A stretch of DNA of 55,016 nucleotides from Defluviitaleaceae bacterium (GTDB lineage: Bacteria; Bacillota_I; Bacilli_A; MOL361; Turicibacteraceae): the NCBI GenBank assembly GCA_009778135.1, contig WRKJ01000105.1:1-55016 (forward strand), read 5' to 3'. Shown piece after piece: positions 1 through 55,016 of the stretch. The position numbers and the translations under genes were made by a program. Positions within the stretch are counted from its first letter, which is position 1. The number at the start of each line of letters is the position of its first letter. The notes beneath the pieces were generated by a model that searched no databases, had not been told where the DNA came from, and saw only the letters and a program-made list of their open reading frames with translations.

Positions 1-82
1 CGCCCGTACGGTTTGGGTCAGGGGAAAAGGAAGTTGGCTCTGTAATGGAGATTAACAAATTGGCAGCCCCAATCGACTATCC

Positions 83-634
83 TTACCTATTGACATTAGA
101 TACACCACGCTGTCTCAAGCCTTTTTCTTCTTTTCCATCAACAATTCTGTCCTCATCTGGATATTGGGTTTCGAAATAAAAATTAGTGAAATCGTAAAAA
201 ACAAAATCAGTGTTCCTTCCAATTGATTTGGTGATTTCATTGTTGATCCGATTCAGAAGAGCTGTTCGCTTTTCGTATAAAACATCCATTGCTCAGTAAA
301 TAGCGAAAGAATCGTTTGAACTGCATAAAGGTTCGTAGTAGTCGATGTTCTGAGAAAAAGTGCTACGATTGGAGGTAGGATTCAAAAGCCTTCCATAGCA
401 CATCAGTTTTACTAAACCTACCAAGTCGTATTCAATTTTACTTCGGGATTTTTAGAGCGTTAAAAATTGTGTTATCCCCAGTGTCTTGAACACATAATTG
501 AGTATTACATGGGAGAAGAGCTTTGGCTTTCCCACACAATCATCGGTTCCCTGAATGAATTGTAGCGTAACGATTTTCATTACTTCGACTTCATTGCTGG
601 TAGATTCGACAAAGGGTGCTAATTCTTCGATCAT
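83..634 (-). pseudogene. Decayed IS1634-like transposase remnant
   Basis: Two short open stretches (634-455 and 289-86) lie in the same minus-strand frame, broken by a TAA at 452-454 and a TGA at 293-295. The bridging frame reads on with transposase-like text (LVKLMCYGRLLNP, then STFSQNIDYYEP), so this is one gene with in-frame stops. The downstream part holds DFVFYDFTNFYFET and GLRQRGVSNVNR, which match the region around the first catalytic Asp of IS1634-type (IS4-like DDE) transposases. The rest of the catalytic domain is missing: the frame stops again at 83 and nothing recognisable continues to the window edge. The frame also continues weakly upstream to about 655. No terminal inverted repeats or target duplication could be defined. 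It is inactive; family assignment is from memory of motif style. Confidence 0.7.
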
Positions 635-711
635 TGGATTGCCATCTTTGAATGATTGTCGCTATCTTTAAAGATAAACTTAAAATCGTTTAATTTTCTG
701 GCACTTTATGG

Positions 712-717
712 TAAAAT
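712..717 (+). promoter_or_regulatory. Possible extended -10 box for folD
   Basis: TATGGTAAAATAGG contains TAAAAT preceded by a TG one base upstream (extended -10 form). The -35 region 17 nt upstream (TTTAAT, 689-694) is poor. It is the best promoter-like match in the space between the transposase remnant and folD, and it would give a leader of about 120 nt that includes the 722-757 inverted repeat. Confidence 0.35.
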
Positions 718-721
718 AGGA

Positions 722-757
722 TCAATGAACTTTTCTCTTTATTTCTAGGTTCATTGA
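722..757. repeat. 9-bp inverted repeat upstream of folD
   Basis: TCAATGAAC (722-730) and GTTCATTGA (749-757) are perfect inverted copies separated by 18 nt. They lie between the transposase remnant and folD, about 85 nt before the folD start. They could be a regulatory hairpin in the folD leader or a relic of the insertion. There is no U-tract directly after it, so it is not a standard terminator. Confidence 0.4.
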
Positions 758-842
758 ACTAAGTATCTCATCAAAACATGTTAGTGAAAATAAGTGTCAC
801 GAGAGCATATTTAGAAACTATTAACTAAACGAGGGATTATAC

Positions 843-1697
843 ATGAGCAAAGTCATTGACGGAAAACACGTTTCAACGATCATTCGAGAAAGGATCAAAA
901 AAGAAACAGCTGACATTCTAGCAAACACAGGTAAAAAGCCGATGTTAGCTGTTATCATTGTGGGTGAAGATCCCGCTTCTTTGTCTTACGTACGTAGCAA
1001 GAAAAAATTTGCAGCAGAAGTCGGTTTTGATTCTGAAACCATTCAATTGCCGGATACTGCGACAGAAGCTGATATTTTAGCACATATCGACACTTTCAAT
1101 CAAAATCCTGCTGTCAGTGGGATTCTCGTCCAACTTCCCTTACCGAAACATATTGATGAGCAAAAAGTCATTAGCACCATCGCTGTTGAAAAAGATGTAG
1201 ATGGCTTTCATCCTGAACAAGTCGGTGGATTAAGCATCGGGCTTAACACGTTAGAGCCATGCACCCCTGCTGGCATTATTGAACTACTCCATCACTACGA
1301 CATCCCAGTTTCAGGGAAACATGCTGTTGTGATCGGGCGAAGTAATATCGTTGGAAAACCCATTGCAAGCTTGCTGCTTAGACTTAATGCAACTGTCACC
1401 ATCACCCATTCTCGGACAGCTCATTTGGCTGACATCACCCGTCAAGCAGATATCCTCATTGTTGCCATCGGAAAGCCACATTTCTTAACAGCTGATATGG
1501 TTAAAACCGGTGCAGTGGTCATCGATGTGGGCATTAACCGAACCGAAGGAGGAAAACTTGTCGGAGATGTTGACGATGAAGGGGTTTTTGAAAAAGCCGC
1601 TTATCTCACCCCAGTTCCAGGTGGCGTTGGACCGATGACCATTGCCATGTTATTGGCTAATACGTTGAAAGCTTTTAAACGCCAATCCTTTGCGTAA
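843..1697 (+). CDS. folD: Bifunctional methylenetetrahydrofolate dehydrogenase / methenyltetrahydrofolate cyclohydrolase
   Basis: FolD interconverts 5,10-methylene-, 5,10-methenyl- and 10-formyl-tetrahydrofolate with NADP in the cytoplasm, supplying one-carbon units for purine and formyl-Met-tRNA synthesis. At 284 residues it has the usual length. Visible signatures are SYVRSKKK (residues 48-55, with the catalytic Tyr and Lys), DVDGFHP (118-124), PCTPAGI (139-145), the nucleotide-binding GRSNIVGKP (165-173) and the C-terminal PVPGGVGPMTIAML (257-270). The ATG is preceded by GAGGG at good spacing. It is followed after 53 nt by pgpA and the two share a terminator, so they probably form a two-gene plus-strand unit. 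Identification is secure. Confidence 0.98.
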   Translation: MSKVIDGKHVSTIIRERIKKETADILANTGKKPMLAVIIVGEDPASLSYVRSKKKFAAEVGFDSETIQLPDTATEADILAHIDTFNQNPAVSGILVQLPLPKHIDEQKVISTIAVEKDVDGFHPEQVGGLSIGLNTLEPCTPAGIIELLHHYDIPVSGKHAVVIGRSNIVGKPIASLLLRLNATVTITHSRTAHLADITRQADILIVAIGKPHFLTADMVKTGAVVIDVGINRTEGGKLVGDVDDEGVFEKAAYLTPVPGGVGPMTIAMLLANTLKAFKRQSFA

Positions 1698-1750
1698 ACG
1701 TGTACGCCTGTATGAACCCGTGTAAAAACTAAAAACGAGGAGTGATGAAA

Positions 1751-2257
1751 ATGGAATTACGTTCAGATGAAAGAGAAGTATTAGAAGCATTGATCATCAA
1801 AAAAATTGAAGACCGCGGTGTCTCTTTGAAGCAAATTGGAGAATTGACTTATTTTTTACAAGAAAAATATTATGATACATTGACCGTTGATGATTGCGTA
1901 CATCATGTCAAAGCTGTTCTTAAAAAAAGAGAAGTTCAAAATGCGATTTTGACAGGTATTCAATTAGATGAATTGGCTGAAAAAGGGTTGCTTGATTACC
2001 CACTTCAAGATATGGTCGCCAAAGATTATAGCCTTTATGGCATTGACGAAATTTTGGCATTTTCCATCGTCAACGTCTACGGCTCAATTGGCTTTACAAA
2101 CTTTGGTTATATCGACAAAGTAAAGCCAGGTATTTTGAGAGAACTGGATATTAAAGATGATGAAAAAGGCGTTTGCCATACCTTCCTTGATGACCTCATT
2201 GGTGCCGTTGCTGCCGCCGCCGCTAGCCGAATTGCGCACAGCGGTAAATTCAATTAA
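1751..2257 (+). CDS. pgpA: Phosphatidylglycerophosphatase A-family protein (YutG/PgpA)
   Basis: Members of this family dephosphorylate phosphatidylglycerol phosphate or related substrates in phospholipid synthesis. The C-terminal half carries the family block: GYIDKVKPGI near residue 118, then CHTFLDDLIGAVAAAAASRI with its paired aspartates. The N-terminal half is helical and charged, as in Bacillus YutG; the enzyme resembles the soluble Firmicute type rather than the membrane-embedded PgpA of enterobacteria. The start was placed at ATG 1751 because GAGGAG (1737-1742) sits 8 nt before it; upstream GTG (1742) and ATG (1745) overlap or crowd that site. Length from this start is 168 residues. 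The exact physiological substrate of Firmicute YutG proteins is not settled, so function is a family-level call. Confidence 0.85.
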   Translation: MELRSDEREVLEALIIKKIEDRGVSLKQIGELTYFLQEKYYDTLTVDDCVHHVKAVLKKREVQNAILTGIQLDELAEKGLLDYPLQDMVAKDYSLYGIDEILAFSIVNVYGSIGFTNFGYIDKVKPGILRELDIKDDEKGVCHTFLDDLIGAVAAAAASRIAHSGKFN

Positions 2258-2259
2258 AC

Positions 2260-2296
2260 AAAAAAGTTAAGCACATTCGCCTGCTTGACTTTTTTT
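2260..2296. terminator. Bidirectional terminator between pgpA and the phosphodiesterase gene
   Basis: AAGTTAAGCA (2264-2273) pairs with TGCTTGACTT (2282-2291) with one mismatch around an 8-nt loop. It is flanked by a T-run on the plus strand and an A-run that becomes a U-run on the minus strand. It sits 3 nt after the pgpA stop codon and lies between convergent genes. Confidence 0.85.
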
Positions 2297-2358
2297 GTAT
2301 CGTCATGCTCATGGACCCTCTCTATCTGGCATCACTTGCATCATCCCTGACTCTAAAG

Positions 2359-2382
2359 GATCGCAATCGCTTTAGTGCGATC
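2359..2382 (-). terminator. Hairpin after the phosphodiesterase gene, weak terminator candidate
   Basis: GATCGCA (2359-2365) and TGCGATC (2376-2382) form a 7-bp stem with a 10-nt loop, 13 nt beyond the stop codon of the minus-strand gene. No U-tract follows on that strand, so termination probably relies on the 2260-2296 element. Confidence 0.35.
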
Positions 2383-2395
2383 TAATAATAGCATT

Positions 2396-3139
2396 TTATG
2401 ATGAGTAGCGCATTGTTGCGATTTCAGGATGATCTGTTACAATCGCTTTAACACCTAAGTCTACCAGTGCCTTCATGTCATGCAATTCATTAACCGTCCA
2501 AATCCGCAGTTGATGCGCAATCGGTTGCCACTGTGCTGGATGTTTAAGCACCACTTTGTAATCGACATGTAAAGCTTCAAGATTTAACATCTGTAAATAA
2601 TCATCAGGCATTGGAAGTTGATGTTCAAGTAACCAAGCAGTTTTAGCCTGCTCATCTAACAGTTGAATCCTCAAGAGCGTTGGTAAATGAAAAGCCGAAT
2701 AAACCACTTTATTTGGGTCGTACCCTGAGTCTTTGACGATTTTTAACATTTTTTCTTCAATACCAGGATAAGCTACTTCATATGTTTTAAGCTCAATATT
2801 GACTTCTAAGTCATGTGACTTAAAAAGTGTTAAAGCTTCTGCCAATGTTGGGACTTGCTCAAGGTCCCAACTGCTGTCATAATGCCGAAACTCGGTGAAT
2901 TTGGCACCAATGCTCAGTGCTTTGATTTGATCCAACGTATGGTCTTTCACATAGCCTATTCCAGTCGTGGTTCTATCTAATGTCGCATCATGAATCACCA
3001 CAAGCTCACCATCTTTTGTCATGTGGATATCCAATTCCATGCCATCCACACCTGCGTCGATTGCTTTTTTAAACGCCAACATTGAATTTTCAGGATAACT
3101 TCCTTTGCTTCCTCTATGTCCATAAATTTTCGTTTTCAT
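2396..3139 (-). CDS. Glycerophosphodiester phosphodiesterase (GDPD family)
   Basis: The protein should hydrolyse deacylated phospholipids such as glycerophosphocholine or glycerophosphoethanolamine to glycerol-3-phosphate plus an alcohol. It is 247 residues with no signal peptide, as in cytoplasmic UgpQ/YqiK-type enzymes. The metal and active-site motifs are all present: YGHRGSKGSYPENS (His8, Arg9, Glu17), MELDIHMTKDG (Glu35, Asp37, His39) and VVIHDATLDRTTTG (His50). AGGAGG lies 6 nt before the ATG. It stands alone between aspS and a terminator, so its link to neighbours is weak. The family is certain; the preferred substrate cannot be read from sequence. Confidence 0.93.
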   Translation of the reverse strand: MKTKIYGHRGSKGSYPENSMLAFKKAIDAGVDGMELDIHMTKDGELVVIHDATLDRTTTGIGYVKDHTLDQIKALSIGAKFTEFRHYDSSWDLEQVPTLAEALTLFKSHDLEVNIELKTYEVAYPGIEEKMLKIVKDSGYDPNKVVYSAFHLPTLLRIQLLDEQAKTAWLLEHQLPMPDDYLQMLNLEALHVDYKVVLKHPAQWQPIAHQLRIWTVNELHDMKALVDLGVKAIVTDHPEIATMRYSS

Positions 3140-3269
3140 TGATTGCCTCCTAAAAATCCTCGTTTTTATCGTTAAAATGCCTACATGATAGAAAAAAGAT
3201 TCACAAAATCAAGATAACCCAAATAAAAGCGTTCCTCGATTTATGAATCTCAACGTTAACATTTTCTTT

Positions 3270-5027
3270 CTATTTTTGCACCACACGCACTGATAATGCC
3301 GCTAATTGAGCATCATCTGCAACGCTAGGCGCTTTTGTCATTAAGCAAGCAGCTGAATTTGTCTTCGGAAACGCCACGACATCACGAATGCTATCCGTTC
3401 CTATTAACGTCATAATCAACCGATCGATCCCTAATGCAATTCCACCATGAGGTGGTGTTCCATATTTAAGGGCTTCAATTAAAAAGCCAAATTGGGCTTG
3501 CTGATCCGCTTCAGAAAATCCCAATGTCTTAAACATGCGTGCTTGAATCTCAGCATCATAAATACGAATGGATCCACCCCCTATTTCATAACCGTTTAAA
3601 ACAATATCGTAAGCTTGAGCCAAAGCTGCTTTCGGCTGATGATCAAAAGTTGCCAAATCTGCATCACGAGGCATCGTAAACGGATGATGGGCTGCAAAAT
3701 AACGGCCTGCTTCTTCATCATATTCAAATAGCGGCCAGTCGACGACCCATAAGAAATTAAATGTCGATTCGTCAATTAAGCCAAGTTCTTTTCCTAGATA
3801 ACCACGTAACATACCTAAGCTGTTTTCGACGACTTCTTTTTTATCTGCAACAAATAGTAACAAATCTCCCGCTTCGGCATCAGTCGCAGCATTTATGCGA
3901 GCCCTATCTCCATCGTTGAAGAATTTTGCAATGGGGCCCGTCCATCCATCTGCTTCAACTTTAACCCAAGCCAACCCTTTTGCTTTGTAGCGCTTTACAA
4001 AATCAGTTAACTGATCAATGTTTTTGCGCGAAAATTTTTCAGCTGCTCCTTTTACATTAAGGGCTTTAACCATGCCGCCCGTTTTGACTGTATCAGAAAA
4101 AACAGAAAATCCACTTTCGACAACTTCATCACATAATGAGATCAATTCCATCTCAAAACGCGTATCTGGCTTATCTGAACCAAAACGCGACATCGCTTCT
4201 TCATAAGTCATCACGGGAAATTCATCGTTGATATTGAGTCCCAAAACGTCGTGCATCATCTTTTTAAGCATGTCTTCAGTCATACGCATCAGATCATCTT
4301 GTGTTAAAAAAGAGGTTTCAATGTCTAATTGTGTAAATTCAGGTTGACGGTCTGCACGCAAATCTTCATCACGAAAACAGCGCGCCACTTGATAATAACG
4401 TTCAAAACCAGAAACCATCAGTAACTGCTTAAAAATTTGAGGAGACTGTGGCAACGCATAAAATTCACCTGGATGAACCCGACTTGGTACCAAATAATCA
4501 CGGGCGCCTTCAGGGGTTGCCTTCGTTAGATAAGGTGTTTCTATGTCGATAAAGTCATGCTGGTCTAAGTAGTGACGAAAGGATGCAACCATTTTATGAC
4601 GCAACATGATGTTTTGTTGCATGATAGGTCGACGTAAATCTAAATAACGATACGTTAAGCGTGTTTCTTCTAATGCATCAGTCTCGTCAGCGATGATCAG
4701 TGGTGTCGTCTGTGCTGTTGCTAAAACAGTCAATGTAACAAGGTCGATTTCAATGTCGCCTGTTGGCATATCAGGGTTTTTACTTTCTCGTTCAACCACT
4801 CGTCCACTCACTTCAATGACATATTCATTTCCCAATGATTTTGCTGCTGCTACAACTGTTGGATCAGCTGATTCAGGATTGACAACTAACTGAATCAATC
4901 CATAGCGATCACGCAAAACAATAAACATAATACCTGCGTCACGTACTTTAGACACCCAACCTTTTAAACAAACGGCTTCTCCGACATTGGCAAGACGAAG
5001 TTCACCATTGTTATGTGTTCTTTTCAT
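3270..5027 (-). CDS. aspS: Aspartyl-tRNA synthetase
   Basis: AspRS charges tRNA-Asp in the cytoplasm. It is a class II synthetase with an N-terminal OB fold ([20 protein letters not shown]), class II motif 2 ([19 protein letters not shown]) and motif 3 ([13 protein letters not shown]) near the C-terminus. The bacterial GAD insertion lies in the middle (about residues 290-420), marking the bacterial-type enzyme. The start was moved to ATG 5027 (585 residues): GAGAGG sits 9 nt upstream, whereas the in-frame TTG at 5036 touches that site. It follows hisS at 73 nt from this start, the common hisS-aspS arrangement of Firmicutes. No T-box consensus is seen ahead of either gene. Confidence 0.98.
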
Positions 5028-5100
5028 TTTAAACAACCTCTCTTGCTACACTAACATCTATTCAACAACAACTGCGATTCCAGTCCTTTTAAGCAATGCC

Positions 5101-6369
5101 TTAAACACGCCCTTGGATAAATTTTACTAATTCATCACGCTTCACAGTGACTTGTTCACCTGTTTTGGCATCTTTGACCTTAAACATCTGCGTCGCCCGT
5201 TCATCATCACCAACCACCACAGTATATTTTGCATGGTGATCATCAGCTAGTTTAAATCGGGCTTTAAGCTTCCGATCTGAAAAATCTGCTTCACATGAAA
5301 GACCTTCAGCACGAAACTGACGCATCATATCTAAAGTCAATATTTGAGCATCCTCACCCATCGGTAAGAAAAACAGATCAACTGCATCTGCCACGTCATG
5401 GCTAATATGAGCTGCTTCTAAAGCGAGTAGCACCCGTTCAAGTCCCATACCAAATCCGATACCAGGGGTTGCTGGACCACCTAATTCTTCAACCAGCTTA
5501 TCATATCGACCACCACCACAAAGGGTTGTTTGTGCACCGAATCCAGGGATATCTGCTTGCACTTCGAAAATGGTATGGGTGTAGTAATCAAACCCTCGAA
5601 CCAAATGTTGATCGTATTCATAAACGACCCCTATTTCTTTCAAACCTTTTTTAACCGCATTAAAATAAGCCAAATCTTCTGAAACCAAGTGGTCAATCAT
5701 CGCTGGTGCCTTTTTCATGGCCTCGCTATCGGCATCTTTTTTACAGTCTAAAATACGTAACGGATTTTTCTCGAAACGAACTTGACAATCTGAACATAAA
5801 GACCCTTTATGAGCTTCAAAATGATGGATCAACGCTTCTCGATACAAAGCCCGACTCTTATCACTTCCTAAAGAATTCAGCTTTACTTTCACATTACGAT
5901 CTAGTCCTAACTTCTGAAGAACCAAGCAAGCCATGGCGATGATTTCAACATCAGTTGAAGGCGAATCGCTCCCGAAAGCTTCAACACCAAATTGCATATG
6001 TTGACGATAGCGTCCTTTTTGCTGACGCTCGTAACGAAACATGGGACCCATATAAAACATCTTTTGCGTTCCAGACTTAACATAAGATTTATTTTCAATA
6101 AAACTTCGAACGACACCAGCTGTCCCTTCAGGACGCAACGTTATCCCACGACCACCACGATCTTCAAAATCATATGTTTCTTTACTTACCACATCACTGG
6201 TTTCACCCGCTGCACGGTGATACAATTCCGAGGATTCAAAAATCGGGGTTCTAATTTCTTTAGCATGATAAACACGGGCAACTTCTCGTACAACACTTTC
6301 AACAAATTGCCACTTTCCAGATTCATCAGGCAACACATCATACGTTCCCTTAGGTTTAGAAAAAGTCAT
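5101..6369 (-). CDS. hisS: Histidyl-tRNA synthetase
   Basis: HisRS charges tRNA-His. The 422-residue protein starts with KPKGTYDVLPDES, typical of the family. It carries class II motif 2 (MFRYERQQKGRYRQHMQFG), the histidine-specific loops LVRGFDYYTHTIFEV and TLCGGGRYDKL, and motif 3 (PGIGFGMGLERVLLAL). The C-terminal anticodon-binding domain (about residues 330-420) ends in the expected place. GAGGAG lies 8 nt before the ATG. Transcription probably begins at the -10/-35 pair at 6438-6466. This leader is only about 60 nt, too short for a T-box, so histidine-responsive control by that route is unlikely. Confidence 0.98.
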   Translation of the reverse strand: MTFSKPKGTYDVLPDESGKWQFVESVVREVARVYHAKEIRTPIFESSELYHRAAGETSDVVSKETYDFEDRGGRGITLRPEGTAGVVRSFIENKSYVKSGTQKMFYMGPMFRYERQQKGRYRQHMQFGVEAFGSDSPSTDVEIIAMACLVLQKLGLDRNVKVKLNSLGSDKSRALYREALIHHFEAHKGSLCSDCQVRFEKNPLRILDCKKDADSEAMKKAPAMIDHLVSEDLAYFNAVKKGLKEIGVVYEYDQHLVRGFDYYTHTIFEVQADIPGFGAQTTLCGGGRYDKLVEELGGPATPGIGFGMGLERVLLALEAAHISHDVADAVDLFFLPMGEDAQILTLDMMRQFRAEGLSCEADFSDRKLKARFKLADDHHAKYTVVVGDDERATQMFKVKDAKTGEQVTVKRDELVKFIQGRV

Positions 6370-6437
6370 TCATTTCACTCCTCAACCAGCTTTAGCACCG
6401 CATACTAACACTGTTTCGTTAAACAATCAGTCTCTTC

Positions 6438-6466
6438 ATTATAACATGATGGCGTGGATTTTTCCA
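6438..6466 (-). promoter_or_regulatory. Promoter of hisS-aspS, copy 1 of a shared promoter element
   Basis: On the minus strand: TGGAAA (6466-6461), a 17-nt spacer and TATAAT (6443-6438) preceded by TG (extended -10). The stretch GGAAAAATCC, four variable bases, CATCATGTTATAAT recurs almost unchanged at 8387-8415 ahead of the next gene upstream. Confidence 0.8.
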
Positions 6467-6532
6467 GTGTATGAGCTTTAAAATCTTTTAGTCATGAAAA
6501 CTTTATATCGCCTAAAACTTCCAAAGGTAGCA

Positions 6533-8335
6533 TTATCGAGGCACTTCCGACCAGTCTTTTCCAGTGACAACATCATTTGTAAATGTCACAGAAATCGTCA
6601 CATCAGCATTTGTGAGTCCTTGATGCCAAGTATAAACAGATACATTCCCATTGGCAGAACTTAACCGTCCTTGCCTGGCTAACAAATCATTCACTTGCTC
6701 CAAGGTCATCCCATTGGCAATTCGCTCAAAATTAGCGCGATTAAAACCAGAAGTATCCGATTCTATATCAAACATTTGATAAATTCTAATATTTAATTGT
6801 TCTTCATTGTTTCTACCCCTAAGAACGACAATGCGACTGGTATAAGTCCAACTCATGAAATCATTGGCTGTCACATTTCGACGGTCACGTAGGGTTAATT
6901 CATCTCCATTGCGGTCAACCTGATAAATTTGTAACCTCATGATATAAGGTTCAACTGTTAAAAAATCAGGATGAATGCCTAAAACAGCAGCCATTTCCGA
7001 TACGTTGTTTGTACTCATTCGAGCACCATTTGAAAAATGTAGCAGCGCATTTTGATCTTTTTCATCTAGCAAAGCTAAAATCATTTCATGAACTTCTTCT
7101 CTTGGGGGTCGCTGCACGTCATACTGTAAATACACATGTAAGACTTCATCTTGATGGATGCTATTTTCTGATGGAAATAAACGCCAACTGATAAATTCTT
7201 TTTCAAAGGGCGTGTCATTAATAAAAACGTTATCTTGATCAATCGCTTGTATGCGCACATTATCAAATCTACTTTCTAAATATTGACGACCCCCATGATC
7301 CAACCAGTCATTGATTGCCACCTCAGAGTTTCTATCTAAATGGGTTAAGGCAAACCAATCTGCATCATAAGTCAGCTCAGACCAATTAAAAATCAGTGCC
7401 ACATCCCCTGCTTCATCAAACCCAGCTTCTGCAGATTCAAATTCACCCACCCATCCGTAAACGTCAACCTGACGCCACAAATCAGAATCAATAGGCGCAT
7501 CTGCAATGCGGATTTCAAAGTTGATTTCTTCTTCTAATGCCCAAGCTAATAAAGCCGCCCATGTATCATCAGTTGCTAATCTCTCTTCTAAAACAGCAAA
7601 TGCAACTGCCTGCTGTTCCTCCAGTTCAGCCTGTCGTCTTCGCATTTCCATCTGATTTTGATAAATAGGCCAAATGATGATCGCTGCCATGACCAGTATC
7701 GCGACAATAACACCATTTCTAATTCGTTTTCTTTTACGTTCTGGTGCAGCAGCTAACCAGGCATCATGCCTTTCTTGACGCTTTCTTTCAAGCGCTTCTT
7801 GCTCCATTCTTTTTCGTTCATTCTCTAATGCCGCTTCTTTTTCCTGTCGCTTTGCGCGTTCATCAAAGGCCACTTTTAATTTTCCAATGGTTTGTTTTTT
7901 TTCAGCTTCTAAAGCAGAACGAATACCTGTAAAATGTCCAATACCTGTATCCATCCATAATGCATAATCTTTAAGGACACTTGCCTTTGATTTTTGAATG
8001 TTACCTTTTTTTAGTTCCTTGATCACAGCAGACGAAAAAAAACGTGCCCTTGATAACCAGTAATCCGCATGATGGGCACCCACCTGTCGAACTGCATCAT
8101 AAGCTTTCATTACCGCATCAAAATTTTCCTGACCATCGTTATACAGCTTTTCAGCATGCTTTGCCAATGCCAATTTTGCTTCGAACTCATGATGGATATT
8201 CGTATGATTTCCATTTGAACGGACTTGATTCATTTGTATCTCTGTACGACAATACATACAGAAGCATTTTTCTATCTTAGCATCTACTTGAATTTGTCCA
8301 CCACACTTTGGACATTCCACTGCTACTAGCTCCAT
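6533..8335 (-). CDS. Zinc-ribbon, single-span membrane protein with extracellular C-terminal domain
   Basis: I do not recognise a named function. The 600-residue protein starts with a zinc ribbon (CPKC at 8-11, CMYC at 26-29). A helical region follows (about 45-145), possibly TPR-like, then a highly charged coiled coil (about 150-195) and one transmembrane helix (about 207-224). The rest (about 230-600) should be outside the cell. The last 60 residues, starting at GMTLEQVNDLLARQGRL and running through YTWHQG, resemble BLIP/SmpA-type (DUF3862-like) domains found at the ends of Firmicute surface proteins. The layout suggests a cytoplasmic sensor or scaffold tied to the envelope. Its own promoter (8387-8415) matches that of hisS. 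The ribosome site is weak (GGAAGG about 12 nt upstream), so the exact start is less sure. Confidence 0.75.
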   Translation of the reverse strand: MELVAVECPKCGGQIQVDAKIEKCFCMYCRTEIQMNQVRSNGNHTNIHHEFEAKLALAKHAEKLYNDGQENFDAVMKAYDAVRQVGAHHADYWLSRARFFSSAVIKELKKGNIQKSKASVLKDYALWMDTGIGHFTGIRSALEAEKKQTIGKLKVAFDERAKRQEKEAALENERKRMEQEALERKRQERHDAWLAAAPERKRKRIRNGVIVAILVMAAIIIWPIYQNQMEMRRRQAELEEQQAVAFAVLEERLATDDTWAALLAWALEEEINFEIRIADAPIDSDLWRQVDVYGWVGEFESAEAGFDEAGDVALIFNWSELTYDADWFALTHLDRNSEVAINDWLDHGGRQYLESRFDNVRIQAIDQDNVFINDTPFEKEFISWRLFPSENSIHQDEVLHVYLQYDVQRPPREEVHEMILALLDEKDQNALLHFSNGARMSTNNVSEMAAVLGIHPDFLTVEPYIMRLQIYQVDRNGDELTLRDRRNVTANDFMSWTYTSRIVVLRGRNNEEQLNIRIYQMFDIESDTSGFNRANFERIANGMTLEQVNDLLARQGRLSSANGNVSVYTWHQGLTNADVTISVTFTNDVVTGKDWSEVPR

Positions 8336-8386
8336 CTCAACTACGCGCCTTCCGTTCGTGATTTTTTTAATCTTACCCTACTAAGT

Positions 8387-8415
8387 ATTATAACATGATG
8401 AAGCGGATTTTTCCA
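8387..8415 (-). promoter_or_regulatory. Promoter of the zinc-ribbon protein gene, copy 2 of the shared element
   Basis: On the minus strand: TGGAAA (8415-8410), 17-nt spacer, TATAAT (8392-8387) with an upstream TG. It shares GGAAAAATCC-N4-CATCATGTTATAAT with the hisS promoter at 6438-6466. Confidence 0.8.
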
Positions 8416-8520
8416 TGCTTAAACGCTTAAAATATGGCTTGATGCTTGAAATTAATGGCCGTTGTGACTGTAAATTGATGTAACCAATATGCATGCTGTG
8501 GCATCTATTCATACGACTTG

Positions 8521-8561
8521 AAAACAAAACAAAGCCCCCTTCGTAAAAAACGAAGCGAGCT
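8521..8561 (-). terminator. Terminator of the secreted protease gene
   Basis: On the minus strand the hairpin AGCTCGCTTCGT / ACGAAGGGGGCT (8561-8533, one internal mismatch) is followed by a U-rich tail, TTTGTTTTGTTTT (8532-8521). It starts about 20 nt after the stop codon at 8581. Confidence 0.8.
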
Positions 8562-8580
8562 ATAATCGTATCATTAATTT

Positions 8581-9909
8581 TTATCTTAAACTTAAATGCA
8601 GTATTCTATTGATGTTATCTGCTCTAGAAAACAGTCCATTAGCAAGCAAACCATTACCAGCAATGTTAATCCCTGCGATCCCCCTCACTTCTGCCATGTT
8701 TGTATGCGGATTTACCGTGACGGTATAGACGACACCACCACTGTCGCCATCAATTAAATTAATATCTGCACGAATCCCCTGATCAATTCTGATCGGGTTA
8801 AGTAGAGTACCAACAGATGCACTTGTATTTGCATTTAATATTGTAGCAAATTGATAACCACTTTGCGCCCCTCTGCTAAGCACCAGTTGCCCCACGACAA
8901 TCCCATCGTAAGTAAGCGGTCCATGTGAATGGACAACGACACCAGGATCTGTGGCAACGAATATCGCATCAATCCCTTGAAGTCGAGCCTGGTGCACAAC
9001 ACCTATACGCGCACCAAAATGATTGGTTACAATATCTCCTACTTGCAAGCCTCCACCAAACAGAGGAAGAGGAAGAAAAGGCACATCACGATGTGCAGCA
9101 CTAACAAATCCAGGTTCTCCCCATAGATTTGATGCCCTGTATCCGACTGAGAGATGATCAATCCAGCCTCTTCCAGCTCGATAAAACCAGATTTGATCCC
9201 CAGTTCTAATCTGAGGTCGTGGATTTTGAATCATTGGCTGAGTCGCAGATGGACGTGTCGTTCCAAATAGCGGTACACTAAATGCCGCCATTTCTTGCCG
9301 CTGTTCTTCATGAAAAACACCATCCATCGTTATGATATCACCTTGTTCAAAGGTAATAATTGGAGAATCAAGAATCGTGTTTCTAAACAAATCAATTGCA
9401 TCTGGGTTGTAGTCAATCAACGCCACAACCACTTGATTACCGATCACATCCAGTGACCAAGCACTCGTATTACTCATCACAGGATCAGTAATCGTCGCAT
9501 TCAAAAAGTCCATCGTTGCGACTAACGCTTGATATGAAAACTCAGCTGGCTTGATAATTGCATCTTCAAAACGAGCAATCATCGTATTCGAATTTGAAAG
9601 GCCATCCTCTAACTTAAGGATAACGAGCTCACCGTCTTCATTGATATATAATCCTCCAAAGTACGCGGGATAAATCGTTGCCCCCATTCTACTTGTTGGA
9701 AATAAACCATAAAGCTCCGATATCATCTCAAGCGCGTGATTATGATTTTGGATAAATGCATAGCCATAATTTTCAATCAGATAGTCATGTAAAGACATCT
9801 CATTGATCTCTATAGAATCAGCATGATTTGACGCAAATGCTATCCCAGTTGCGAGTAAAGAAAATCCCAGGAAAAAAGCGATGATCAAACGACGTAAAAA
9901 CTTATTCAT
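8581..9909 (-). CDS. Secreted chymotrypsin-fold serine protease with propeptide
   Basis: A 442-residue exported protein. Residues 1-27 form a signal peptide (MNKFLRRLIIAFF..., small residues near A26-S27). Residues about 30-235 look like an inhibitory or chaperone prodomain. The catalytic triad of the S1/alpha-lytic type is readable: His273 in GFVSAAH, Asp314 in GIDAIFV, Ser390 in DGDSGGVV. There are no cysteine pairs around these sites, unlike streptogrisins. Start chosen at ATG 9909 because GGGAGG lies 7 nt upstream; the in-frame ATG at 9924 overlaps that site. It has its own promoter (about 10160), a long structured leader and its own terminator, so it is a single-gene unit. Substrate and role (nutrition, processing, competition) are unknown. 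Confidence 0.85.
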   Translation of the reverse strand: MNKFLRRLIIAFFLGFSLLATGIAFASNHADSIEINEMSLHDYLIENYGYAFIQNHNHALEMISELYGLFPTSRMGATIYPAYFGGLYINEDGELVILKLEDGLSNSNTMIARFEDAIIKPAEFSYQALVATMDFLNATITDPVMSNTSAWSLDVIGNQVVVALIDYNPDAIDLFRNTILDSPIITFEQGDIITMDGVFHEEQRQEMAAFSVPLFGTTRPSATQPMIQNPRPQIRTGDQIWFYRAGRGWIDHLSVGYRASNLWGEPGFVSAAHRDVPFLPLPLFGGGLQVGDIVTNHFGARIGVVHQARLQGIDAIFVATDPGVVVHSHGPLTYDGIVVGQLVLSRGAQSGYQFATILNANTSASVGTLLNPIRIDQGIRADINLIDGDSGGVVYTVTVNPHTNMAEVRGIAGINIAGNGLLANGLFSRADNINRILHLSLR

Positions 9910-9924
9910 TTTAAAGCCTCCCAT

Positions 9925-10150
9925 TTTTTTGCGGTATTGTCAAAATTTTCCGTTAAAAACGCCCATAAATACTGTCGTCACAGCGTCTGAAGGCAAAGCA
10001 CTCCTCTACCCCCCTAAAATTGTAGCCTAACAAGGGTAGACATTAAAATGCAGCGAATTTCAGGCTTCGCTTTGTCGTCGTTTTTTATAGAATTTTTGAT
10101 CTCACCTTTTATGCCTTGATCATGTTTATCTAGAATACACCATCATACAT
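9925..10150 (-). promoter_or_regulatory. Structured 5' leader of the secreted protease gene
   Basis: A gene-free stretch of about 230 nt between the protease promoter and start codon. In the RNA sense there are consecutive hairpins: AGCGAA-GCCTGAAA-TTCGCT (10072-10053); TCTACCC/GGGTAGA with an inner TTGT/ACAA stem and loop TAGGC (10040-10005); and CTGT-GACG-ACAG (9983-9972). The first loop contains GCCT and the second AGGC, so a loop-loop contact is possible. I cannot match it to a riboswitch class I know. No supported ORF lies inside. Confidence 0.5.
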
Positions 10151-10156
10151 AATGAG

Positions 10157-10162
10157 ATTATA
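10157..10162 (-). promoter_or_regulatory. Extended -10 promoter of the protease gene
   Basis: The minus strand reads GTGATATAATC: TATAAT with a TG one base upstream. No good -35 box is seen at 17 nt, which is normal for extended -10 promoters. The leader would be about 240 nt. Confidence 0.6.
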
Positions 10163-10274
10163 TCACATCTTCGAAACATAATATGTCGATTTTTAACACT
10201 AAAATGAAATTTTAAAAAAAATGACAACTTTATGTGTAAGCGAGAATTGCCCTATTCATAATTGAGAAAGTAAT

Positions 10275-10320
10275 AAAGCGACCCCTGATTCAACATACCT
10301 TTTGGGATCGCTCTTTTTTT
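10275..10320. terminator. Terminator after the toxin-antitoxin pair
   Basis: AGCGACCC (10277-10284) pairs with GGGATCGCT (10304-10312) with a one-base bulge. A strong T-run (10313-10320) follows on the plus strand and a weaker U-rich tail on the minus strand. It lies 13 nt downstream of the toxin stop codon (10333). Confidence 0.65.
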
Positions 10321-10332
10321 GTTCAGTTATGC

Positions 10333-10644
10333 TTAGACTGTGTTTATCCAGTTAGTTCTAGCTGACAAAAATCTGTAAATCGTGACTTCTTCTTCTCCTG
10401 TAATCTCATAAATCATAACATAATCTTTTACTAGAAGATATTTAATATTCGTTTCTCGGCTAACCCTTGCAGATAGGTTTGAACCACTTTTAGGACTGCT
10501 TTCCAGTTTAGTGTAACAAGAATTGATTTCCTTTAAAAGTTCGTAAATAGTGCTTTGATATGCACCGTATTCTTTTTTTCTTTCAATAGCTTCCTCAATG
10601 TCAATGTCGACATCATCAGCGATAATTAGATTGAATTTTATCAT
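10333..10644 (-). CDS. RelE/ParE-family toxin of a type II toxin-antitoxin pair
   Basis: A 103-residue basic protein with the RelE/ParE outline: an N-terminal strand-helix (FNLIIADDVDIDIEEAIER), a long helix pair, then strands ending in IKYLLVKDYVMIYEI and a final VTIYRFLSARTNW. The strand-turn-strand with a Tyr/Arg-rich end matches toxins that either cleave mRNA on the ribosome (RelE) or poison gyrase (ParE); sequence alone does not decide between them. Its ATG overlaps the stop codon of the upstream 78-residue gene by one base (TAATG), the standard antitoxin-then-toxin order. Confidence 0.75.
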   Translation of the reverse strand: MIKFNLIIADDVDIDIEEAIERKKEYGAYQSTIYELLKEINSCYTKLESSPKSGSNLSARVSRETNIKYLLVKDYVMIYEITGEEEVTIYRFLSARTNWINTV

Positions 10645-10880
10645 TATGTTAGACCATACTTTCTTTGGAAATCTGCTTTTGTGTGGGTTCTACCTTCACG
10701 AACTGATTGTTTACCTTTTTCAATCTCCATGAATAGTATTTCCTCAGCGATTGTTTTTTCAAGTGAGTCACGGCTTATTAATAACTCGACTTCTCCAGTA
10801 TTCGATTGGAACTTTTTAGCTTCTTTTTCAATCATATTCATAAAATTTCTTACTACTGATTCACTTCTTTCTAATTCCAT
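10644..10880 (-). CDS. Antitoxin partner of the RelE/ParE-type toxin
   Basis: A 78-residue acidic-helical protein directly upstream of and overlapping the toxin gene by one base. It has no clear ribbon-helix-helix signature; the C-terminal REGRTHTKADFQRKYGL resembles the toxin-wrapping tails of small antitoxins. AAAGGAG lies before its ATG, and a promoter (TTGAAT, 18 nt, TATACT; 10937-10908) precedes it, so it is the first gene of the unit, which allows it to be made in excess of the toxin. The call rests on gene order, size and partner rather than on a recognised domain. Confidence 0.65.
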   Translation of the reverse strand: MELERSESVVRNFMNMIEKEAKKFQSNTGEVELLISRDSLEKTIAEEILFMEIEKGKQSVREGRTHTKADFQRKYGLT

Positions 10881-10907
10881 TTTGACCGCTCCTTTTCTTT
10901 GTGATTT

Positions 10908-10937
10908 AGTATATCATGCTTTAGGGGGGTTATTCAA
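10908..10937 (-). promoter_or_regulatory. Promoter of the toxin-antitoxin pair
   Basis: On the minus strand: TTGAAT (10937-10932), an 18-nt spacer containing a run of six C, and TATACT (10913-10908), about 28 nt before the antitoxin ATG. Confidence 0.6.
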
Positions 10938-10994
10938 GATTCGTTTCATCATCATTGGTTATTCACGTGACAGTTTTTATTTAGAAAGCAAGTC

Positions 10995-11435
10995 TTAATC
11001 GTAAAACTTCACGGCTAAAGCTTTTAACTGTTCAAATTCAGCTTGATGCACGGCTTCAACTTCAATTTCACCAAAGTGACCTTGCTCTTCATAGTGATTC
11101 GCCAATGCTTCAACAAGAATAGCTTGATGCATCAAAGCGGGTTCAGCTAACACATCGTTAACGACTTGGCTTAATGTAGCGCAAAGAATGTCCCATTCGT
11201 CGTTGTAATCAATGTTTGAAAAATCATCAACGCGTTTTACATCAAAATTCCCTTCTGTCATCTCTTCCGTTGAATAAACAAAAATGCATGCTTTTGCTGC
11301 ATCAAAAGAAAAGTGATCTTCAACAAATAATTCCATATATTGAAGTGCTGAAATTCCACGCAAAACAACGTCTTTTCCTTTTAAAAAACGCGACAAGCGA
11401 ACACGATTAGATCGATTAAGAGAAAAATCTCCCAT
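10995..11435 (-). CDS. Unrecognised 146-residue protein next to the toxin-antitoxin pair
   Basis: No family is recognised with confidence. The protein is acidic overall but begins with a basic segment (RSNRVRLSRFLKGKDVVLRGISALQYMELF) that could be a small nucleic-acid-binding fold. The following LSGxSAL-like pattern and a later helix ending VLAEPALMHQAILVEAL recall, loosely, AbiEi-type antitoxins, but the resemblance is too weak to name it. The start was placed at ATG 11435, with GGAAGG 8 nt upstream; an ATG at 11441 and a GTG at 11444 crowd that site. It lies 115 nt before the antitoxin gene, which has its own promoter. Confidence 0.6.
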   Translation of the reverse strand: MGDFSLNRSNRVRLSRFLKGKDVVLRGISALQYMELFVEDHFSFDAAKACIFVYSTEEMTEGNFDVKRVDDFSNIDYNDEWDILCATLSQVVNDVLAEPALMHQAILVEALANHYEEQGHFGEIEVEAVHQAEFEQLKALAVKFYD

Positions 11436-11540
11436 TGTCATCACCTTCCTTATTCAATTTCTGTTCATTTTACAATTTCAAATGATGTAAGCATTTCAAC
11501 TCTGGTTAGCATGCCAGCTTCTTTAATCAGTATACACTAT

Positions 11541-11577
11541 TTTTCTAAAAAAGAAAAGAAGCAATACACATTGCTTC
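11541..11577 (-). terminator. Terminator of the aromatic operon, overlapping the aroQ stop codon
   Basis: On the minus strand GAAGCAAT-GTGT-ATTGCTTC (11577-11558) is a perfect 8-bp stem with a tetraloop followed by TTTTCTTTTTT. The 5' arm includes the aroQ stop codon (11578-11576), so the last ribosome could delay folding. Confidence 0.85.
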
Positions 11578-12019
11578 AATCAATCATCATCGCCAGCTCA
11601 TCTTTCAAGTAAAGAATCGCTTCTTGATAACCTTCGATTCCTTTTCCCATAATGGTATGTTGACAAGCCATCCCTGCATATGATCGTTGACGAAATGTTT
11701 CTCGTTCATGTATGTTGGATAAATGAACTTCAACTGCTGGTAAACCAACCGCTTTTAACGCATCCAAGATGGCAATGCTCGTGTGGGTGTAAGCTGCCGG
11801 GTTAATGATAATGCCATCATAAACATCGTAAGCAGCTTGTATGACATCGACCAAAGCACCTTCATGATTGGATTGAAAAATGTGATACTCAATTTGATGC
11901 GTCTTACAAGTCGTTTTTACAAGATTTTTCAAATCTTCGTAAGTTGCATGACCATAAATAGCTGGCTCACGCATGCCGAGCATATTTAAATTAGGCCCAT
12001 TAACGATCAATAATTTCAT
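11576..12019 (-). CDS. aroQ: 3-Dehydroquinate dehydratase, type II
   Basis: Dehydrates 3-dehydroquinate to 3-dehydroshikimate, third step of the shikimate pathway. At 147 residues it matches the dodecameric type II class. Motifs: NGPNLNMLGMREPAIYG (residues 7-23, catalytic Arg and Tyr), NHEG, INPAAYTHTSIAI, and VEVHLSNIHERE with the catalytic His. The start is ATG 12019, preceded by GGAGG at 6 nt; the open frame continues upstream only because it overlaps aroE-aroK. The last 20 nt of the fused gene overlap this start, so translation is probably coupled. It is the last gene of the operon. Confidence 0.96.
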   Translation of the reverse strand: MKLLIVNGPNLNMLGMREPAIYGHATYEDLKNLVKTTCKTHQIEYHIFQSNHEGALVDVIQAAYDVYDGIIINPAAYTHTSIAILDALKAVGLPAVEVHLSNIHERETFRQRSYAGMACQHTIMGKGIEGYQEAILYLKDELAMMID

Positions 12020-13235
12020 AAAAAGCCTCCAACACTTTTTTGGCCACGACATCAACCTGATCATCATTCACAACCGTCTGATCAGCAAACTGCTGGTACA
12101 AAGGCGAACGCACTTCATACATGCTTGCCAGGTCTCCCATAGAAAGCGGGCGATTTGTCCGGTCCAGTGCTTCCAGTTGACGTTCTAAAAATAAAATAAC
12201 GCCATTTTGATGCAGGGATGCTTCATTTTCAAGACGTGTGACACAACCACCACCTGTTGTCACAATAACGCCTGATAAAGCACCCACTTGTTTGATCACA
12301 TCAGATTCATAGGTTCTAAAACTGGATTCCCCTTCTTCTTTGAAAATGTCGGGGATGGATTTTCCTGTTCGTTTTTCAATTTCGTGATCTGTATCAACGA
12401 CTTTTCGACCTGTCAATTCAGCTAGTGCAAGTCCGACGGTCGTTTTTCCAGAACCAGGCATTCCGATCAAAATGATGTTTTGTGTTTCTTTTTGAATACT
12501 TGCTACAATTTGATCGATTTTCTCATCGGAAATCCGTTGACCTATAAAAACTTCAGATGCTGCAGCTGCTTGTGCAACGAGCATCGGTAAACCACCTATA
12601 TGAGGAATCCCTCGTTTTTTAGCTTCTAAAAGCAAAGCCGTCTGATGCGGGTTATAGATTAAATCGACGACACCTTCTAAATTTTTAAAAGGGGACAAAG
12701 CGACAGGTGATGCCCCATTGTACGGATACATACCAACAGGCGTCGTGTTAATGATCACTTGACTATCCTCATGTTGATCCAAATTATCATAATGATTGAC
12801 ACCTTGACGCGACACAACAATGATCTCTTTTGCGCCTTCTTCTTTTAAAACATGACTTGCTGTTAACCGACTCCCACCACTGCCTAGCACAAGAACTTTT
12901 TTTTCTTTTACGTTGATATTCCCGATTTTCAACAGGTGTAAAAACCCTGCAGCATCGGTATTATCCCCATATAAACTGCCATCTTTCATGCGTTTAATGG
13001 TATTCACACTACCGATCGCACGGGCTGCTGGTGATAGCTGATCACAATAAGCAAGGCATGCTTGTTTGTAAGGGATCGTCACATTCAACCCATCAAAAGG
13101 GGTCGTTTCCATAAAATTCGCCAGTTTATCACGTTCAACTTCGAATAAGTCATATGTATAATCACCTAATGCTTTGTGAATCAAAGGTGAGTAACTATGG
13201 GTGAGTTTTTCACCGATTAGGCCATACTGCAACAT
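12000..13235 (-). CDS. aroE-aroK: Fused shikimate dehydrogenase - shikimate kinase
   Basis: One 411-residue frame encodes two consecutive pathway enzymes. Residues 1-250 are AroE (dehydroshikimate to shikimate, NADPH): SYSPLIHKAL (14-23), NVTIPYK with catalytic Lys57, GDNTDAAGF with Asp94, the nucleotide loop GSGGSRLTA (118-126) and GLPMLVAQAA. Residues 252-411 are AroK (shikimate to shikimate-3-phosphate, ATP): P-loop GMPGSGKT (258-265), DTD (281-283), FRTYE with Arg307, TTGGGCV (326-332) and TNRPL in the lid. All catalytic residues appear intact in both halves, so both activities are likely. The GSGGSR loop differs from the common GxGGxA. ATG overlaps the pheA stop by one base (TAATG). Confidence 0.95.
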   Translation of the reverse strand: MLQYGLIGEKLTHSYSPLIHKALGDYTYDLFEVERDKLANFMETTPFDGLNVTIPYKQACLAYCDQLSPAARAIGSVNTIKRMKDGSLYGDNTDAAGFLHLLKIGNINVKEKKVLVLGSGGSRLTASHVLKEEGAKEIIVVSRQGVNHYDNLDQHEDSQVIINTTPVGMYPYNGASPVALSPFKNLEGVVDLIYNPHQTALLLEAKKRGIPHIGGLPMLVAQAAAASEVFIGQRISDEKIDQIVASIQKETQNIILIGMPGSGKTTVGLALAELTGRKVVDTDHEIEKRTGKSIPDIFKEEGESSFRTYESDVIKQVGALSGVIVTTGGGCVTRLENEASLHQNGVILFLERQLEALDRTNRPLSMGDLASMYEVRSPLYQQFADQTVVNDDQVDVVAKKVLEAFYEIIDR

Positions 13236-14380
13236 TACACCACCTCGAGATAACTGCCTAAATATTTAAACTCTTGACAAATTTCATCTAAGCTGTCCAT
13301 TAAAATGGCGAACTCTTTTGAATAGATAGACGTTTCTAAGTCGAAGTAAAATTTAAATTGGAAATCTTTATCTGGCATCGGTCGACTTTCCAATTTTTGT
13401 AAATTGATGCCCAATGCATGAAATCTAGCAAGTACTTTATAAAGGGCACCTGGCTGATGCGGCAACACAGCCATAATACTGGTTTTATCTGCACCTGGAT
13501 AAATCTCTAAGTTTTTCGCCATACAAATAAACCTTGTATAATTATTACTTTGATCTTGAACATCTCGTTTTAAACAGTCGAGTCCATACCGTGCAACAGA
13601 GTGAGTGGAGCAAATGGCAGCTAAGTCGTTTCGTTCAGATGTTGCCACTAATTTGGCAGCCAAAGCGGTATTTTCGCAAGGTGTTATTTTAACTGCTGTT
13701 CCTATTTTTTCAATTAAAGCAGCACATTGAGCAAGTGCTTGCGGGTGAGAAATGATTTCTTTAATATCAGCTTGCTTGACGCCATTTTTCACTGCTAAAT
13801 TGTGATCAATTTTAAGACGCATGCTTTTTACGATTTTAAAATCGTGAACTTGTAACAAACGATATACGGCATTAACTGATCCAGCTGTCGAATTTTCTAA
13901 TGGCAAAACACCATATTCACAAAAGCCATTTTCAATGGCAGAAAAAACCCCTTCGAATGTGTTGAAATATTGCACATCTGGATGTTTAAAAAGCTTTTTA
14001 CTTGCAAGTCCAGAGTACGCACCTTCGATCCCTTGACAAGCAACAACGGGATTTTCTTTCAACATTTTAGGTGTCTGCTCAATGGCTTGTGTAATTTCAT
14101 GATAAAGAGGTGAATGATCCGTCTTATGTAAATGTTGATAATTACGACTGATTTCAAATAATGTATCGTACAATGGGTAAATATACGTGCTTAATTCATC
14201 AGGTAATTTTTTTGCAAGTGCCAACACTTTTGCTTCTTCACGACTTTTATCAAGTGTCGGAAAATGGTTGGCTTTTTTATAATCAGCAATTTGTGATACC
14301 ACATCCATCCGCTCTTTGAACAACGTGATTAATTCATGATCAATTCGATCAATGTCATCTCTTAATTTATCTAAACTCAT
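13235..14380 (-). CDS. pheA: Bifunctional chorismate mutase - prephenate dehydratase
   Basis: Converts chorismate to prephenate and on to phenylpyruvate, committing carbon to phenylalanine. The 381-residue protein has three parts: an AroQ-type chorismate mutase helix bundle (about 1-90, LRDDIDRIDHELITLFKER and later SREEAKV), a periplasmic-binding-like dehydratase (about 105-285, with GIEGAYSG, YFNTFEGVFSAIENG, LPLENSTAGSV, and NNYTRFICM containing the catalytic Thr), and a C-terminal ACT domain (about 295-375, HQPGALYKVLARF then INLQKLESRP) that should bind Phe for feedback inhibition. Such CM-PDT fusions are usual in proteobacteria and less so in Bacilli, where PheA often lacks the mutase. 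AAGGAG precedes the ATG. Confidence 0.96.
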   Translation of the reverse strand: MSLDKLRDDIDRIDHELITLFKERMDVVSQIADYKKANHFPTLDKSREEAKVLALAKKLPDELSTYIYPLYDTLFEISRNYQHLHKTDHSPLYHEITQAIEQTPKMLKENPVVACQGIEGAYSGLASKKLFKHPDVQYFNTFEGVFSAIENGFCEYGVLPLENSTAGSVNAVYRLLQVHDFKIVKSMRLKIDHNLAVKNGVKQADIKEIISHPQALAQCAALIEKIGTAVKITPCENTALAAKLVATSERNDLAAICSTHSVARYGLDCLKRDVQDQSNNYTRFICMAKNLEIYPGADKTSIMAVLPHQPGALYKVLARFHALGINLQKLESRPMPDKDFQFKFYFDLETSIYSKEFAILMDSLDEICQEFKYLGSYLEVV

Positions 14381-14408
14381 GTTCTAAACTCCTTCCCGTT
14401 GTGCATTT

Positions 14409-15497
14409 TCACAACTTCCCACTTTCTAACAACACATCTAAGATACAAATGGCAGCAACGGCTTCTACACAGGGTACTGCCCTTGGTACGATACATGGAT
14501 CATGTCGCCCATGAACTTCCAAGATCGCATGCGCTTGACGTGTTAGATCAACACTTTGTTGCGTTTGTGCAATAGAAGAGGTTGGCTTCACTGCAACTTT
14601 AAACAGCAACGGCATCCCTGTCGTCATGCCGCCAAGAATGCCACCATGATGATTGGTTATCGTTTTGACTTGATCACCTTCGTAATAATAGTCGTCATTA
14701 TGAACACTACCCGTCATCGTTGCCGCATCAAACCCCGCACCAAATTCGATTCCTTTGATCGCAGGAATGGCAAACATCAAAGCAGATAATCGATTTTCCA
14801 TCCCATCAAACATCGGTTCACCAAGTCCAACAGGTAAACCAATGATGGCACATTCAATGGTACCGCCTAACGAATCCAACTTTCTTCTTGCTTGATCCAC
14901 CGCTTCTTTCATCGCAACGCCTGCTTCATCATTAACGACGGGAAATTCTTTTTCACCAACCGTTAATAGGTGATCTTTCGCCACTTGAACAGGATCAAAC
15001 CTTTCATCACAAACATCTCCGATAGAAGCAATATGTGCACCGATATAAATGCCGTTCTTCGCAAGTATCTGCAATGCAATCCCACCTGCTATACAAAGCG
15101 GTGCGGTCAACCTTCCTGAGAAATGACCGCCACCAGCGACATCCTGATAACCCCCATGTTTCACATGGGCGGGAAAATCAGCATGACCAGGTCGTGGTAT
15201 TTTTTTGAGATTTTCATAATCTACTGAGCGAATATTTTGATTATGAATCACTGCCGTTAGCGGTGCACCACATGTTTGATTGTCAACAAGACCTGTTAAA
15301 AATTGCGGTATATCTGCTTCTTTTCTCGTGGTCGACCAAGGGTTTCGACCAGGTGCACGTCGATTTAAAAACTGTTGTAACACATCCATGTCAATGGGAA
15401 TGCCTGCAGGCAAACCATCTAACGTCATGCCAATGGCAGGTGCGTGAGATTGACCGAAAATGGATAAAGCTAATTTATTTTTCCAAACACTACTCAT
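14409..15497 (-). CDS. aroC: Chorismate synthase
   Basis: Makes chorismate from EPSP with reduced FMN. 362 residues. Signatures: [10 protein letters not shown] (residues 14-23), [24 protein letters not shown], the flavin loop [16 protein letters not shown], and [14 protein letters not shown] near the C-terminus with the HDPC Asp/His pair. GAAAGGA lies upstream of the ATG. It follows aroA after a 72-nt gap, the largest inside the operon, where no promoter or hairpin is obvious. It is monofunctional with respect to flavin reduction as far as sequence shows. Confidence 0.97.
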
Positions 15498-15569
15498 GGT
15501 TTTTTCCGTTCCTTTCTTCTGCGCAGCTTCCAGATGGACTTTTCAGTTGTTCATCAAACTGATTCGCCA

Positions 15570-16850
15570 TTAATCTAACACTTCTATTTTCAACGGCTTA
15601 CCCAGTTTCTCAAAATCTTCCCATAGCTTCGGATAAGACTTGTTCACCGCTTCGGCGCCTGTTAAAATGACAGGTTCTGTACAAGCAGTCGAAGCAGCAG
15701 CTGCAAGCATGGCGATCCGATGGTCAATATGGGCATCAACCCTTCCTCCTATTAAGTGAGGAACACCGTCAATAATCAAACCATCTTCAAGCTCTGTCAC
15801 TTTCGCACCGAGAGCATTCAACGTACTAGCAGTTGTCGCCAATCTATCTGATTCTTTGATTCGTAGTCGGCCTGCATTTTTAATCACACTTCTCCCTTTC
15901 GCAACTGACAAAATGGCAGCGATGACAGGGATCAAATCTGGAATCTCTCCTGCATCAATTTCAATCCCATGTCGCGTGCCTTCTTTAACAGTCACAGCAT
16001 GGTCATCCCAGCTGATACGTGCGCCAATTTGACGGATGATATCAGCCATGCGACGGTCGCCTTGTAAACTGTTGGGATTGATGCTTTTTAAAGTAATGTC
16101 ACCGCCTGGCATGGCACCACTTGCTAACCAAAAAGCACCATTGGACCAATCTCCATCAGTAAGTGCTTCGGATGGACTTGTTAAAGTAGCACCACCTTTC
16201 ACATGGTAAGTTGTTCCGATTTGTTCATGCGTCAAACCAAAGTCTTTTTGCACCCCTAATGTAATCGCAATATAGTCTCCTGATTGTAATGTTTCAGTAA
16301 TCTCTAAAGTGCTATTTGCTTCAAGTAAAGGCAGTGCCATGAGTAAGCCACTGATGTATTGAGAAGACACATTACCAGCGATGGCATAGGTTCCTGCTTC
16401 TAACTTACCTTCACAACGTAATGTCGCTTCCGTCGGTCGACTTAACGTGATGCCTTTACCCGTTAACACACCATCTAAAGGTGCGATGGGCCTTTCGGGC
16501 AAACGTCCTTCCATCTGAAACTCTCCCGTGACACCGAGTGCACAAACAACCGGCAGCATAAATCTAAACGTCGAACCACTTTCTTTACATGGAAGCACTG
16601 CTTTTTCCGGCAAGTTTTCTCGGTCTAAAGGTTGAACCAAAAAACCATCTGTTAATGTTTCAATTTTTGCGCCTAAGCTTTGCAAACAAGCAACCGTCGC
16701 CGCAATATCAACTGCACCTGTATGCTGACAATAAATGGTCGTTGCTTGATCAGCCAAGCTGGCACAAATGAGCAACCGATGCAAATGAGATTTTGACGGA
16801 ATGGCAAAAATATCTCCTTTGATCGGTCCTGGTTCCATTGTTACAATCAT
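15570..16850 (-). CDS. aroA: 3-Phosphoshikimate 1-carboxyvinyltransferase (EPSP synthase)
   Basis: Transfers enolpyruvyl from PEP to shikimate-3-phosphate. 426 residues in the two-lobed fold. Motifs: IPSKSHLHRLLI (S-K-S-x-x-x-R, about residues 17-28), CKESGSTFRFMLPV in place of the E. coli GNAGTAMR segment, LPERPIAPL, GNVSSQYISGLLMALP, GDWSNGAFWLASGA, RIKESDRL and DHRIAML. The SGSTFR form of the PEP-site loop is seen in clostridial-type enzymes; glyphosate response cannot be predicted from this. Its ATG overlaps the aroB stop by 4 nt. Confidence 0.96.
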   Translation of the reverse strand: MIVTMEPGPIKGDIFAIPSKSHLHRLLICASLADQATTIYCQHTGAVDIAATVACLQSLGAKIETLTDGFLVQPLDRENLPEKAVLPCKESGSTFRFMLPVVCALGVTGEFQMEGRLPERPIAPLDGVLTGKGITLSRPTEATLRCEGKLEAGTYAIAGNVSSQYISGLLMALPLLEANSTLEITETLQSGDYIAITLGVQKDFGLTHEQIGTTYHVKGGATLTSPSEALTDGDWSNGAFWLASGAMPGGDITLKSINPNSLQGDRRMADIIRQIGARISWDDHAVTVKEGTRHGIEIDAGEIPDLIPVIAAILSVAKGRSVIKNAGRLRIKESDRLATTASTLNALGAKVTELEDGLIIDGVPHLIGGRVDAHIDHRIAMLAAAASTACTEPVILTGAEAVNKSYPKLWEDFEKLGKPLKIEVLD

Positions 16851-17902
16851 ACATTCACTCCTTTTTTGATCCAGTGATAAAATTCTGCCATGCTGATGGT
16901 CGTTAGTTCACATTTTCCTACTGCACACGGTACAACATTCGTAAGTTGATCCCCTTCTCTTTTTTTGTCTCGCGTGGCACCTTCATAAATCGCTTCAGCG
17001 CTATAAGTTGTTGAAGACGGCAAGTTATATTTTTCTAACAAGCGACGTAATAATGCTAAACATTCAAGCGGACAATATCCGAGGGCAACCGCTGCACGGG
17101 TATCCATGACCATTCCAATGGCAACTGCTTTCCCATGACTCACTGTGTAGCCACTCACTTGTTCAATGGCGTGTCCGATGGTATGTCCAAAGTTAAGCAG
17201 TTTTCGGATACCTTTATCAAACTCGTCGGCACATACAATGTCGCTTTTCATTTTGACACAAGTCGCAACGACTTCATTGAGATCAAGTTGATCTTTAGCA
17301 AGTGTTTTTAACAACTCAGGATGACCGAGCATGCCATATTTAATGATTTCACTGTAACCGTCGTTTAAAATGTCAACTGGTAATGTTTCAAGTAAGGCAG
17401 TATCGCATAAAACGAGCACTGGCTGATAAAAAGCACCCACTAAATTTTTGCCAACTGGTAAATCAATGGCTGTTTTCCCACCTACTGACGAATCAACCAT
17501 GGCAAGCAAGCTGGTTGGGATTTGCACATAAGAAATCCCTCGTAAGTATGTTGCAGCCACAAATCCTGCTAAATCACCAACTACACCACCACCTAAAGCC
17601 ACGATGGCATCTGTCCCAGTCAATGCTGCTTCAGCTAACCCATTTTGCAACTTGATGTAAGTGTCACTATTTTTAGAAGCTTCACCCGGTCGAATGGATA
17701 GATCAACAACTTCTAACCCAACTGTTAAAAGATGCTGTTTCACCACAGCTAAGTATAAAGTTTTCACATTGTCATCGGTTATAATGGCAATTTTTTTTGC
17801 TTGAGGAACGAGTTGCTGCAATCGATTCCCAATCTGAGAAAGGATTCCCGTTCCGATGACCACCTCATAAGGCTTACTAACAGGCACATCAATGGTGATC
17901 AT
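16847..17902 (-). CDS. aroB: 3-Dehydroquinate synthase
   Basis: Cyclises DAHP to 3-dehydroquinate using NAD and a divalent metal. 351 residues. Motifs: RPGEASKN (about 72-79), GGGVVGDLAGFVAATYLRG, QIPTSLLAMVDSSVGGKTAID, KNLVGAFYQP, GYSEIIKYG and the metal ligands in NFGHTIGHAIE and HGKAVAIGM. Full length and intact. It overlaps the tyrA stop by 4 nt upstream and aroA by 4 nt downstream, so three successive genes are joined by ATGA-type junctions. Confidence 0.97.
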   Translation of the reverse strand: MITIDVPVSKPYEVVIGTGILSQIGNRLQQLVPQAKKIAIITDDNVKTLYLAVVKQHLLTVGLEVVDLSIRPGEASKNSDTYIKLQNGLAEAALTGTDAIVALGGGVVGDLAGFVAATYLRGISYVQIPTSLLAMVDSSVGGKTAIDLPVGKNLVGAFYQPVLVLCDTALLETLPVDILNDGYSEIIKYGMLGHPELLKTLAKDQLDLNEVVATCVKMKSDIVCADEFDKGIRKLLNFGHTIGHAIEQVSGYTVSHGKAVAIGMVMDTRAAVALGYCPLECLALLRRLLEKYNLPSSTTYSAEAIYEGATRDKKREGDQLTNVVPCAVGKCELTTISMAEFYHWIKKGVNV

Positions 17903-18735
17903 GGGCCGTCCACCTCTTTCTTACACTGACGTCCCGCATCAAGTAAAGCAATTAACTGTTGTTCATCATCTTGTTCAATCGCTTCCTTATACGCCGTTAT
18001 CGCAGCCATAAACGTCTCCATTTCCTGTAAAAGATACGCTTTGTTTTCTAAAAACAATTCCGCCCACATTTCAGGATTCAACCATGCCACACGGGTTAAA
18101 TCTTTGTAGCTTCCTGCCGAATAACCTTGATGTCTTTTAGCCGTTGGACTTTTAATAAATCCGTTAGAGATTAAATGTGGCATTTGTGAAGTGAACGCAA
18201 TCAATTCATCATGTTCTTTGGCAGTCGTATATGAGAAATGTCCAAATCCAATAGGTGCTAACACCGCTTTAACCCGTTCTAATAAACGAATGTCATCAAA
18301 AGTGGGTGGCACAATGACCATCGGTGCCCCATCAAACAAATCTTCTACGCTATATTTAAATCCGGATTGATGCGTACCAGCCATGGGATGACCGCCGACA
18401 AAATGAAACCCATGTTCTTTGGCAATGGGAAATAATGTCTCACAAATCGTTGCTTTCGTTCCAGAGCAATCAATGACCAACATCTCTTGAGGTAGCTGCT
18501 TTGCATGTGCTTTAACCCATTCCACGACACCGACTGGGTAAGTGGCTAACAGGATGACATCACAGCTGACCATATTTTCAACAGTCAACGCGTCGTCAAT
18601 GGCTTCGGCCATCTGTGCAAATGCCGTAATCGAAGCATCTTGGTCAACCCCTAAAACGGTCACACCTTCTCGACGTTTATAGGCTTTCGCCAAAGAGCCA
18701 CCAATTAATCCTAAACCGACTATTCCGATTCTCAT
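17899..18735 (-). CDS. tyrA: Prephenate dehydrogenase
   Basis: Oxidatively decarboxylates prephenate to 4-hydroxyphenylpyruvate, committing carbon to tyrosine. 278 residues: Rossmann motif [13 protein letters not shown] (residues 7-19), then [22 protein letters not shown] with the catalytic His, and a helical dimerisation domain ([15 protein letters not shown] near 225). There is no C-terminal ACT domain, unlike B. subtilis TyrA, so Tyr feedback is either absent or acts through the catalytic domain. Overlaps aroF by 4 nt and aroB by 4 nt. Confidence 0.94.
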
Positions 18736-19739
18736 TGTGTAATTACCTCTCTAATTTGTCTAATTTGTCCCGCTAATGTATGGAACTCTTCTGGTGTTAA
18801 ACATTGTGGTCCATCACTTAACGCATTGGCTGGATCATTATGAACTTCAATCATCAACCCATCAGCACCCGCAGCAGCGGCAGCTAATGCCATCGACGGT
18901 ACCAAATCAGCTTTTCCTGTTCCATGACTCGGATCAACCACAATCGGTAAATGCGTTAACTTTCTTAAAACAGGCACAGCTGATAAATCCAACGTATTTC
19001 TTGTATAATCTGATTCATAAGTTCGGATTCCCCGCTCACATAAAATGACATTTTCATTCCCATTCGCCATGATATATTCAGCACTCATCAACAATTCTTT
19101 AATCGTACCAGCTAAACCACGTTTTAGAAGAACAGGTGTCTTCGTTTTGCCAATTTCTTTTAATAAATCGTAGTTTTGCGTATTTCTTGCACCGACTTGA
19201 ATACAATCGATATCTTCAAACAAATGAATCTGTTTCGCATCCATTAACTCTGTCACAATCGGCAAACCTGTTGCTTTTCTGGCTTCTTTTAACAACTCAA
19301 GTCCTTCGTCTTTTAACCCTTGGAAATCATAAGGAGATGTTCTCGGTTTGAAAGCACCGCCACGTAATAGACCCACACCTGCTTCTTTAATCTTTTGAGC
19401 AATATAAGTGATTTGTTCACGGCTTTCTACCGAACAAGGCCCTGCCATAATATCAAAGTTGCCACCTCCGATTTTAACACCACCAATGCTGATGATACTA
19501 TCTTCCGGATGCATCTTTCGATTGGCTGCTTTAAACGGATCCGACATTTGAGAAGCAGTCTCTACAATGTCTAAACTTTGTAACATTTCTAAATCTAATG
19601 TGGCTGTCTTTCCGATAATCCCTAAAACCAACTGATCTTCTCCGTGAAACTGTCGGACAATAAATTCTTTTTCTTGTAACCATGTTACTAAATGCTCTAT
19701 TTTTTCTTTCGGTGAATTTCTTTTAATCATAATAACCAT
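18732..19739 (-). CDS. aroF: 3-Deoxy-7-phosphoheptulonate (DAHP) synthase, type I-beta with N-terminal regulatory domain
   Basis: First enzyme of the shikimate pathway: PEP plus erythrose-4-phosphate to DAHP. 335 residues. Residues 1-68 form a ferredoxin-like, ACT-like domain as in the Thermotoga maritima enzyme, where it carries Tyr/Phe feedback inhibition. The barrel follows: AGPCSVES (metal Cys102), [13 protein letters not shown] (Lys131), [28 protein letters not shown] (His272) and EVHNDP (Glu298, Asp302). AGGAGG lies 8 nt before ATG 19739. It is the first structural gene behind the leader peptide and attenuator, so its expression should be set by the leader. Confidence 0.97.
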
Positions 19740-19824
19740 CTGTGTTGCCTCCTATAGCGTTCTGTGAATTTTAATGTGTCTTTGATCAAAACAGCTGACC
19801 ACGCCCTCCACGACGTCAGGTAAC

Positions 19825-19862
19825 AAAAAAACCGAGTAGCCTTTTTCCAAAGGTCTACTCGG
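19825..19862 (-). terminator. Attenuator terminator of the aromatic operon
   Basis: In the RNA sense CCGAGTAG...CTACTCGG (19862-19855 and 19839-19832) forms an 8-bp outer stem with an inner CCTTT/AAAGG stem, then seven U (19831-19825). It lies 85 nt before the aroF start and 30 nt beyond the leader-peptide stop codon, so unless prevented it would stop transcription before aroF. Confidence 0.88.
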
Positions 19863-19872
19863 CTGTCGTTCA

Positions 19873-19908
19873 TTCCGATTACCGAACTCCTTTATTCGGG
19901 TAATGGAA
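19873..19908 (-). promoter_or_regulatory. Second hairpin in the aro leader, overlapping the end of the leader peptide
   Basis: In the RNA sense TTCCATTACCCGAA and TTCGGTAATCGGAA form a long stem with two single-base bulges (19908-19895 and 19886-19873). The leader-peptide stop codon is in its loop. Separately, AACCGAGTA at the very start of the leader peptide (19987-19979) is perfectly complementary to TACTCGGTT of the terminator 3' arm (19838-19830). These are the elements expected of mutually exclusive folds controlled by ribosome position. Confidence 0.65.
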
Positions 19909-19990
19909 AGAAACAGTGGCCAAGAGACCCTGTTTGAAAATACCCGTAAAAATAAAATCGGTTCGTTTCAGTTAAACTTACTCGGTTCAT
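19892..19990 (-). CDS. Phe/Tyr-rich leader peptide of the aromatic operon
   Basis: A 32-codon ORF too short for usual gene callers. It begins ATG AAC CGA GTA and ends CCC GAA TAA. Codons 12-18 read F-Y-F-Y-G-Y-F and codons 27-28 F-F: five Phe and three Tyr in total concentrated where a ribosome would stall, plus one Cys and one His nearby. AAAGGA lies 8 nt before the ATG, and a near-consensus promoter is 31 nt further upstream (20021-20048). A terminator with a U-tract follows, then aroF. This is the arrangement of ribosome-mediated attenuation (as in pheL or trpL of enterobacteria). No T-box consensus is present. The role is inferred; translation of the peptide is not shown by sequence alone. 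Confidence 0.85.
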   Translation of the reverse strand: MNRVSLTETNRFYFYGYFQTGSLGHCFFPLPE

Positions 19991-20020
19991 CTTGACCATC
20001 CTTTTGCCTGTTTTTTATAT

Positions 20021-20048
20021 AGTATACACGAATTAATTTAAAAGTCAA
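20021..20048 (-). promoter_or_regulatory. Promoter of the aromatic operon
   Basis: On the minus strand: TTGACT (20048-20043), a 16-nt AT-rich spacer and TATACT (20026-20021). Predicted transcription start is near 20013, about 23 nt before the leader-peptide ATG. Confidence 0.85.
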
Positions 20049-20051
20049 TAC

Positions 20052-20075
20052 TTTTTCAAATTATTTTTCAAATTA
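20052..20075 (-). repeat. Tandem 12-bp repeat just upstream of the aro -35 box
   Basis: TAATTTGAAAAA occurs twice head to tail (20075-20064 and 20063-20052 on the minus strand); the first copy contains the uvrB stop codon. It ends 3 nt before the -35 box. It may be an AT-rich UP element or a double protein-binding site. Confidence 0.6.
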
Positions 20076-22040
20076 CTGCCCTTTCAACTCGATCATGACA
20101 TCCCGCAAGCTAGCTGCTGTTTCAAAGTCAAGGGCTTTAGCTGCATCACGCATTTCAGTTTCTAATCTAGCAATGAGCTGTTCTTTTTCAGATTTGGTCA
20201 TTTTCTTCGTCGACATTTTCGCATCAGCCTGCGTCGCTTCGGTGGCTCTAATGGCTGCTCGGATTTCTTTTTTAATCGTCTGTGGCACAATCCCATGCGC
20301 TTCGTTAAACGCCAGTTGAATCTCTCGACGACGTTCTGTTTCTTCAATGGCTTTAGACATCGAGTTGGTCATCTTATCTGCATATAAAATAACCCGACCT
20401 TCTGCGTTACGTGCTGCTCGCCCGATCGTTTGAATCAAAGAACGCTCACTACGTAAAAAACCTTCTTTATCAGCATCCAAAATGGCAACCAAAGAGACTT
20501 CTGGAATGTCAAGCCCCTCACGAAGGAGGTTAATCCCAACCAAAACGTCGTAAACACCTGCACGTAAGTCACGGATGATTTCAATCCGTTCTAGCGTTTT
20601 AATTTCTGAATGTAAATACGCGACTTTAATCCCTAAATCTTTCAGATAATTGGTTAATTCTTCTGACATTTTGATCGTAAGGGTCGTGATAAGGATTCTT
20701 TCATCTTTTTCAATGCGCTCGTGAATTTCTCCAAGTAAATGATCAATTTGACCTTCACTTTTATGAATTTCAATGAGGGGATCAACCAAGCCTGTCGGTC
20801 TGATAATTTGTTGAATCACATGCGGCGTGCGTTCTAATTCATAATCACCAGGTGTTGCTGAGACGTAAATGGCTTGATCTAGCTTGTCTTCAAATTCTTC
20901 AAAGCGAAGCGGACGATTGTCTAAAGCAGACGGCAGTCTGAAGCCATGATTCACCAGCGTTTCTTTTCTTGCGCGGTCACCATTGTACATCCCGCGAACT
21001 TGTGGCAACATGACATGTGACTCATCAGCAACAAGTAGCCAGTCATCTTGAAAAAAGTCCAGCAAGCAATAAGGCGTCGATCCTGATTCTCTTAAAGATA
21101 AAGGACCTGAATAATTTTCGACCCCTGAACAAAAGCCCATTTCCATTAACATTTCCAAATCATATCGCGTTCGTTGCTCAATGCGTTGGGCTTCGATCAA
21201 TTTTCCGTGCGCTTCAAAATGAGCCACTTGCGCTTCCATCTCTTTTTCAATGTTTTTCATCGCAATTTTAAGCCGTTCTTCACCTGTCACAAAGTGAGAA
21301 GCTGGAAAAATGACCACATGATTTCTTTCTCCAATAACAGCCCCTGTTACCGTATCAATTTCGCGAATGCGGTCAATTTCATCACCAAAAAACTCAATTC
21401 GGATCGCATTACGTTCCTGTCCAACCGGATAAACTTCAACCACATCACCGCGAACTCTAAATGTCCCTCGAGAAAAATCAATGTCATTTCGATCATACTG
21501 AATCCGAACCAATTCATTTAACAACCCGTTGCGCTCCAGCTCTTGTCCAACCCTTAATGAAACCATCATCCGTTTATATTCCTGAGGATCCCCGATCCCG
21601 TAAATACAAGAAACAGAAGCAACGACCACCACATCACGACGTTCTAAAATAGAAGCCGTTGCCGAGTGACGTAATTTATCAATTTCGTCATTCACTGCTG
21701 AATCTTTCTCAATAAACGTATCTGATGACGGCACATAAGCTTCTGGTTGGTAATAGTCATAATAACTCACAAAATACTCAACCGCGTTATTGGGGAAAAA
21801 CTCCTTTAATTCACTATAAAGCTGACCTGCCAATGTTTTATTATGCGCTAAAACCAAGGTCGGCTTCTGAACTTCCTGAATCACATTGGCGATCGTAAAG
21901 GTCTTTCCTGTCCCTGTTGCACCGAGTAAAACCTGTTCTTTCACACCTTTTTTTAAATGATGAGCCAATTGTTTAATGGCTTCGGGTTGATCCCCTGATG
22001 GTTCGTATGGACTGACTACTTGAAATTGTTGTTCCATCAT
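20073..22040 (-). CDS. uvrB: Excinuclease ABC subunit B
   Basis: UvrB is the DNA-bound helicase-like subunit of nucleotide excision repair, handed damaged DNA by UvrA and cut by UvrC. 655 residues, normal for Firmicutes. Motifs: Walker A GATGTGKT (40-47), the DNA-separating beta-hairpin [12 protein letters not shown], helicase motifs [26 protein letters not shown] and QTIGRAARN, and the C-terminal UVR domain ([20 protein letters not shown]) that binds UvrC. AGGAG precedes tandem ATGs at 22040 and 22037. uvrA is not in the window. Its 3' end carries the upstream part of the aro promoter region. Confidence 0.98.
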
Positions 22041-22073
22041 TTCATTCTCCTATCCTTCTTTCATTCATTTTTT

Positions 22074-23300
22074 TCACGCATCTAACGCCAGTACCTCTAT
22101 GAATTGCTCTGTTAATGAAATAAAGAATGGCTTCTTTTTAACCACTCGAACCATTTCTCTTTTCACCAACGCATCAATGGCTTTACTCACTTTATAAGCT
22201 GAAAGCTCCAGTACGTCTTCTAATTCTTTTTTTGAAAAACTTTCCCCTTCTAGCCCAAAAAGATAATGTTGCCCTAAAACCTCCAAAACTTCTTTTTCAT
22301 CAGCATGCAAATGCGCCATGCCCACTTCTACCACGGAAAAAAGTTTATTCAATTGATTTGTTTTTCTCAACAGTTCATCTAAAATATAGGTTTGTGCATC
22401 CAATAAAATTTTAAAAAACGACTGACAAAAATGAGTAAGTTCACCTTTATTCAAATGATGGCTTGCATCTTCAAAACCATCATAATAAAGTTTCTTATTC
22501 TGTTCGATCGCATAAGATAACGTTAATGCTGTTAAGATGTCCAACTCATTTTTCAAGTACAAACTACTGATGTAACGAGCAGTTCGACCGTTTCCATCAT
22601 AATAAGGATGTATGTAACCAAAATAGTAATGTGCAATGGCAATTCGGTAAAGCCCCGGTATGTCATGATCATTTAAAAGCATAATCAAGCGATGCAGTGC
22701 CGCTTTAATGGAAGACTCAGGTTCTATTCCTTTATGAAGCACCCTCTGGCTACCTGTCACAACTTCAACGCCAGTTTTTCTGAATAATTCACCATCCAAT
22801 TGATCTTCATCACTTACTTCATTCGCAACAAGTTCATCATAAATCTTCCTAATTTCATCAATCGTCTCTATTTTAGTCCATGTACGATTTTCTAATAAAT
22901 GTCGATAAGCATTAACAAAGCTTCGATATTTGATCTTCTTCTTTGAATGATTAGATTGAAGTGCCTTTCTCATTTCAGCTTTCGTACTTCTAATGCCTTC
23001 GATTTTATTCGTATTGACTAATTCATTAACCAACTTGGTGTGAACATAGTGACTCAGCGCCACGCCTGGTAAATCGATCATCATCTGCTCAATCATTCGA
23101 CTATTTTTGATTATTTTTTCATGATCCAACATCAAAGTCTGATGATTCACATAGAAACACTGGAATACTTCGTTAGATTTCAAAGGTTTTATCTGCAGCG
23201 CAATTTGCACAGCACCATAGTCATTCATTCGCTTTTCATATTCTTTGTGATAGTCACTTTCTGAATACTTATAATAAATCTTCGCTAGTTTTTCATACAT
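22074..23300 (-). CDS. Fic-domain protein with C-terminal winged helix
   Basis: Fic enzymes transfer AMP (or related groups) from nucleotides to target protein hydroxyls. Residues 231-242 are HPYYDGNGRTAR, a full active-site loop (HPFx[D/E]GNGRxxR). An upstream helix holds T97-N-K-I-E101-G, the inhibitory [S/T]xxxE[G/N] motif, placing it in the class with the inhibitory helix N-terminal in the same chain (class II), normally self-inhibited. The last 80 residues (GESFSKKELEDVLELSAYKVSKAI...) look like a winged helix, so DNA binding or autoregulation is possible. Start taken at ATG 23300 with AAAGGA 11 nt upstream; a TTG at 23309 overlaps the site. Target unknown. Neighbour of an AlbA_2 protein. 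Confidence 0.88.
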   Translation of the reverse strand: MYEKLAKIYYKYSESDYHKEYEKRMNDYGAVQIALQIKPLKSNEVFQCFYVNHQTLMLDHEKIIKNSRMIEQMMIDLPGVALSHYVHTKLVNELVNTNKIEGIRSTKAEMRKALQSNHSKKKIKYRSFVNAYRHLLENRTWTKIETIDEIRKIYDELVANEVSDEDQLDGELFRKTGVEVVTGSQRVLHKGIEPESSIKAALHRLIMLLNDHDIPGLYRIAIAHYYFGYIHPYYDGNGRTARYISSLYLKNELDILTALTLSYAIEQNKKLYYDGFEDASHHLNKGELTHFCQSFFKILLDAQTYILDELLRKTNQLNKLFSVVEVGMAHLHADEKEVLEVLGQHYLFGLEGESFSKKELEDVLELSAYKVSKAIDALVKREMVRVVKKKPFFISLTEQFIEVLALDA

Positions 23301-23358
23301 GAGATTCAATTTCCTTTTCTATAATCAAAAATAAGTACTTTTTTAAATTATGATAACC

Positions 23359-23398
23359 ATTATAGCACGGCATAATTAAAAAATAAAGATTTTTTAAT
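23359..23398 (-). promoter_or_regulatory. fic promoter overlapped by an AT-rich palindrome
   Basis: On the minus strand TATAAT lies at 23364-23359. The -35 region (about 23382-23387) sits inside a perfect 9-bp inverted repeat, ATTAAAAAA-TCTTTA-TTTTTTAAT (23398-23375), which could be a repressor site, for example for the winged helix of the Fic protein itself. Confidence 0.5.
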
Positions 23399-23434
23399 GA
23401 TAGAATACGAGAAATGAAGTGAGATCACAAGTTT

Positions 23435-24520
23435 TTAAACCATTTCATTCCGATTCGGAATACGGATTCTAAAAGAATTAGGACCCACATCAATTTGTGG
23501 CAACTGCTTAGATCCTTTATACAAATTAAAAATGCGTTTTATTCCTGTGCCATATGCTTCAATAATATTTAACCTGAGAAAAACTTCTGTCAATTTTTGA
23601 TTTCTCAACTGAGAAACACCTAAAAGAATATCTTCACGACTCATTCCCGGTAACAGTCCTCCAATCGAAATAAACTCAATAAATGCACGATTAATATTAA
23701 CGATAATACTACCACTATAACTGTAATCACGGTGCATCACCGCATTGATTAATGCTTCACGTAATGCTTCTTTCGGGTAATCCCAATAATCTTTACGCAC
23801 TAAGTCATCAATAACAGAACGCGTCTTATTGTTAAGCTGGATATATTTAAAAGCATCTTCTACTTGTTGCAAAAGCGAACCAAAAAATTCTTGTCGATCT
23901 TTAAATATCGTATTTTCAACATCATCAAAGACTGCAATTTTGATGGTGTGCTGACATTGATCTGCAAATAGTAACCCAAGATTGGTATACAGCCCAGAAT
24001 TGTGATTCTTAATGCCAAGAATATTAAATTTTTCTTGGTCGAAAGCGAGTTCATGCTTTTTAAAAATCCTTTCACACTGCTCAAAACTTAAATCTTGATT
24101 TAATGAACGTAAAGATTCAAACGTATCACCGTCACTTTCTTTAATCAACTGCCTAATTTGCTCAAATGAAGCTTGTACAGAAGATGTCCCTTGGCGAACA
24201 TAAACACCGGATGGCTTTAATCCTTTTGCTTTTAAGTAATAAGGCTTATTCTGACCTTCAGCTACATCAATTTGAATCGTATGATTTTCCTCTAATTGGT
24301 AGGTTGTAAACATCGTAACATCAGGTGCAATGGTATCACGAATCCCATTGGTTACACGCGTATACACATCATCAACATTGACTAAAGGGGTTAATTCTCC
24401 TCGGTCATTTATACCAATCAACAGCCTCCCGCCATCTGTATTGGCAAATGCAATGATCTCTTTGTAAATTTCATTTGTTGCAATTTCTTTAAACTCTAAT
24501 TTTTCTGTTTCAACGAGCAT
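23435..24520 (-). CDS. AlbA_2 (Schlafen-type) domain protein, ATP-binding transcriptional regulator-like
   Basis: The N-terminal 130 residues form an AlbA_2 domain: EFKEIATNEIYKEIIAFANTDGG, then LLIGINDRGE and PSGVYVRQGTSSVQAS. A second part (about 240-350) has LREALINAVMHRDYS and GIIEAYGTGIKRIF-type text, the GHKL-like block common in these proteins. The usual C-terminal winged helix is missing: the protein ends soon after NSFRIRIPNRN, and the downstream DNA shows no continuing frame. Members are annotated as ATP-binding or helicase-related regulators and often occur in defence or accessory regions; actual function is uncertain. Start at ATG 24520, with GGAGG 9 nt upstream; length 361. Confidence 0.8.
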   Translation of the reverse strand: MLVETEKLEFKEIATNEIYKEIIAFANTDGGRLLIGINDRGELTPLVNVDDVYTRVTNGIRDTIAPDVTMFTTYQLEENHTIQIDVAEGQNKPYYLKAKGLKPSGVYVRQGTSSVQASFEQIRQLIKESDGDTFESLRSLNQDLSFEQCERIFKKHELAFDQEKFNILGIKNHNSGLYTNLGLLFADQCQHTIKIAVFDDVENTIFKDRQEFFGSLLQQVEDAFKYIQLNNKTRSVIDDLVRKDYWDYPKEALREALINAVMHRDYSYSGSIIVNINRAFIEFISIGGLLPGMSREDILLGVSQLRNQKLTEVFLRLNIIEAYGTGIKRIFNLYKGSKQLPQIDVGPNSFRIRIPNRNEMV

Positions 24521-24598
24521 CTCTACAGTCCTCCAACTATTCAAGTTTAATGATACATTGAAATCCAGCTTTTACAACCGCAAAAGCTGGATAAATCA

Positions 24599-25855
24599 TT
24601 AGCCATATACCCAATAAATGGTTATTTTGTTCAAGTTCTCTTTATAAAGAAAATAATAGCGAACACTTTCCAAATCATACCATTCAGCTAAATTTCTAGC
24701 TGCTTGTGGCGCCAAATCTTCTAAAATAGCTGTTCGCATGCTTTCAAATAACTCAGGTGTTGAAAATTTAAAAGCAATCCAATCGTCTCCATTTAAAATA
24801 CTGGTGTTCATCGCATCCAACGCACGTTCTGGCTCATGTGTTTCATAAAACATCCCCTTCATCACAAAAAAGTTATGTGCCAAAGACGTTGCAGGTGGTA
24901 AAGTAATCCCTTCATCTAAGGTATGTGTGCGAAAAATGAGTTCATCATTTAACAGCAAATAATCGTAAACAACGTCGATACGATCTGCTAATGTGCTCCC
25001 TTCTAAAAATCCAGGACTTCCCCATGTCACATCTAAATGGTAATAGACGCCATAAATTCGGACAAGGTTCCATGCATGCGCAATCGGCTCTGTAGAAGTG
25101 CCTGGCACATAAGCGTCACCGACGACATAAGTTGCAAAAATACCAAGTCGCTCCAACAACAACTGCGCCGCTTTTGAAATGCCCGCACAAACTGATTCTC
25201 GGTTAACAAAAACACTATAAATGTTTTGGTGATCAGGCGCATCCAAATCATAGACAGTCGTCCTAATTAAATATTCATAGACCACGCGCACCAATTCATA
25301 TTCAGAAAGACCTGGTTCGACACTGGTAAGAAAGGCATCAACAGCAGCATCTATTTCAGCTTGCATGGTGATTCTAGCTTCAGCTGTGTGTCCAAACTCA
25401 GGTTCAAAGCTGGCATAAACACGTCCATCTGACCAACGTGAAACAGTTGTTCTCCCAGCCCCTGTTACCCAGAAAAATTCAGGATAATCAAAGAGTACCC
25501 ATCGATAGAGTCGATGGATTTTTTCGATATCATCTGTTTCAAGTTGAATTTCTTCATCACCACGCCACACACCATCTCGCAAGGCACGATAAATAACCCG
25601 CTCTTCCTCATCAAGCTGATGATAAAAGAACTTCTCAAAAGCACCGATAAAATAAGGCAGCTCTTCTGTTAACGCATCCACCTCTTCTTCATAAGTGGCT
25701 TCGTACGTCACCTCATCTACCACTGGAACTGTTGCTTTTGAGACCGCTTCATCAGAAGCTGGTCGTCTCGCTACCACTTCAGCAGGAACGCCACACCCCC
25801 ATAGCAAAATGAACACACTTATCAATAGGGTTAAAACAACTATTTTTTTCGACAT
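24599..25855 (-). CDS. Lipoprotein with transglutaminase-like (cysteine protease fold) domain
   Basis: A 418-residue surface lipoprotein. The signal ends in a lipobox, LLWGC, with Cys21 as the lipid attachment site. An acidic linker follows to about residue 65. The transglutaminase-like core is at about 185-290, with the triad Cys223 (ESVCAGISKAAQLLLERLGI), His260 (IAHAWNLV) and Asp275 (YHLDVTWG). All three are present, so it may be an active peptidase, amidase or crosslinking enzyme outside the membrane. Similar Firmicute proteins are linked to cell-wall or protein processing, but no substrate is established. It lies downstream of the ABC exporter gene with a hairpin between them; they could share a transcript. 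Confidence 0.85.
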   Translation of the reverse strand: MSKKIVVLTLLISVFILLWGCGVPAEVVARRPASDEAVSKATVPVVDEVTYEATYEEEVDALTEELPYFIGAFEKFFYHQLDEEERVIYRALRDGVWRGDEEIQLETDDIEKIHRLYRWVLFDYPEFFWVTGAGRTTVSRWSDGRVYASFEPEFGHTAEARITMQAEIDAAVDAFLTSVEPGLSEYELVRVVYEYLIRTTVYDLDAPDHQNIYSVFVNRESVCAGISKAAQLLLERLGIFATYVVGDAYVPGTSTEPIAHAWNLVRIYGVYYHLDVTWGSPGFLEGSTLADRIDVVYDYLLLNDELIFRTHTLDEGITLPPATSLAHNFFVMKGMFYETHEPERALDAMNTSILNGDDWIAFKFSTPELFESMRTAILEDLAPQAARNLAEWYDLESVRYYFLYKENLNKITIYWVYG

Positions 25856-25880
25856 TCTATCTCATCCCATCTTTTATGTC

Positions 25881-25904
25881 TAGTGCTGCAAGAGTGCAGC
25901 ACTA
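25881..25904. repeat. Perfect 10-bp inverted repeat with tetraloop
   Basis: TAGTGCTGCA-AGAG-TGCAGCACTA lies between the exporter stop codon and the lipoprotein start. There is no U-tract on either strand, so it is not a typical terminator. It may be an RNA-processing or stabilising hairpin, or a protein-binding site. Confidence 0.55.
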
Positions 25905-25911
25905 AGTATGA

Positions 25912-27627
25912 CTACGATTCATTTCCATGCCACAATTTCGCATAATAGCCACCTGATGCAATGAGGTCATCATGCTCGCCCCGTTCTGCAATCCCTTCTT
26001 TTCCTAAGACAATAATTTCATCTGCATTTTTAACTGTCGATAAGCGATGCGCAATGGTAATCACCGTCTTTCCAACTGATAATTCATCCAAAGATTTTTG
26101 AATTAACTGCTCTGTTAAATTATCAAGGGCTGATGTGGCTTCATCTAAAATGAGGATTTTCGGATTTTTTAAAAACACCCGTGCGATGGCAATTCTTTGT
26201 TTTTGTCCGCCTGAAAGCTTGATCCCCCGCTCTCCAACTTCTGTCTGATAGCCCGCTTCTAAACCGATAATAAAGTCATGGATGTTCGCTTTTTTCGCAG
26301 CAGCTTGAACTTCATCGTCGCTGGCATCCATGCGACCATACCGAATATTTTCAATAATGGTGTCATAAAACAGATAGACATCTTGTGAAACATGACCAAT
26401 TGCATGCCTGAGGGTTGACAATTCATATTCTCTAATGTCAATACCGTCAACTTTAATGCTCCCTGCATTCACATCGTAATATCTGGGAACCAATTGAGAG
26501 AGGGTTGATTTCCCAACGCCTGATTCTCCAACTAAAGCAATTTTTCTTCCAGCTGGAATGTTGAGGCTGAAATTGTTTAGAACATGGGTTGATTCACCTT
26601 GATAAGCAAAATTGACATTTTTGAATGCAATGTCTCCTTTTGGATCCGTTAGCTGTTTGGCATTTTCAGGAGATTTAATGTCCGGCTCAATATCCATCAC
26701 TTCACAGAAACGGCTAAATCCCGCTGCTGCTGATTGGGTCAATTCCATAAATTGCATGAGCCTTCTAATGGGTTGAATGAGGAAGTTTAAGTACAAGAAG
26801 AAGGCCATCATGTCTCCGATATTCATTTGTGAGTTAACAATTAATAAACCGCCTGTGATCAAAATCGCCACATTGGCTAAATCGATGAGGAAGTTGTTCG
26901 TACTGTGGAAAGTACCGACATACTTATAAAAATTAAACCATGAATCGTAGTATTTTTCGTTGTTGTAATCAAAGCGACGCAGTTCACGTTTCTCGTTCGC
27001 AAATGATTTCATTAACCGAATCCCACCTAAAGAATTGCCGAGCGCAGCTGTGATTTCTGCTTGTTCTTCTTTCAAGCGTTGATTCACACGTCGCATGGCT
27101 TTTCTCATCCAAAACATAAATCCGATAATGAGCAAGACGATGGGAATGGTCACCAACGTTAACGTTACGTTAATGAACATTAACAGCGTCGTTGTCCCAA
27201 TAAGCATCACGGTCGAAATAAAAATATCTTCTGGTAAATGATGCGCTGCTTCAGAAATGTCGCGCAGATCACCAACGATGCGACTCATCATTTTCGGTGT
27301 TTGATTTTCATCAAAATAAGTAAAATCCAAACTTTGAAACTTCGTAAAGAGGTCACGACGAATATCTCGTTCAATACGCGACCCCATAATATGACCCCAA
27401 AACAAAACAAAGTAGTTACAAAACAATCGAAGCCCAACAAGGACAACTAAAATCACGGTGAAGATCACCATGGCTTGCGTATTGTAATGAGGGATAAAAT
27501 CATTCATAAAAAGGCGTGTTACAAAAGGGAAAACCAAATCAACACCAGCTAAAATCGATGCACATAACATATCTGCAATGAACAACTTGCGATGTGGTTG
27601 ATAATAGGGGATGAAACGTTTAAGCAA
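25912..27627 (-). CDS. ABC exporter, fused permease and ATPase (multidrug/lipid type)
   Basis: A half-transporter that should work as a dimer to export lipids, drugs or peptides. Residues 1-300 carry about six membrane helices (type IV exporter fold); the ATPase domain follows with Walker A GESGVGKST (about 367-375), signature LSGGQKQRIAIAR, Walker B ILILDEATSALD and the switch His in TIAHRLS. Only one gene is present, so it is probably homodimeric; MsbA/YknU/LmrA-like. No peptidase domain, so not a bacteriocin-processing exporter. The start is ambiguous: TTG 27627 has AAAGG 10 nt upstream, and GTG 27636 is only 1-2 nt from that site; there is no ATG nearby. Confidence 0.88.
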   Translation of the reverse strand: MLKRFIPYYQPHRKLFIADMLCASILAGVDLVFPFVTRLFMNDFIPHYNTQAMVIFTVILVVLVGLRLFCNYFVLFWGHIMGSRIERDIRRDLFTKFQSLDFTYFDENQTPKMMSRIVGDLRDISEAAHHLPEDIFISTVMLIGTTTLLMFINVTLTLVTIPIVLLIIGFMFWMRKAMRRVNQRLKEEQAEITAALGNSLGGIRLMKSFANEKRELRRFDYNNEKYYDSWFNFYKYVGTFHSTNNFLIDLANVAILITGGLLIVNSQMNIGDMMAFFLYLNFLIQPIRRLMQFMELTQSAAAGFSRFCEVMDIEPDIKSPENAKQLTDPKGDIAFKNVNFAYQGESTHVLNNFSLNIPAGRKIALVGESGVGKSTLSQLVPRYYDVNAGSIKVDGIDIREYELSTLRHAIGHVSQDVYLFYDTIIENIRYGRMDASDDEVQAAAKKANIHDFIIGLEAGYQTEVGERGIKLSGGQKQRIAIARVFLKNPKILILDEATSALDNLTEQLIQKSLDELSVGKTVITIAHRLSTVKNADEIIVLGKEGIAERGEHDDLIASGGYYAKLWHGNES

Positions 27628-27727
27628 TACAAACACGACCTTTCTTCAACTGGCTAGTGCAGCAAAACGTAAGTAATAACGCAATGTCCTTCACTTTGAA
27701 ACTGCCTAGGAACATTATACTACAAAT

Positions 27728-27762
27728 CAAAAAAAAAAGCATCTTTTTTGAAGGATGCTTTT
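27728..27762. terminator. Terminator of the glycogen operon
   Basis: On the minus strand AAAGCATC (27761-27754) pairs with GATGCTTT (27743-27736), followed by ten U (27738-27728). It begins 14 nt after the pulA stop codon. A TATAAT for the exporter gene lies just downstream of it (GTAGTATAATG, about 27715). Confidence 0.88.
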
Positions 27763-27775
27763 GTGATTTTCCATG

Positions 27776-29914
27776 CTACTTCAATTTGACAAGAATCGTC
27801 GTGCTTAAAGGTGGCAAAGCAAGCTCTGTTTCGTTGATAAAAGCGTGGAGCGTGTTTAATCCGCTTTGTTCTTCATTTGCAATCATGTGAAAATCAGCAA
27901 GTTCAGTCGGATACGTCATCCATTCTTCTTTTAAGTTAAACAACACTTTGATGTGCGAATAGTCACCAAATTTTTTGACATCATTCAATTCGTAAATCAT
28001 CACTGATTGTTGATGGTCACTCAGGCTAACATGCTTTTTGACAAGTAAACTCGATGGAAATCGAAACGCTGCATGCGCTTTTCTAATTTTGAGATACCCT
28101 TTAACTAAGTCAATTTCTTTTTGATAAGTCGCTGCTCGCTCCCAATCCATTGCATTAATATCATCACTGTCTTGATAACTGTTTTCTACACCTTTTTTGG
28201 TTCGAAAAAATTCTTGTCCAGCATGTAAAAATGGAATTCCTTGTGCAAAAATCACCATGGCTGTTGCTAAGAGTTGTCTTTTTCGTCGCGTTTCATCTGA
28301 TTCCTGTGCATTTGACATGTTGGCACGGTCCCAAAATGTATGATTGTCGTGACATTCAACATAATTAATCGTTTGCGCAGGGTGAAGAAATTTAAAAGAT
28401 TCGCCAAGTTGACGCCCTGAGCTTCCAGCGAGTAACGCTTTTCCCAAGTCGAGGAACGTTAGATTTCCCAGTGCAAGTCCTTTTTCTAAATGGTTAAATG
28501 TTGATCCTTTTATGACATCACGAAAGGTATCATTAAAATGCGCAATTCGAGGTAAAAATTGCATATTAGCTAAGGTGGCTTTTTGATGTGTCTCTAATGC
28601 TGTATCTAACTCCCAGCCTTCACCATATAACATAATGGTCGGATCAATGGTGTCACATAACTTCCTAATTTCATTCATTGTTTTAATATCTAACAATCCC
28701 ATTAAATCGAACCTGAATCCATCCATGCCGTATTCTGTCAGCCAGAATTTAACAGAGTCTAACATAAACTTGCGCACCATGGCACGCTCACTGGCTATAT
28801 CATTGCCACAACCGCTACCATTGGTCGCTCGCCCATGTAAGTCGTAACGGTAAAAATAAGTTGAGACTTGTGCTTCAAATGGGAATGTTTGTCGGTTGTA
28901 AACATGATTATATACCACATCCATAATGACCCTAAACCCTGCTTGGTGCAAAGCGTTAATGAGGGTCTTTAATTCATTAATCCGCTTATAGGGATCTGTT
29001 GGATCCGTCGCATAACTGCCTTCAGGCACATTGTACTGACTCGGGTTATATCCCCAATTATAAGCAGCATCTGGATGAAGCTCATCTACGCCTTCAAAAT
29101 CATAAATGGGCAACAGTTGAATATGCGTAACACCGAGTTCTTTAAGGTAATCAAGTTCTAATAGCCCTACATATTTCCCCCGCTTTTCTTTCGCTATTTT
29201 TGAATGAATGGTGAAATCACGAATGCTCACTTCATAAATAATGGCGTCTGTCATTTGCTTCAATTCAGGTCGTAAGGCGGGATCAATTTGAACGGTCTTT
29301 TCAAGGTCAACGACGACACTGTGTGTGCCATTCTCAGTAGAAGCAATGCCATATGGATCAATCACTTCCTTTGAGATATGACGGTGGTTAATGTCATAGC
29401 GATAGCGAACGCCTTCTAAATTTTGCGTAATCAGCCGCTCCCACACCCCATTGGTCGTTCGAGTCATTTCATAGAAGTGAGGGTGATCATCCTGATAAAG
29501 GACGACAGAAACTGCAACTGCTGTTGGTGACCAAATCCTAAACTGGGTTTGCTTTTTTTCGTAGCTGATTCCTAATTTAACAGTTGCATCATAAAAACGT
29601 TGATCAAACCACTTTGTTCGTGTGATACCACCTAAGCGCAAAGGTGACTTGACCCCTTTTCCATCTACCACATCAAAAGCATGCAGCAATTTGATAAATT
29701 CGCAGATGAGCAGTCGATATTTGATGTATTGACCTAGTTCAATGACTTCTTTGACGATTAACTCAATCTCTTCCCCTGTCATCAAATCAATTAAAAAGAA
29801 AGGTGCGTCTGTGACATCTTGGATGTGAGTATCCACTAAAAGCGTGATTTCATTGTACTCATCCAAATAGGCTTTGTAGGGGTAAGGCTGTGTCACGTGA
29901 TTAGATGTTGTCAT
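27776..29914 (-). CDS. pulA: Type I pullulanase (debranching enzyme)
   Basis: Hydrolyses alpha-1,6 branch points in glycogen or pullulan. 712 residues. An N-terminal carbohydrate-binding-like part is followed by a GH13 CBM48 domain (about 110-200, FRIWSPTAVAVSVVLY) and the GH13 barrel: VVYNHVYN, GFRFDLMGL with the nucleophile Asp, YGEGW with the acid Glu, and VECHDNHTFWD. YNWGYNPSQYNVPEGSY is the hallmark of type I pullulanases. No signal peptide, so it acts inside the cell on glycogen, consistent with its place after glgP. It is the last gene of the operon. Confidence 0.94.
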   Translation of the reverse strand: MTTSNHVTQPYPYKAYLDEYNEITLLVDTHIQDVTDAPFFLIDLMTGEEIELIVKEVIELGQYIKYRLLICEFIKLLHAFDVVDGKGVKSPLRLGGITRTKWFDQRFYDATVKLGISYEKKQTQFRIWSPTAVAVSVVLYQDDHPHFYEMTRTTNGVWERLITQNLEGVRYRYDINHRHISKEVIDPYGIASTENGTHSVVVDLEKTVQIDPALRPELKQMTDAIIYEVSIRDFTIHSKIAKEKRGKYVGLLELDYLKELGVTHIQLLPIYDFEGVDELHPDAAYNWGYNPSQYNVPEGSYATDPTDPYKRINELKTLINALHQAGFRVIMDVVYNHVYNRQTFPFEAQVSTYFYRYDLHGRATNGSGCGNDIASERAMVRKFMLDSVKFWLTEYGMDGFRFDLMGLLDIKTMNEIRKLCDTIDPTIMLYGEGWELDTALETHQKATLANMQFLPRIAHFNDTFRDVIKGSTFNHLEKGLALGNLTFLDLGKALLAGSSGRQLGESFKFLHPAQTINYVECHDNHTFWDRANMSNAQESDETRRKRQLLATAMVIFAQGIPFLHAGQEFFRTKKGVENSYQDSDDINAMDWERAATYQKEIDLVKGYLKIRKAHAAFRFPSSLLVKKHVSLSDHQQSVMIYELNDVKKFGDYSHIKVLFNLKEEWMTYPTELADFHMIANEEQSGLNTLHAFINETELALPPLSTTILVKLK

Positions 29915-30001
29915 TCCATAACCTCGTTTACGATTAAATTTTGTTTTTAGACAGAAAAAACCAATAGAATGTGGATTCCATCAGTTTTTACGCCATGCGC
30001 A

Positions 30002-32413
30002 TTATTTACGAATTTTCCAAATTTCTTTGGCATACTCGCCAATGGTTCGATCGCTAGAAAAGAAACCGGCTTTGGCAATATTAAGGGTTGCTTTTTTAAA
30101 CCACGTGCGTTGATTCATAAACGTTTCTCCAGCAAGTTGATGCGCTTGTGCATAGCTTTCAAAATCTTTGAGTAAAAAGTATTCATCTTCATGTAAAAGA
30201 GATTGATACAGCACATCAAACTCCGATGGCTTGACTGTTTCAAAAAAGCCATTTACCAATTGTTCAAGAACTTGATGAATGTGTCCATCATAGTTGTAAT
30301 AGTCACTTGGTCGATAACCACCATGACGTCCATAAGCCATGACTTCATCAATGGTTAATCCGAAAATAAACATATTTTCAGCACCAACAGCTTCCATCAT
30401 TTCCACATTGGCACCATCTAAAGTTCCGAGGGTCAAAGCACCGTTAAGCATAAACTTCATGTTCCCTGTTCCTGATGCTTCTTTCGTTGCCGTGGAAATT
30501 TGTTCGCTAATATCCGCCGCAGGAAAAATATTTTCAGCTAAAGAAACCCGATAGTTTTCTAAAAAGATAACTTTTAAGCGATCCTTTGTTTGTGGGTCGT
30601 GATTGACAATGTCTGCAATGGCATGAATGAGTTTGATGACTTTTTTAGCATAGTAATAACCTGGTGCAGCTTTAGCACCAAAAATAAAGGTACGCGGTGG
30701 TATGTCAAAATGAGGATCTTCTTTTAAACGGTTGTACAAATACATAATATGTAACGCATTTAGCAATTGACGCTTGTATGCATGAAGCCGTTTAACTTGA
30801 ATATCAAAAATAGAAGTTGGATCCACGATGATCCCTGTTTCCTTTTCGATCACATGGGCTAAAATGGTTTTGCGTTCTTTTTTGACACTTGCGAGTTCTT
30901 CTAAAAAGGCAGTGTCTTCAGCGAAAGGCAGTAATTTTTCAAGTTCTGTCGGTTTTTTTATAAAGCCGTCTCCGATGGTTTCTTTTAGTAAGGTTGTCAA
31001 TTGTGGGTTTGACTGTAACAACCAACGCCTGAATGTAATGCCATTTGTTTTACTGTTAAATTTTTCAGGATAAAATTGATAAAATAAATTCATTTCTCGT
31101 TGTTTTAAAATGTCACTGTGGACTTTTGCCACCCCATTGACACTGTAGCTACCTACCACGGCAAGATGTGCCATTTTTACAACACCATGCGCAATAATCG
31201 CCATGTGTTCAATGCGATCCCAATCATAAGGATACTGATCCCATAGTTCTTTACAAAAGCGTTCGTTGATTTCGTGAATGATTTGATAAATCCTTGGCAG
31301 TAACGCTTGGATCAGATGAATCTGCCATTTTTCCATGGCTTCAATGAGTAAGGTGTGATTGGTGTAAGAAAAGGTATGCGTCGTAACATGCCACGCTTCG
31401 TCCCATGACATTTTTTCTTCATCAACCAGTAAACGCATCATTTCTGGAATCGCTAAAACTGGATGGGTATCGTTAATATGAAAAGACACATGTTCGTGAA
31501 AACGATGCAAGCTATCATGATTACGTTTATAGACTTTAATGATGTCTTGCAAACTAGCAGAGACGAGAAAATATTGTTGTTTTAAACGTAAAATTTTACC
31601 GTCTTCATAAGAATCATCTGGGTATAAAGTGTCGGTGATGGCCTCCGTTTCTCTCGTATAAGTATCTAACGGTTTAAAATCTGGTGGTGTACTGATCTCT
31701 GCCCGCCATAAGCGAAGCGTGTTGACCACTTTATTTTGATAACCAATAACGGGTACATCATAAGGGATGGCACAGACTTCTTCACTGTTTGTTAGTGAAA
31801 ATTCAAGGCGATCTTCATGAGCGAGTGAGGTGACATCGCCCCAAAAATGGACCCGTACTGCATCTTCTAAACAGGCTTTTTCCCAAGCATTGCCGTTAAC
31901 TAACCAAGGATCAGGATGTTCTTCTTGATAGCCATCGACAATTTTCTGTTCAAACAAGCCATGTTGATAACGAATTCCAAAACCATGACCGGGTAAATCA
32001 AGAGAGGCTAAAGAATCGAGAAAACAAGCTGCCAAGCGACCGAGTCCACCATTTCCAAGCCCTGCATCACATTCTACTTCTTCCAAATCAGCAAAATCAA
32101 GGCCCAATTCATTTAATCCCTGATGAACTGTCTCATAAAGTCCAAGATTTAACACATTACTCCCGAGTAATTTCCCCAATAAAAACTCAATTGACAAATA
32201 ATACACTTGCTTTTCATCAGCAGCTCGGTTTTGCTCTTTCGTCTTGATCCAATCGGAACAAATATGCGCTTTGATCAGTTCACTCAGTGCCTCATAATGT
32301 GCGCCGCTGGTTACATCCGCAACCTCTTTACCATACATTTCCCATACTTTCTGCTTAAATAAACGTTTAAAATTTTTCTCCGTTATTTTCATACCTGCTT
32401 CAAGAGACTTCAT
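30002..32413 (-). CDS. glgP: Glycogen/maltodextrin phosphorylase
   Basis: Releases glucose-1-phosphate from glycogen ends using phosphate and pyridoxal phosphate. About 803 residues, full length for the GT35 family. The PLP lysine lies in ASGTGNMKFMLNGALTLGT; other marks are GNGGLGRLAACFLDSLA near residue 133, HINDTHP, HTLLIEAMEKW and FQVKRLHAYKRQ-type text (IQVKRLHAYKRQLLN). Start taken at ATG 32413, with AGAGG 9 nt upstream, only 5 nt after the glgA stop codon; a TTG at 32416 is also in frame. Confidence 0.97.
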   Translation of the reverse strand: MKSLEAGMKITEKNFKRLFKQKVWEMYGKEVADVTSGAHYEALSELIKAHICSDWIKTKEQNRAADEKQVYYLSIEFLLGKLLGSNVLNLGLYETVHQGLNELGLDFADLEEVECDAGLGNGGLGRLAACFLDSLASLDLPGHGFGIRYQHGLFEQKIVDGYQEEHPDPWLVNGNAWEKACLEDAVRVHFWGDVTSLAHEDRLEFSLTNSEEVCAIPYDVPVIGYQNKVVNTLRLWRAEISTPPDFKPLDTYTRETEAITDTLYPDDSYEDGKILRLKQQYFLVSASLQDIIKVYKRNHDSLHRFHEHVSFHINDTHPVLAIPEMMRLLVDEEKMSWDEAWHVTTHTFSYTNHTLLIEAMEKWQIHLIQALLPRIYQIIHEINERFCKELWDQYPYDWDRIEHMAIIAHGVVKMAHLAVVGSYSVNGVAKVHSDILKQREMNLFYQFYPEKFNSKTNGITFRRWLLQSNPQLTTLLKETIGDGFIKKPTELEKLLPFAEDTAFLEELASVKKERKTILAHVIEKETGIIVDPTSIFDIQVKRLHAYKRQLLNALHIMYLYNRLKEDPHFDIPPRTFIFGAKAAPGYYYAKKVIKLIHAIADIVNHDPQTKDRLKVIFLENYRVSLAENIFPAADISEQISTATKEASGTGNMKFMLNGALTLGTLDGANVEMMEAVGAENMFIFGLTIDEVMAYGRHGGYRPSDYYNYDGHIHQVLEQLVNGFFETVKPSEFDVLYQSLLHEDEYFLLKDFESYAQAHQLAGETFMNQRTWFKKATLNIAKAGFFSSDRTIGEYAKEIWKIRK

Positions 32414-32418
32414 CAATT

Positions 32419-33873
32419 TTAGCCTCTTGCACTCCTTTCATTTTGGAACAACTCATCATAAATGGCTTTGTATGTTAAAGCTGACTGATGCCAACTATAG
32501 TCGGCAGACATGGCATTAATCATGAGCTGTTTCCATACTTGTGAATCCTTACGATACAATTCCAATGCTTTTTCATAAGTGAAGAGAAACTCATGCGCAT
32601 TATAGTTAGCAAAACTAAAGCCAGTTCCAGCACCTGTTTGCTCATCATAAGCCATAACCGTATCATTTAAACCACCCGTTTCTCTAACCAAGGGTAACGT
32701 GCCATAAGCCATGGCAATCAGCTGAGAAAGCCCACAAGGTTCAAATAAAGAAGGCATCAGGAACAAATCCGCCCCTGCATACACTTGATGCGCAAATGCT
32801 TCATCAAATCCAATAAAACTACGCACTTTGTCACGGTATAGATGTTCCATGTGTGCAAAAAAGGATTCGTACTCGCCTTCACCATTGCCAATTAGAATAA
32901 ATTGGACATCTTCGTGCATCATTTCATGAAACACATGTTGAACGAGATCAATGCCTTTTTGTTTGCTTAGACGTGTTACCATCGCAACAATGGGCGTCTT
33001 ATCAGAAACTTCAAGCGCTAATGCTTTTTGTAAGGCACGCTTGTTCTTTTTTTTCTGATCAAGGGTTTTTAACTGATAATTAACTGCGATATGTTGATCC
33101 ACTTCTGGCGAATAAATGGTCGTATCAATCCCATTTAAAACGCCGACTAGTTTATAGTTTAATGCCCGTAGTAACCCATCGAGTTGATAACCAAAGAAAG
33201 GCTGTTGAATCTCATGTTGATACGTTTCACTCACTGTCGTAATTTTGTCTGCTGCAATGAGTGCACCTTTCATAAAGCTAATTTGCCCATAAAACTCTAA
33301 TTGATCCACATGAAAGTACGGATCATCTAGCATGAGTAAGTCATGCATGACAGAGCGGGGGAAAATGCCTTGAAATTGTAAATTATGGATGGTAAAGACA
33401 TTTTTAATGGAACGATACAGGGGTAAGGTGCGATAGCGCTCTTTAAGCAAAAAGCCAATCATCCCTGTATGCCAATCATGACTATGAATCACATCTGGGA
33501 CAAAATTCAAATACGGGATCACGTCTAAAACAGCACGACAGAAGTAAGAAAAGCGTTCACCATCATCACCATGACCGTAAAGTGATGTTCGCTTAAAATA
33601 ATATTCATGATCAATAAAGTAATAATGCACGCCTTCGTATCTAAGTTCAAACAAGCCACAATGCGCTTCTCTCCAGCCCATTCTAACTGTTAACACTTTT
33701 TTAAGGCGCATGCGCAACTTGAACGTTTCTGGAATCTGACCATATAACGGGAGGATCACACGGACATCAACCCCGATCTGTTGCAATGCTTTTGGCAAAG
33801 CACCTGCCACATCTGCTAAGCCACCCGATTTAACAAAAGGTGCACATTCGCTCACTGCAAATAAAACCTTCAT
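32419..33873 (-). CDS. glgA: Glycogen synthase (ADP-glucose)
   Basis: Extends alpha-1,4 glucan from ADP-glucose. 484 residues of the GT5 family in the GT-B fold. Marks: [16 protein letters not shown] (about residues 15-30, with the KxGGL ADP-glucose site), [33 protein letters not shown], and [18 protein letters not shown] with the conserved Glu. Its ATG directly follows the glgD stop (TAAATG), and its ribosome site (AAGGAG) is inside the glgD coding end, so translation is coupled. Confidence 0.97.
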
Positions 33874-34899
33874 TTATATCCACTCCTTATAAACAGTGGC
33901 ATTTTTTGGCACAACGAGCGGTACTTGGTCATTTCCTTTTAAAGCGGCACCTGCTTCAATTGTTACCTCTTTGTCAACAATGACATTTTCTAACACACAA
34001 TCATCACCAATTTCAACTTTTGGCATAATGATACAGTTTTTCACAACGGTATTTTTACCAATTCTTACACCTCTTGAGATGACACTGTCAGTCACCTCTC
34101 CTTCAATTAAGCAACCATTGGCAACCATGGTACCTGTCACGTGAGAACCGGATAAATATTTGGTTGGTGGCTCATCTTTTGGCGTTGTCAAAACCGGGTA
34201 TTTCTTAGAAAAAATACCATTCCAATTATCCATCGTTAATAAGTCCATGGTACTTTTGTAATAATTGGTCAACGAATCCACTGTGAATAAGAGCTCATTA
34301 ACTTGATACAGATTTTTATCGAGGTGTTGCGTACTTGCTTCAACGAATCCCATGAGCGTTTGCGGAATGCTCGGATCAAGGTTGTCTAAAAATTGAACCA
34401 TCAATTGGCGCTTTAACAAATAAATGGGTAGTCCTTTTCCAGCATAAACGACTTGGGTCACAGGCGCCTCTTTTTCTCGATGCATTTTCAACATGTCTAA
34501 AATAGGAATCCGACCAATGATATGACTCGGCGCAATGATCACATACTGATAAGGCGCACGGATAAAAAATTCTTGATTATGTTGCAAAATAAGTTGGGTA
34601 TTCTCTTTGTCATGTTTATCTTGCACATAAAAGAATAAACCGCCGTTCTTACGATCGAGATCCCACACTTTACCTGAACCAATATGACCTTTTAGCGAGT
34701 TGTACAAGTGATGAGAGAAGATGCCGACACTGTCAATTCCCGCATGTACCATGTTGGAAAGCATAAAATCAATTAAGCGATACCTCCCTGAAAATGGCAA
34801 TGATGCAACGGGACGATTCAACGTCAGGGGTGCTAACGTGTCAATATCAACCGTCGCATCAATAACACCTAAAATTTGTTTGTTTTCTAATCTGTCCAT
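33874..34899 (-). CDS. glgD: GlgD subunit of glucose-1-phosphate adenylyltransferase
   Basis: GlgD is the non-catalytic or weakly catalytic partner of GlgC in Bacilli and streptococci and raises its activity. 341 residues. The nucleotidyltransferase loop is degenerate: where GlgC has [12 protein letters not shown], this reads GVIDATVDIDTLAPLT, yet SGRYRLIDFMLSNMVHAGI is kept. The C-terminal left-handed beta-helix repeats (GEVTDSVISRGVRIGKN and following) are present. The loss of the GGxGxRL motif is typical of the GlgD class and not a sign of decay. It sits 35 nt after glgC. Confidence 0.94.
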   Translation of the reverse strand: MDRLENKQILGVIDATVDIDTLAPLTLNRPVASLPFSGRYRLIDFMLSNMVHAGIDSVGIFSHHLYNSLKGHIGSGKVWDLDRKNGGLFFYVQDKHDKENTQLILQHNQEFFIRAPYQYVIIAPSHIIGRIPILDMLKMHREKEAPVTQVVYAGKGLPIYLLKRQLMVQFLDNLDPSIPQTLMGFVEASTQHLDKNLYQVNELLFTVDSLTNYYKSTMDLLTMDNWNGIFSKKYPVLTTPKDEPPTKYLSGSHVTGTMVANGCLIEGEVTDSVISRGVRIGKNTVVKNCIIMPKVEIGDDCVLENVIVDKEVTIEAGAALKGNDQVPLVVPKNATVYKEWI

Positions 34900-34934
34900 T
34901 TTAAGTCACCTCTATTCATTTAAATTTTCTTTAA

Positions 34935-36068
34935 TTACTCCCCTGTGTATAAAACAACGCCGTCATCATGCTCACCAGGCTGGATAACGCGTCCATCTAA
35001 AACAGATGTGCCTGGTCCAACAATGGCACGGTTTATTTTAACATTTTTACCGATGACTGCATTATTCATGATGACTGAATCTGTGATGACACTGCCAGAT
35101 CCCACACTGACCCCTTGAAACAAAATGCTGCCTTTAATGGTGCCTTTTACGACACAACCTTCGTTAACCAAAGCATTTTCGACCTTTGCCTCAGCGTCAA
35201 TATACTGAGCTGGGTAACTGGGATTTTTAGAATATATCCGCCAATTTTCTTCATATAAATCAATATTTGTCGTGGCGTCTTCTTTTGGTTTTAACAAATC
35301 CATATTGGCTTCCCATAAACTTTGAATGGTGCCAACATCTTTCCAGTAGCCAGAAAAGGGATAAGCCACTAACTTCTTTTTTTCATCTAAAAGTAGGGGA
35401 ATAACATCTTTACCAAAATCATTGCTTGATTCTGCATTCCGACAATCCATTTCTAAAAATTCTGTTAACACGTCGGTTTTGAAAATGTAAATGCCCATGG
35501 AAGCTAAATTACTTTTAGGCTCTTCTGGCTTTTCATCAAATTCAACAATGTTAAAATCGTCGTCTGTGTTCATAATGCCAAAACGGCTCGCTTCATCCCA
35601 CGGCACTTCAATGACAGCAATGGAAACATCTGCACCTTTTTTAACATGAAAGTCCAACATTTTTGCATAATTCATTTTATAAATATGATCTCCTGATAAA
35701 ATAACGACATACTCAGGATCATAGCGTTCAATATAATTCATGTTTTCATAAATGGCACTGGCTGTTCCTTTATACCATTTAAATCCCGAAGCCTCTGAAT
35801 AAGGCGGCAATACTGCAACACCACCGTTTGTCCGATCTAAATCCCACGGAGAACCGTTACCGATGTAAGCATTCAAAACAAGGGGTTGGTATTGCGTTAA
35901 AACACCAACTGTATCAATACCAGAATTGGTACAATTGCTGAGCGGAAAATCAATGATGCGATATTTTCCACCGAAAGCAACAGCTGGTTTTGCTAAATTT
36001 CTCGTCAAATCTTTTAATCTACTGCCTTGTCCCCCTGCCAAAAGCATTGCAATACTTTTTTTTGCCAT
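34935..36068 (-). CDS. glgC: Glucose-1-phosphate adenylyltransferase
   Basis: Makes ADP-glucose, the committed step of glycogen synthesis, probably as a GlgC-GlgD heterotetramer. 377 residues from ATG 36068, which has AGGTGG 8 nt upstream; a GTG at 36080 lies within that site. Motifs: [14 protein letters not shown] (nucleotide loop), [42 protein letters not shown] and, in the C-terminal beta-helix, [14 protein letters not shown]. All catalytic residues appear intact. Confidence 0.97.
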
Positions 36069-36130
36069 GTATGAAGCCACCTTTCTTTTCTTTTTTGTCC
36101 ATCACCGACAACATGAATATCGTTAATCAA

Positions 36131-38086
36131 CTACGCTTTTAATTCGTTGACATGTCTACTTACTTTTTTATCCAGTTTTTTAACAGGCCTTAAAATAAGG
36201 ATACCTAGAGGTGGAACCGTAAGTTCAAGGTGACAAGGTTGATGATGATACTGCTGATCAATCGTCTCTAAGTAATATTTATCTGCTCTTCCAGATCCAC
36301 CATTAATTTGACCGGAACCACCATATTTTATGTCATCACTGTTTAAAATTTCGCGATAGCGATCATGTGAAGGAACGCCTACCTTGTAGTGGTGATACGT
36401 CTCTGGTGTGAAATTACACACGATGACGAGGTAGTCATCTTCCGCTTTGCGAATAAAGGAAAAAATACTTTGTTCATGATTATCCACATCGATCCATGAA
36501 AAGCCATCAGGCTGATGATCGCGTTCATAGAGCGGCTTTGAACGTTTATAAAAAGCGAACAAGTCTTTTGTAAAAGTATTCATTTGTGCATGCTTATCAT
36601 ACTCTAAAATCATCCAATCTAACTGTTCCATATCTTTCCATTCATCAAACTGACCAAATTCCCCGCCCATGAACAGCAGTTTTTTTCCTGGATGGGTGTA
36701 CATATAGCCGTATAATAAGCGTAGTTGTGCAAATTTTTGCCAATCATCCCCAGGCATTTTATTCAGTAATGACTTTTTGCCATGAACCACTTCATCATGT
36801 GACAAAGGCAAAATATACTTTTCAGAAAAAGCATAAAGCATGGAAAATGTCATTTTATGATGATGGTATTTGCGGTCATAAGGAGACGCTTCCATGTAGG
36901 AAAGCACATCATTCATCCAACCCATGTTCCATTTGTAGTCAAATCCTAAGCCACCTCCAGCAACAGATGCCGTTACCCCTGGCCAATCTGTCGAGTCCTC
37001 TGCACATACCAGCGCCTCTGGATAATGTAAATGAATGGCTTCATTTAACTTTTGTAAGAAGTGAACGGCTAACTCATTTTTTTCAGGATGACCGTGGGGT
37101 TCCCAATACAGCATATTGGCAACTGCGTCAATGCGAAATCCGTCGATATGAAAGTACTCAAGCCAAAACAAGGCATTAGAAATTAAAAAACTTTGCACTT
37201 CCTTTCTACCTAAATCAAAATTAGCTGTTCCCCATGTTGGATTTTCACGAACGGACGCATGCCTATATTCATAAGTCGGAGCACCATCAAACAGATATAG
37301 GCCGTGATCATCTTTACAAAAATGCCCTGGAACCCAATCAATTAACACGCCAATTCCCGCTTGATGACATTGATCCACTAAATACATAAAATCATGAGGG
37401 TTTCCATAACGACTGGTGACACTATAATAACCCGTTCCTTGATAGCCCCAAGAACGATCATAGGGATGTTCGACCAAAGGCATCACTTCAACATGGGTGA
37501 ATTTATGTGCTTTAAGATACGGAATAAGTACTTCGGCGATTTCACGATACGTGTAAAAGGAATGAATGTCACTTTCATCATATTTTTCAGTGGCTACTTT
37601 TATGCCTTTTTTCTTCCAAGACCCCATGTTAAACTCATAAATATTCAACGGTGCCTGTTGCCAATTTTTATTTTTTTGTTCTCGCTTCCATTTATTATCT
37701 TTCCACTTATAGCCTTCTAATGAATAAACAACTGACGCTGTCTGCGGACGAATTTCTGCATAAGTTCCATAAGGATCAGCTTTTAAACGTTTTTGTCCAT
37801 CACACGTCAAAATCTCGTATTTATAGCAATCTCCTGTTTGAAGATGCGGAATAAATAAATGCCAAATACCTTCAGCATTTATTTTTTCCATGCCATGTTG
37901 ATGACCTTTCCAATCATTGAAATCACCAACAACAGAAACTTTTTGTGCCTGCGGTGCCCAAACCGTAAACGCAACACCTTGACCAGCATCAGTCGTTATC
38001 AGTTGAGCGCCAAATATTTCATAACTTCGAAAATATGTGCCATCGTGAAACAGATGGACTTGATAATCATCAGGTTTTGTTTTCAT
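36131..38086 (-). CDS. glgB: 1,4-alpha-glucan branching enzyme
   Basis: Introduces alpha-1,6 branches into glycogen. 651 residues (GH13 subfamily 9). An N-terminal CBM48 domain ([20 protein letters not shown]) precedes the barrel: [39 protein letters not shown] with the nucleophile Asp, CAEDST with the acid Glu, and [11 protein letters not shown]. The open frame runs about 48 codons further upstream into malQ, but ATG 38086 has GGTGAT 6 nt upstream, starts 27 nt after the malQ stop and gives the usual family N-terminus, so it is preferred. Confidence 0.96.
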
Positions 38087-38112
38087 CCCATCATCACCGT
38101 ACCTTAAGTTTT

Positions 38113-39732
38113 TTACCGCGCTTGCAGCGAGTGCCAAAAAGTCGTATTTCGATCTGCTAACAGACTCAAATATTTCAATTGGTGAGCCATCCCCTTTGTT
38201 AAACAATCTTGAGACAGACGAAAGCCCCAATTTCCAGCAGTAACACCAGGTGTATTCATTCGATGATCTTGATTGAGCCTAAGTACATCTTGCATCGGGA
38301 TAATCGCCATTTTTGCAACTGATAAAAAAGCAAGACGAATCATATCCCAAGCGACATCTTCACCACTCACATTTAAATAGCGGCGAAATTGATCTTGAAC
38401 TTCTGCTGAGGAAAGCTCATACCATCCGACCGTCGTATCATTGTCATGTGTGCCTGTATACACCACAATATTATCTGTTTTGAAATGATGAGGCAAATGG
38501 GTGTTATGCTGTTTGCCATCAAAGCCAAACTGAATCACTTTCATACCAGGCAAGCTTAAATCATCCCGTAGTTTTTCCACCCCTGGCGTGATGATCCCTA
38601 AATCTTCGGCAATAATCGGTAAATCACCCAACTGATCTTTAACAGCCTGGAAAAATACCTTCCCCGGACCCGTCATCCAACGTCCTTTTTTAGCAGTTTT
38701 AGCCCCATAAGTCACTTGCCAATAACTTTCAAACCCGCGAAAGTGATCAATACGTAAAATGTCACAAAATACCAACGCCTTTTGAATTCGCTTAATCCAC
38801 CAATGATAGTTACTTTTCTGCAGCTGGTCCCAATTGTAAAGTGGATTCCCCCAAAGCTGACCCGCTTCACTAAAATAGTCTGGTGGCACACCTGCTACAC
38901 TTGTTGGATTTCCGCTTCCATCAAGCATGAACAAGCTTGGATTCGCCCAACAATCAGCGGAATCCAAAGCGACAAAAATCGGCATATCACCAATGATTTT
39001 CACACCTTTTTGATTCGCATATCCTTTCAGTGCTTTAAATTGTTTATTGAAAATAAATTGTAAAAAGTTGTGATAAGCAATTTCATCCGATAACTTCTTT
39101 TTCCATTCACAAACAGCGCTTTCTTCTCGTTTAGCAATCGGTGCCGGCCAACTTTGCCAAACAGCACCATCATAGTAGTCGCGCATTTGATCTTCAGTTA
39201 GAACATTTTGATGAAGATCGACAAACGCTGCGTAATCTTTTTCATCTTCAGTCTGACGGCGCACATCGATAAAATGAGATTTAAGCGACATAAAAAGCGA
39301 ATAATCTCCTAACCAATCATCATGATGTGCCACAAATTGATGATAGCAAGCTGTTAGCTCGTTATCAAGTTGAACAAAGCGATGATAGGCTTTTCGATTA
39401 AGCCCTTCTTTAAAAGTGATCACTTGACCGTAATCCACTTGATTCATGGGAAAAAAGGGATGACTTTTCAAATCATCCGCTTTTAAGAGTCCCCATTCTA
39501 CTAGTTTTTCCGGACAAATCATCAATGGATTCCCAGCAAAAGTAGAAAAACTCTGATAAGGGGAGTCTCCAAAACCCGTTGGATTAATCGGTAAAATTTG
39601 CCATATCGTTTGATGTGCTTCCTTTAAAAAATCAACAAATTGATAAGCACCTTTTCCTAAATCTCCAATTCCATAATCAGAGTACAAGCTTGTTATATGA
39701 AGTAAAATACCACTCGTTCTCGTTAGCTTCAC
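38113..39732 (-). CDS. malQ: 4-alpha-glucanotransferase (amylomaltase)
   Basis: Transfers alpha-1,4 glucan segments between maltodextrins (GH77), recycling the short chains left by GlgP and PulA. About 539 residues. Motifs: [20 protein letters not shown] (N-terminal), [33 protein letters not shown] with the nucleophile Asp, IIAEDLG with the acid Glu, and [10 protein letters not shown]. The open frame has an ATG at 39798, but GTG 39732 has GGTGG 7 nt upstream and begins the conserved N-terminus ([10 protein letters not shown]), so GTG is preferred. First gene of the glycogen operon. Confidence 0.94.
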
Positions 39733-39854
39733 AATTCTCCCACCTTTCACTTCATCGAATATTTCCGAAATCGTTGTTTGATCAGTTGAGCATCTCATGA
39801 CATAACTGTTTGCTATTGTTATTCATGATCGCAGCGTTTAACCTTTACTTGCTC

Positions 39855-39894
39855 CATAAGCGCTTATGTATACCCTTGATTGTTATTCATTATA
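39855..39894 (-). promoter_or_regulatory. Glycogen operon promoter with LacI-type palindromic operator
   Basis: On the minus strand an extended -10, TGTTATAAT (TATAAT at 39894-39889), is followed about 20 nt later by the perfect 14-bp palindrome CATAAGCGCTTATG (39868-39855). The central AAGCGCTT is the core of LacI-family operators (MalR, CcpA/cre); the outer bases differ from the strict cre consensus TGWAANCGNTNWCA. The position just downstream of +1 suits repression by blocking transcription. Confidence 0.75.
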
Positions 39895-39995
39895 ACAGAG
39901 TTTAACCGTCGTTACTAGAGTACATGAATTATTTTTTTATTTTTTTACAAAAAACTTGTCATTCATCTTCAATCATTGTCATTCATTCAGCTTTT

Positions 39996-40014
39996 CACGC
40001 ATTGACAATGCGTG
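39996..40014. repeat. 19-bp dyad CACGCATT-GAC-AATGCGTG
   Basis: Perfect 8-bp arms around a 3-nt centre, about 105 nt upstream of the glycogen operon -10 box and 140 nt beyond the peptidase stop. It may be an activator site or a relic hairpin. The rest of the 39733-40153 gap (420 nt) is AT-rich leader and spacer with no supported ORF. Confidence 0.45.
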
Positions 40015-40056
40015 GAGATTAACATCATAACGATTTTATTTTAAAAAAGCAGACAT

Positions 40057-40087
40057 TAAAAAGCATCCCTTGTTCAGGAATGCTTTA
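40057..40087 (-). terminator. Terminator after the M20 peptidase gene
   Basis: In the RNA sense AAGCATTCC (40085-40077) pairs with GGGATGCTT (40069-40061) around a short loop, with one bulge, followed by TTTTAATG. It lies about 65 nt beyond the stop codon at 40154. Confidence 0.7.
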
Positions 40088-40153
40088 ATCATGAATGTTG
40101 TGCTGAACGAGATGTTACTCAGATAAATAAACGATAAAGCCAATTTCCACCTG

Positions 40154-41275
40154 TTACTTAACAGCCACCACTTTGACAATCTCGACGACGAGTTCACTTA
40201 GCTTCACTAACTCACTAATCGGCATTTTTTCCTCTTTTGAGTGGATGTCTAAATAACCAACGCCTAAATTCGCTGTTGGAATGCCAGCTAAAGTAAAGAT
40301 ATTCGCATCACTCCCACCACCAGTTGCACACAAGTCAGGCGTGCGACCTATTTGTTCGATGGCAGTTTTCGCAACTTGAACAACAGGATCCGTTTCTTTT
40401 AATGTATAACCCACCCGCTCATAAGACACATCAATATCTACTGTACAGCCACGTTCAACTGCTGCCTTTTCTAATGCTTCACTCATGACTTTCATTTGAT
40501 TTTCTAATTTTGAAAACGTAATCGCACGAGCTTCTCCTGTTAACGTCACCAAATCACACACAATATTGGTCCGTAAGCCACCATTAATCATGCCAATGTT
40601 TGCAGTCAGCTCTTCATCTAATCTACCCAGCGGCATATTGGTAATCGCTTTTGCGGCAATTTCAATGGCTGAAACACCTTCTTCAGGTGCAACGCCAGCA
40701 TGAGCAGCAATGCCATGCACGTTCGCTTTAATCTTGGCATGATCTGGACTGGCAACAATGATCTCACCAACTGAACCACCACTGTCTAAAGCAAAACCAT
40801 ATTTGGCATTCAAAGCTTTTTTATCAACAGCAGTCGCACCAATCAACCCAATTTCTTCACCAGCCGTTAAAACAAACTCAACATCCCCATGCGCCACATT
40901 TTCTTCTTTTAACAAACGAATCCCTTCTAGCAATGCGGCAATACCAGCTTTGTCATCCGCTCCTAAAATCGTCGTCTTATCCGTTTCAATAAGATCACCA
41001 TTAATCACCGGTTTAACACCATTACCCGGTGTTACCGTGTCAAAATGACAACTAAATAAAATCGGATCAGCTGTCTGTACACTTCCTTTTAATCTGGCAA
41101 TTAAGTTACCGGACCCTAATCCCGTTTGCGCTTTCGTCTCATCTTCTGTTACCTCTAACCCTAATGCAGTCAATTTCTCTTTCAAAAGCTTGGCAATCTC
41201 AGCTTCATTCTTCGATTCAGAATCCACTTGTACCAACTCTAAAAATTCTGCTACTAACCTCTCTTGATTGACCAT
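40154..41275 (-). CDS. M20-family peptidase (peptidase T-like)
   Basis: A zinc aminopeptidase-type enzyme, probably a cytoplasmic tripeptidase or related amidohydrolase. 373 residues from ATG 41275, with AGGAGG 11 nt upstream. Metal ligands are readable: SCHFDTVTPG (His), LGADDKAGIAAL (bridging Asp), TAGEEIGLIGA (catalytic and metal Glu), ALDSGG (Asp), and HSKEEKMP near the C-terminus (final His). The dimerisation domain lies between (ANVHGIAAHAGVAPEEG). It matches the YqjE/PepT-like subgroup of Firmicutes. Substrate is not readable from sequence. It follows the unknown 318-residue gene by 37 nt. Confidence 0.88.
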   Translation of the reverse strand: MVNQERLVAEFLELVQVDSESKNEAEIAKLLKEKLTALGLEVTEDETKAQTGLGSGNLIARLKGSVQTADPILFSCHFDTVTPGNGVKPVINGDLIETDKTTILGADDKAGIAALLEGIRLLKEENVAHGDVEFVLTAGEEIGLIGATAVDKKALNAKYGFALDSGGSVGEIIVASPDHAKIKANVHGIAAHAGVAPEEGVSAIEIAAKAITNMPLGRLDEELTANIGMINGGLRTNIVCDLVTLTGEARAITFSKLENQMKVMSEALEKAAVERGCTVDIDVSYERVGYTLKETDPVVQVAKTAIEQIGRTPDLCATGGGSDANIFTLAGIPTANLGVGYLDIHSKEEKMPISELVKLSELVVEIVKVVAVK

Positions 41276-41312
41276 GATTATCAATTCCTCCTGTTTTGAT
41301 GCAAACACATCA

Positions 41313-42269
41313 TTATTTTGATAACTCTTTCATCATCTCCATCACATACCGCTTCACTGAAACATCTTTTGGTTTCTCAACTGCACGAAAATAGTCTAAG
41401 ATGTCACTGGCAAAAGGATAAGCTTTTGATAATTCTAAGTCAGCTCTACCACAGCGCTCTAACAAATAAACTTTAAGGGCCATCTTCAGACATCTTTCCG
41501 CATAACCTGAAATACCGTTAAACGTTTTATACAATTCATGTCCTTTAAATTCAGCTTTCAACGCCAATGTTGGCTTTAATTTCTTACAAAAGGACCGATA
41601 AGTGTTCACACTTACCCCATAAGACACAACCCGATCAAAAAGTTGTTCCACTAATATCACTGGCGATGTTATTTGGTACGCTTTAAATAAGACTTTATAT
41701 TCAAACCCACTATAAGCCAACATGTACCACTTATTGGGATTTGGCTTCTTTTTATCAACTACCCAACCATTGACATGCTCAACAATATTAAATTCATCAA
41801 GTATTTTTTGGTATTCACTTGTTCGCTCTTTCAAGTGAGGCAGCTTCTTTTCTAGCCAAAACTTCTTGAACCCCAGTCGTTCCAAATCATGGATAATGGT
41901 TGTAACAAGCGGTATCACTTTTAAAAAATCACGTTTCAAAAATTTCTTCAAATCTTTTGCTGCATGATCGAATTGTTTTGCTTTTTTAAAAACGACAACA
42001 AGACGATGCGGTCGATCTAACAAATCGACGATTCTCCAATCATGCAAGTGATCATTCACAATTAAGATGGAAACAATATGTTCAATAAAGCCAGGTGTTC
42101 TTTTGTTAACTTTTGTCAACTTGGCTAAGTATTTGTCACTTACTGTTCCGAGCATGGGCATAAACTGTTGAACATCTGCTTCATAAAATGCGCTTTTTTT
42201 TTCGTCAATCAGACAGCCGATATAAAGCAACATATCCAGTGTATATGAAATTTGGAAATCAGCGCCCAT
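41313..42269 (-). CDS. Unrecognised 318-residue cytoplasmic protein
   Basis: No family recognised. There is no signal peptide or membrane helix. The protein is basic (many Lys clusters such as KKAKQFDHAAKDLKKFLKR) and mostly helical by composition, with Trp/Tyr-rich centre (NGWVVDKKKPNPNKWYMLAYSGFEYKV would be a strand region). No catalytic motif is evident. AGGAGG lies 7 nt before the ATG. It sits between queF (37 nt upstream) and the M20 peptidase and may be cotranscribed with them. Coding potential is supported by length, ribosome site and absence of a competing frame. Confidence 0.8.
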   Translation of the reverse strand: MGADFQISYTLDMLLYIGCLIDEKKSAFYEADVQQFMPMLGTVSDKYLAKLTKVNKRTPGFIEHIVSILIVNDHLHDWRIVDLLDRPHRLVVVFKKAKQFDHAAKDLKKFLKRDFLKVIPLVTTIIHDLERLGFKKFWLEKKLPHLKERTSEYQKILDEFNIVEHVNGWVVDKKKPNPNKWYMLAYSGFEYKVLFKAYQITSPVILVEQLFDRVVSYGVSVNTYRSFCKKLKPTLALKAEFKGHELYKTFNGISGYAERCLKMALKVYLLERCGRADLELSKAYPFASDILDYFRAVEKPKDVSVKRYVMEMMKELSK

Positions 42270-42306
42270 TGTGACACCTCCTCATAAAAAGTTCGTTTTT
42301 TCACTG

Positions 42307-42804
42307 TTAACGATTATCAATATTTTCTGGGTTCAAATCATGATTCATCATGCGATAAGTTGCCATTTCTTCATACTTTGTTCCAGGACGCCCGTAGTTG
42401 GCATAAGGGTCAATTGAAATGCCACCCCGCGGTGTGAACTTGCCCCAAACTTCCAAATAACGTGGATTCATTAATTTGATCAAATCTTTCATGATAATGT
42501 TGATACAATCTTCATGAAAATCACCATGATTTCGAAAACTGAATAAATAAAGCTTCAATGACTTACTCTCAACCATTAACACATCTGGTATGTATGAAAT
42601 ATAAATTTTTGCAAAATCTGGTTGATTCGTAATGGGGCATAAACTTGTAAACTCTGGACAGTTAAATTTGACAAAATAATCATTGCTGCTATGCTTGTTT
42701 TCGAAAGTCTCGAGTACACCAGGCGTGTATGTCGTTGGATAATTGACATTTTTAGAACCTAATAAAGTTAATCCTTTTAAACTTTCTTCACTACTTCCTG
42801 CCAT
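42307..42804 (-). CDS. queF: NADPH-dependent 7-cyano-7-deazaguanine (preQ0) reductase
   Basis: Reduces preQ0 to preQ1 in queuosine tRNA modification. 165 residues, the short unimodular type of Bacilli. The nucleophile Cys56 lies in [12 protein letters not shown]; note N in place of the usual G in CPxTGQPD. The signature block [22 protein letters not shown] (split around residue 80-100) and [15 protein letters not shown] are present. Start at ATG 42804, with AGGAGG 9 nt upstream. Other queuosine genes (queC, queD, queE) are not in the window, and no preQ1 riboswitch is seen in the leader; the promoter lies only about 40 nt upstream. Confidence 0.95.
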
Positions 42805-42843
42805 CAATCATGGCCTCCTTTTGCTCAAAATTCATCTGTTAAG

Positions 42844-42872
42844 ATTATACCATAAAGTTAAAGAAATGTGTA
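42844..42872 (-). promoter_or_regulatory. queF promoter
   Basis: On the minus strand: TACACA (42872-42867, 4 of 6 matches to TTGACA), 17-nt spacer, TATAAT (42849-42844). Confidence 0.6.
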
Positions 42873-42895
42873 GCGATATTCAAAAAAGTCAAAAA

Positions 42896-42923
42896 TTGTC
42901 AAAATAAAGTCATGTTTTGACAA
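42896..42923. repeat. Inverted repeat TTGTCAAAA-N10-TTTTGACAA upstream of queF
   Basis: Perfect 9-bp arms separated by 10 nt, about 25 nt upstream of the queF -35 box. The centre-to-centre spacing of 19 nt is close to two helical turns, which fits a dimeric regulator; it could also be chance in AT-rich DNA. Confidence 0.45.
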
Positions 42924-42927
42924 CAAA

Positions 42928-42985
42928 TAAAAATGTATGACTTCTGTCGCATCTTTTGATACAATCACAGCCATACATTTTTTTC
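42928..42985. terminator. Terminator after the GerMN gene
   Basis: ATGTATG (42933-42939) pairs with CATACAT (42972-42978), extended by an inner CTGT/ACAG stem, with A-rich and T-rich flanks on both sides. On the minus strand it begins about 15 nt after the stop codon at 42995. Confidence 0.75.
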
Positions 42986-42994
42986 AAGCTTAGA

Positions 42995-44038
42995 CTAATA
43001 GCCTCTCACAAACCCACCAACACGACCTTCCTGCCCAAGCATCACATTTCTTCCAACAGGAACTGTAATCGGATTTCCTGCATCATCAAAAATACGGGAA
43101 CTTCCTTCTATGACAACCGATACTTCTGATACTTCATCAAATTCAGTGAGGGTCATGACCAACTGTTTGATGACTTGTGATGAAACCTGTGTCTGTCCTT
43201 GATCAAAGAATAAGTCAGAAGAGAAATTTAAGGTCATAATGCCATTTTCTAACTGAGGTGCATCAAGTAATGTGGCACGATGGTTAAAGACACTAATATA
43301 CGTCGCACCAATCGGTCCTCGTACCAATGAAGACACTGCATACTCAAACGGATCAACCGTGTCTGAAACCAATCGAGTAACAGGGACTAACAAAGCATCT
43401 TCCGTATCATCCGTAAAAAAATATAACTTCAGCATTTGAGCATTCGCCACATTGATCGCATCTACTTCAAGGTTAATACCCATCGCACGTGTTAAACCGC
43501 GACCGACATCCATTGCACCATTAAAGTTATTGACTTTTTCCCCTTCAAGTTGAAAATAAACACGTTCAACATCTGGCAATGCAGTCATGCTCCATACTAA
43601 AGATGTCAATAAATCTTCTTCTTCAGAAGCTCGATAGTATAAAAAGGATTCTGATAAATTAAGGGTTAAGCGCCCATGATCAAGCGTATAATCACGAAGC
43701 ACGGCACCAGGTGGAATCAAGCCATCTACATGATGTTGCAGGCGTGGCGAACCTCTTTGAATACTTGAAAAAACAGATTCAACGAGACTTTTTTCCTGAG
43801 CGATCGGAACATCTGTTTTAGCTAAGTAGCCTGATTCATGCATCACATATACCACATGCGTTTCTAAAACGTCTTCTTCGTAAGACGTGCCCATACTTCC
43901 TACTTGATTCACTTCATCTAAAGTCACATGACCAGCAAGTGGGGCAATGAAGTAAATAACCACCATAATGACACACATCACTGCGACCTGTTTGGCAGTA
44001 ACACGCTTCATCCATTCCAATTTTTCTAACTTCATCAT
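42995..44038 (-). CDS. Membrane-anchored protein with two GerMN domains
   Basis: After a short cytoplasmic start (MMKLEKLEWMKRV) comes one transmembrane helix (about 15-38, VAVMCVIMVVIYFIAPLAG). The outside part holds two GerMN repeats (about 60-195 and 205-330), each with the pattern GxLTLNLS / GIMTLNFS followed by a helix and a VxxVxxxxEG strand. GerM of spore formers has the same two-domain layout and is involved in sporulation and spore germination, but GerMN domains also occur in non-spore proteins. It lacks a lipobox, unlike B. subtilis GerM. GGAGG lies upstream of tandem ATGs at 44038 and 44035; either could start. It lies just after the rpoC terminator. Confidence 0.85.
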   Translation of the reverse strand: MMKLEKLEWMKRVTAKQVAVMCVIMVVIYFIAPLAGHVTLDEVNQVGSMGTSYEEDVLETHVVYVMHESGYLAKTDVPIAQEKSLVESVFSSIQRGSPRLQHHVDGLIPPGAVLRDYTLDHGRLTLNLSESFLYYRASEEEDLLTSLVWSMTALPDVERVYFQLEGEKVNNFNGAMDVGRGLTRAMGINLEVDAINVANAQMLKLYFFTDDTEDALLVPVTRLVSDTVDPFEYAVSSLVRGPIGATYISVFNHRATLLDAPQLENGIMTLNFSSDLFFDQGQTQVSSQVIKQLVMTLTEFDEVSEVSVVIEGSSRIFDDAGNPITVPVGRNVMLGQEGRVGGFVRGY

Positions 44039-44077
44039 GCATTCCTCCGTAGATTCATCGTCGTTAATGAAGTTTAT

Positions 44078-44110
44078 GAAAAAAGCCCAAGGATTAGAAC
44101 CCAAGGCTTT
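44078..44110 (-). terminator. Terminator after rpoBC
   Basis: On the minus strand AAAGCCTTGG (44110-44101) pairs with CCTTGGGCTTT (44092-44082, slight bulge), followed by a U-run. It lies 11 nt beyond the rpoC stop codon. Confidence 0.8.
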
Positions 44111-44120
44111 AACATCTCAA

Positions 44121-47100
44121 CTAAACGTCCATATCCGTTTCAGTTGGTTCAATAATGACTGTTGTTTCTTCATCACCAATCGCTACGTCAACTTCTACGT
44201 CTTTTTTGAGCTTTTTCGTTTTTTTGTCTTCTTCAACTGGTGGTGGCGGTGGTGGCGGTGTAACTGGCTTTATAAATTTTTCTCTTAAAATACCTGTTCC
44301 AGCTGGAATCAGTTTCCCAAGAATGACATTTTCTTTTAATCCAACGAGTTCATCCACTTTACCTTTAATCGCTGCATCTGTTAACACACGCGTTGTTTCT
44401 TGGAAAGAGGCTGCAGATAAAAAGCTTTCAGTTTCTAAAGATGCTTTTGTAATCCCAAGCAATGTTGGTACGCCAACTGCTGGACGCTTTTTCTTCATCA
44501 CTGCTTCTTTATTAACACGTGTATAATGTACCACATCAATTAATGACCCAGGTAAGATGTCTGTATCTCCACCGTCGATAATTTTAACTTTCTTCATCAT
44601 TTGGTGCAGCATAATTTCGATATGCTTGTCTGAAAGCTCCACCCCTTGAGCACGGTATACATTTTGCACTTCTTTTAAAATGTAAGCTTGTACTGCAACA
44701 GAGTCAGCGACGCGAAGTAATTCTTTCGGATCAATTGAACCTTCTGTAATCATATCTCCCGCTTTTAAAGTGTCACCTTCTGCAATAAGTGGTCGCGTGC
44801 CATAAGCCAGTAAATAAGCACGACTTTCTAACTTGTTGGTCACAACGACTTCGTAACGTTTACGAGCGTTCCCTCTGATTTCAGAAACCGTTCCATCAAT
44901 TTCAGAAATAACAGCGCGCCCTTTCGGATTCCTTGCTTCGAAAAGCTCTTGAATACGCGGTAAACCTTGCGTGATATCCGCACCAGCGACGCCACCTGTA
45001 TGGAACGTTCTCATGGTTAACTGGGTCCCTGGTTCACCGATAGATTGAGCAGCCATGATCCCAACAGCTTCTCCTACTTCCACGTCTTTACCAGTTGCTA
45101 AATTGCGACCATAACATTTTTTACAAATCCCTTTTTCAGCATTACATGAATAAATCGTACGAATTGAAATGGAGTCGATGCCAACAGCAATGATTTCACT
45201 TGCGATTTCGTCTGTGATGTATTCATTTGGTCCAATAATAACTGCGTCTGTTTTAGGATGAACAACCGATTTAGAGGTGTAACGACCCGCAATTCGCTCA
45301 AACATCGGTTCAATCACTTGACCACGTTCGACTAAATCAGAAACATATTGACCACGATCCGTTTTACAATCAGCCTCTCTGACGATGACATCTTGTGCTA
45401 CATCGACGAGACGACGGGTTAAATAACCTGAGTCAGCTGTTTTAAGGGCTGTATCTGCGAGACCTTTACGGGCACCATGGGTTGAAATAAAGAACTCCGT
45501 TACTGTTAAACCTTCTCGGAATGAAGATTTGATCGGTAATTCAATGGTTTTACCCGATGGATTGGCCATCAATCCGCGCATCCCTGCGAGCTGCGTAAAG
45601 TTCGATGCATTACCACGGGCACCAGAATCACTCATCATATAAATATGATTATCTTTTGGCAACTCATTCATCAACGTCTCTTGAATTTCATCTTTAGCTT
45701 TTGCCCAGACATCTAAAACCAAGCGATAACGCTCCGTTTCCGTTAACAAACCTTGATCGAAATAAGCTTTAATCTGGGCAACACGCACATCTCCACCAGA
45801 AAGAATCACTTTCTTACCTTCAGAAACAACAACATCTGAAATACCGACTGAAATACCCGCCATGGTTGAATATTCGAATCCCAAATCTTTTAATTCATCT
45901 AACATTCTTGATGTTTCAGTTGTTTTATACGTCCTAAAGATTTCAGCAATAACGTCGCCTAAGAATTTTTTCTTAAAGGGTTCGACAACGGGTCGATGCG
46001 ACAAATACTTCACAATATCTGTGCCTTTTTTGACGAAATAAACGTCAGGGGTTTCATAGTTTAAATTGGTCATGGTTGGCTCATTTAAATACGGAAACTC
46101 TTTAGGTAGAATGCTGTTAAACACGACTTTACCTAATGTGGTAATTAAATACTCACTCGCTTGCTTTGGTGTAAACTGATCAATATCAAATGCAGCAGAA
46201 ACATCTAAAGCAACACGTGCATGTAAAGCCACATAACCATTAGCATAAGCCATGCGTAGTTCATCTACATCTTTGTAAATATGACCTTCACCTAAAGCAC
46301 CCGCTTCTTCTTTTGTCAAGTAGTAGTTCCCTAATACCATATCTTGAGACGGTGTTACAACTGGTTTCCCGTCTTTCGGATTCAAAATATTGTTAGCTGC
46401 AAGCATTAAAAGTCTTGCCTCAGCTTGAGCTTCTTGCGATAAAGGCACATGCACCGCCATTTGATCCCCATCGAAATCTGCATTAAAAGCCGTCGTTACA
46501 AGTGGGTGTAACCTGATGGCACGCCCTTCAACCAGTTTCGGTTCGAAAGCTTGAATACCGAGACGGTGAAGCGTTGGTGCACGGTTAAGCAAAACAGGAT
46601 GCTCATGAATCACATCTTCAACAACATCCCATAACGCATCATCTAAGCGTTCAATCATCTTTTTCGCACTTTTAATGTTTTGTGCCAGTTCTCGTGAAAC
46701 GAGTTCTTTCATTACAAAAGGTTTAAACAATTCCAAAGCCATTTCTTTAGGCAATCCACACTCAAACATTTTCAAGTCTGGTCCGACGACAATAACTGAA
46801 CGACCCGAATAATCCACACGTTTCCCAAGTAAGTTTTGACGGAATCGACCTTGCTTTCCTTTTAACATATGAGACAACGATTTAAGCGGGCGATTTCCTG
46901 GTCCTGTAACAGGACGACCACGGCGACCATTATCAATCAGTGCATCCACTGCTTCTTGGATCATCCGTTTTTCATTGTTGATGATAATATTAGGTGCTCC
47001 GATTTCTAAATAACGAATAAGACGGTTGTTACGGTTGATCACTCGTCGATATAAGTCATTCAAATCTGAAGTAGCAAAACGACCCCCATCTAATTGGACC

Positions 47101-47822
47101 ATGGGACGAATGTCCGGTGGAATAACAGGCAATACGTCTAAAATTAAATTGACCGGTTGATTCCCAGAATTTCTAAAAGCTTCAACGACTTCAAGTCGTT
47201 TAATTAATTTAGCACGTTTTTGACCAGATTGAATTTTAAGTTCAGCACGTAAATCAGCAGCTTCTTCATCCAAATCGACATTCTCAAGCAAAGATTTAAC
47301 AGCTTCAGCACCCATGCCAACCGTGAAAGTCTCACCATATTTTTCAAGCGCTTCACGATATTCTCTTTCCGTTAACACAGTCCCTCTAGTAAAATCAGTT
47401 GTTCCAGGATCAACAATCACATGATTGACGAAATAAATCACTTCTTCAAGCTCACGTGGTGACATATTAAGCAAAAGACCCATGCGACTCGGAATCCCTT
47501 TTACATACCAAATATGCGCAACAGGTGCAGCAAGTTCAATATGACCCATTCGTTCACGACGCACTTTTGCTACAGTCACTTCGACGCCACAGCGTTCACA
47601 AATAATGCCTTCATGACGGACACGCTTATACTTCCCACACGCACATTCACAATCTTTTTGTGGGCCGAAAATTCGTTCACAAAACAACCCATCACGTTCG
47701 GGTTTTAACGTCCGGTAATTAATTGTTTCTGATTTTTTCACTTCTCCATAAGACCAACCACGAATTATATCTGAAGAGGCAAGTCCAATTTTCATATATT
47801 TGAATTTGTTTACATCTATCAT
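44121..47822 (-). CDS. rpoC: DNA-directed RNA polymerase subunit beta'
   Basis: Catalytic subunit of RNA polymerase. 1233 residues. The N-terminal zinc ribbon has Cys60, Cys62, Cys75 and Cys78; residue 58 is a further Cys where Bacilli usually have Trp. The catalytic Mg site [12 protein letters not shown] is at 447-458. The second zinc site (C...[11 protein letters not shown] near 900) and bridge-helix/trigger-loop text ([20 protein letters not shown]) are intact. The C-terminus carries an unusual tail: seven consecutive prolines, a Lys-rich stretch, then an acidic end (about the last 50 residues). Its ATG lies 18 nt after the rpoB stop codon. Confidence 0.98.
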
Positions 47823-47840
47823 TGCGTGACCTCCTTCAAA

Positions 47841-50800
47841 TTATTCTTCTACTTCAGTTTCAGTACTCGAAAGCTCTGTTTGAATAGCTGCTAAATCTTG
47901 AACGACTGCAACATCAGTTTCTGGTAAGTTCACAGCCATTTCCTGACTCAATTCCATGTCAATTTCTGGTAGTTCTCCCACAATATCTCGGGTTAATTCC
48001 ACATCCGTTTTCAGCAGTTCTCCCTTTGGTTGCGGCTTCTCAACTTGAGCAGGTTCAACAAGCTTAGCTGTTTCGTAAGCACTCAGTTCACGCGTTGAAA
48101 TCTCTTCTTTTTCTTCATCTAAAATTTTCATGTCCATCCCCAATGCTTGCAATTCTTTGATGAGGACCCGGAAAGACTCAGGAATCCCCGGTTCGGGTAC
48201 ATTTTCACCACGAACAATGGCCTCGTACGTTTTGACACGTCCATTGATGTCATCAGACTTCACAGTTAAAACCTCTTGTAAAATGTAAGCAGCACCATAA
48301 GCTTCAAGCGCCCATACTTCCATTTCTCCAAAACGTTGTCCACCAAACTGGGCTTTACCACCAAGTGGCTGTTGGGTTACAAGTGAATACGGACCAATCG
48401 AACGCGCATGTAATTTATCATCAACCATATGAGCAAGTTTAATCATATACATGACACCAACAGCGATCCGATTATCAAAAGGTTCACCTGTACGACCATC
48501 ATAAAGAATCGTCTTACCATCAGCATCAATGCCGGCTTCAGACATAATTTCTTCTAGATCGAACGTTTTCACACCATCAAAAACAGGTGTTGCCACATGA
48601 ATACCTAAATTTTTAGCTGCCATCCCAAGGTGAATTTCTAAAATCTGTCCAATATTCATCCGTGACGGAACACCAAGTGGATTTAACATAATATCAACGG
48701 GTGTCCCATCTGGTAAATAAGGCATATCTTCTTCCGGTAAAATTTTCGAGATGACCCCTTTATTTCCATGACGCCCTGCCATCTTATCGCCTTCAGAAAT
48801 CTTACGCTTTTGCGCAATATAAATCCGCACCACTTCATTAACACCAGGTGCTAGTTCATCGCCATCAGCACGAGAGAACGTTTTAACATCATGCACAATC
48901 CCATTGCCACCATTTGGCACACGTAATGACGTATCGCGTACTTCACTGGCTTTTTCTCCGAAAATCGCATGTAGCAGACGCTCTTCTGCCGTCAATTCCG
49001 CTTGACCTTTAGCCGTGACTTTACCGACTAAAATATCGTCTTCTTTAACCTCAGAACCAATTCTAATAATCCCATAATCGTCCAAGTTCTTTAACGCTTC
49101 GCTACTGGCACCTGGGATATCTCTTGTGATTTCTTCAGGACCTAACTTTGTATCTCGAGACTCCAGTTCATATTCTTCAATATGAATCGACGTATACACA
49201 TCATCTTTAACCAAGCGTTCACTCATAATAATGGCATCTTCATAGTTATAGCCATTCCATGTCATAAAAGCCACGACAACATTGCGTCCAAGCGCCAGCT
49301 CACCATTTTCCATGGAAGATGAATCGGCAAGAATTTGACCTTTTTCGATCTCTTCACCCAATTCAATAATCGGTACTTGATTCAAGACTGTACTTGAATT
49401 CGAACGTTGAAATTTCGTTAACGGATAACGATCCAATCCATTATCTGAACGTCGACGTATTAAAATGGAGCGAGAATCAACCCGTTCAACAACACCAACA
49501 GATTCCGAAACAACAGCTTGACCCGAATCACGGGCATTGACATATTCCATCCCAGTTCCAACAAAAGGCGCTTCAGGAATTAACAATGGAATGGCTTGAC
49601 GTTGCATGTTCGCACCCATTAAAGCACGGTTGGCATCATCATGTTCTAAAAACGGAATACAGGCTGTTGCAACAGAAACAATCTGTTGCGGTGACACTTC
49701 AACAAATTCAACTTCACTAGACGGCACGACCAACGTTTCATCATTAAATCTGGCAACGACAGTTTCAGGTAACTCATCACCGATTCCCACACCTGTTGAA
49801 GATTGGGCAATCATGTACCGATCTTCTTCATCAGCCGTTAAATATTCAATATCTCCTGTCAACCTAACCGAAACATGGCCTGATTCATCTACCACTTTAT
49901 CAACCCGACAATACGGTGTTTGAATAAAGCCATATTTGTTCACTTTTGCATAACTTGACAACGCATTAATCAATCCGATATTTGGACCTTCAGGGGTTTC
50001 AATGGGACACATTCTACCGTAATGGGAGTAGTGAACATCCCGTACTTCCATCCCCGCACGCTCGCGTGTTAAACCACCTGGTCCAAGTGCAGATAAACGA
50101 CGCTTGTGCGTCAACTCAGATAATGGATTCGTTTGATCCATGAACTGAGATAACTGGGAAGAACCAAAAAATTCTTTTATCGAAGCCGTTACCGGACGGA
50201 TGTTAATTAAACTCGAAGGCGTAATCCCTTCTTCTTCTTGAATCGACATCCGCTCACGAACAACGCGTTCCATGCGGGAAAGTCCAATACGCAATTGGTT
50301 TTGTAGCAACTCTCCAACAAGACGCAAACGACGATTCCCTAAATGATCAATGTCATCTAGTCCGCCAACGTCGGATAATAAATTTAAGAAATAACTCACT
50401 GATGCAAAAATGTCAGATGTGGTAATGTTTTTAATTTCCGGACTTCCTATGCTACCAATCACTTTGACGACTTCTTCATCGCCATTTGCATCAATGGAAT
50501 AAACCTCAAATTCTTGGACATAAGTTTCAGTGTTCCCTTCAAGTTCACTTTCTAATTCAACCTTGCGTACATTTAAAGCTTCCATTTTTTCTTTAAGGTC
50601 ATTTTCTAAAATGTCTCTTGTGATGATCGTGCCAGATTCAACGAGAATCTCACCTGTGTCTGCATCAAAAAGATCACTGGCAATTTTCTTTCCAATTAAC
50701 CGATCCATCACGTTTAATTTTTTATCGAATTTATAACGACCCACATTCGCCAAGTCATAACGTTTCGGATCAAAAAAACGAGACGAAAATAAGTTGCGAG

Positions 50801-51569
50801 CACCTTCAATGGTAGCTGGTTCTCCTTGGCGTAATTTCCCAAAAATTTCCATCAATGCTTCATCTGGTGTTGTCGTTGCATCTTTAGCCAATGTATTTAA
50901 TAAATATTGATTTTCTCCAAAAACCGACGTAATCGCTTCTTTTGTTGTTAATCCAAGCGCACGTAAAAGGACTGTAATGGGCATTTTTCTTGTTCGATCA
51001 ACGCGGACATATAAAATATCTTTAGAATCTGTTTCATACTCAAGCCATGCACCACGGCTTGGAATCACTTGAGCTAAATATTTAACTTTACCGCTTTTTT
51101 TATCTGTATCCTTGCTGTAGTACACGCCTGCAGAACGAACCAATTGGGAAACGACAACACGCTCAGAACCGTTGATAATGAATGTTCCAGTTGGTGTCAT
51201 GAGTGGGAAGTCACCCATGTAAATTTCACTTTCTTTTACTTCTTCAACAAGTCCTGTTTCTTCATTTTTAATGTGTAATCTGACTTTAACACGTAATGGC
51301 GCTGCATAGTTAACATCACGTTCTTTGGATTCCAACACTGGATATTTTGCTTCCCCTAGCGTATAATCGACGAACTCAAGGGCAAACACACCATTGGTAT
51401 CTTCGATGGGAGAAATGTCTTTGAACATTTCTTTAATTCCTTGATCTAAAAACCACTCATAAGAAGCCGTTTGAATTTCAATTAAATTAGGGAGCTCAAG
51501 GGCAACATTAATTCTTGAATAATTACGTCGCTCTCTTCTTTTTCCATATTTTACTACTTTTCCTGCCAC
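47841..51569 (-). CDS. rpoB: DNA-directed RNA polymerase subunit beta
   Basis: Beta subunit of RNA polymerase, 1242 residues from GTG 51569 (AGAGG 8 nt upstream; the GTG at 51578 overlaps that site). The rifampicin-binding region reads [19 protein letters not shown] and [14 protein letters not shown], with the positions equivalent to E. coli D516, H526 and S531 unchanged, so no classic resistance substitution is seen. Other blocks: [19 protein letters not shown]-type text ([15 protein letters not shown]), [12 protein letters not shown] and [19 protein letters not shown]. The last 55 residues are an acidic tail that contains three 15-residue repeats (1188-1232). Confidence 0.98.
47874..48008 (-). 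repeat. Three 15-residue repeats in the RpoB tail
   Basis: The protein reads [45 protein letters not shown] in succession (residues 1188-1232). The DNA copies have diverged (no long identical stretches), so the repeat is old or kept at the protein level. Confidence 0.8.
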
Positions 51570-51597
51570 ACACTTCACCTCTATTAACTCGTTTGCA

Positions 51598-51735
51598 TTA
51601 CAACCTCAGCACAGGATCAATAAATATTAGGAAACATTGGAAATCACAGTCTCTACAGGTCTTTTCTCCAAATGAATCGACCACAAATTCCCCGCCTCGA
51701 CAGGGGTATTTATGAAATTGACCATTATTAGGCAT
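51598..51735 (-). CDS. Possible 45-residue cysteine-containing leader ORF of rpoB
   Basis: An ORF below the usual size limit, in the rpoB leader, stop to rpoB start 28 nt. It reads [17 protein letters not shown]..., with Cys at 12, 27, 30 and 34 (CRDC and a following C), a spacing that could bind zinc. There is no ribosome site before its ATG; instead the ATG begins 7 nt after the predicted -10 box (TATTAT, 51747-51742), exactly where transcription should start, so it would be translated from a leaderless mRNA. The alternative is that this is an untranslated RNA leader and the frame is chance. No homologue is known to me. Confidence 0.4.
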
Positions 51736-51741
51736 TTTAAT

Positions 51742-51771
51742 ATAATATCATAAATTCGCAATCATCGTCAA
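51742..51771 (-). promoter_or_regulatory. rpoBC promoter
   Basis: On the minus strand: TTGACG (51771-51766), 18-nt spacer, TATTAT (51747-51742). The leader to rpoB is about 165 nt. In most Firmicutes rpoB follows rplL; here a promoter and terminator separate it from gshF instead. The remaining gap (51772-51948) holds no supported gene. Confidence 0.7.
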
Positions 51772-51948
51772 GAGAAATCTTGCGAAAAAATCAAAGCAGA
51801 AAATGAAAACGTAAAAAGAAAAAAAACTTTAAATTTACTGTCTTGGTAAGTGTCGTTTCGTATGGACACCCTGATCTAAAGTTTCATTTTTTCAGCAACA
51901 ATTCCTTTGATGACTGAACTTCATGCGACAACCTTCGAAAGCTTGAAA

Positions 51949-51988
51949 TAAACAAAAGACATCCTCACATCAGGATATCTTTTGTTTT
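51949..51988 (-). terminator. Terminator of gshF
   Basis: On the minus strand AACAAAAGATATCCT pairs with AGGATGTCTTTTGTT (51986-51972 and 51965-51951, one mismatch), followed by TATTT. It begins about 22 nt after the gshF stop codon. Confidence 0.85.
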
Positions 51989-52008
51989 GCTGCACGAAAC
52001 GATTCTCT

Positions 52009-54174
52009 TTATAGCAACCCCAACTGATCAAGCACATGAGGTGCAGCATTGCGTCCTTTGCCTTCTAAAGTGAAGGCATGCATGTGAATCGCAGGGTTAA
52101 AGTTAAGTTCAATAAAGCCGTATGACGCTGAATCATCTGATAATTCACCGTTAATCATCATATCTACACCACAGACACGGGCACCAATCGCATGTGCGGC
52201 TGCCACTGCTTGGCGTTTAAAAAATTCGTGCGCTTCATCCGTAACGTCAATGCTATCTCCACCTGTTGAAATATTAGAATTATCACGTAGAAACACGCGA
52301 ACATCCTTTTGGAGAACACTATCTGGCGTATAACCAGCTTGTTTTAAATTATGAAGCTCAATATCGCCTAAAACAATTTTTTCAAGAGGTGCCAAGTGAT
52401 CAGTACCACGCCATGGATGTTCATTCTTTTTCGCAACAAGTTCAGCAACCGTTGAAATGCCATCACCGACAACATTAGCACCAACACGCTTTAAAACAGC
52501 AATACATGCTTCTCCAATCACCAAAAAGCGATACTCTTGACCATGAAGAAACTGTTCAACAATGACTTCTGTATCGAATCCAAAAGCAATTTCTAACGCA
52601 TTTTGGAACTCAGCTTCCAAGACCAACGGTTTAAACATGACAATCCCCCAACCAAAGTTCGTTGATTTAGGCTTAACGACCACTTCTTGACCTTTAAAAT
52701 CATGAAAAGAAAGTAAAGCATCGTCGACAGAGGTAAAGGTACGACCCTTGGGAACTGGGAATCCTGCATCATCAAGAATGATTTTGGTGACTTCTTTATT
52801 TTCCATTGCTAAATAGGAGACATAAGTATCAAGTGATGTCTTGGTTGCTTGTTTAACATATTCACGTTTCCCATTGGCTTCAAAGCATAAAAAGTTAGCT
52901 AAACGGTCGAGCACACTGTACTTAACCCCACGGCGAACAGCTTCAGCAATCATTAATTGAGTTGACATTTCCATATCTTCAAAACCGTAAGTTCGATACG
53001 GATTCACAAGCGCATTTTCTTTATGCTGATGCGCAAGTGACATCAAATCAAGATCTCTCATACCACGGTTTTGTTTTAACAGGTCAACAGCTGTATTTAA
53101 TCCCAAATCGTATGCCTTATTCAATGCTTCCATCTTGTCTAAAATCAATGTAACCCGTTCAACGACTGCTTCATTTGCTTTAGCACCTTCTAGTGCGACA
53201 TCATTTGCCAGCTCTTCAGGGTTAAAATCAACGACTTCATCTAATTCAAGTAAAGTCAACATAAACAAATGAACAAATTTCAAGTCTTCCAGCGTAATCC
53301 CTTCAAAAGCCAGTGGGTTCAAGTCAATCGAGCGAATTTCTAAATAACCGATGCCATTTTCTTCTAAACAGTTGAGCAATTTAATCTGATTCGGACATTT
53401 AATGCGAACAGGCGCATAAATTTCACGCTCGTCAATCACCTTTCCTTCAGCCATCGCAGTACGAACAGAATCAATGTGTTCACATAACGACTCATACGAC
53501 AACCCTAATGCCACTTTATTCTGATACCCATACTTACTATTACGCAATGAAATCGCATGAGGTTCATCAATACCTGGTGCAACCGGTGTCCGTCCTAACA
53601 TATAAACCAAAAACCAATGGTAAGTTAAATACTTTTTCGCAACCTTCATATAAAAGGCATTTTTGAACGTCTTATACGCCACCTCTTGATCACTTACTTC
53701 GTATAATTTTTCAATTAATCGCTCATGATAAGAAAAATTGTAATGAATCCCAGAAATCAATTGCACACCATTGCCATATTTTTGATTCAAATATTCACGA
53801 TATGTTCGAGCAGCATTTCCCACTTCGTTATTCGGATATTCTGCAATCCTTACCTCATTCCAATCTACTTCAGGCGGCATAGAATACGGCCACAGCAATT
53901 CATTTCCAATGGTACGAGCAACGATTTGATTGATCATGACCAATTCACGATGAACCCCTTCTAATGTCTCATGCACGCCTGTAATCATCTCAACTTGTGC
54001 CTCAGCAAAGTCTGTCACAATATAAGGATGCTTCGTTCGATTACCAAAAGCAACTGGATGATCAGTTTGAGCAACTGTCCCTTCAGGCGTCATTCTTAAT
54101 GCTTCTCGTTCAAGTCCAAATCTTCCATGTAATAAATCTATCTTATTCAGTACTGCTTTATTATTTATCAACAT
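52009..54174 (-). CDS. gshF: Bifunctional glutamate-cysteine ligase / glutathione synthetase
   Basis: One protein makes glutathione from Glu, Cys and Gly. 721 residues. The N-terminal two-thirds is a gamma-glutamylcysteine ligase (FGLEREALRMT at about 19-29, ISGIHYNFSY, and LEIRSIDLNP), and the last third (about 465-721) an ATP-grasp ligase related to D-Ala-D-Ala ligase and cyanophycin synthetase (KGQEVVVKPKSTNFGWGI, EQFLHGQEYRFLVIG, GVDMMING, FIELNFNPAIHMH). GshF occurs in Listeria, streptococci and some clostridia, often spread by transfer. Base composition here does not stand out by eye. Its ATG has GAGG 11 nt upstream. It follows def by 69 nt. Confidence 0.96.
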   Translation of the reverse strand: MLINNKAVLNKIDLLHGRFGLEREALRMTPEGTVAQTDHPVAFGNRTKHPYIVTDFAEAQVEMITGVHETLEGVHRELVMINQIVARTIGNELLWPYSMPPEVDWNEVRIAEYPNNEVGNAARTYREYLNQKYGNGVQLISGIHYNFSYHERLIEKLYEVSDQEVAYKTFKNAFYMKVAKKYLTYHWFLVYMLGRTPVAPGIDEPHAISLRNSKYGYQNKVALGLSYESLCEHIDSVRTAMAEGKVIDEREIYAPVRIKCPNQIKLLNCLEENGIGYLEIRSIDLNPLAFEGITLEDLKFVHLFMLTLLELDEVVDFNPEELANDVALEGAKANEAVVERVTLILDKMEALNKAYDLGLNTAVDLLKQNRGMRDLDLMSLAHQHKENALVNPYRTYGFEDMEMSTQLMIAEAVRRGVKYSVLDRLANFLCFEANGKREYVKQATKTSLDTYVSYLAMENKEVTKIILDDAGFPVPKGRTFTSVDDALLSFHDFKGQEVVVKPKSTNFGWGIVMFKPLVLEAEFQNALEIAFGFDTEVIVEQFLHGQEYRFLVIGEACIAVLKRVGANVVGDGISTVAELVAKKNEHPWRGTDHLAPLEKIVLGDIELHNLKQAGYTPDSVLQKDVRVFLRDNSNISTGGDSIDVTDEAHEFFKRQAVAAAHAIGARVCGVDMMINGELSDDSASYGFIELNFNPAIHMHAFTLEGKGRNAAPHVLDQLGLL

Positions 54175-54243
54175 TTTATCATAAACCTCTACTTTACATA
54201 CTTTGCATGATCCACTATTTCATGAAGCGCTTATCAACCTTTA

Positions 54244-54795
54244 CTATTCGATTGCCACTGCACCTGGTGGTGGCATCAATGGATGATTCTTATCAATATG
54301 GTCGTAAAACATTTTACCGTTCAAATGATCAATTTCATGTTGAAAGACAATCCCGAGATAGCCTTTGGCTTTTATTTCAACGAGATCACCTTCTATGTTA
54401 TAACCCGTTAATTTAATGCGGTCGTATCTCGGCACGATCCCTGGGATATCCTGTTTAACTGACAAACAGCCTTCACCTTTTGAAAGATACGTTAATGCTT
54501 CAGAATGGCTCACCAACTTCGGGTTTGCCAACACATATTCATGTAATTGCCCCTGTTCATCTTCAGTTCGTACAGCAAAAATTCGCTTGTTCAAACCAAT
54601 CTGTGGCGCTGCCAATCCAACGCCTTCTTTAAGCTTATACTTTTTCACCAACTTCGGATCTTGACTATTCCGCAAATACGCTAACATTTTTTGCATCGTC
54701 TCTTTATCTTCCGTCCCCAAAGGTAATTTCACTTCATTGACGACTGTACGCAATAGCGGATGGCCATCATAAATAAAATCTTTCATTGTAATCAA
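54244..54795 (-). CDS. def: Peptide deformylase, type 2
   Basis: Removes the formyl group from new proteins. 183 residues. The three motifs are present: GVGLAAPQIG (58-67), EGCLSV (metal Cys110) and QHEIDH (His153, catalytic Glu154, His157). The insertion between motifs 1 and 2 marks the Gram-positive type 2 class. The start is TTG 54795 (AGGTGA 6 nt upstream): it yields MITMKDF, matching the MITM start of B. subtilis YkrB/DefB. Using the later ATG (54786) would place the ribosome site too far away. Confidence 0.96.
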   Translation of the reverse strand: MITMKDFIYDGHPLLRTVVNEVKLPLGTEDKETMQKMLAYLRNSQDPKLVKKYKLKEGVGLAAPQIGLNKRIFAVRTEDEQGQLHEYVLANPKLVSHSEALTYLSKGEGCLSVKQDIPGIVPRYDRIKLTGYNIEGDLVEIKAKGYLGIVFQHEIDHLNGKMFYDHIDKNHPLMPPPGAVAIE

Positions 54796-54824
54796 TTTAA
54801 CTCACCTCTTGTTCCATTCGCTCT

Positions 54825-54830
54825 ATTATA
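54825..54830 (-). promoter_or_regulatory. -10 box for def-gshF
   Basis: The minus strand reads TTTTGGTATAATAG, with TATAAT at 54830-54825, about 30 nt before the def start. The -35 region overlaps the U-tract of the preceding terminator and is poor. Confidence 0.6.
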
Positions 54831-54846
54831 CCAAAAGTCTACTCAT

Positions 54847-54886
54847 AAAAAAAGAGCATGAACCTTTCAATAGAAAAATTCATACT
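54847..54886 (-). terminator. Terminator after the glycine-rich small protein gene
   Basis: On the minus strand AGTATGAATTTTTC-TATT-GAAAGGTTCATGCT (54886-54855) is a 14-bp stem with G-U pairs and a tetraloop, then a seven-base U-run. Confidence 0.88.
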
Positions 54887-54914
54887 ATTTTCAACCCGTA
54901 TAACGCATTGTGGT

Positions 54915-55016
54915 TTAACAACAACCGCCACATCTGCCGCCATATCCACCATATCCGCCGCCATATCCATATCCACCTACACCGAACAAACATAGAATAA
55001 TAAAGATAATAACAAC
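54915..55016 (-). CDS. 3' end of a small glycine/tyrosine-rich membrane protein (partial)
   Basis: The last 33 codons of a gene whose start lies beyond the window. They read a hydrophobic stretch (VVIIFIILCLFGVGG) followed by a Gly-Tyr tail (YGYGGGYGGYGG) and end RCGGCC-stop. Small proteins with one hydrophobic segment next to Gly-Tyr repeats occur in spore formers (YjcZ-like), but the order here (hydrophobic part first) and the cysteine end differ, so the family is not certain. A strong terminator follows the stop codon. Confidence 0.6.
   Translation of the reverse strand, partial: VVIIFIILCLFGVGGYGYGGGYGGYGGRCGGCC

Follow-up and report, generated by a model that had tools for sequence, protein, structure and literature searches.

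The aromatic operon and its leader region

We analyzed a 55,016-nt stretch of DNA (hereafter, the window), which spans positions 1 to 55,016 of contig WRKJ01000105.1 from a Defluviitaleaceae bacterium. Downstream of a short leader, the minus strand carries genes in the order aroF-tyrA-aroB-aroA-aroC-pheA-aroEK-aroQ, which comprise a complete set for aromatic amino acid synthesis. The pheA product is a chorismate mutase-prephenate dehydratase, and the end products of the operon include Phe and Tyr. The leader region lies between aroF and uvrB, which is also on the minus strand and ends at 20073; the gap between the terminator and aroF is 91 nt. Upstream of uvrB, consecutive genes at 22074-24544 encode Fic-domain and Schlafen/AlbA_2-domain proteins. 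An initial annotation of this DNA had described a promoter, a ribosome site, a 32-codon ORF with clusters of Phe and Tyr codons, a hairpin and a terminator ahead of aroF, and our examination of the sequence and its folding located each of these features where it had been placed (Table 1). An alternative in-frame start of the leader ORF exists three codons upstream (MVKM...).

Table 1. Features of the leader region and operon, in window coordinates.
Feature	Position	Strand	Description
Promoter TTGACT-16-TATACT	20021-20048	-	10/12 consensus positions; consensus match only
Shine-Dalgarno AAAAGGA of leader ORF	19999-20005	-	Identified from sequence
TGGTCAAGA, Shine-Dalgarno-to-start-codon stretch	19990-19998	-	MFE fold: without translation, base-paired to TCTCTTGGCCA, which hides strand 1
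Leader ORF MNRVSLTETNRFYFYGYFQTGSLGHCFFPLPE	19892-19990	-	32 codons plus TAA; ATG at 19990, TAA to 19892
Control codons 12-18, F-Y-F-Y-G-Y-F	19937-19957	-	Translation of leader ORF
Second control pair, Phe27-Phe28	19907-19912	-	Translation of leader ORF
Anti-terminator strand 1, GGGTCTCTTGGC	19919-19930	-	Codons 21-24; pairs with terminator 5' arm
Central hairpin spanning leader stop codon	19863-19916	-	Arms 19916-19895 and 19886-19863; folding
Anti-terminator strand 2, AAAGGAGTTCGG	19882-19893	-	Available with ribosome stalled at codons 27-29
Intrinsic terminator	19825-19863	-	Arms 19863-19849 and 19844-19831, then T tract (seven T)
aroF (DAHP synthase)	18732-19739	-	First structural gene; clostridial type
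tyrA, aroB, aroA, aroC, pheA, aroE-aroK fusion, aroQ	11576-18735	-	Remaining operon genes

The 5' leader of the operon thus contains a short ORF with its own ribosome site, and this ORF is enriched in codons for the amino acids that the operon produces (6/7 Phe or Tyr in the control run). When the 300 bp preceding aroF were dinucleotide-shuffled 3000 times, 0.03% of the shuffles contained an ORF with at least six Phe/Tyr residues out of seven. The central hairpin (−17.6 kcal/mol) was equalled in 5 of 1000 shuffles, and the intrinsic terminator that lies between the leader ORF and the first gene (−20.5 kcal/mol) was equalled in none of 1000. Folding finds this terminator; a simple terminator scan misses it because of a one-base bulge. 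A search of the window with Rfam 15 returned no family at gathering score, the Phe leader included, and the T-box model (RF00230) had no match in the window.

Folding of the leader RNA at successive ribosome positions

We folded the window RNA ahead of the ribosome with the ribosome set at each codon, and compared the outcome to 500 shuffles. Results showed that strand 1 (GGGTCTCTTGGC) pairs with the 5' arm of the terminator (GCCGAGTAGACC) across the central hairpin. When the A site was at codons 12-18, the stability of this anti-terminator was reached by 10-44 of 500 shuffles (2-9%), which is only modestly significant for the window alone. With the A site at codon 20 the anti-terminator was gone (176/500 shuffles reached its stability). 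At codon 28 a different pairing formed through strand 2 (AAAGGAGTTCGG, 19893-19882; 9/500 shuffles), and with the ribosome at the stop codon the anti-terminator was lost (480/500). The two ranges of ribosome position that allow an anti-terminator coincide with the two aromatic clusters, codons 12-18 and 27-28. In silico, therefore, the leader has an anti-terminator that excludes the terminator, is freed by a stalled ribosome and is masked by a ribosome that finishes translation.

The anti-terminated form carried an energy penalty relative to the terminator of 7-10.5 kcal/mol at codons 12-18, about 14-18 kcal/mol at codons 20-26, 10.5 kcal/mol at codon 28 and 18 kcal/mol at the stop codon. Because the terminator was the more stable form at every ribosome position, by at least 7 kcal/mol in equilibrium folding, the predicted switch must be kinetic, and the anti-terminator can act only by forming first. 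Classical attenuators likewise work by forming the anti-terminator first. When no ribosome translates the leader, strand 1 is taken up by pairing with the segment that separates the ribosome site from the start codon, and folding favors the terminator. We considered the pairing of TGGTCAAGA with strand 1 as a general feature of such leaders; it was weak over 92 leaders (mean z −0.57) and we kept it as a property of the window only.

Leaders upstream of aroF in other Clostridia

Using the window's AroF as query, we obtained at least 590 matching stretches; 566 of those listed encode a relative, and we read the 80 best. We looked for ORFs 8-60 codons long in which five or more of seven consecutive residues are Phe or Tyr, at most 300 bp upstream of aroF, and found one in 63 of the 79 most similar clostridial aroF loci with enough upstream DNA. 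The controls gave 2.5% in shuffles and 1.3% on the reverse complement. Under the stricter threshold of at least six of seven, 45/79 loci were positive, vs. 0.19% in shuffles. We also drew 147 Clostridia genomes evenly, one per species, from the class that includes locus L012. F/Y-rich ORFs occurred in 44 of the 110 aroF matches read from this draw; these matches were mostly among the highest-ranked by similarity, some genomes contributed two, and a few were near-copies of each other or of members of the first set.

A U-tailed terminator followed the F/Y run in 102 of 110 ORF-positive loci, vs. 7.6% of shuffles, in a search that took in ORF-positive loci only and is silent on terminators at loci lacking the ORF. 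Besides the window itself, this set took its members from the 79 loci, from the even draw and from class Bacilli (two loci, L088 and L090), with some near-copies among them; its size equals the number of matches in the draw by coincidence. The distance from F/Y run to terminator was mostly 60-100 nt, and is 76 nt in the window.

The anti-terminator was examined in 92 loci, from which the most obvious near-copies had been removed. With the ribosome stalled at the last F/Y codon, the terminator 5' arm gained a median of 8.75 kcal/mol from upstream pairing (shuffles, 4.4 kcal/mol), and this gain fell to 2.85 kcal/mol when the ribosome was placed eight codons further. In a swap test, strands paired with their own arms at a mean of −10.36 kcal/mol, as opposed to −8.18 ± 0.25 kcal/mol for permuted pairs (0/5000 permutations, which ignore relatedness among loci). 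The window's strand 1 paired better with its own arm than with 91/91 foreign arms, and the reverse also held. Among 14 loci with a GUAAUUUGUG-type strand, helix positions 2-6 changed on both sides while pairing was mostly kept, in a helix registered by eye to maximize pairing. At the level of sequence, the swap test shows that anti-terminator strand and terminator arm co-evolve. We concluded that the comparative sequence evidence is strong, and it is here that the strength of the case lies, as strand 1 is only modestly significant in the window.

The comparison across relatives favors an anti-terminator other than the one named in the initial annotation. The annotation had paired the start of the leader (AACCGAGTA, 19987-19979) with the 3' arm of the terminator (TACTCGGTT, 19838-19830) as the alternative fold. 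This nine-base complement is present, but such pairing was not enriched over the 92 leaders (mean z −0.15). The core of the claim, a Phe/Tyr attenuator over a whole aromatic operon in a member of Bacillota, is well supported by the ORF, the terminator, the relatives and the co-variation, with strand 1 and the 5' arm as the pairing partners instead.

Two further kinds of leader were observed. A second class of clostridial aroF leaders is longer and has two aromatic clusters, with a pattern like FYFSxSFYFSxGYFxC (L145, L149, L156, L159, L167, L169, L174, L192, L194-L196 and L198), mostly with more distant AroF proteins. In class Bacilli (family f10), loci L088, L090 and L092 have Tyr-rich short ORFs upstream of aroF (MFLNTFAYYYYYQM, SYTYYYFR and DYYYSYSI, respectively).

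The composition of the 92 leaders bears on which amino acids are sensed. At least two Phe and at least two Tyr residues were present in 84/92 leaders (fewer than two Tyr in six, fewer than two Phe in two), all four Phe/Tyr codons were in use, and Trp was rare. Predicted sensing of Phe and Tyr together is the rule among these leaders, and the novelty that the initial annotation saw in one leader sensing two amino acids was overstated. These counts make it rather unlikely that only one amino acid (e.g., Phe) is sensed while the codons of the other serve RNA structure, even though many relatives show TTT and TAC codons paired to the anti-terminator strand as well (mean z −1.1; 27/92 below −2), which indicates that codon choice is partly structural. 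We judged it quite improbable that, in the manner of TnaC, the nascent peptide itself arrests the ribosome and that the signal is a free aromatic compound rather than scarce charged tRNA. The leader peptide is indeed short and aromatic, and stalling peptides of such size are known, TnaC among them (PMC8429421); nevertheless, arrest peptides keep fixed residues, whereas residues outside the F/Y run vary widely among the relatives, and a biosynthetic operon should answer to shortage.

A terminator located downstream of uvrB and 91 nt ahead of aroF could also simply end uvrB transcription, with a chance F/Y ORF and a different promoter for aroF. The recurrence of the ORF-terminator order upstream of many clostridial aroF loci, the promoter-like site between uvrB and the terminator, and an ORF and anti-terminator far above shuffles render this highly improbable. 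T-boxes, TRAP and repressors are the regulators usually invoked for amino acid operons in Bacillota, and one clostridial aroF locus does have a T-box (L043:2629-2894, directly upstream of aroF, in an Oscillospiraceae genome without an F/Y leader), an example of another type of control for the same gene. We nonetheless gave almost no credence to a T-box or other known metabolite-sensing RNA in the window, where no Rfam family reached the cut-off and nothing relevant lay below it; T-boxes were absent from the whole genome.

The case rests on the sequence elements and their excess over shuffles, on the alternative pairings and their co-variation among relatives, and on AroF being of clostridial origin (see below). 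We consider it very probable that the leader works as a ribosome-mediated transcription attenuator of the classical kind, with Phe and Tyr as the amino acids sensed. RNA polymerase would start at the promoter (20048-20021) and a ribosome would follow on the leader ORF. When charged tRNA-Phe or tRNA-Tyr runs short, the ribosome would stall at codons 12-18, leaving codons 21-24 free to pair with the terminator 5' arm before the 3' arm is made; the terminator would then fail to form and transcription would continue into aroF-aroQ. A stall at Phe27-28 would free the second anti-terminator strand. When Phe and Tyr are plentiful, the ribosome would reach the stop codon and cover both strands, and the terminator would form. 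If the leader is not translated, its start would hide strand 1, such that termination is the predicted default.

Probable origin of the operon and comparison with known attenuators

A tree built from 104 AroF proteins nested the window's AroF with full support within a clade of Oscillospiraceae-type and Defluviitaleaceae proteins (L001-L006, L008, L009, L012) and apart from the DAHP synthases found in the host's family. In several members of this clade the leaders resemble each other in pattern (L001, QFFFGYYYFYF; L002, NFFFSYYFF; L012, FFFNCYYFFWF; the window, RFYFYGYF), and the gene order aroF-tyrA-aroB-aroA is shared as well. We found no leader at the nearest relatives in the tree, L005 and L009 (weak support, 93/30). 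The same operon order as in the window was found in clostridial relatives, and no close relative had the same operon. The flanking genes are of the host type: UvrB and AspRS match those of the other genus member at 89% and 76%, respectively, and those of other members of the host's family at 80-81% and 69-78%. The other genus member has different genes at the place after uvrB. Because a clostridial AroF stands among host-type flanking genes at a site occupied by other genes in the genus mate, the operon was most likely acquired by transfer. The leader likely arrived together with the operon; we word this less firmly because the leader RNA has diverged and the two nearest tree relatives lack a leader.

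The recipient lineage has an unusual complement of regulatory RNAs. No T-box was found in the window's genome or in its genus mate G001 at a threshold as lenient as E = 0.1 (the top hit scored 16 bits, E 0.23), whereas six other family members had 12-19 each, suggesting an apparent genus-wide loss. The GC content of sampled loci was 35-37% in most members of the host's family. The genes hisS-aspS are often T-box controlled in Bacillota; at window positions 3270-6369, which hold hisS-aspS, we found neither a T-box nor a His or Asp leader peptide. We rejected the idea that leader peptides replace T-boxes throughout the host: a scan of 590 upstream regions, taken from about 1.33 Mb of the genome with the window included, yielded one plausible case besides the aro leader. 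This second case (L288; contig 102, stretch 20001-40000, approximately 7490-7760, minus strand) is a short ORF, MLYIYQLIQGSGWAFWPPGAEGYEG, with two Trp codons, which precedes a gene for an amino acid transporter; an exact copy of GGTTGGGCGTTTTG occurs in a downstream hairpin that is followed by a U-tailed terminator. It is a possible second attenuator in the host genome.

The best known parallel is the pheL-pheA attenuator of enterobacteria, in which a Phe-rich leader peptide controls pheA. Both systems combine a leader peptide with a terminator and an anti-terminator in the control of aromatic synthesis; in contrast, pheL-pheA concerns Phe only and pheA only, and the window has no sequence or Rfam match to it.

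Precedents within Bacillota and at aroF itself mean that the initial annotation also overstated the novelty of the arrangement in this phylum. The Leu-rich attenuator peptide of Staphylococcus aureus ilv-leu provides genetic evidence for leader-peptide attenuation in Bacillota, although for branched-chain amino acids (PMC5794164). His-leader attenuators are predicted in the Bacillus cereus group, Peptostreptococcaceae and Erysipelotrichales; these likewise use a leader peptide instead of a T-box, and operon transfer with the attenuator has been proposed for them as well, but they respond to histidine (PMC2965389, PMC9413887). At aroF, the uORFC-13-1 motif (24 representatives, only from Acholeplasma and environmental sequences) has a promoter, a short ORF with Phe codon(s) and a terminator, and is predicted to act by attenuation (Brewer et al. 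2021, PMC8632094). Its description names at least one Phe residue and no Phe/Tyr run, which sets it apart from the window; the Tyr-rich ORFs of L088, L090 and L092 are perhaps of this Acholeplasma type. Two candidate F/Y-containing uORFs at shikimate genes appear in the legend of Fig. 6b of Stav et al. (2019, PMC6429828), a study of five genomes including C. novyi; the text accompanying that legend gives neither the species of these motifs nor an anti-terminator. We found no description of Phe/Tyr leaders across Clostridia in the open-access literature, and the family behind the window's attenuator is apparently under-described.

We see about an even chance that the following picture holds as a whole: that an attenuator for Phe and Tyr, so far mostly undescribed, is one of the main controls on DAHP-synthase operons in much of Clostridia; that it moved with its operon, as a self-contained module, into a lineage that has lost all its T-boxes; and that the window's version, with two stall sites that each free their own anti-terminator, may respond in a graded way. 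Upstream of aroF, leader peptides rich in Phe and Tyr are a common feature in Clostridia, and none of those checked fits an Rfam family. The leader would be a self-contained regulatory part that is easily testable, and an aro operon so equipped would be transferable to a genome without T-boxes, a case of operons carrying their own control across lineages.
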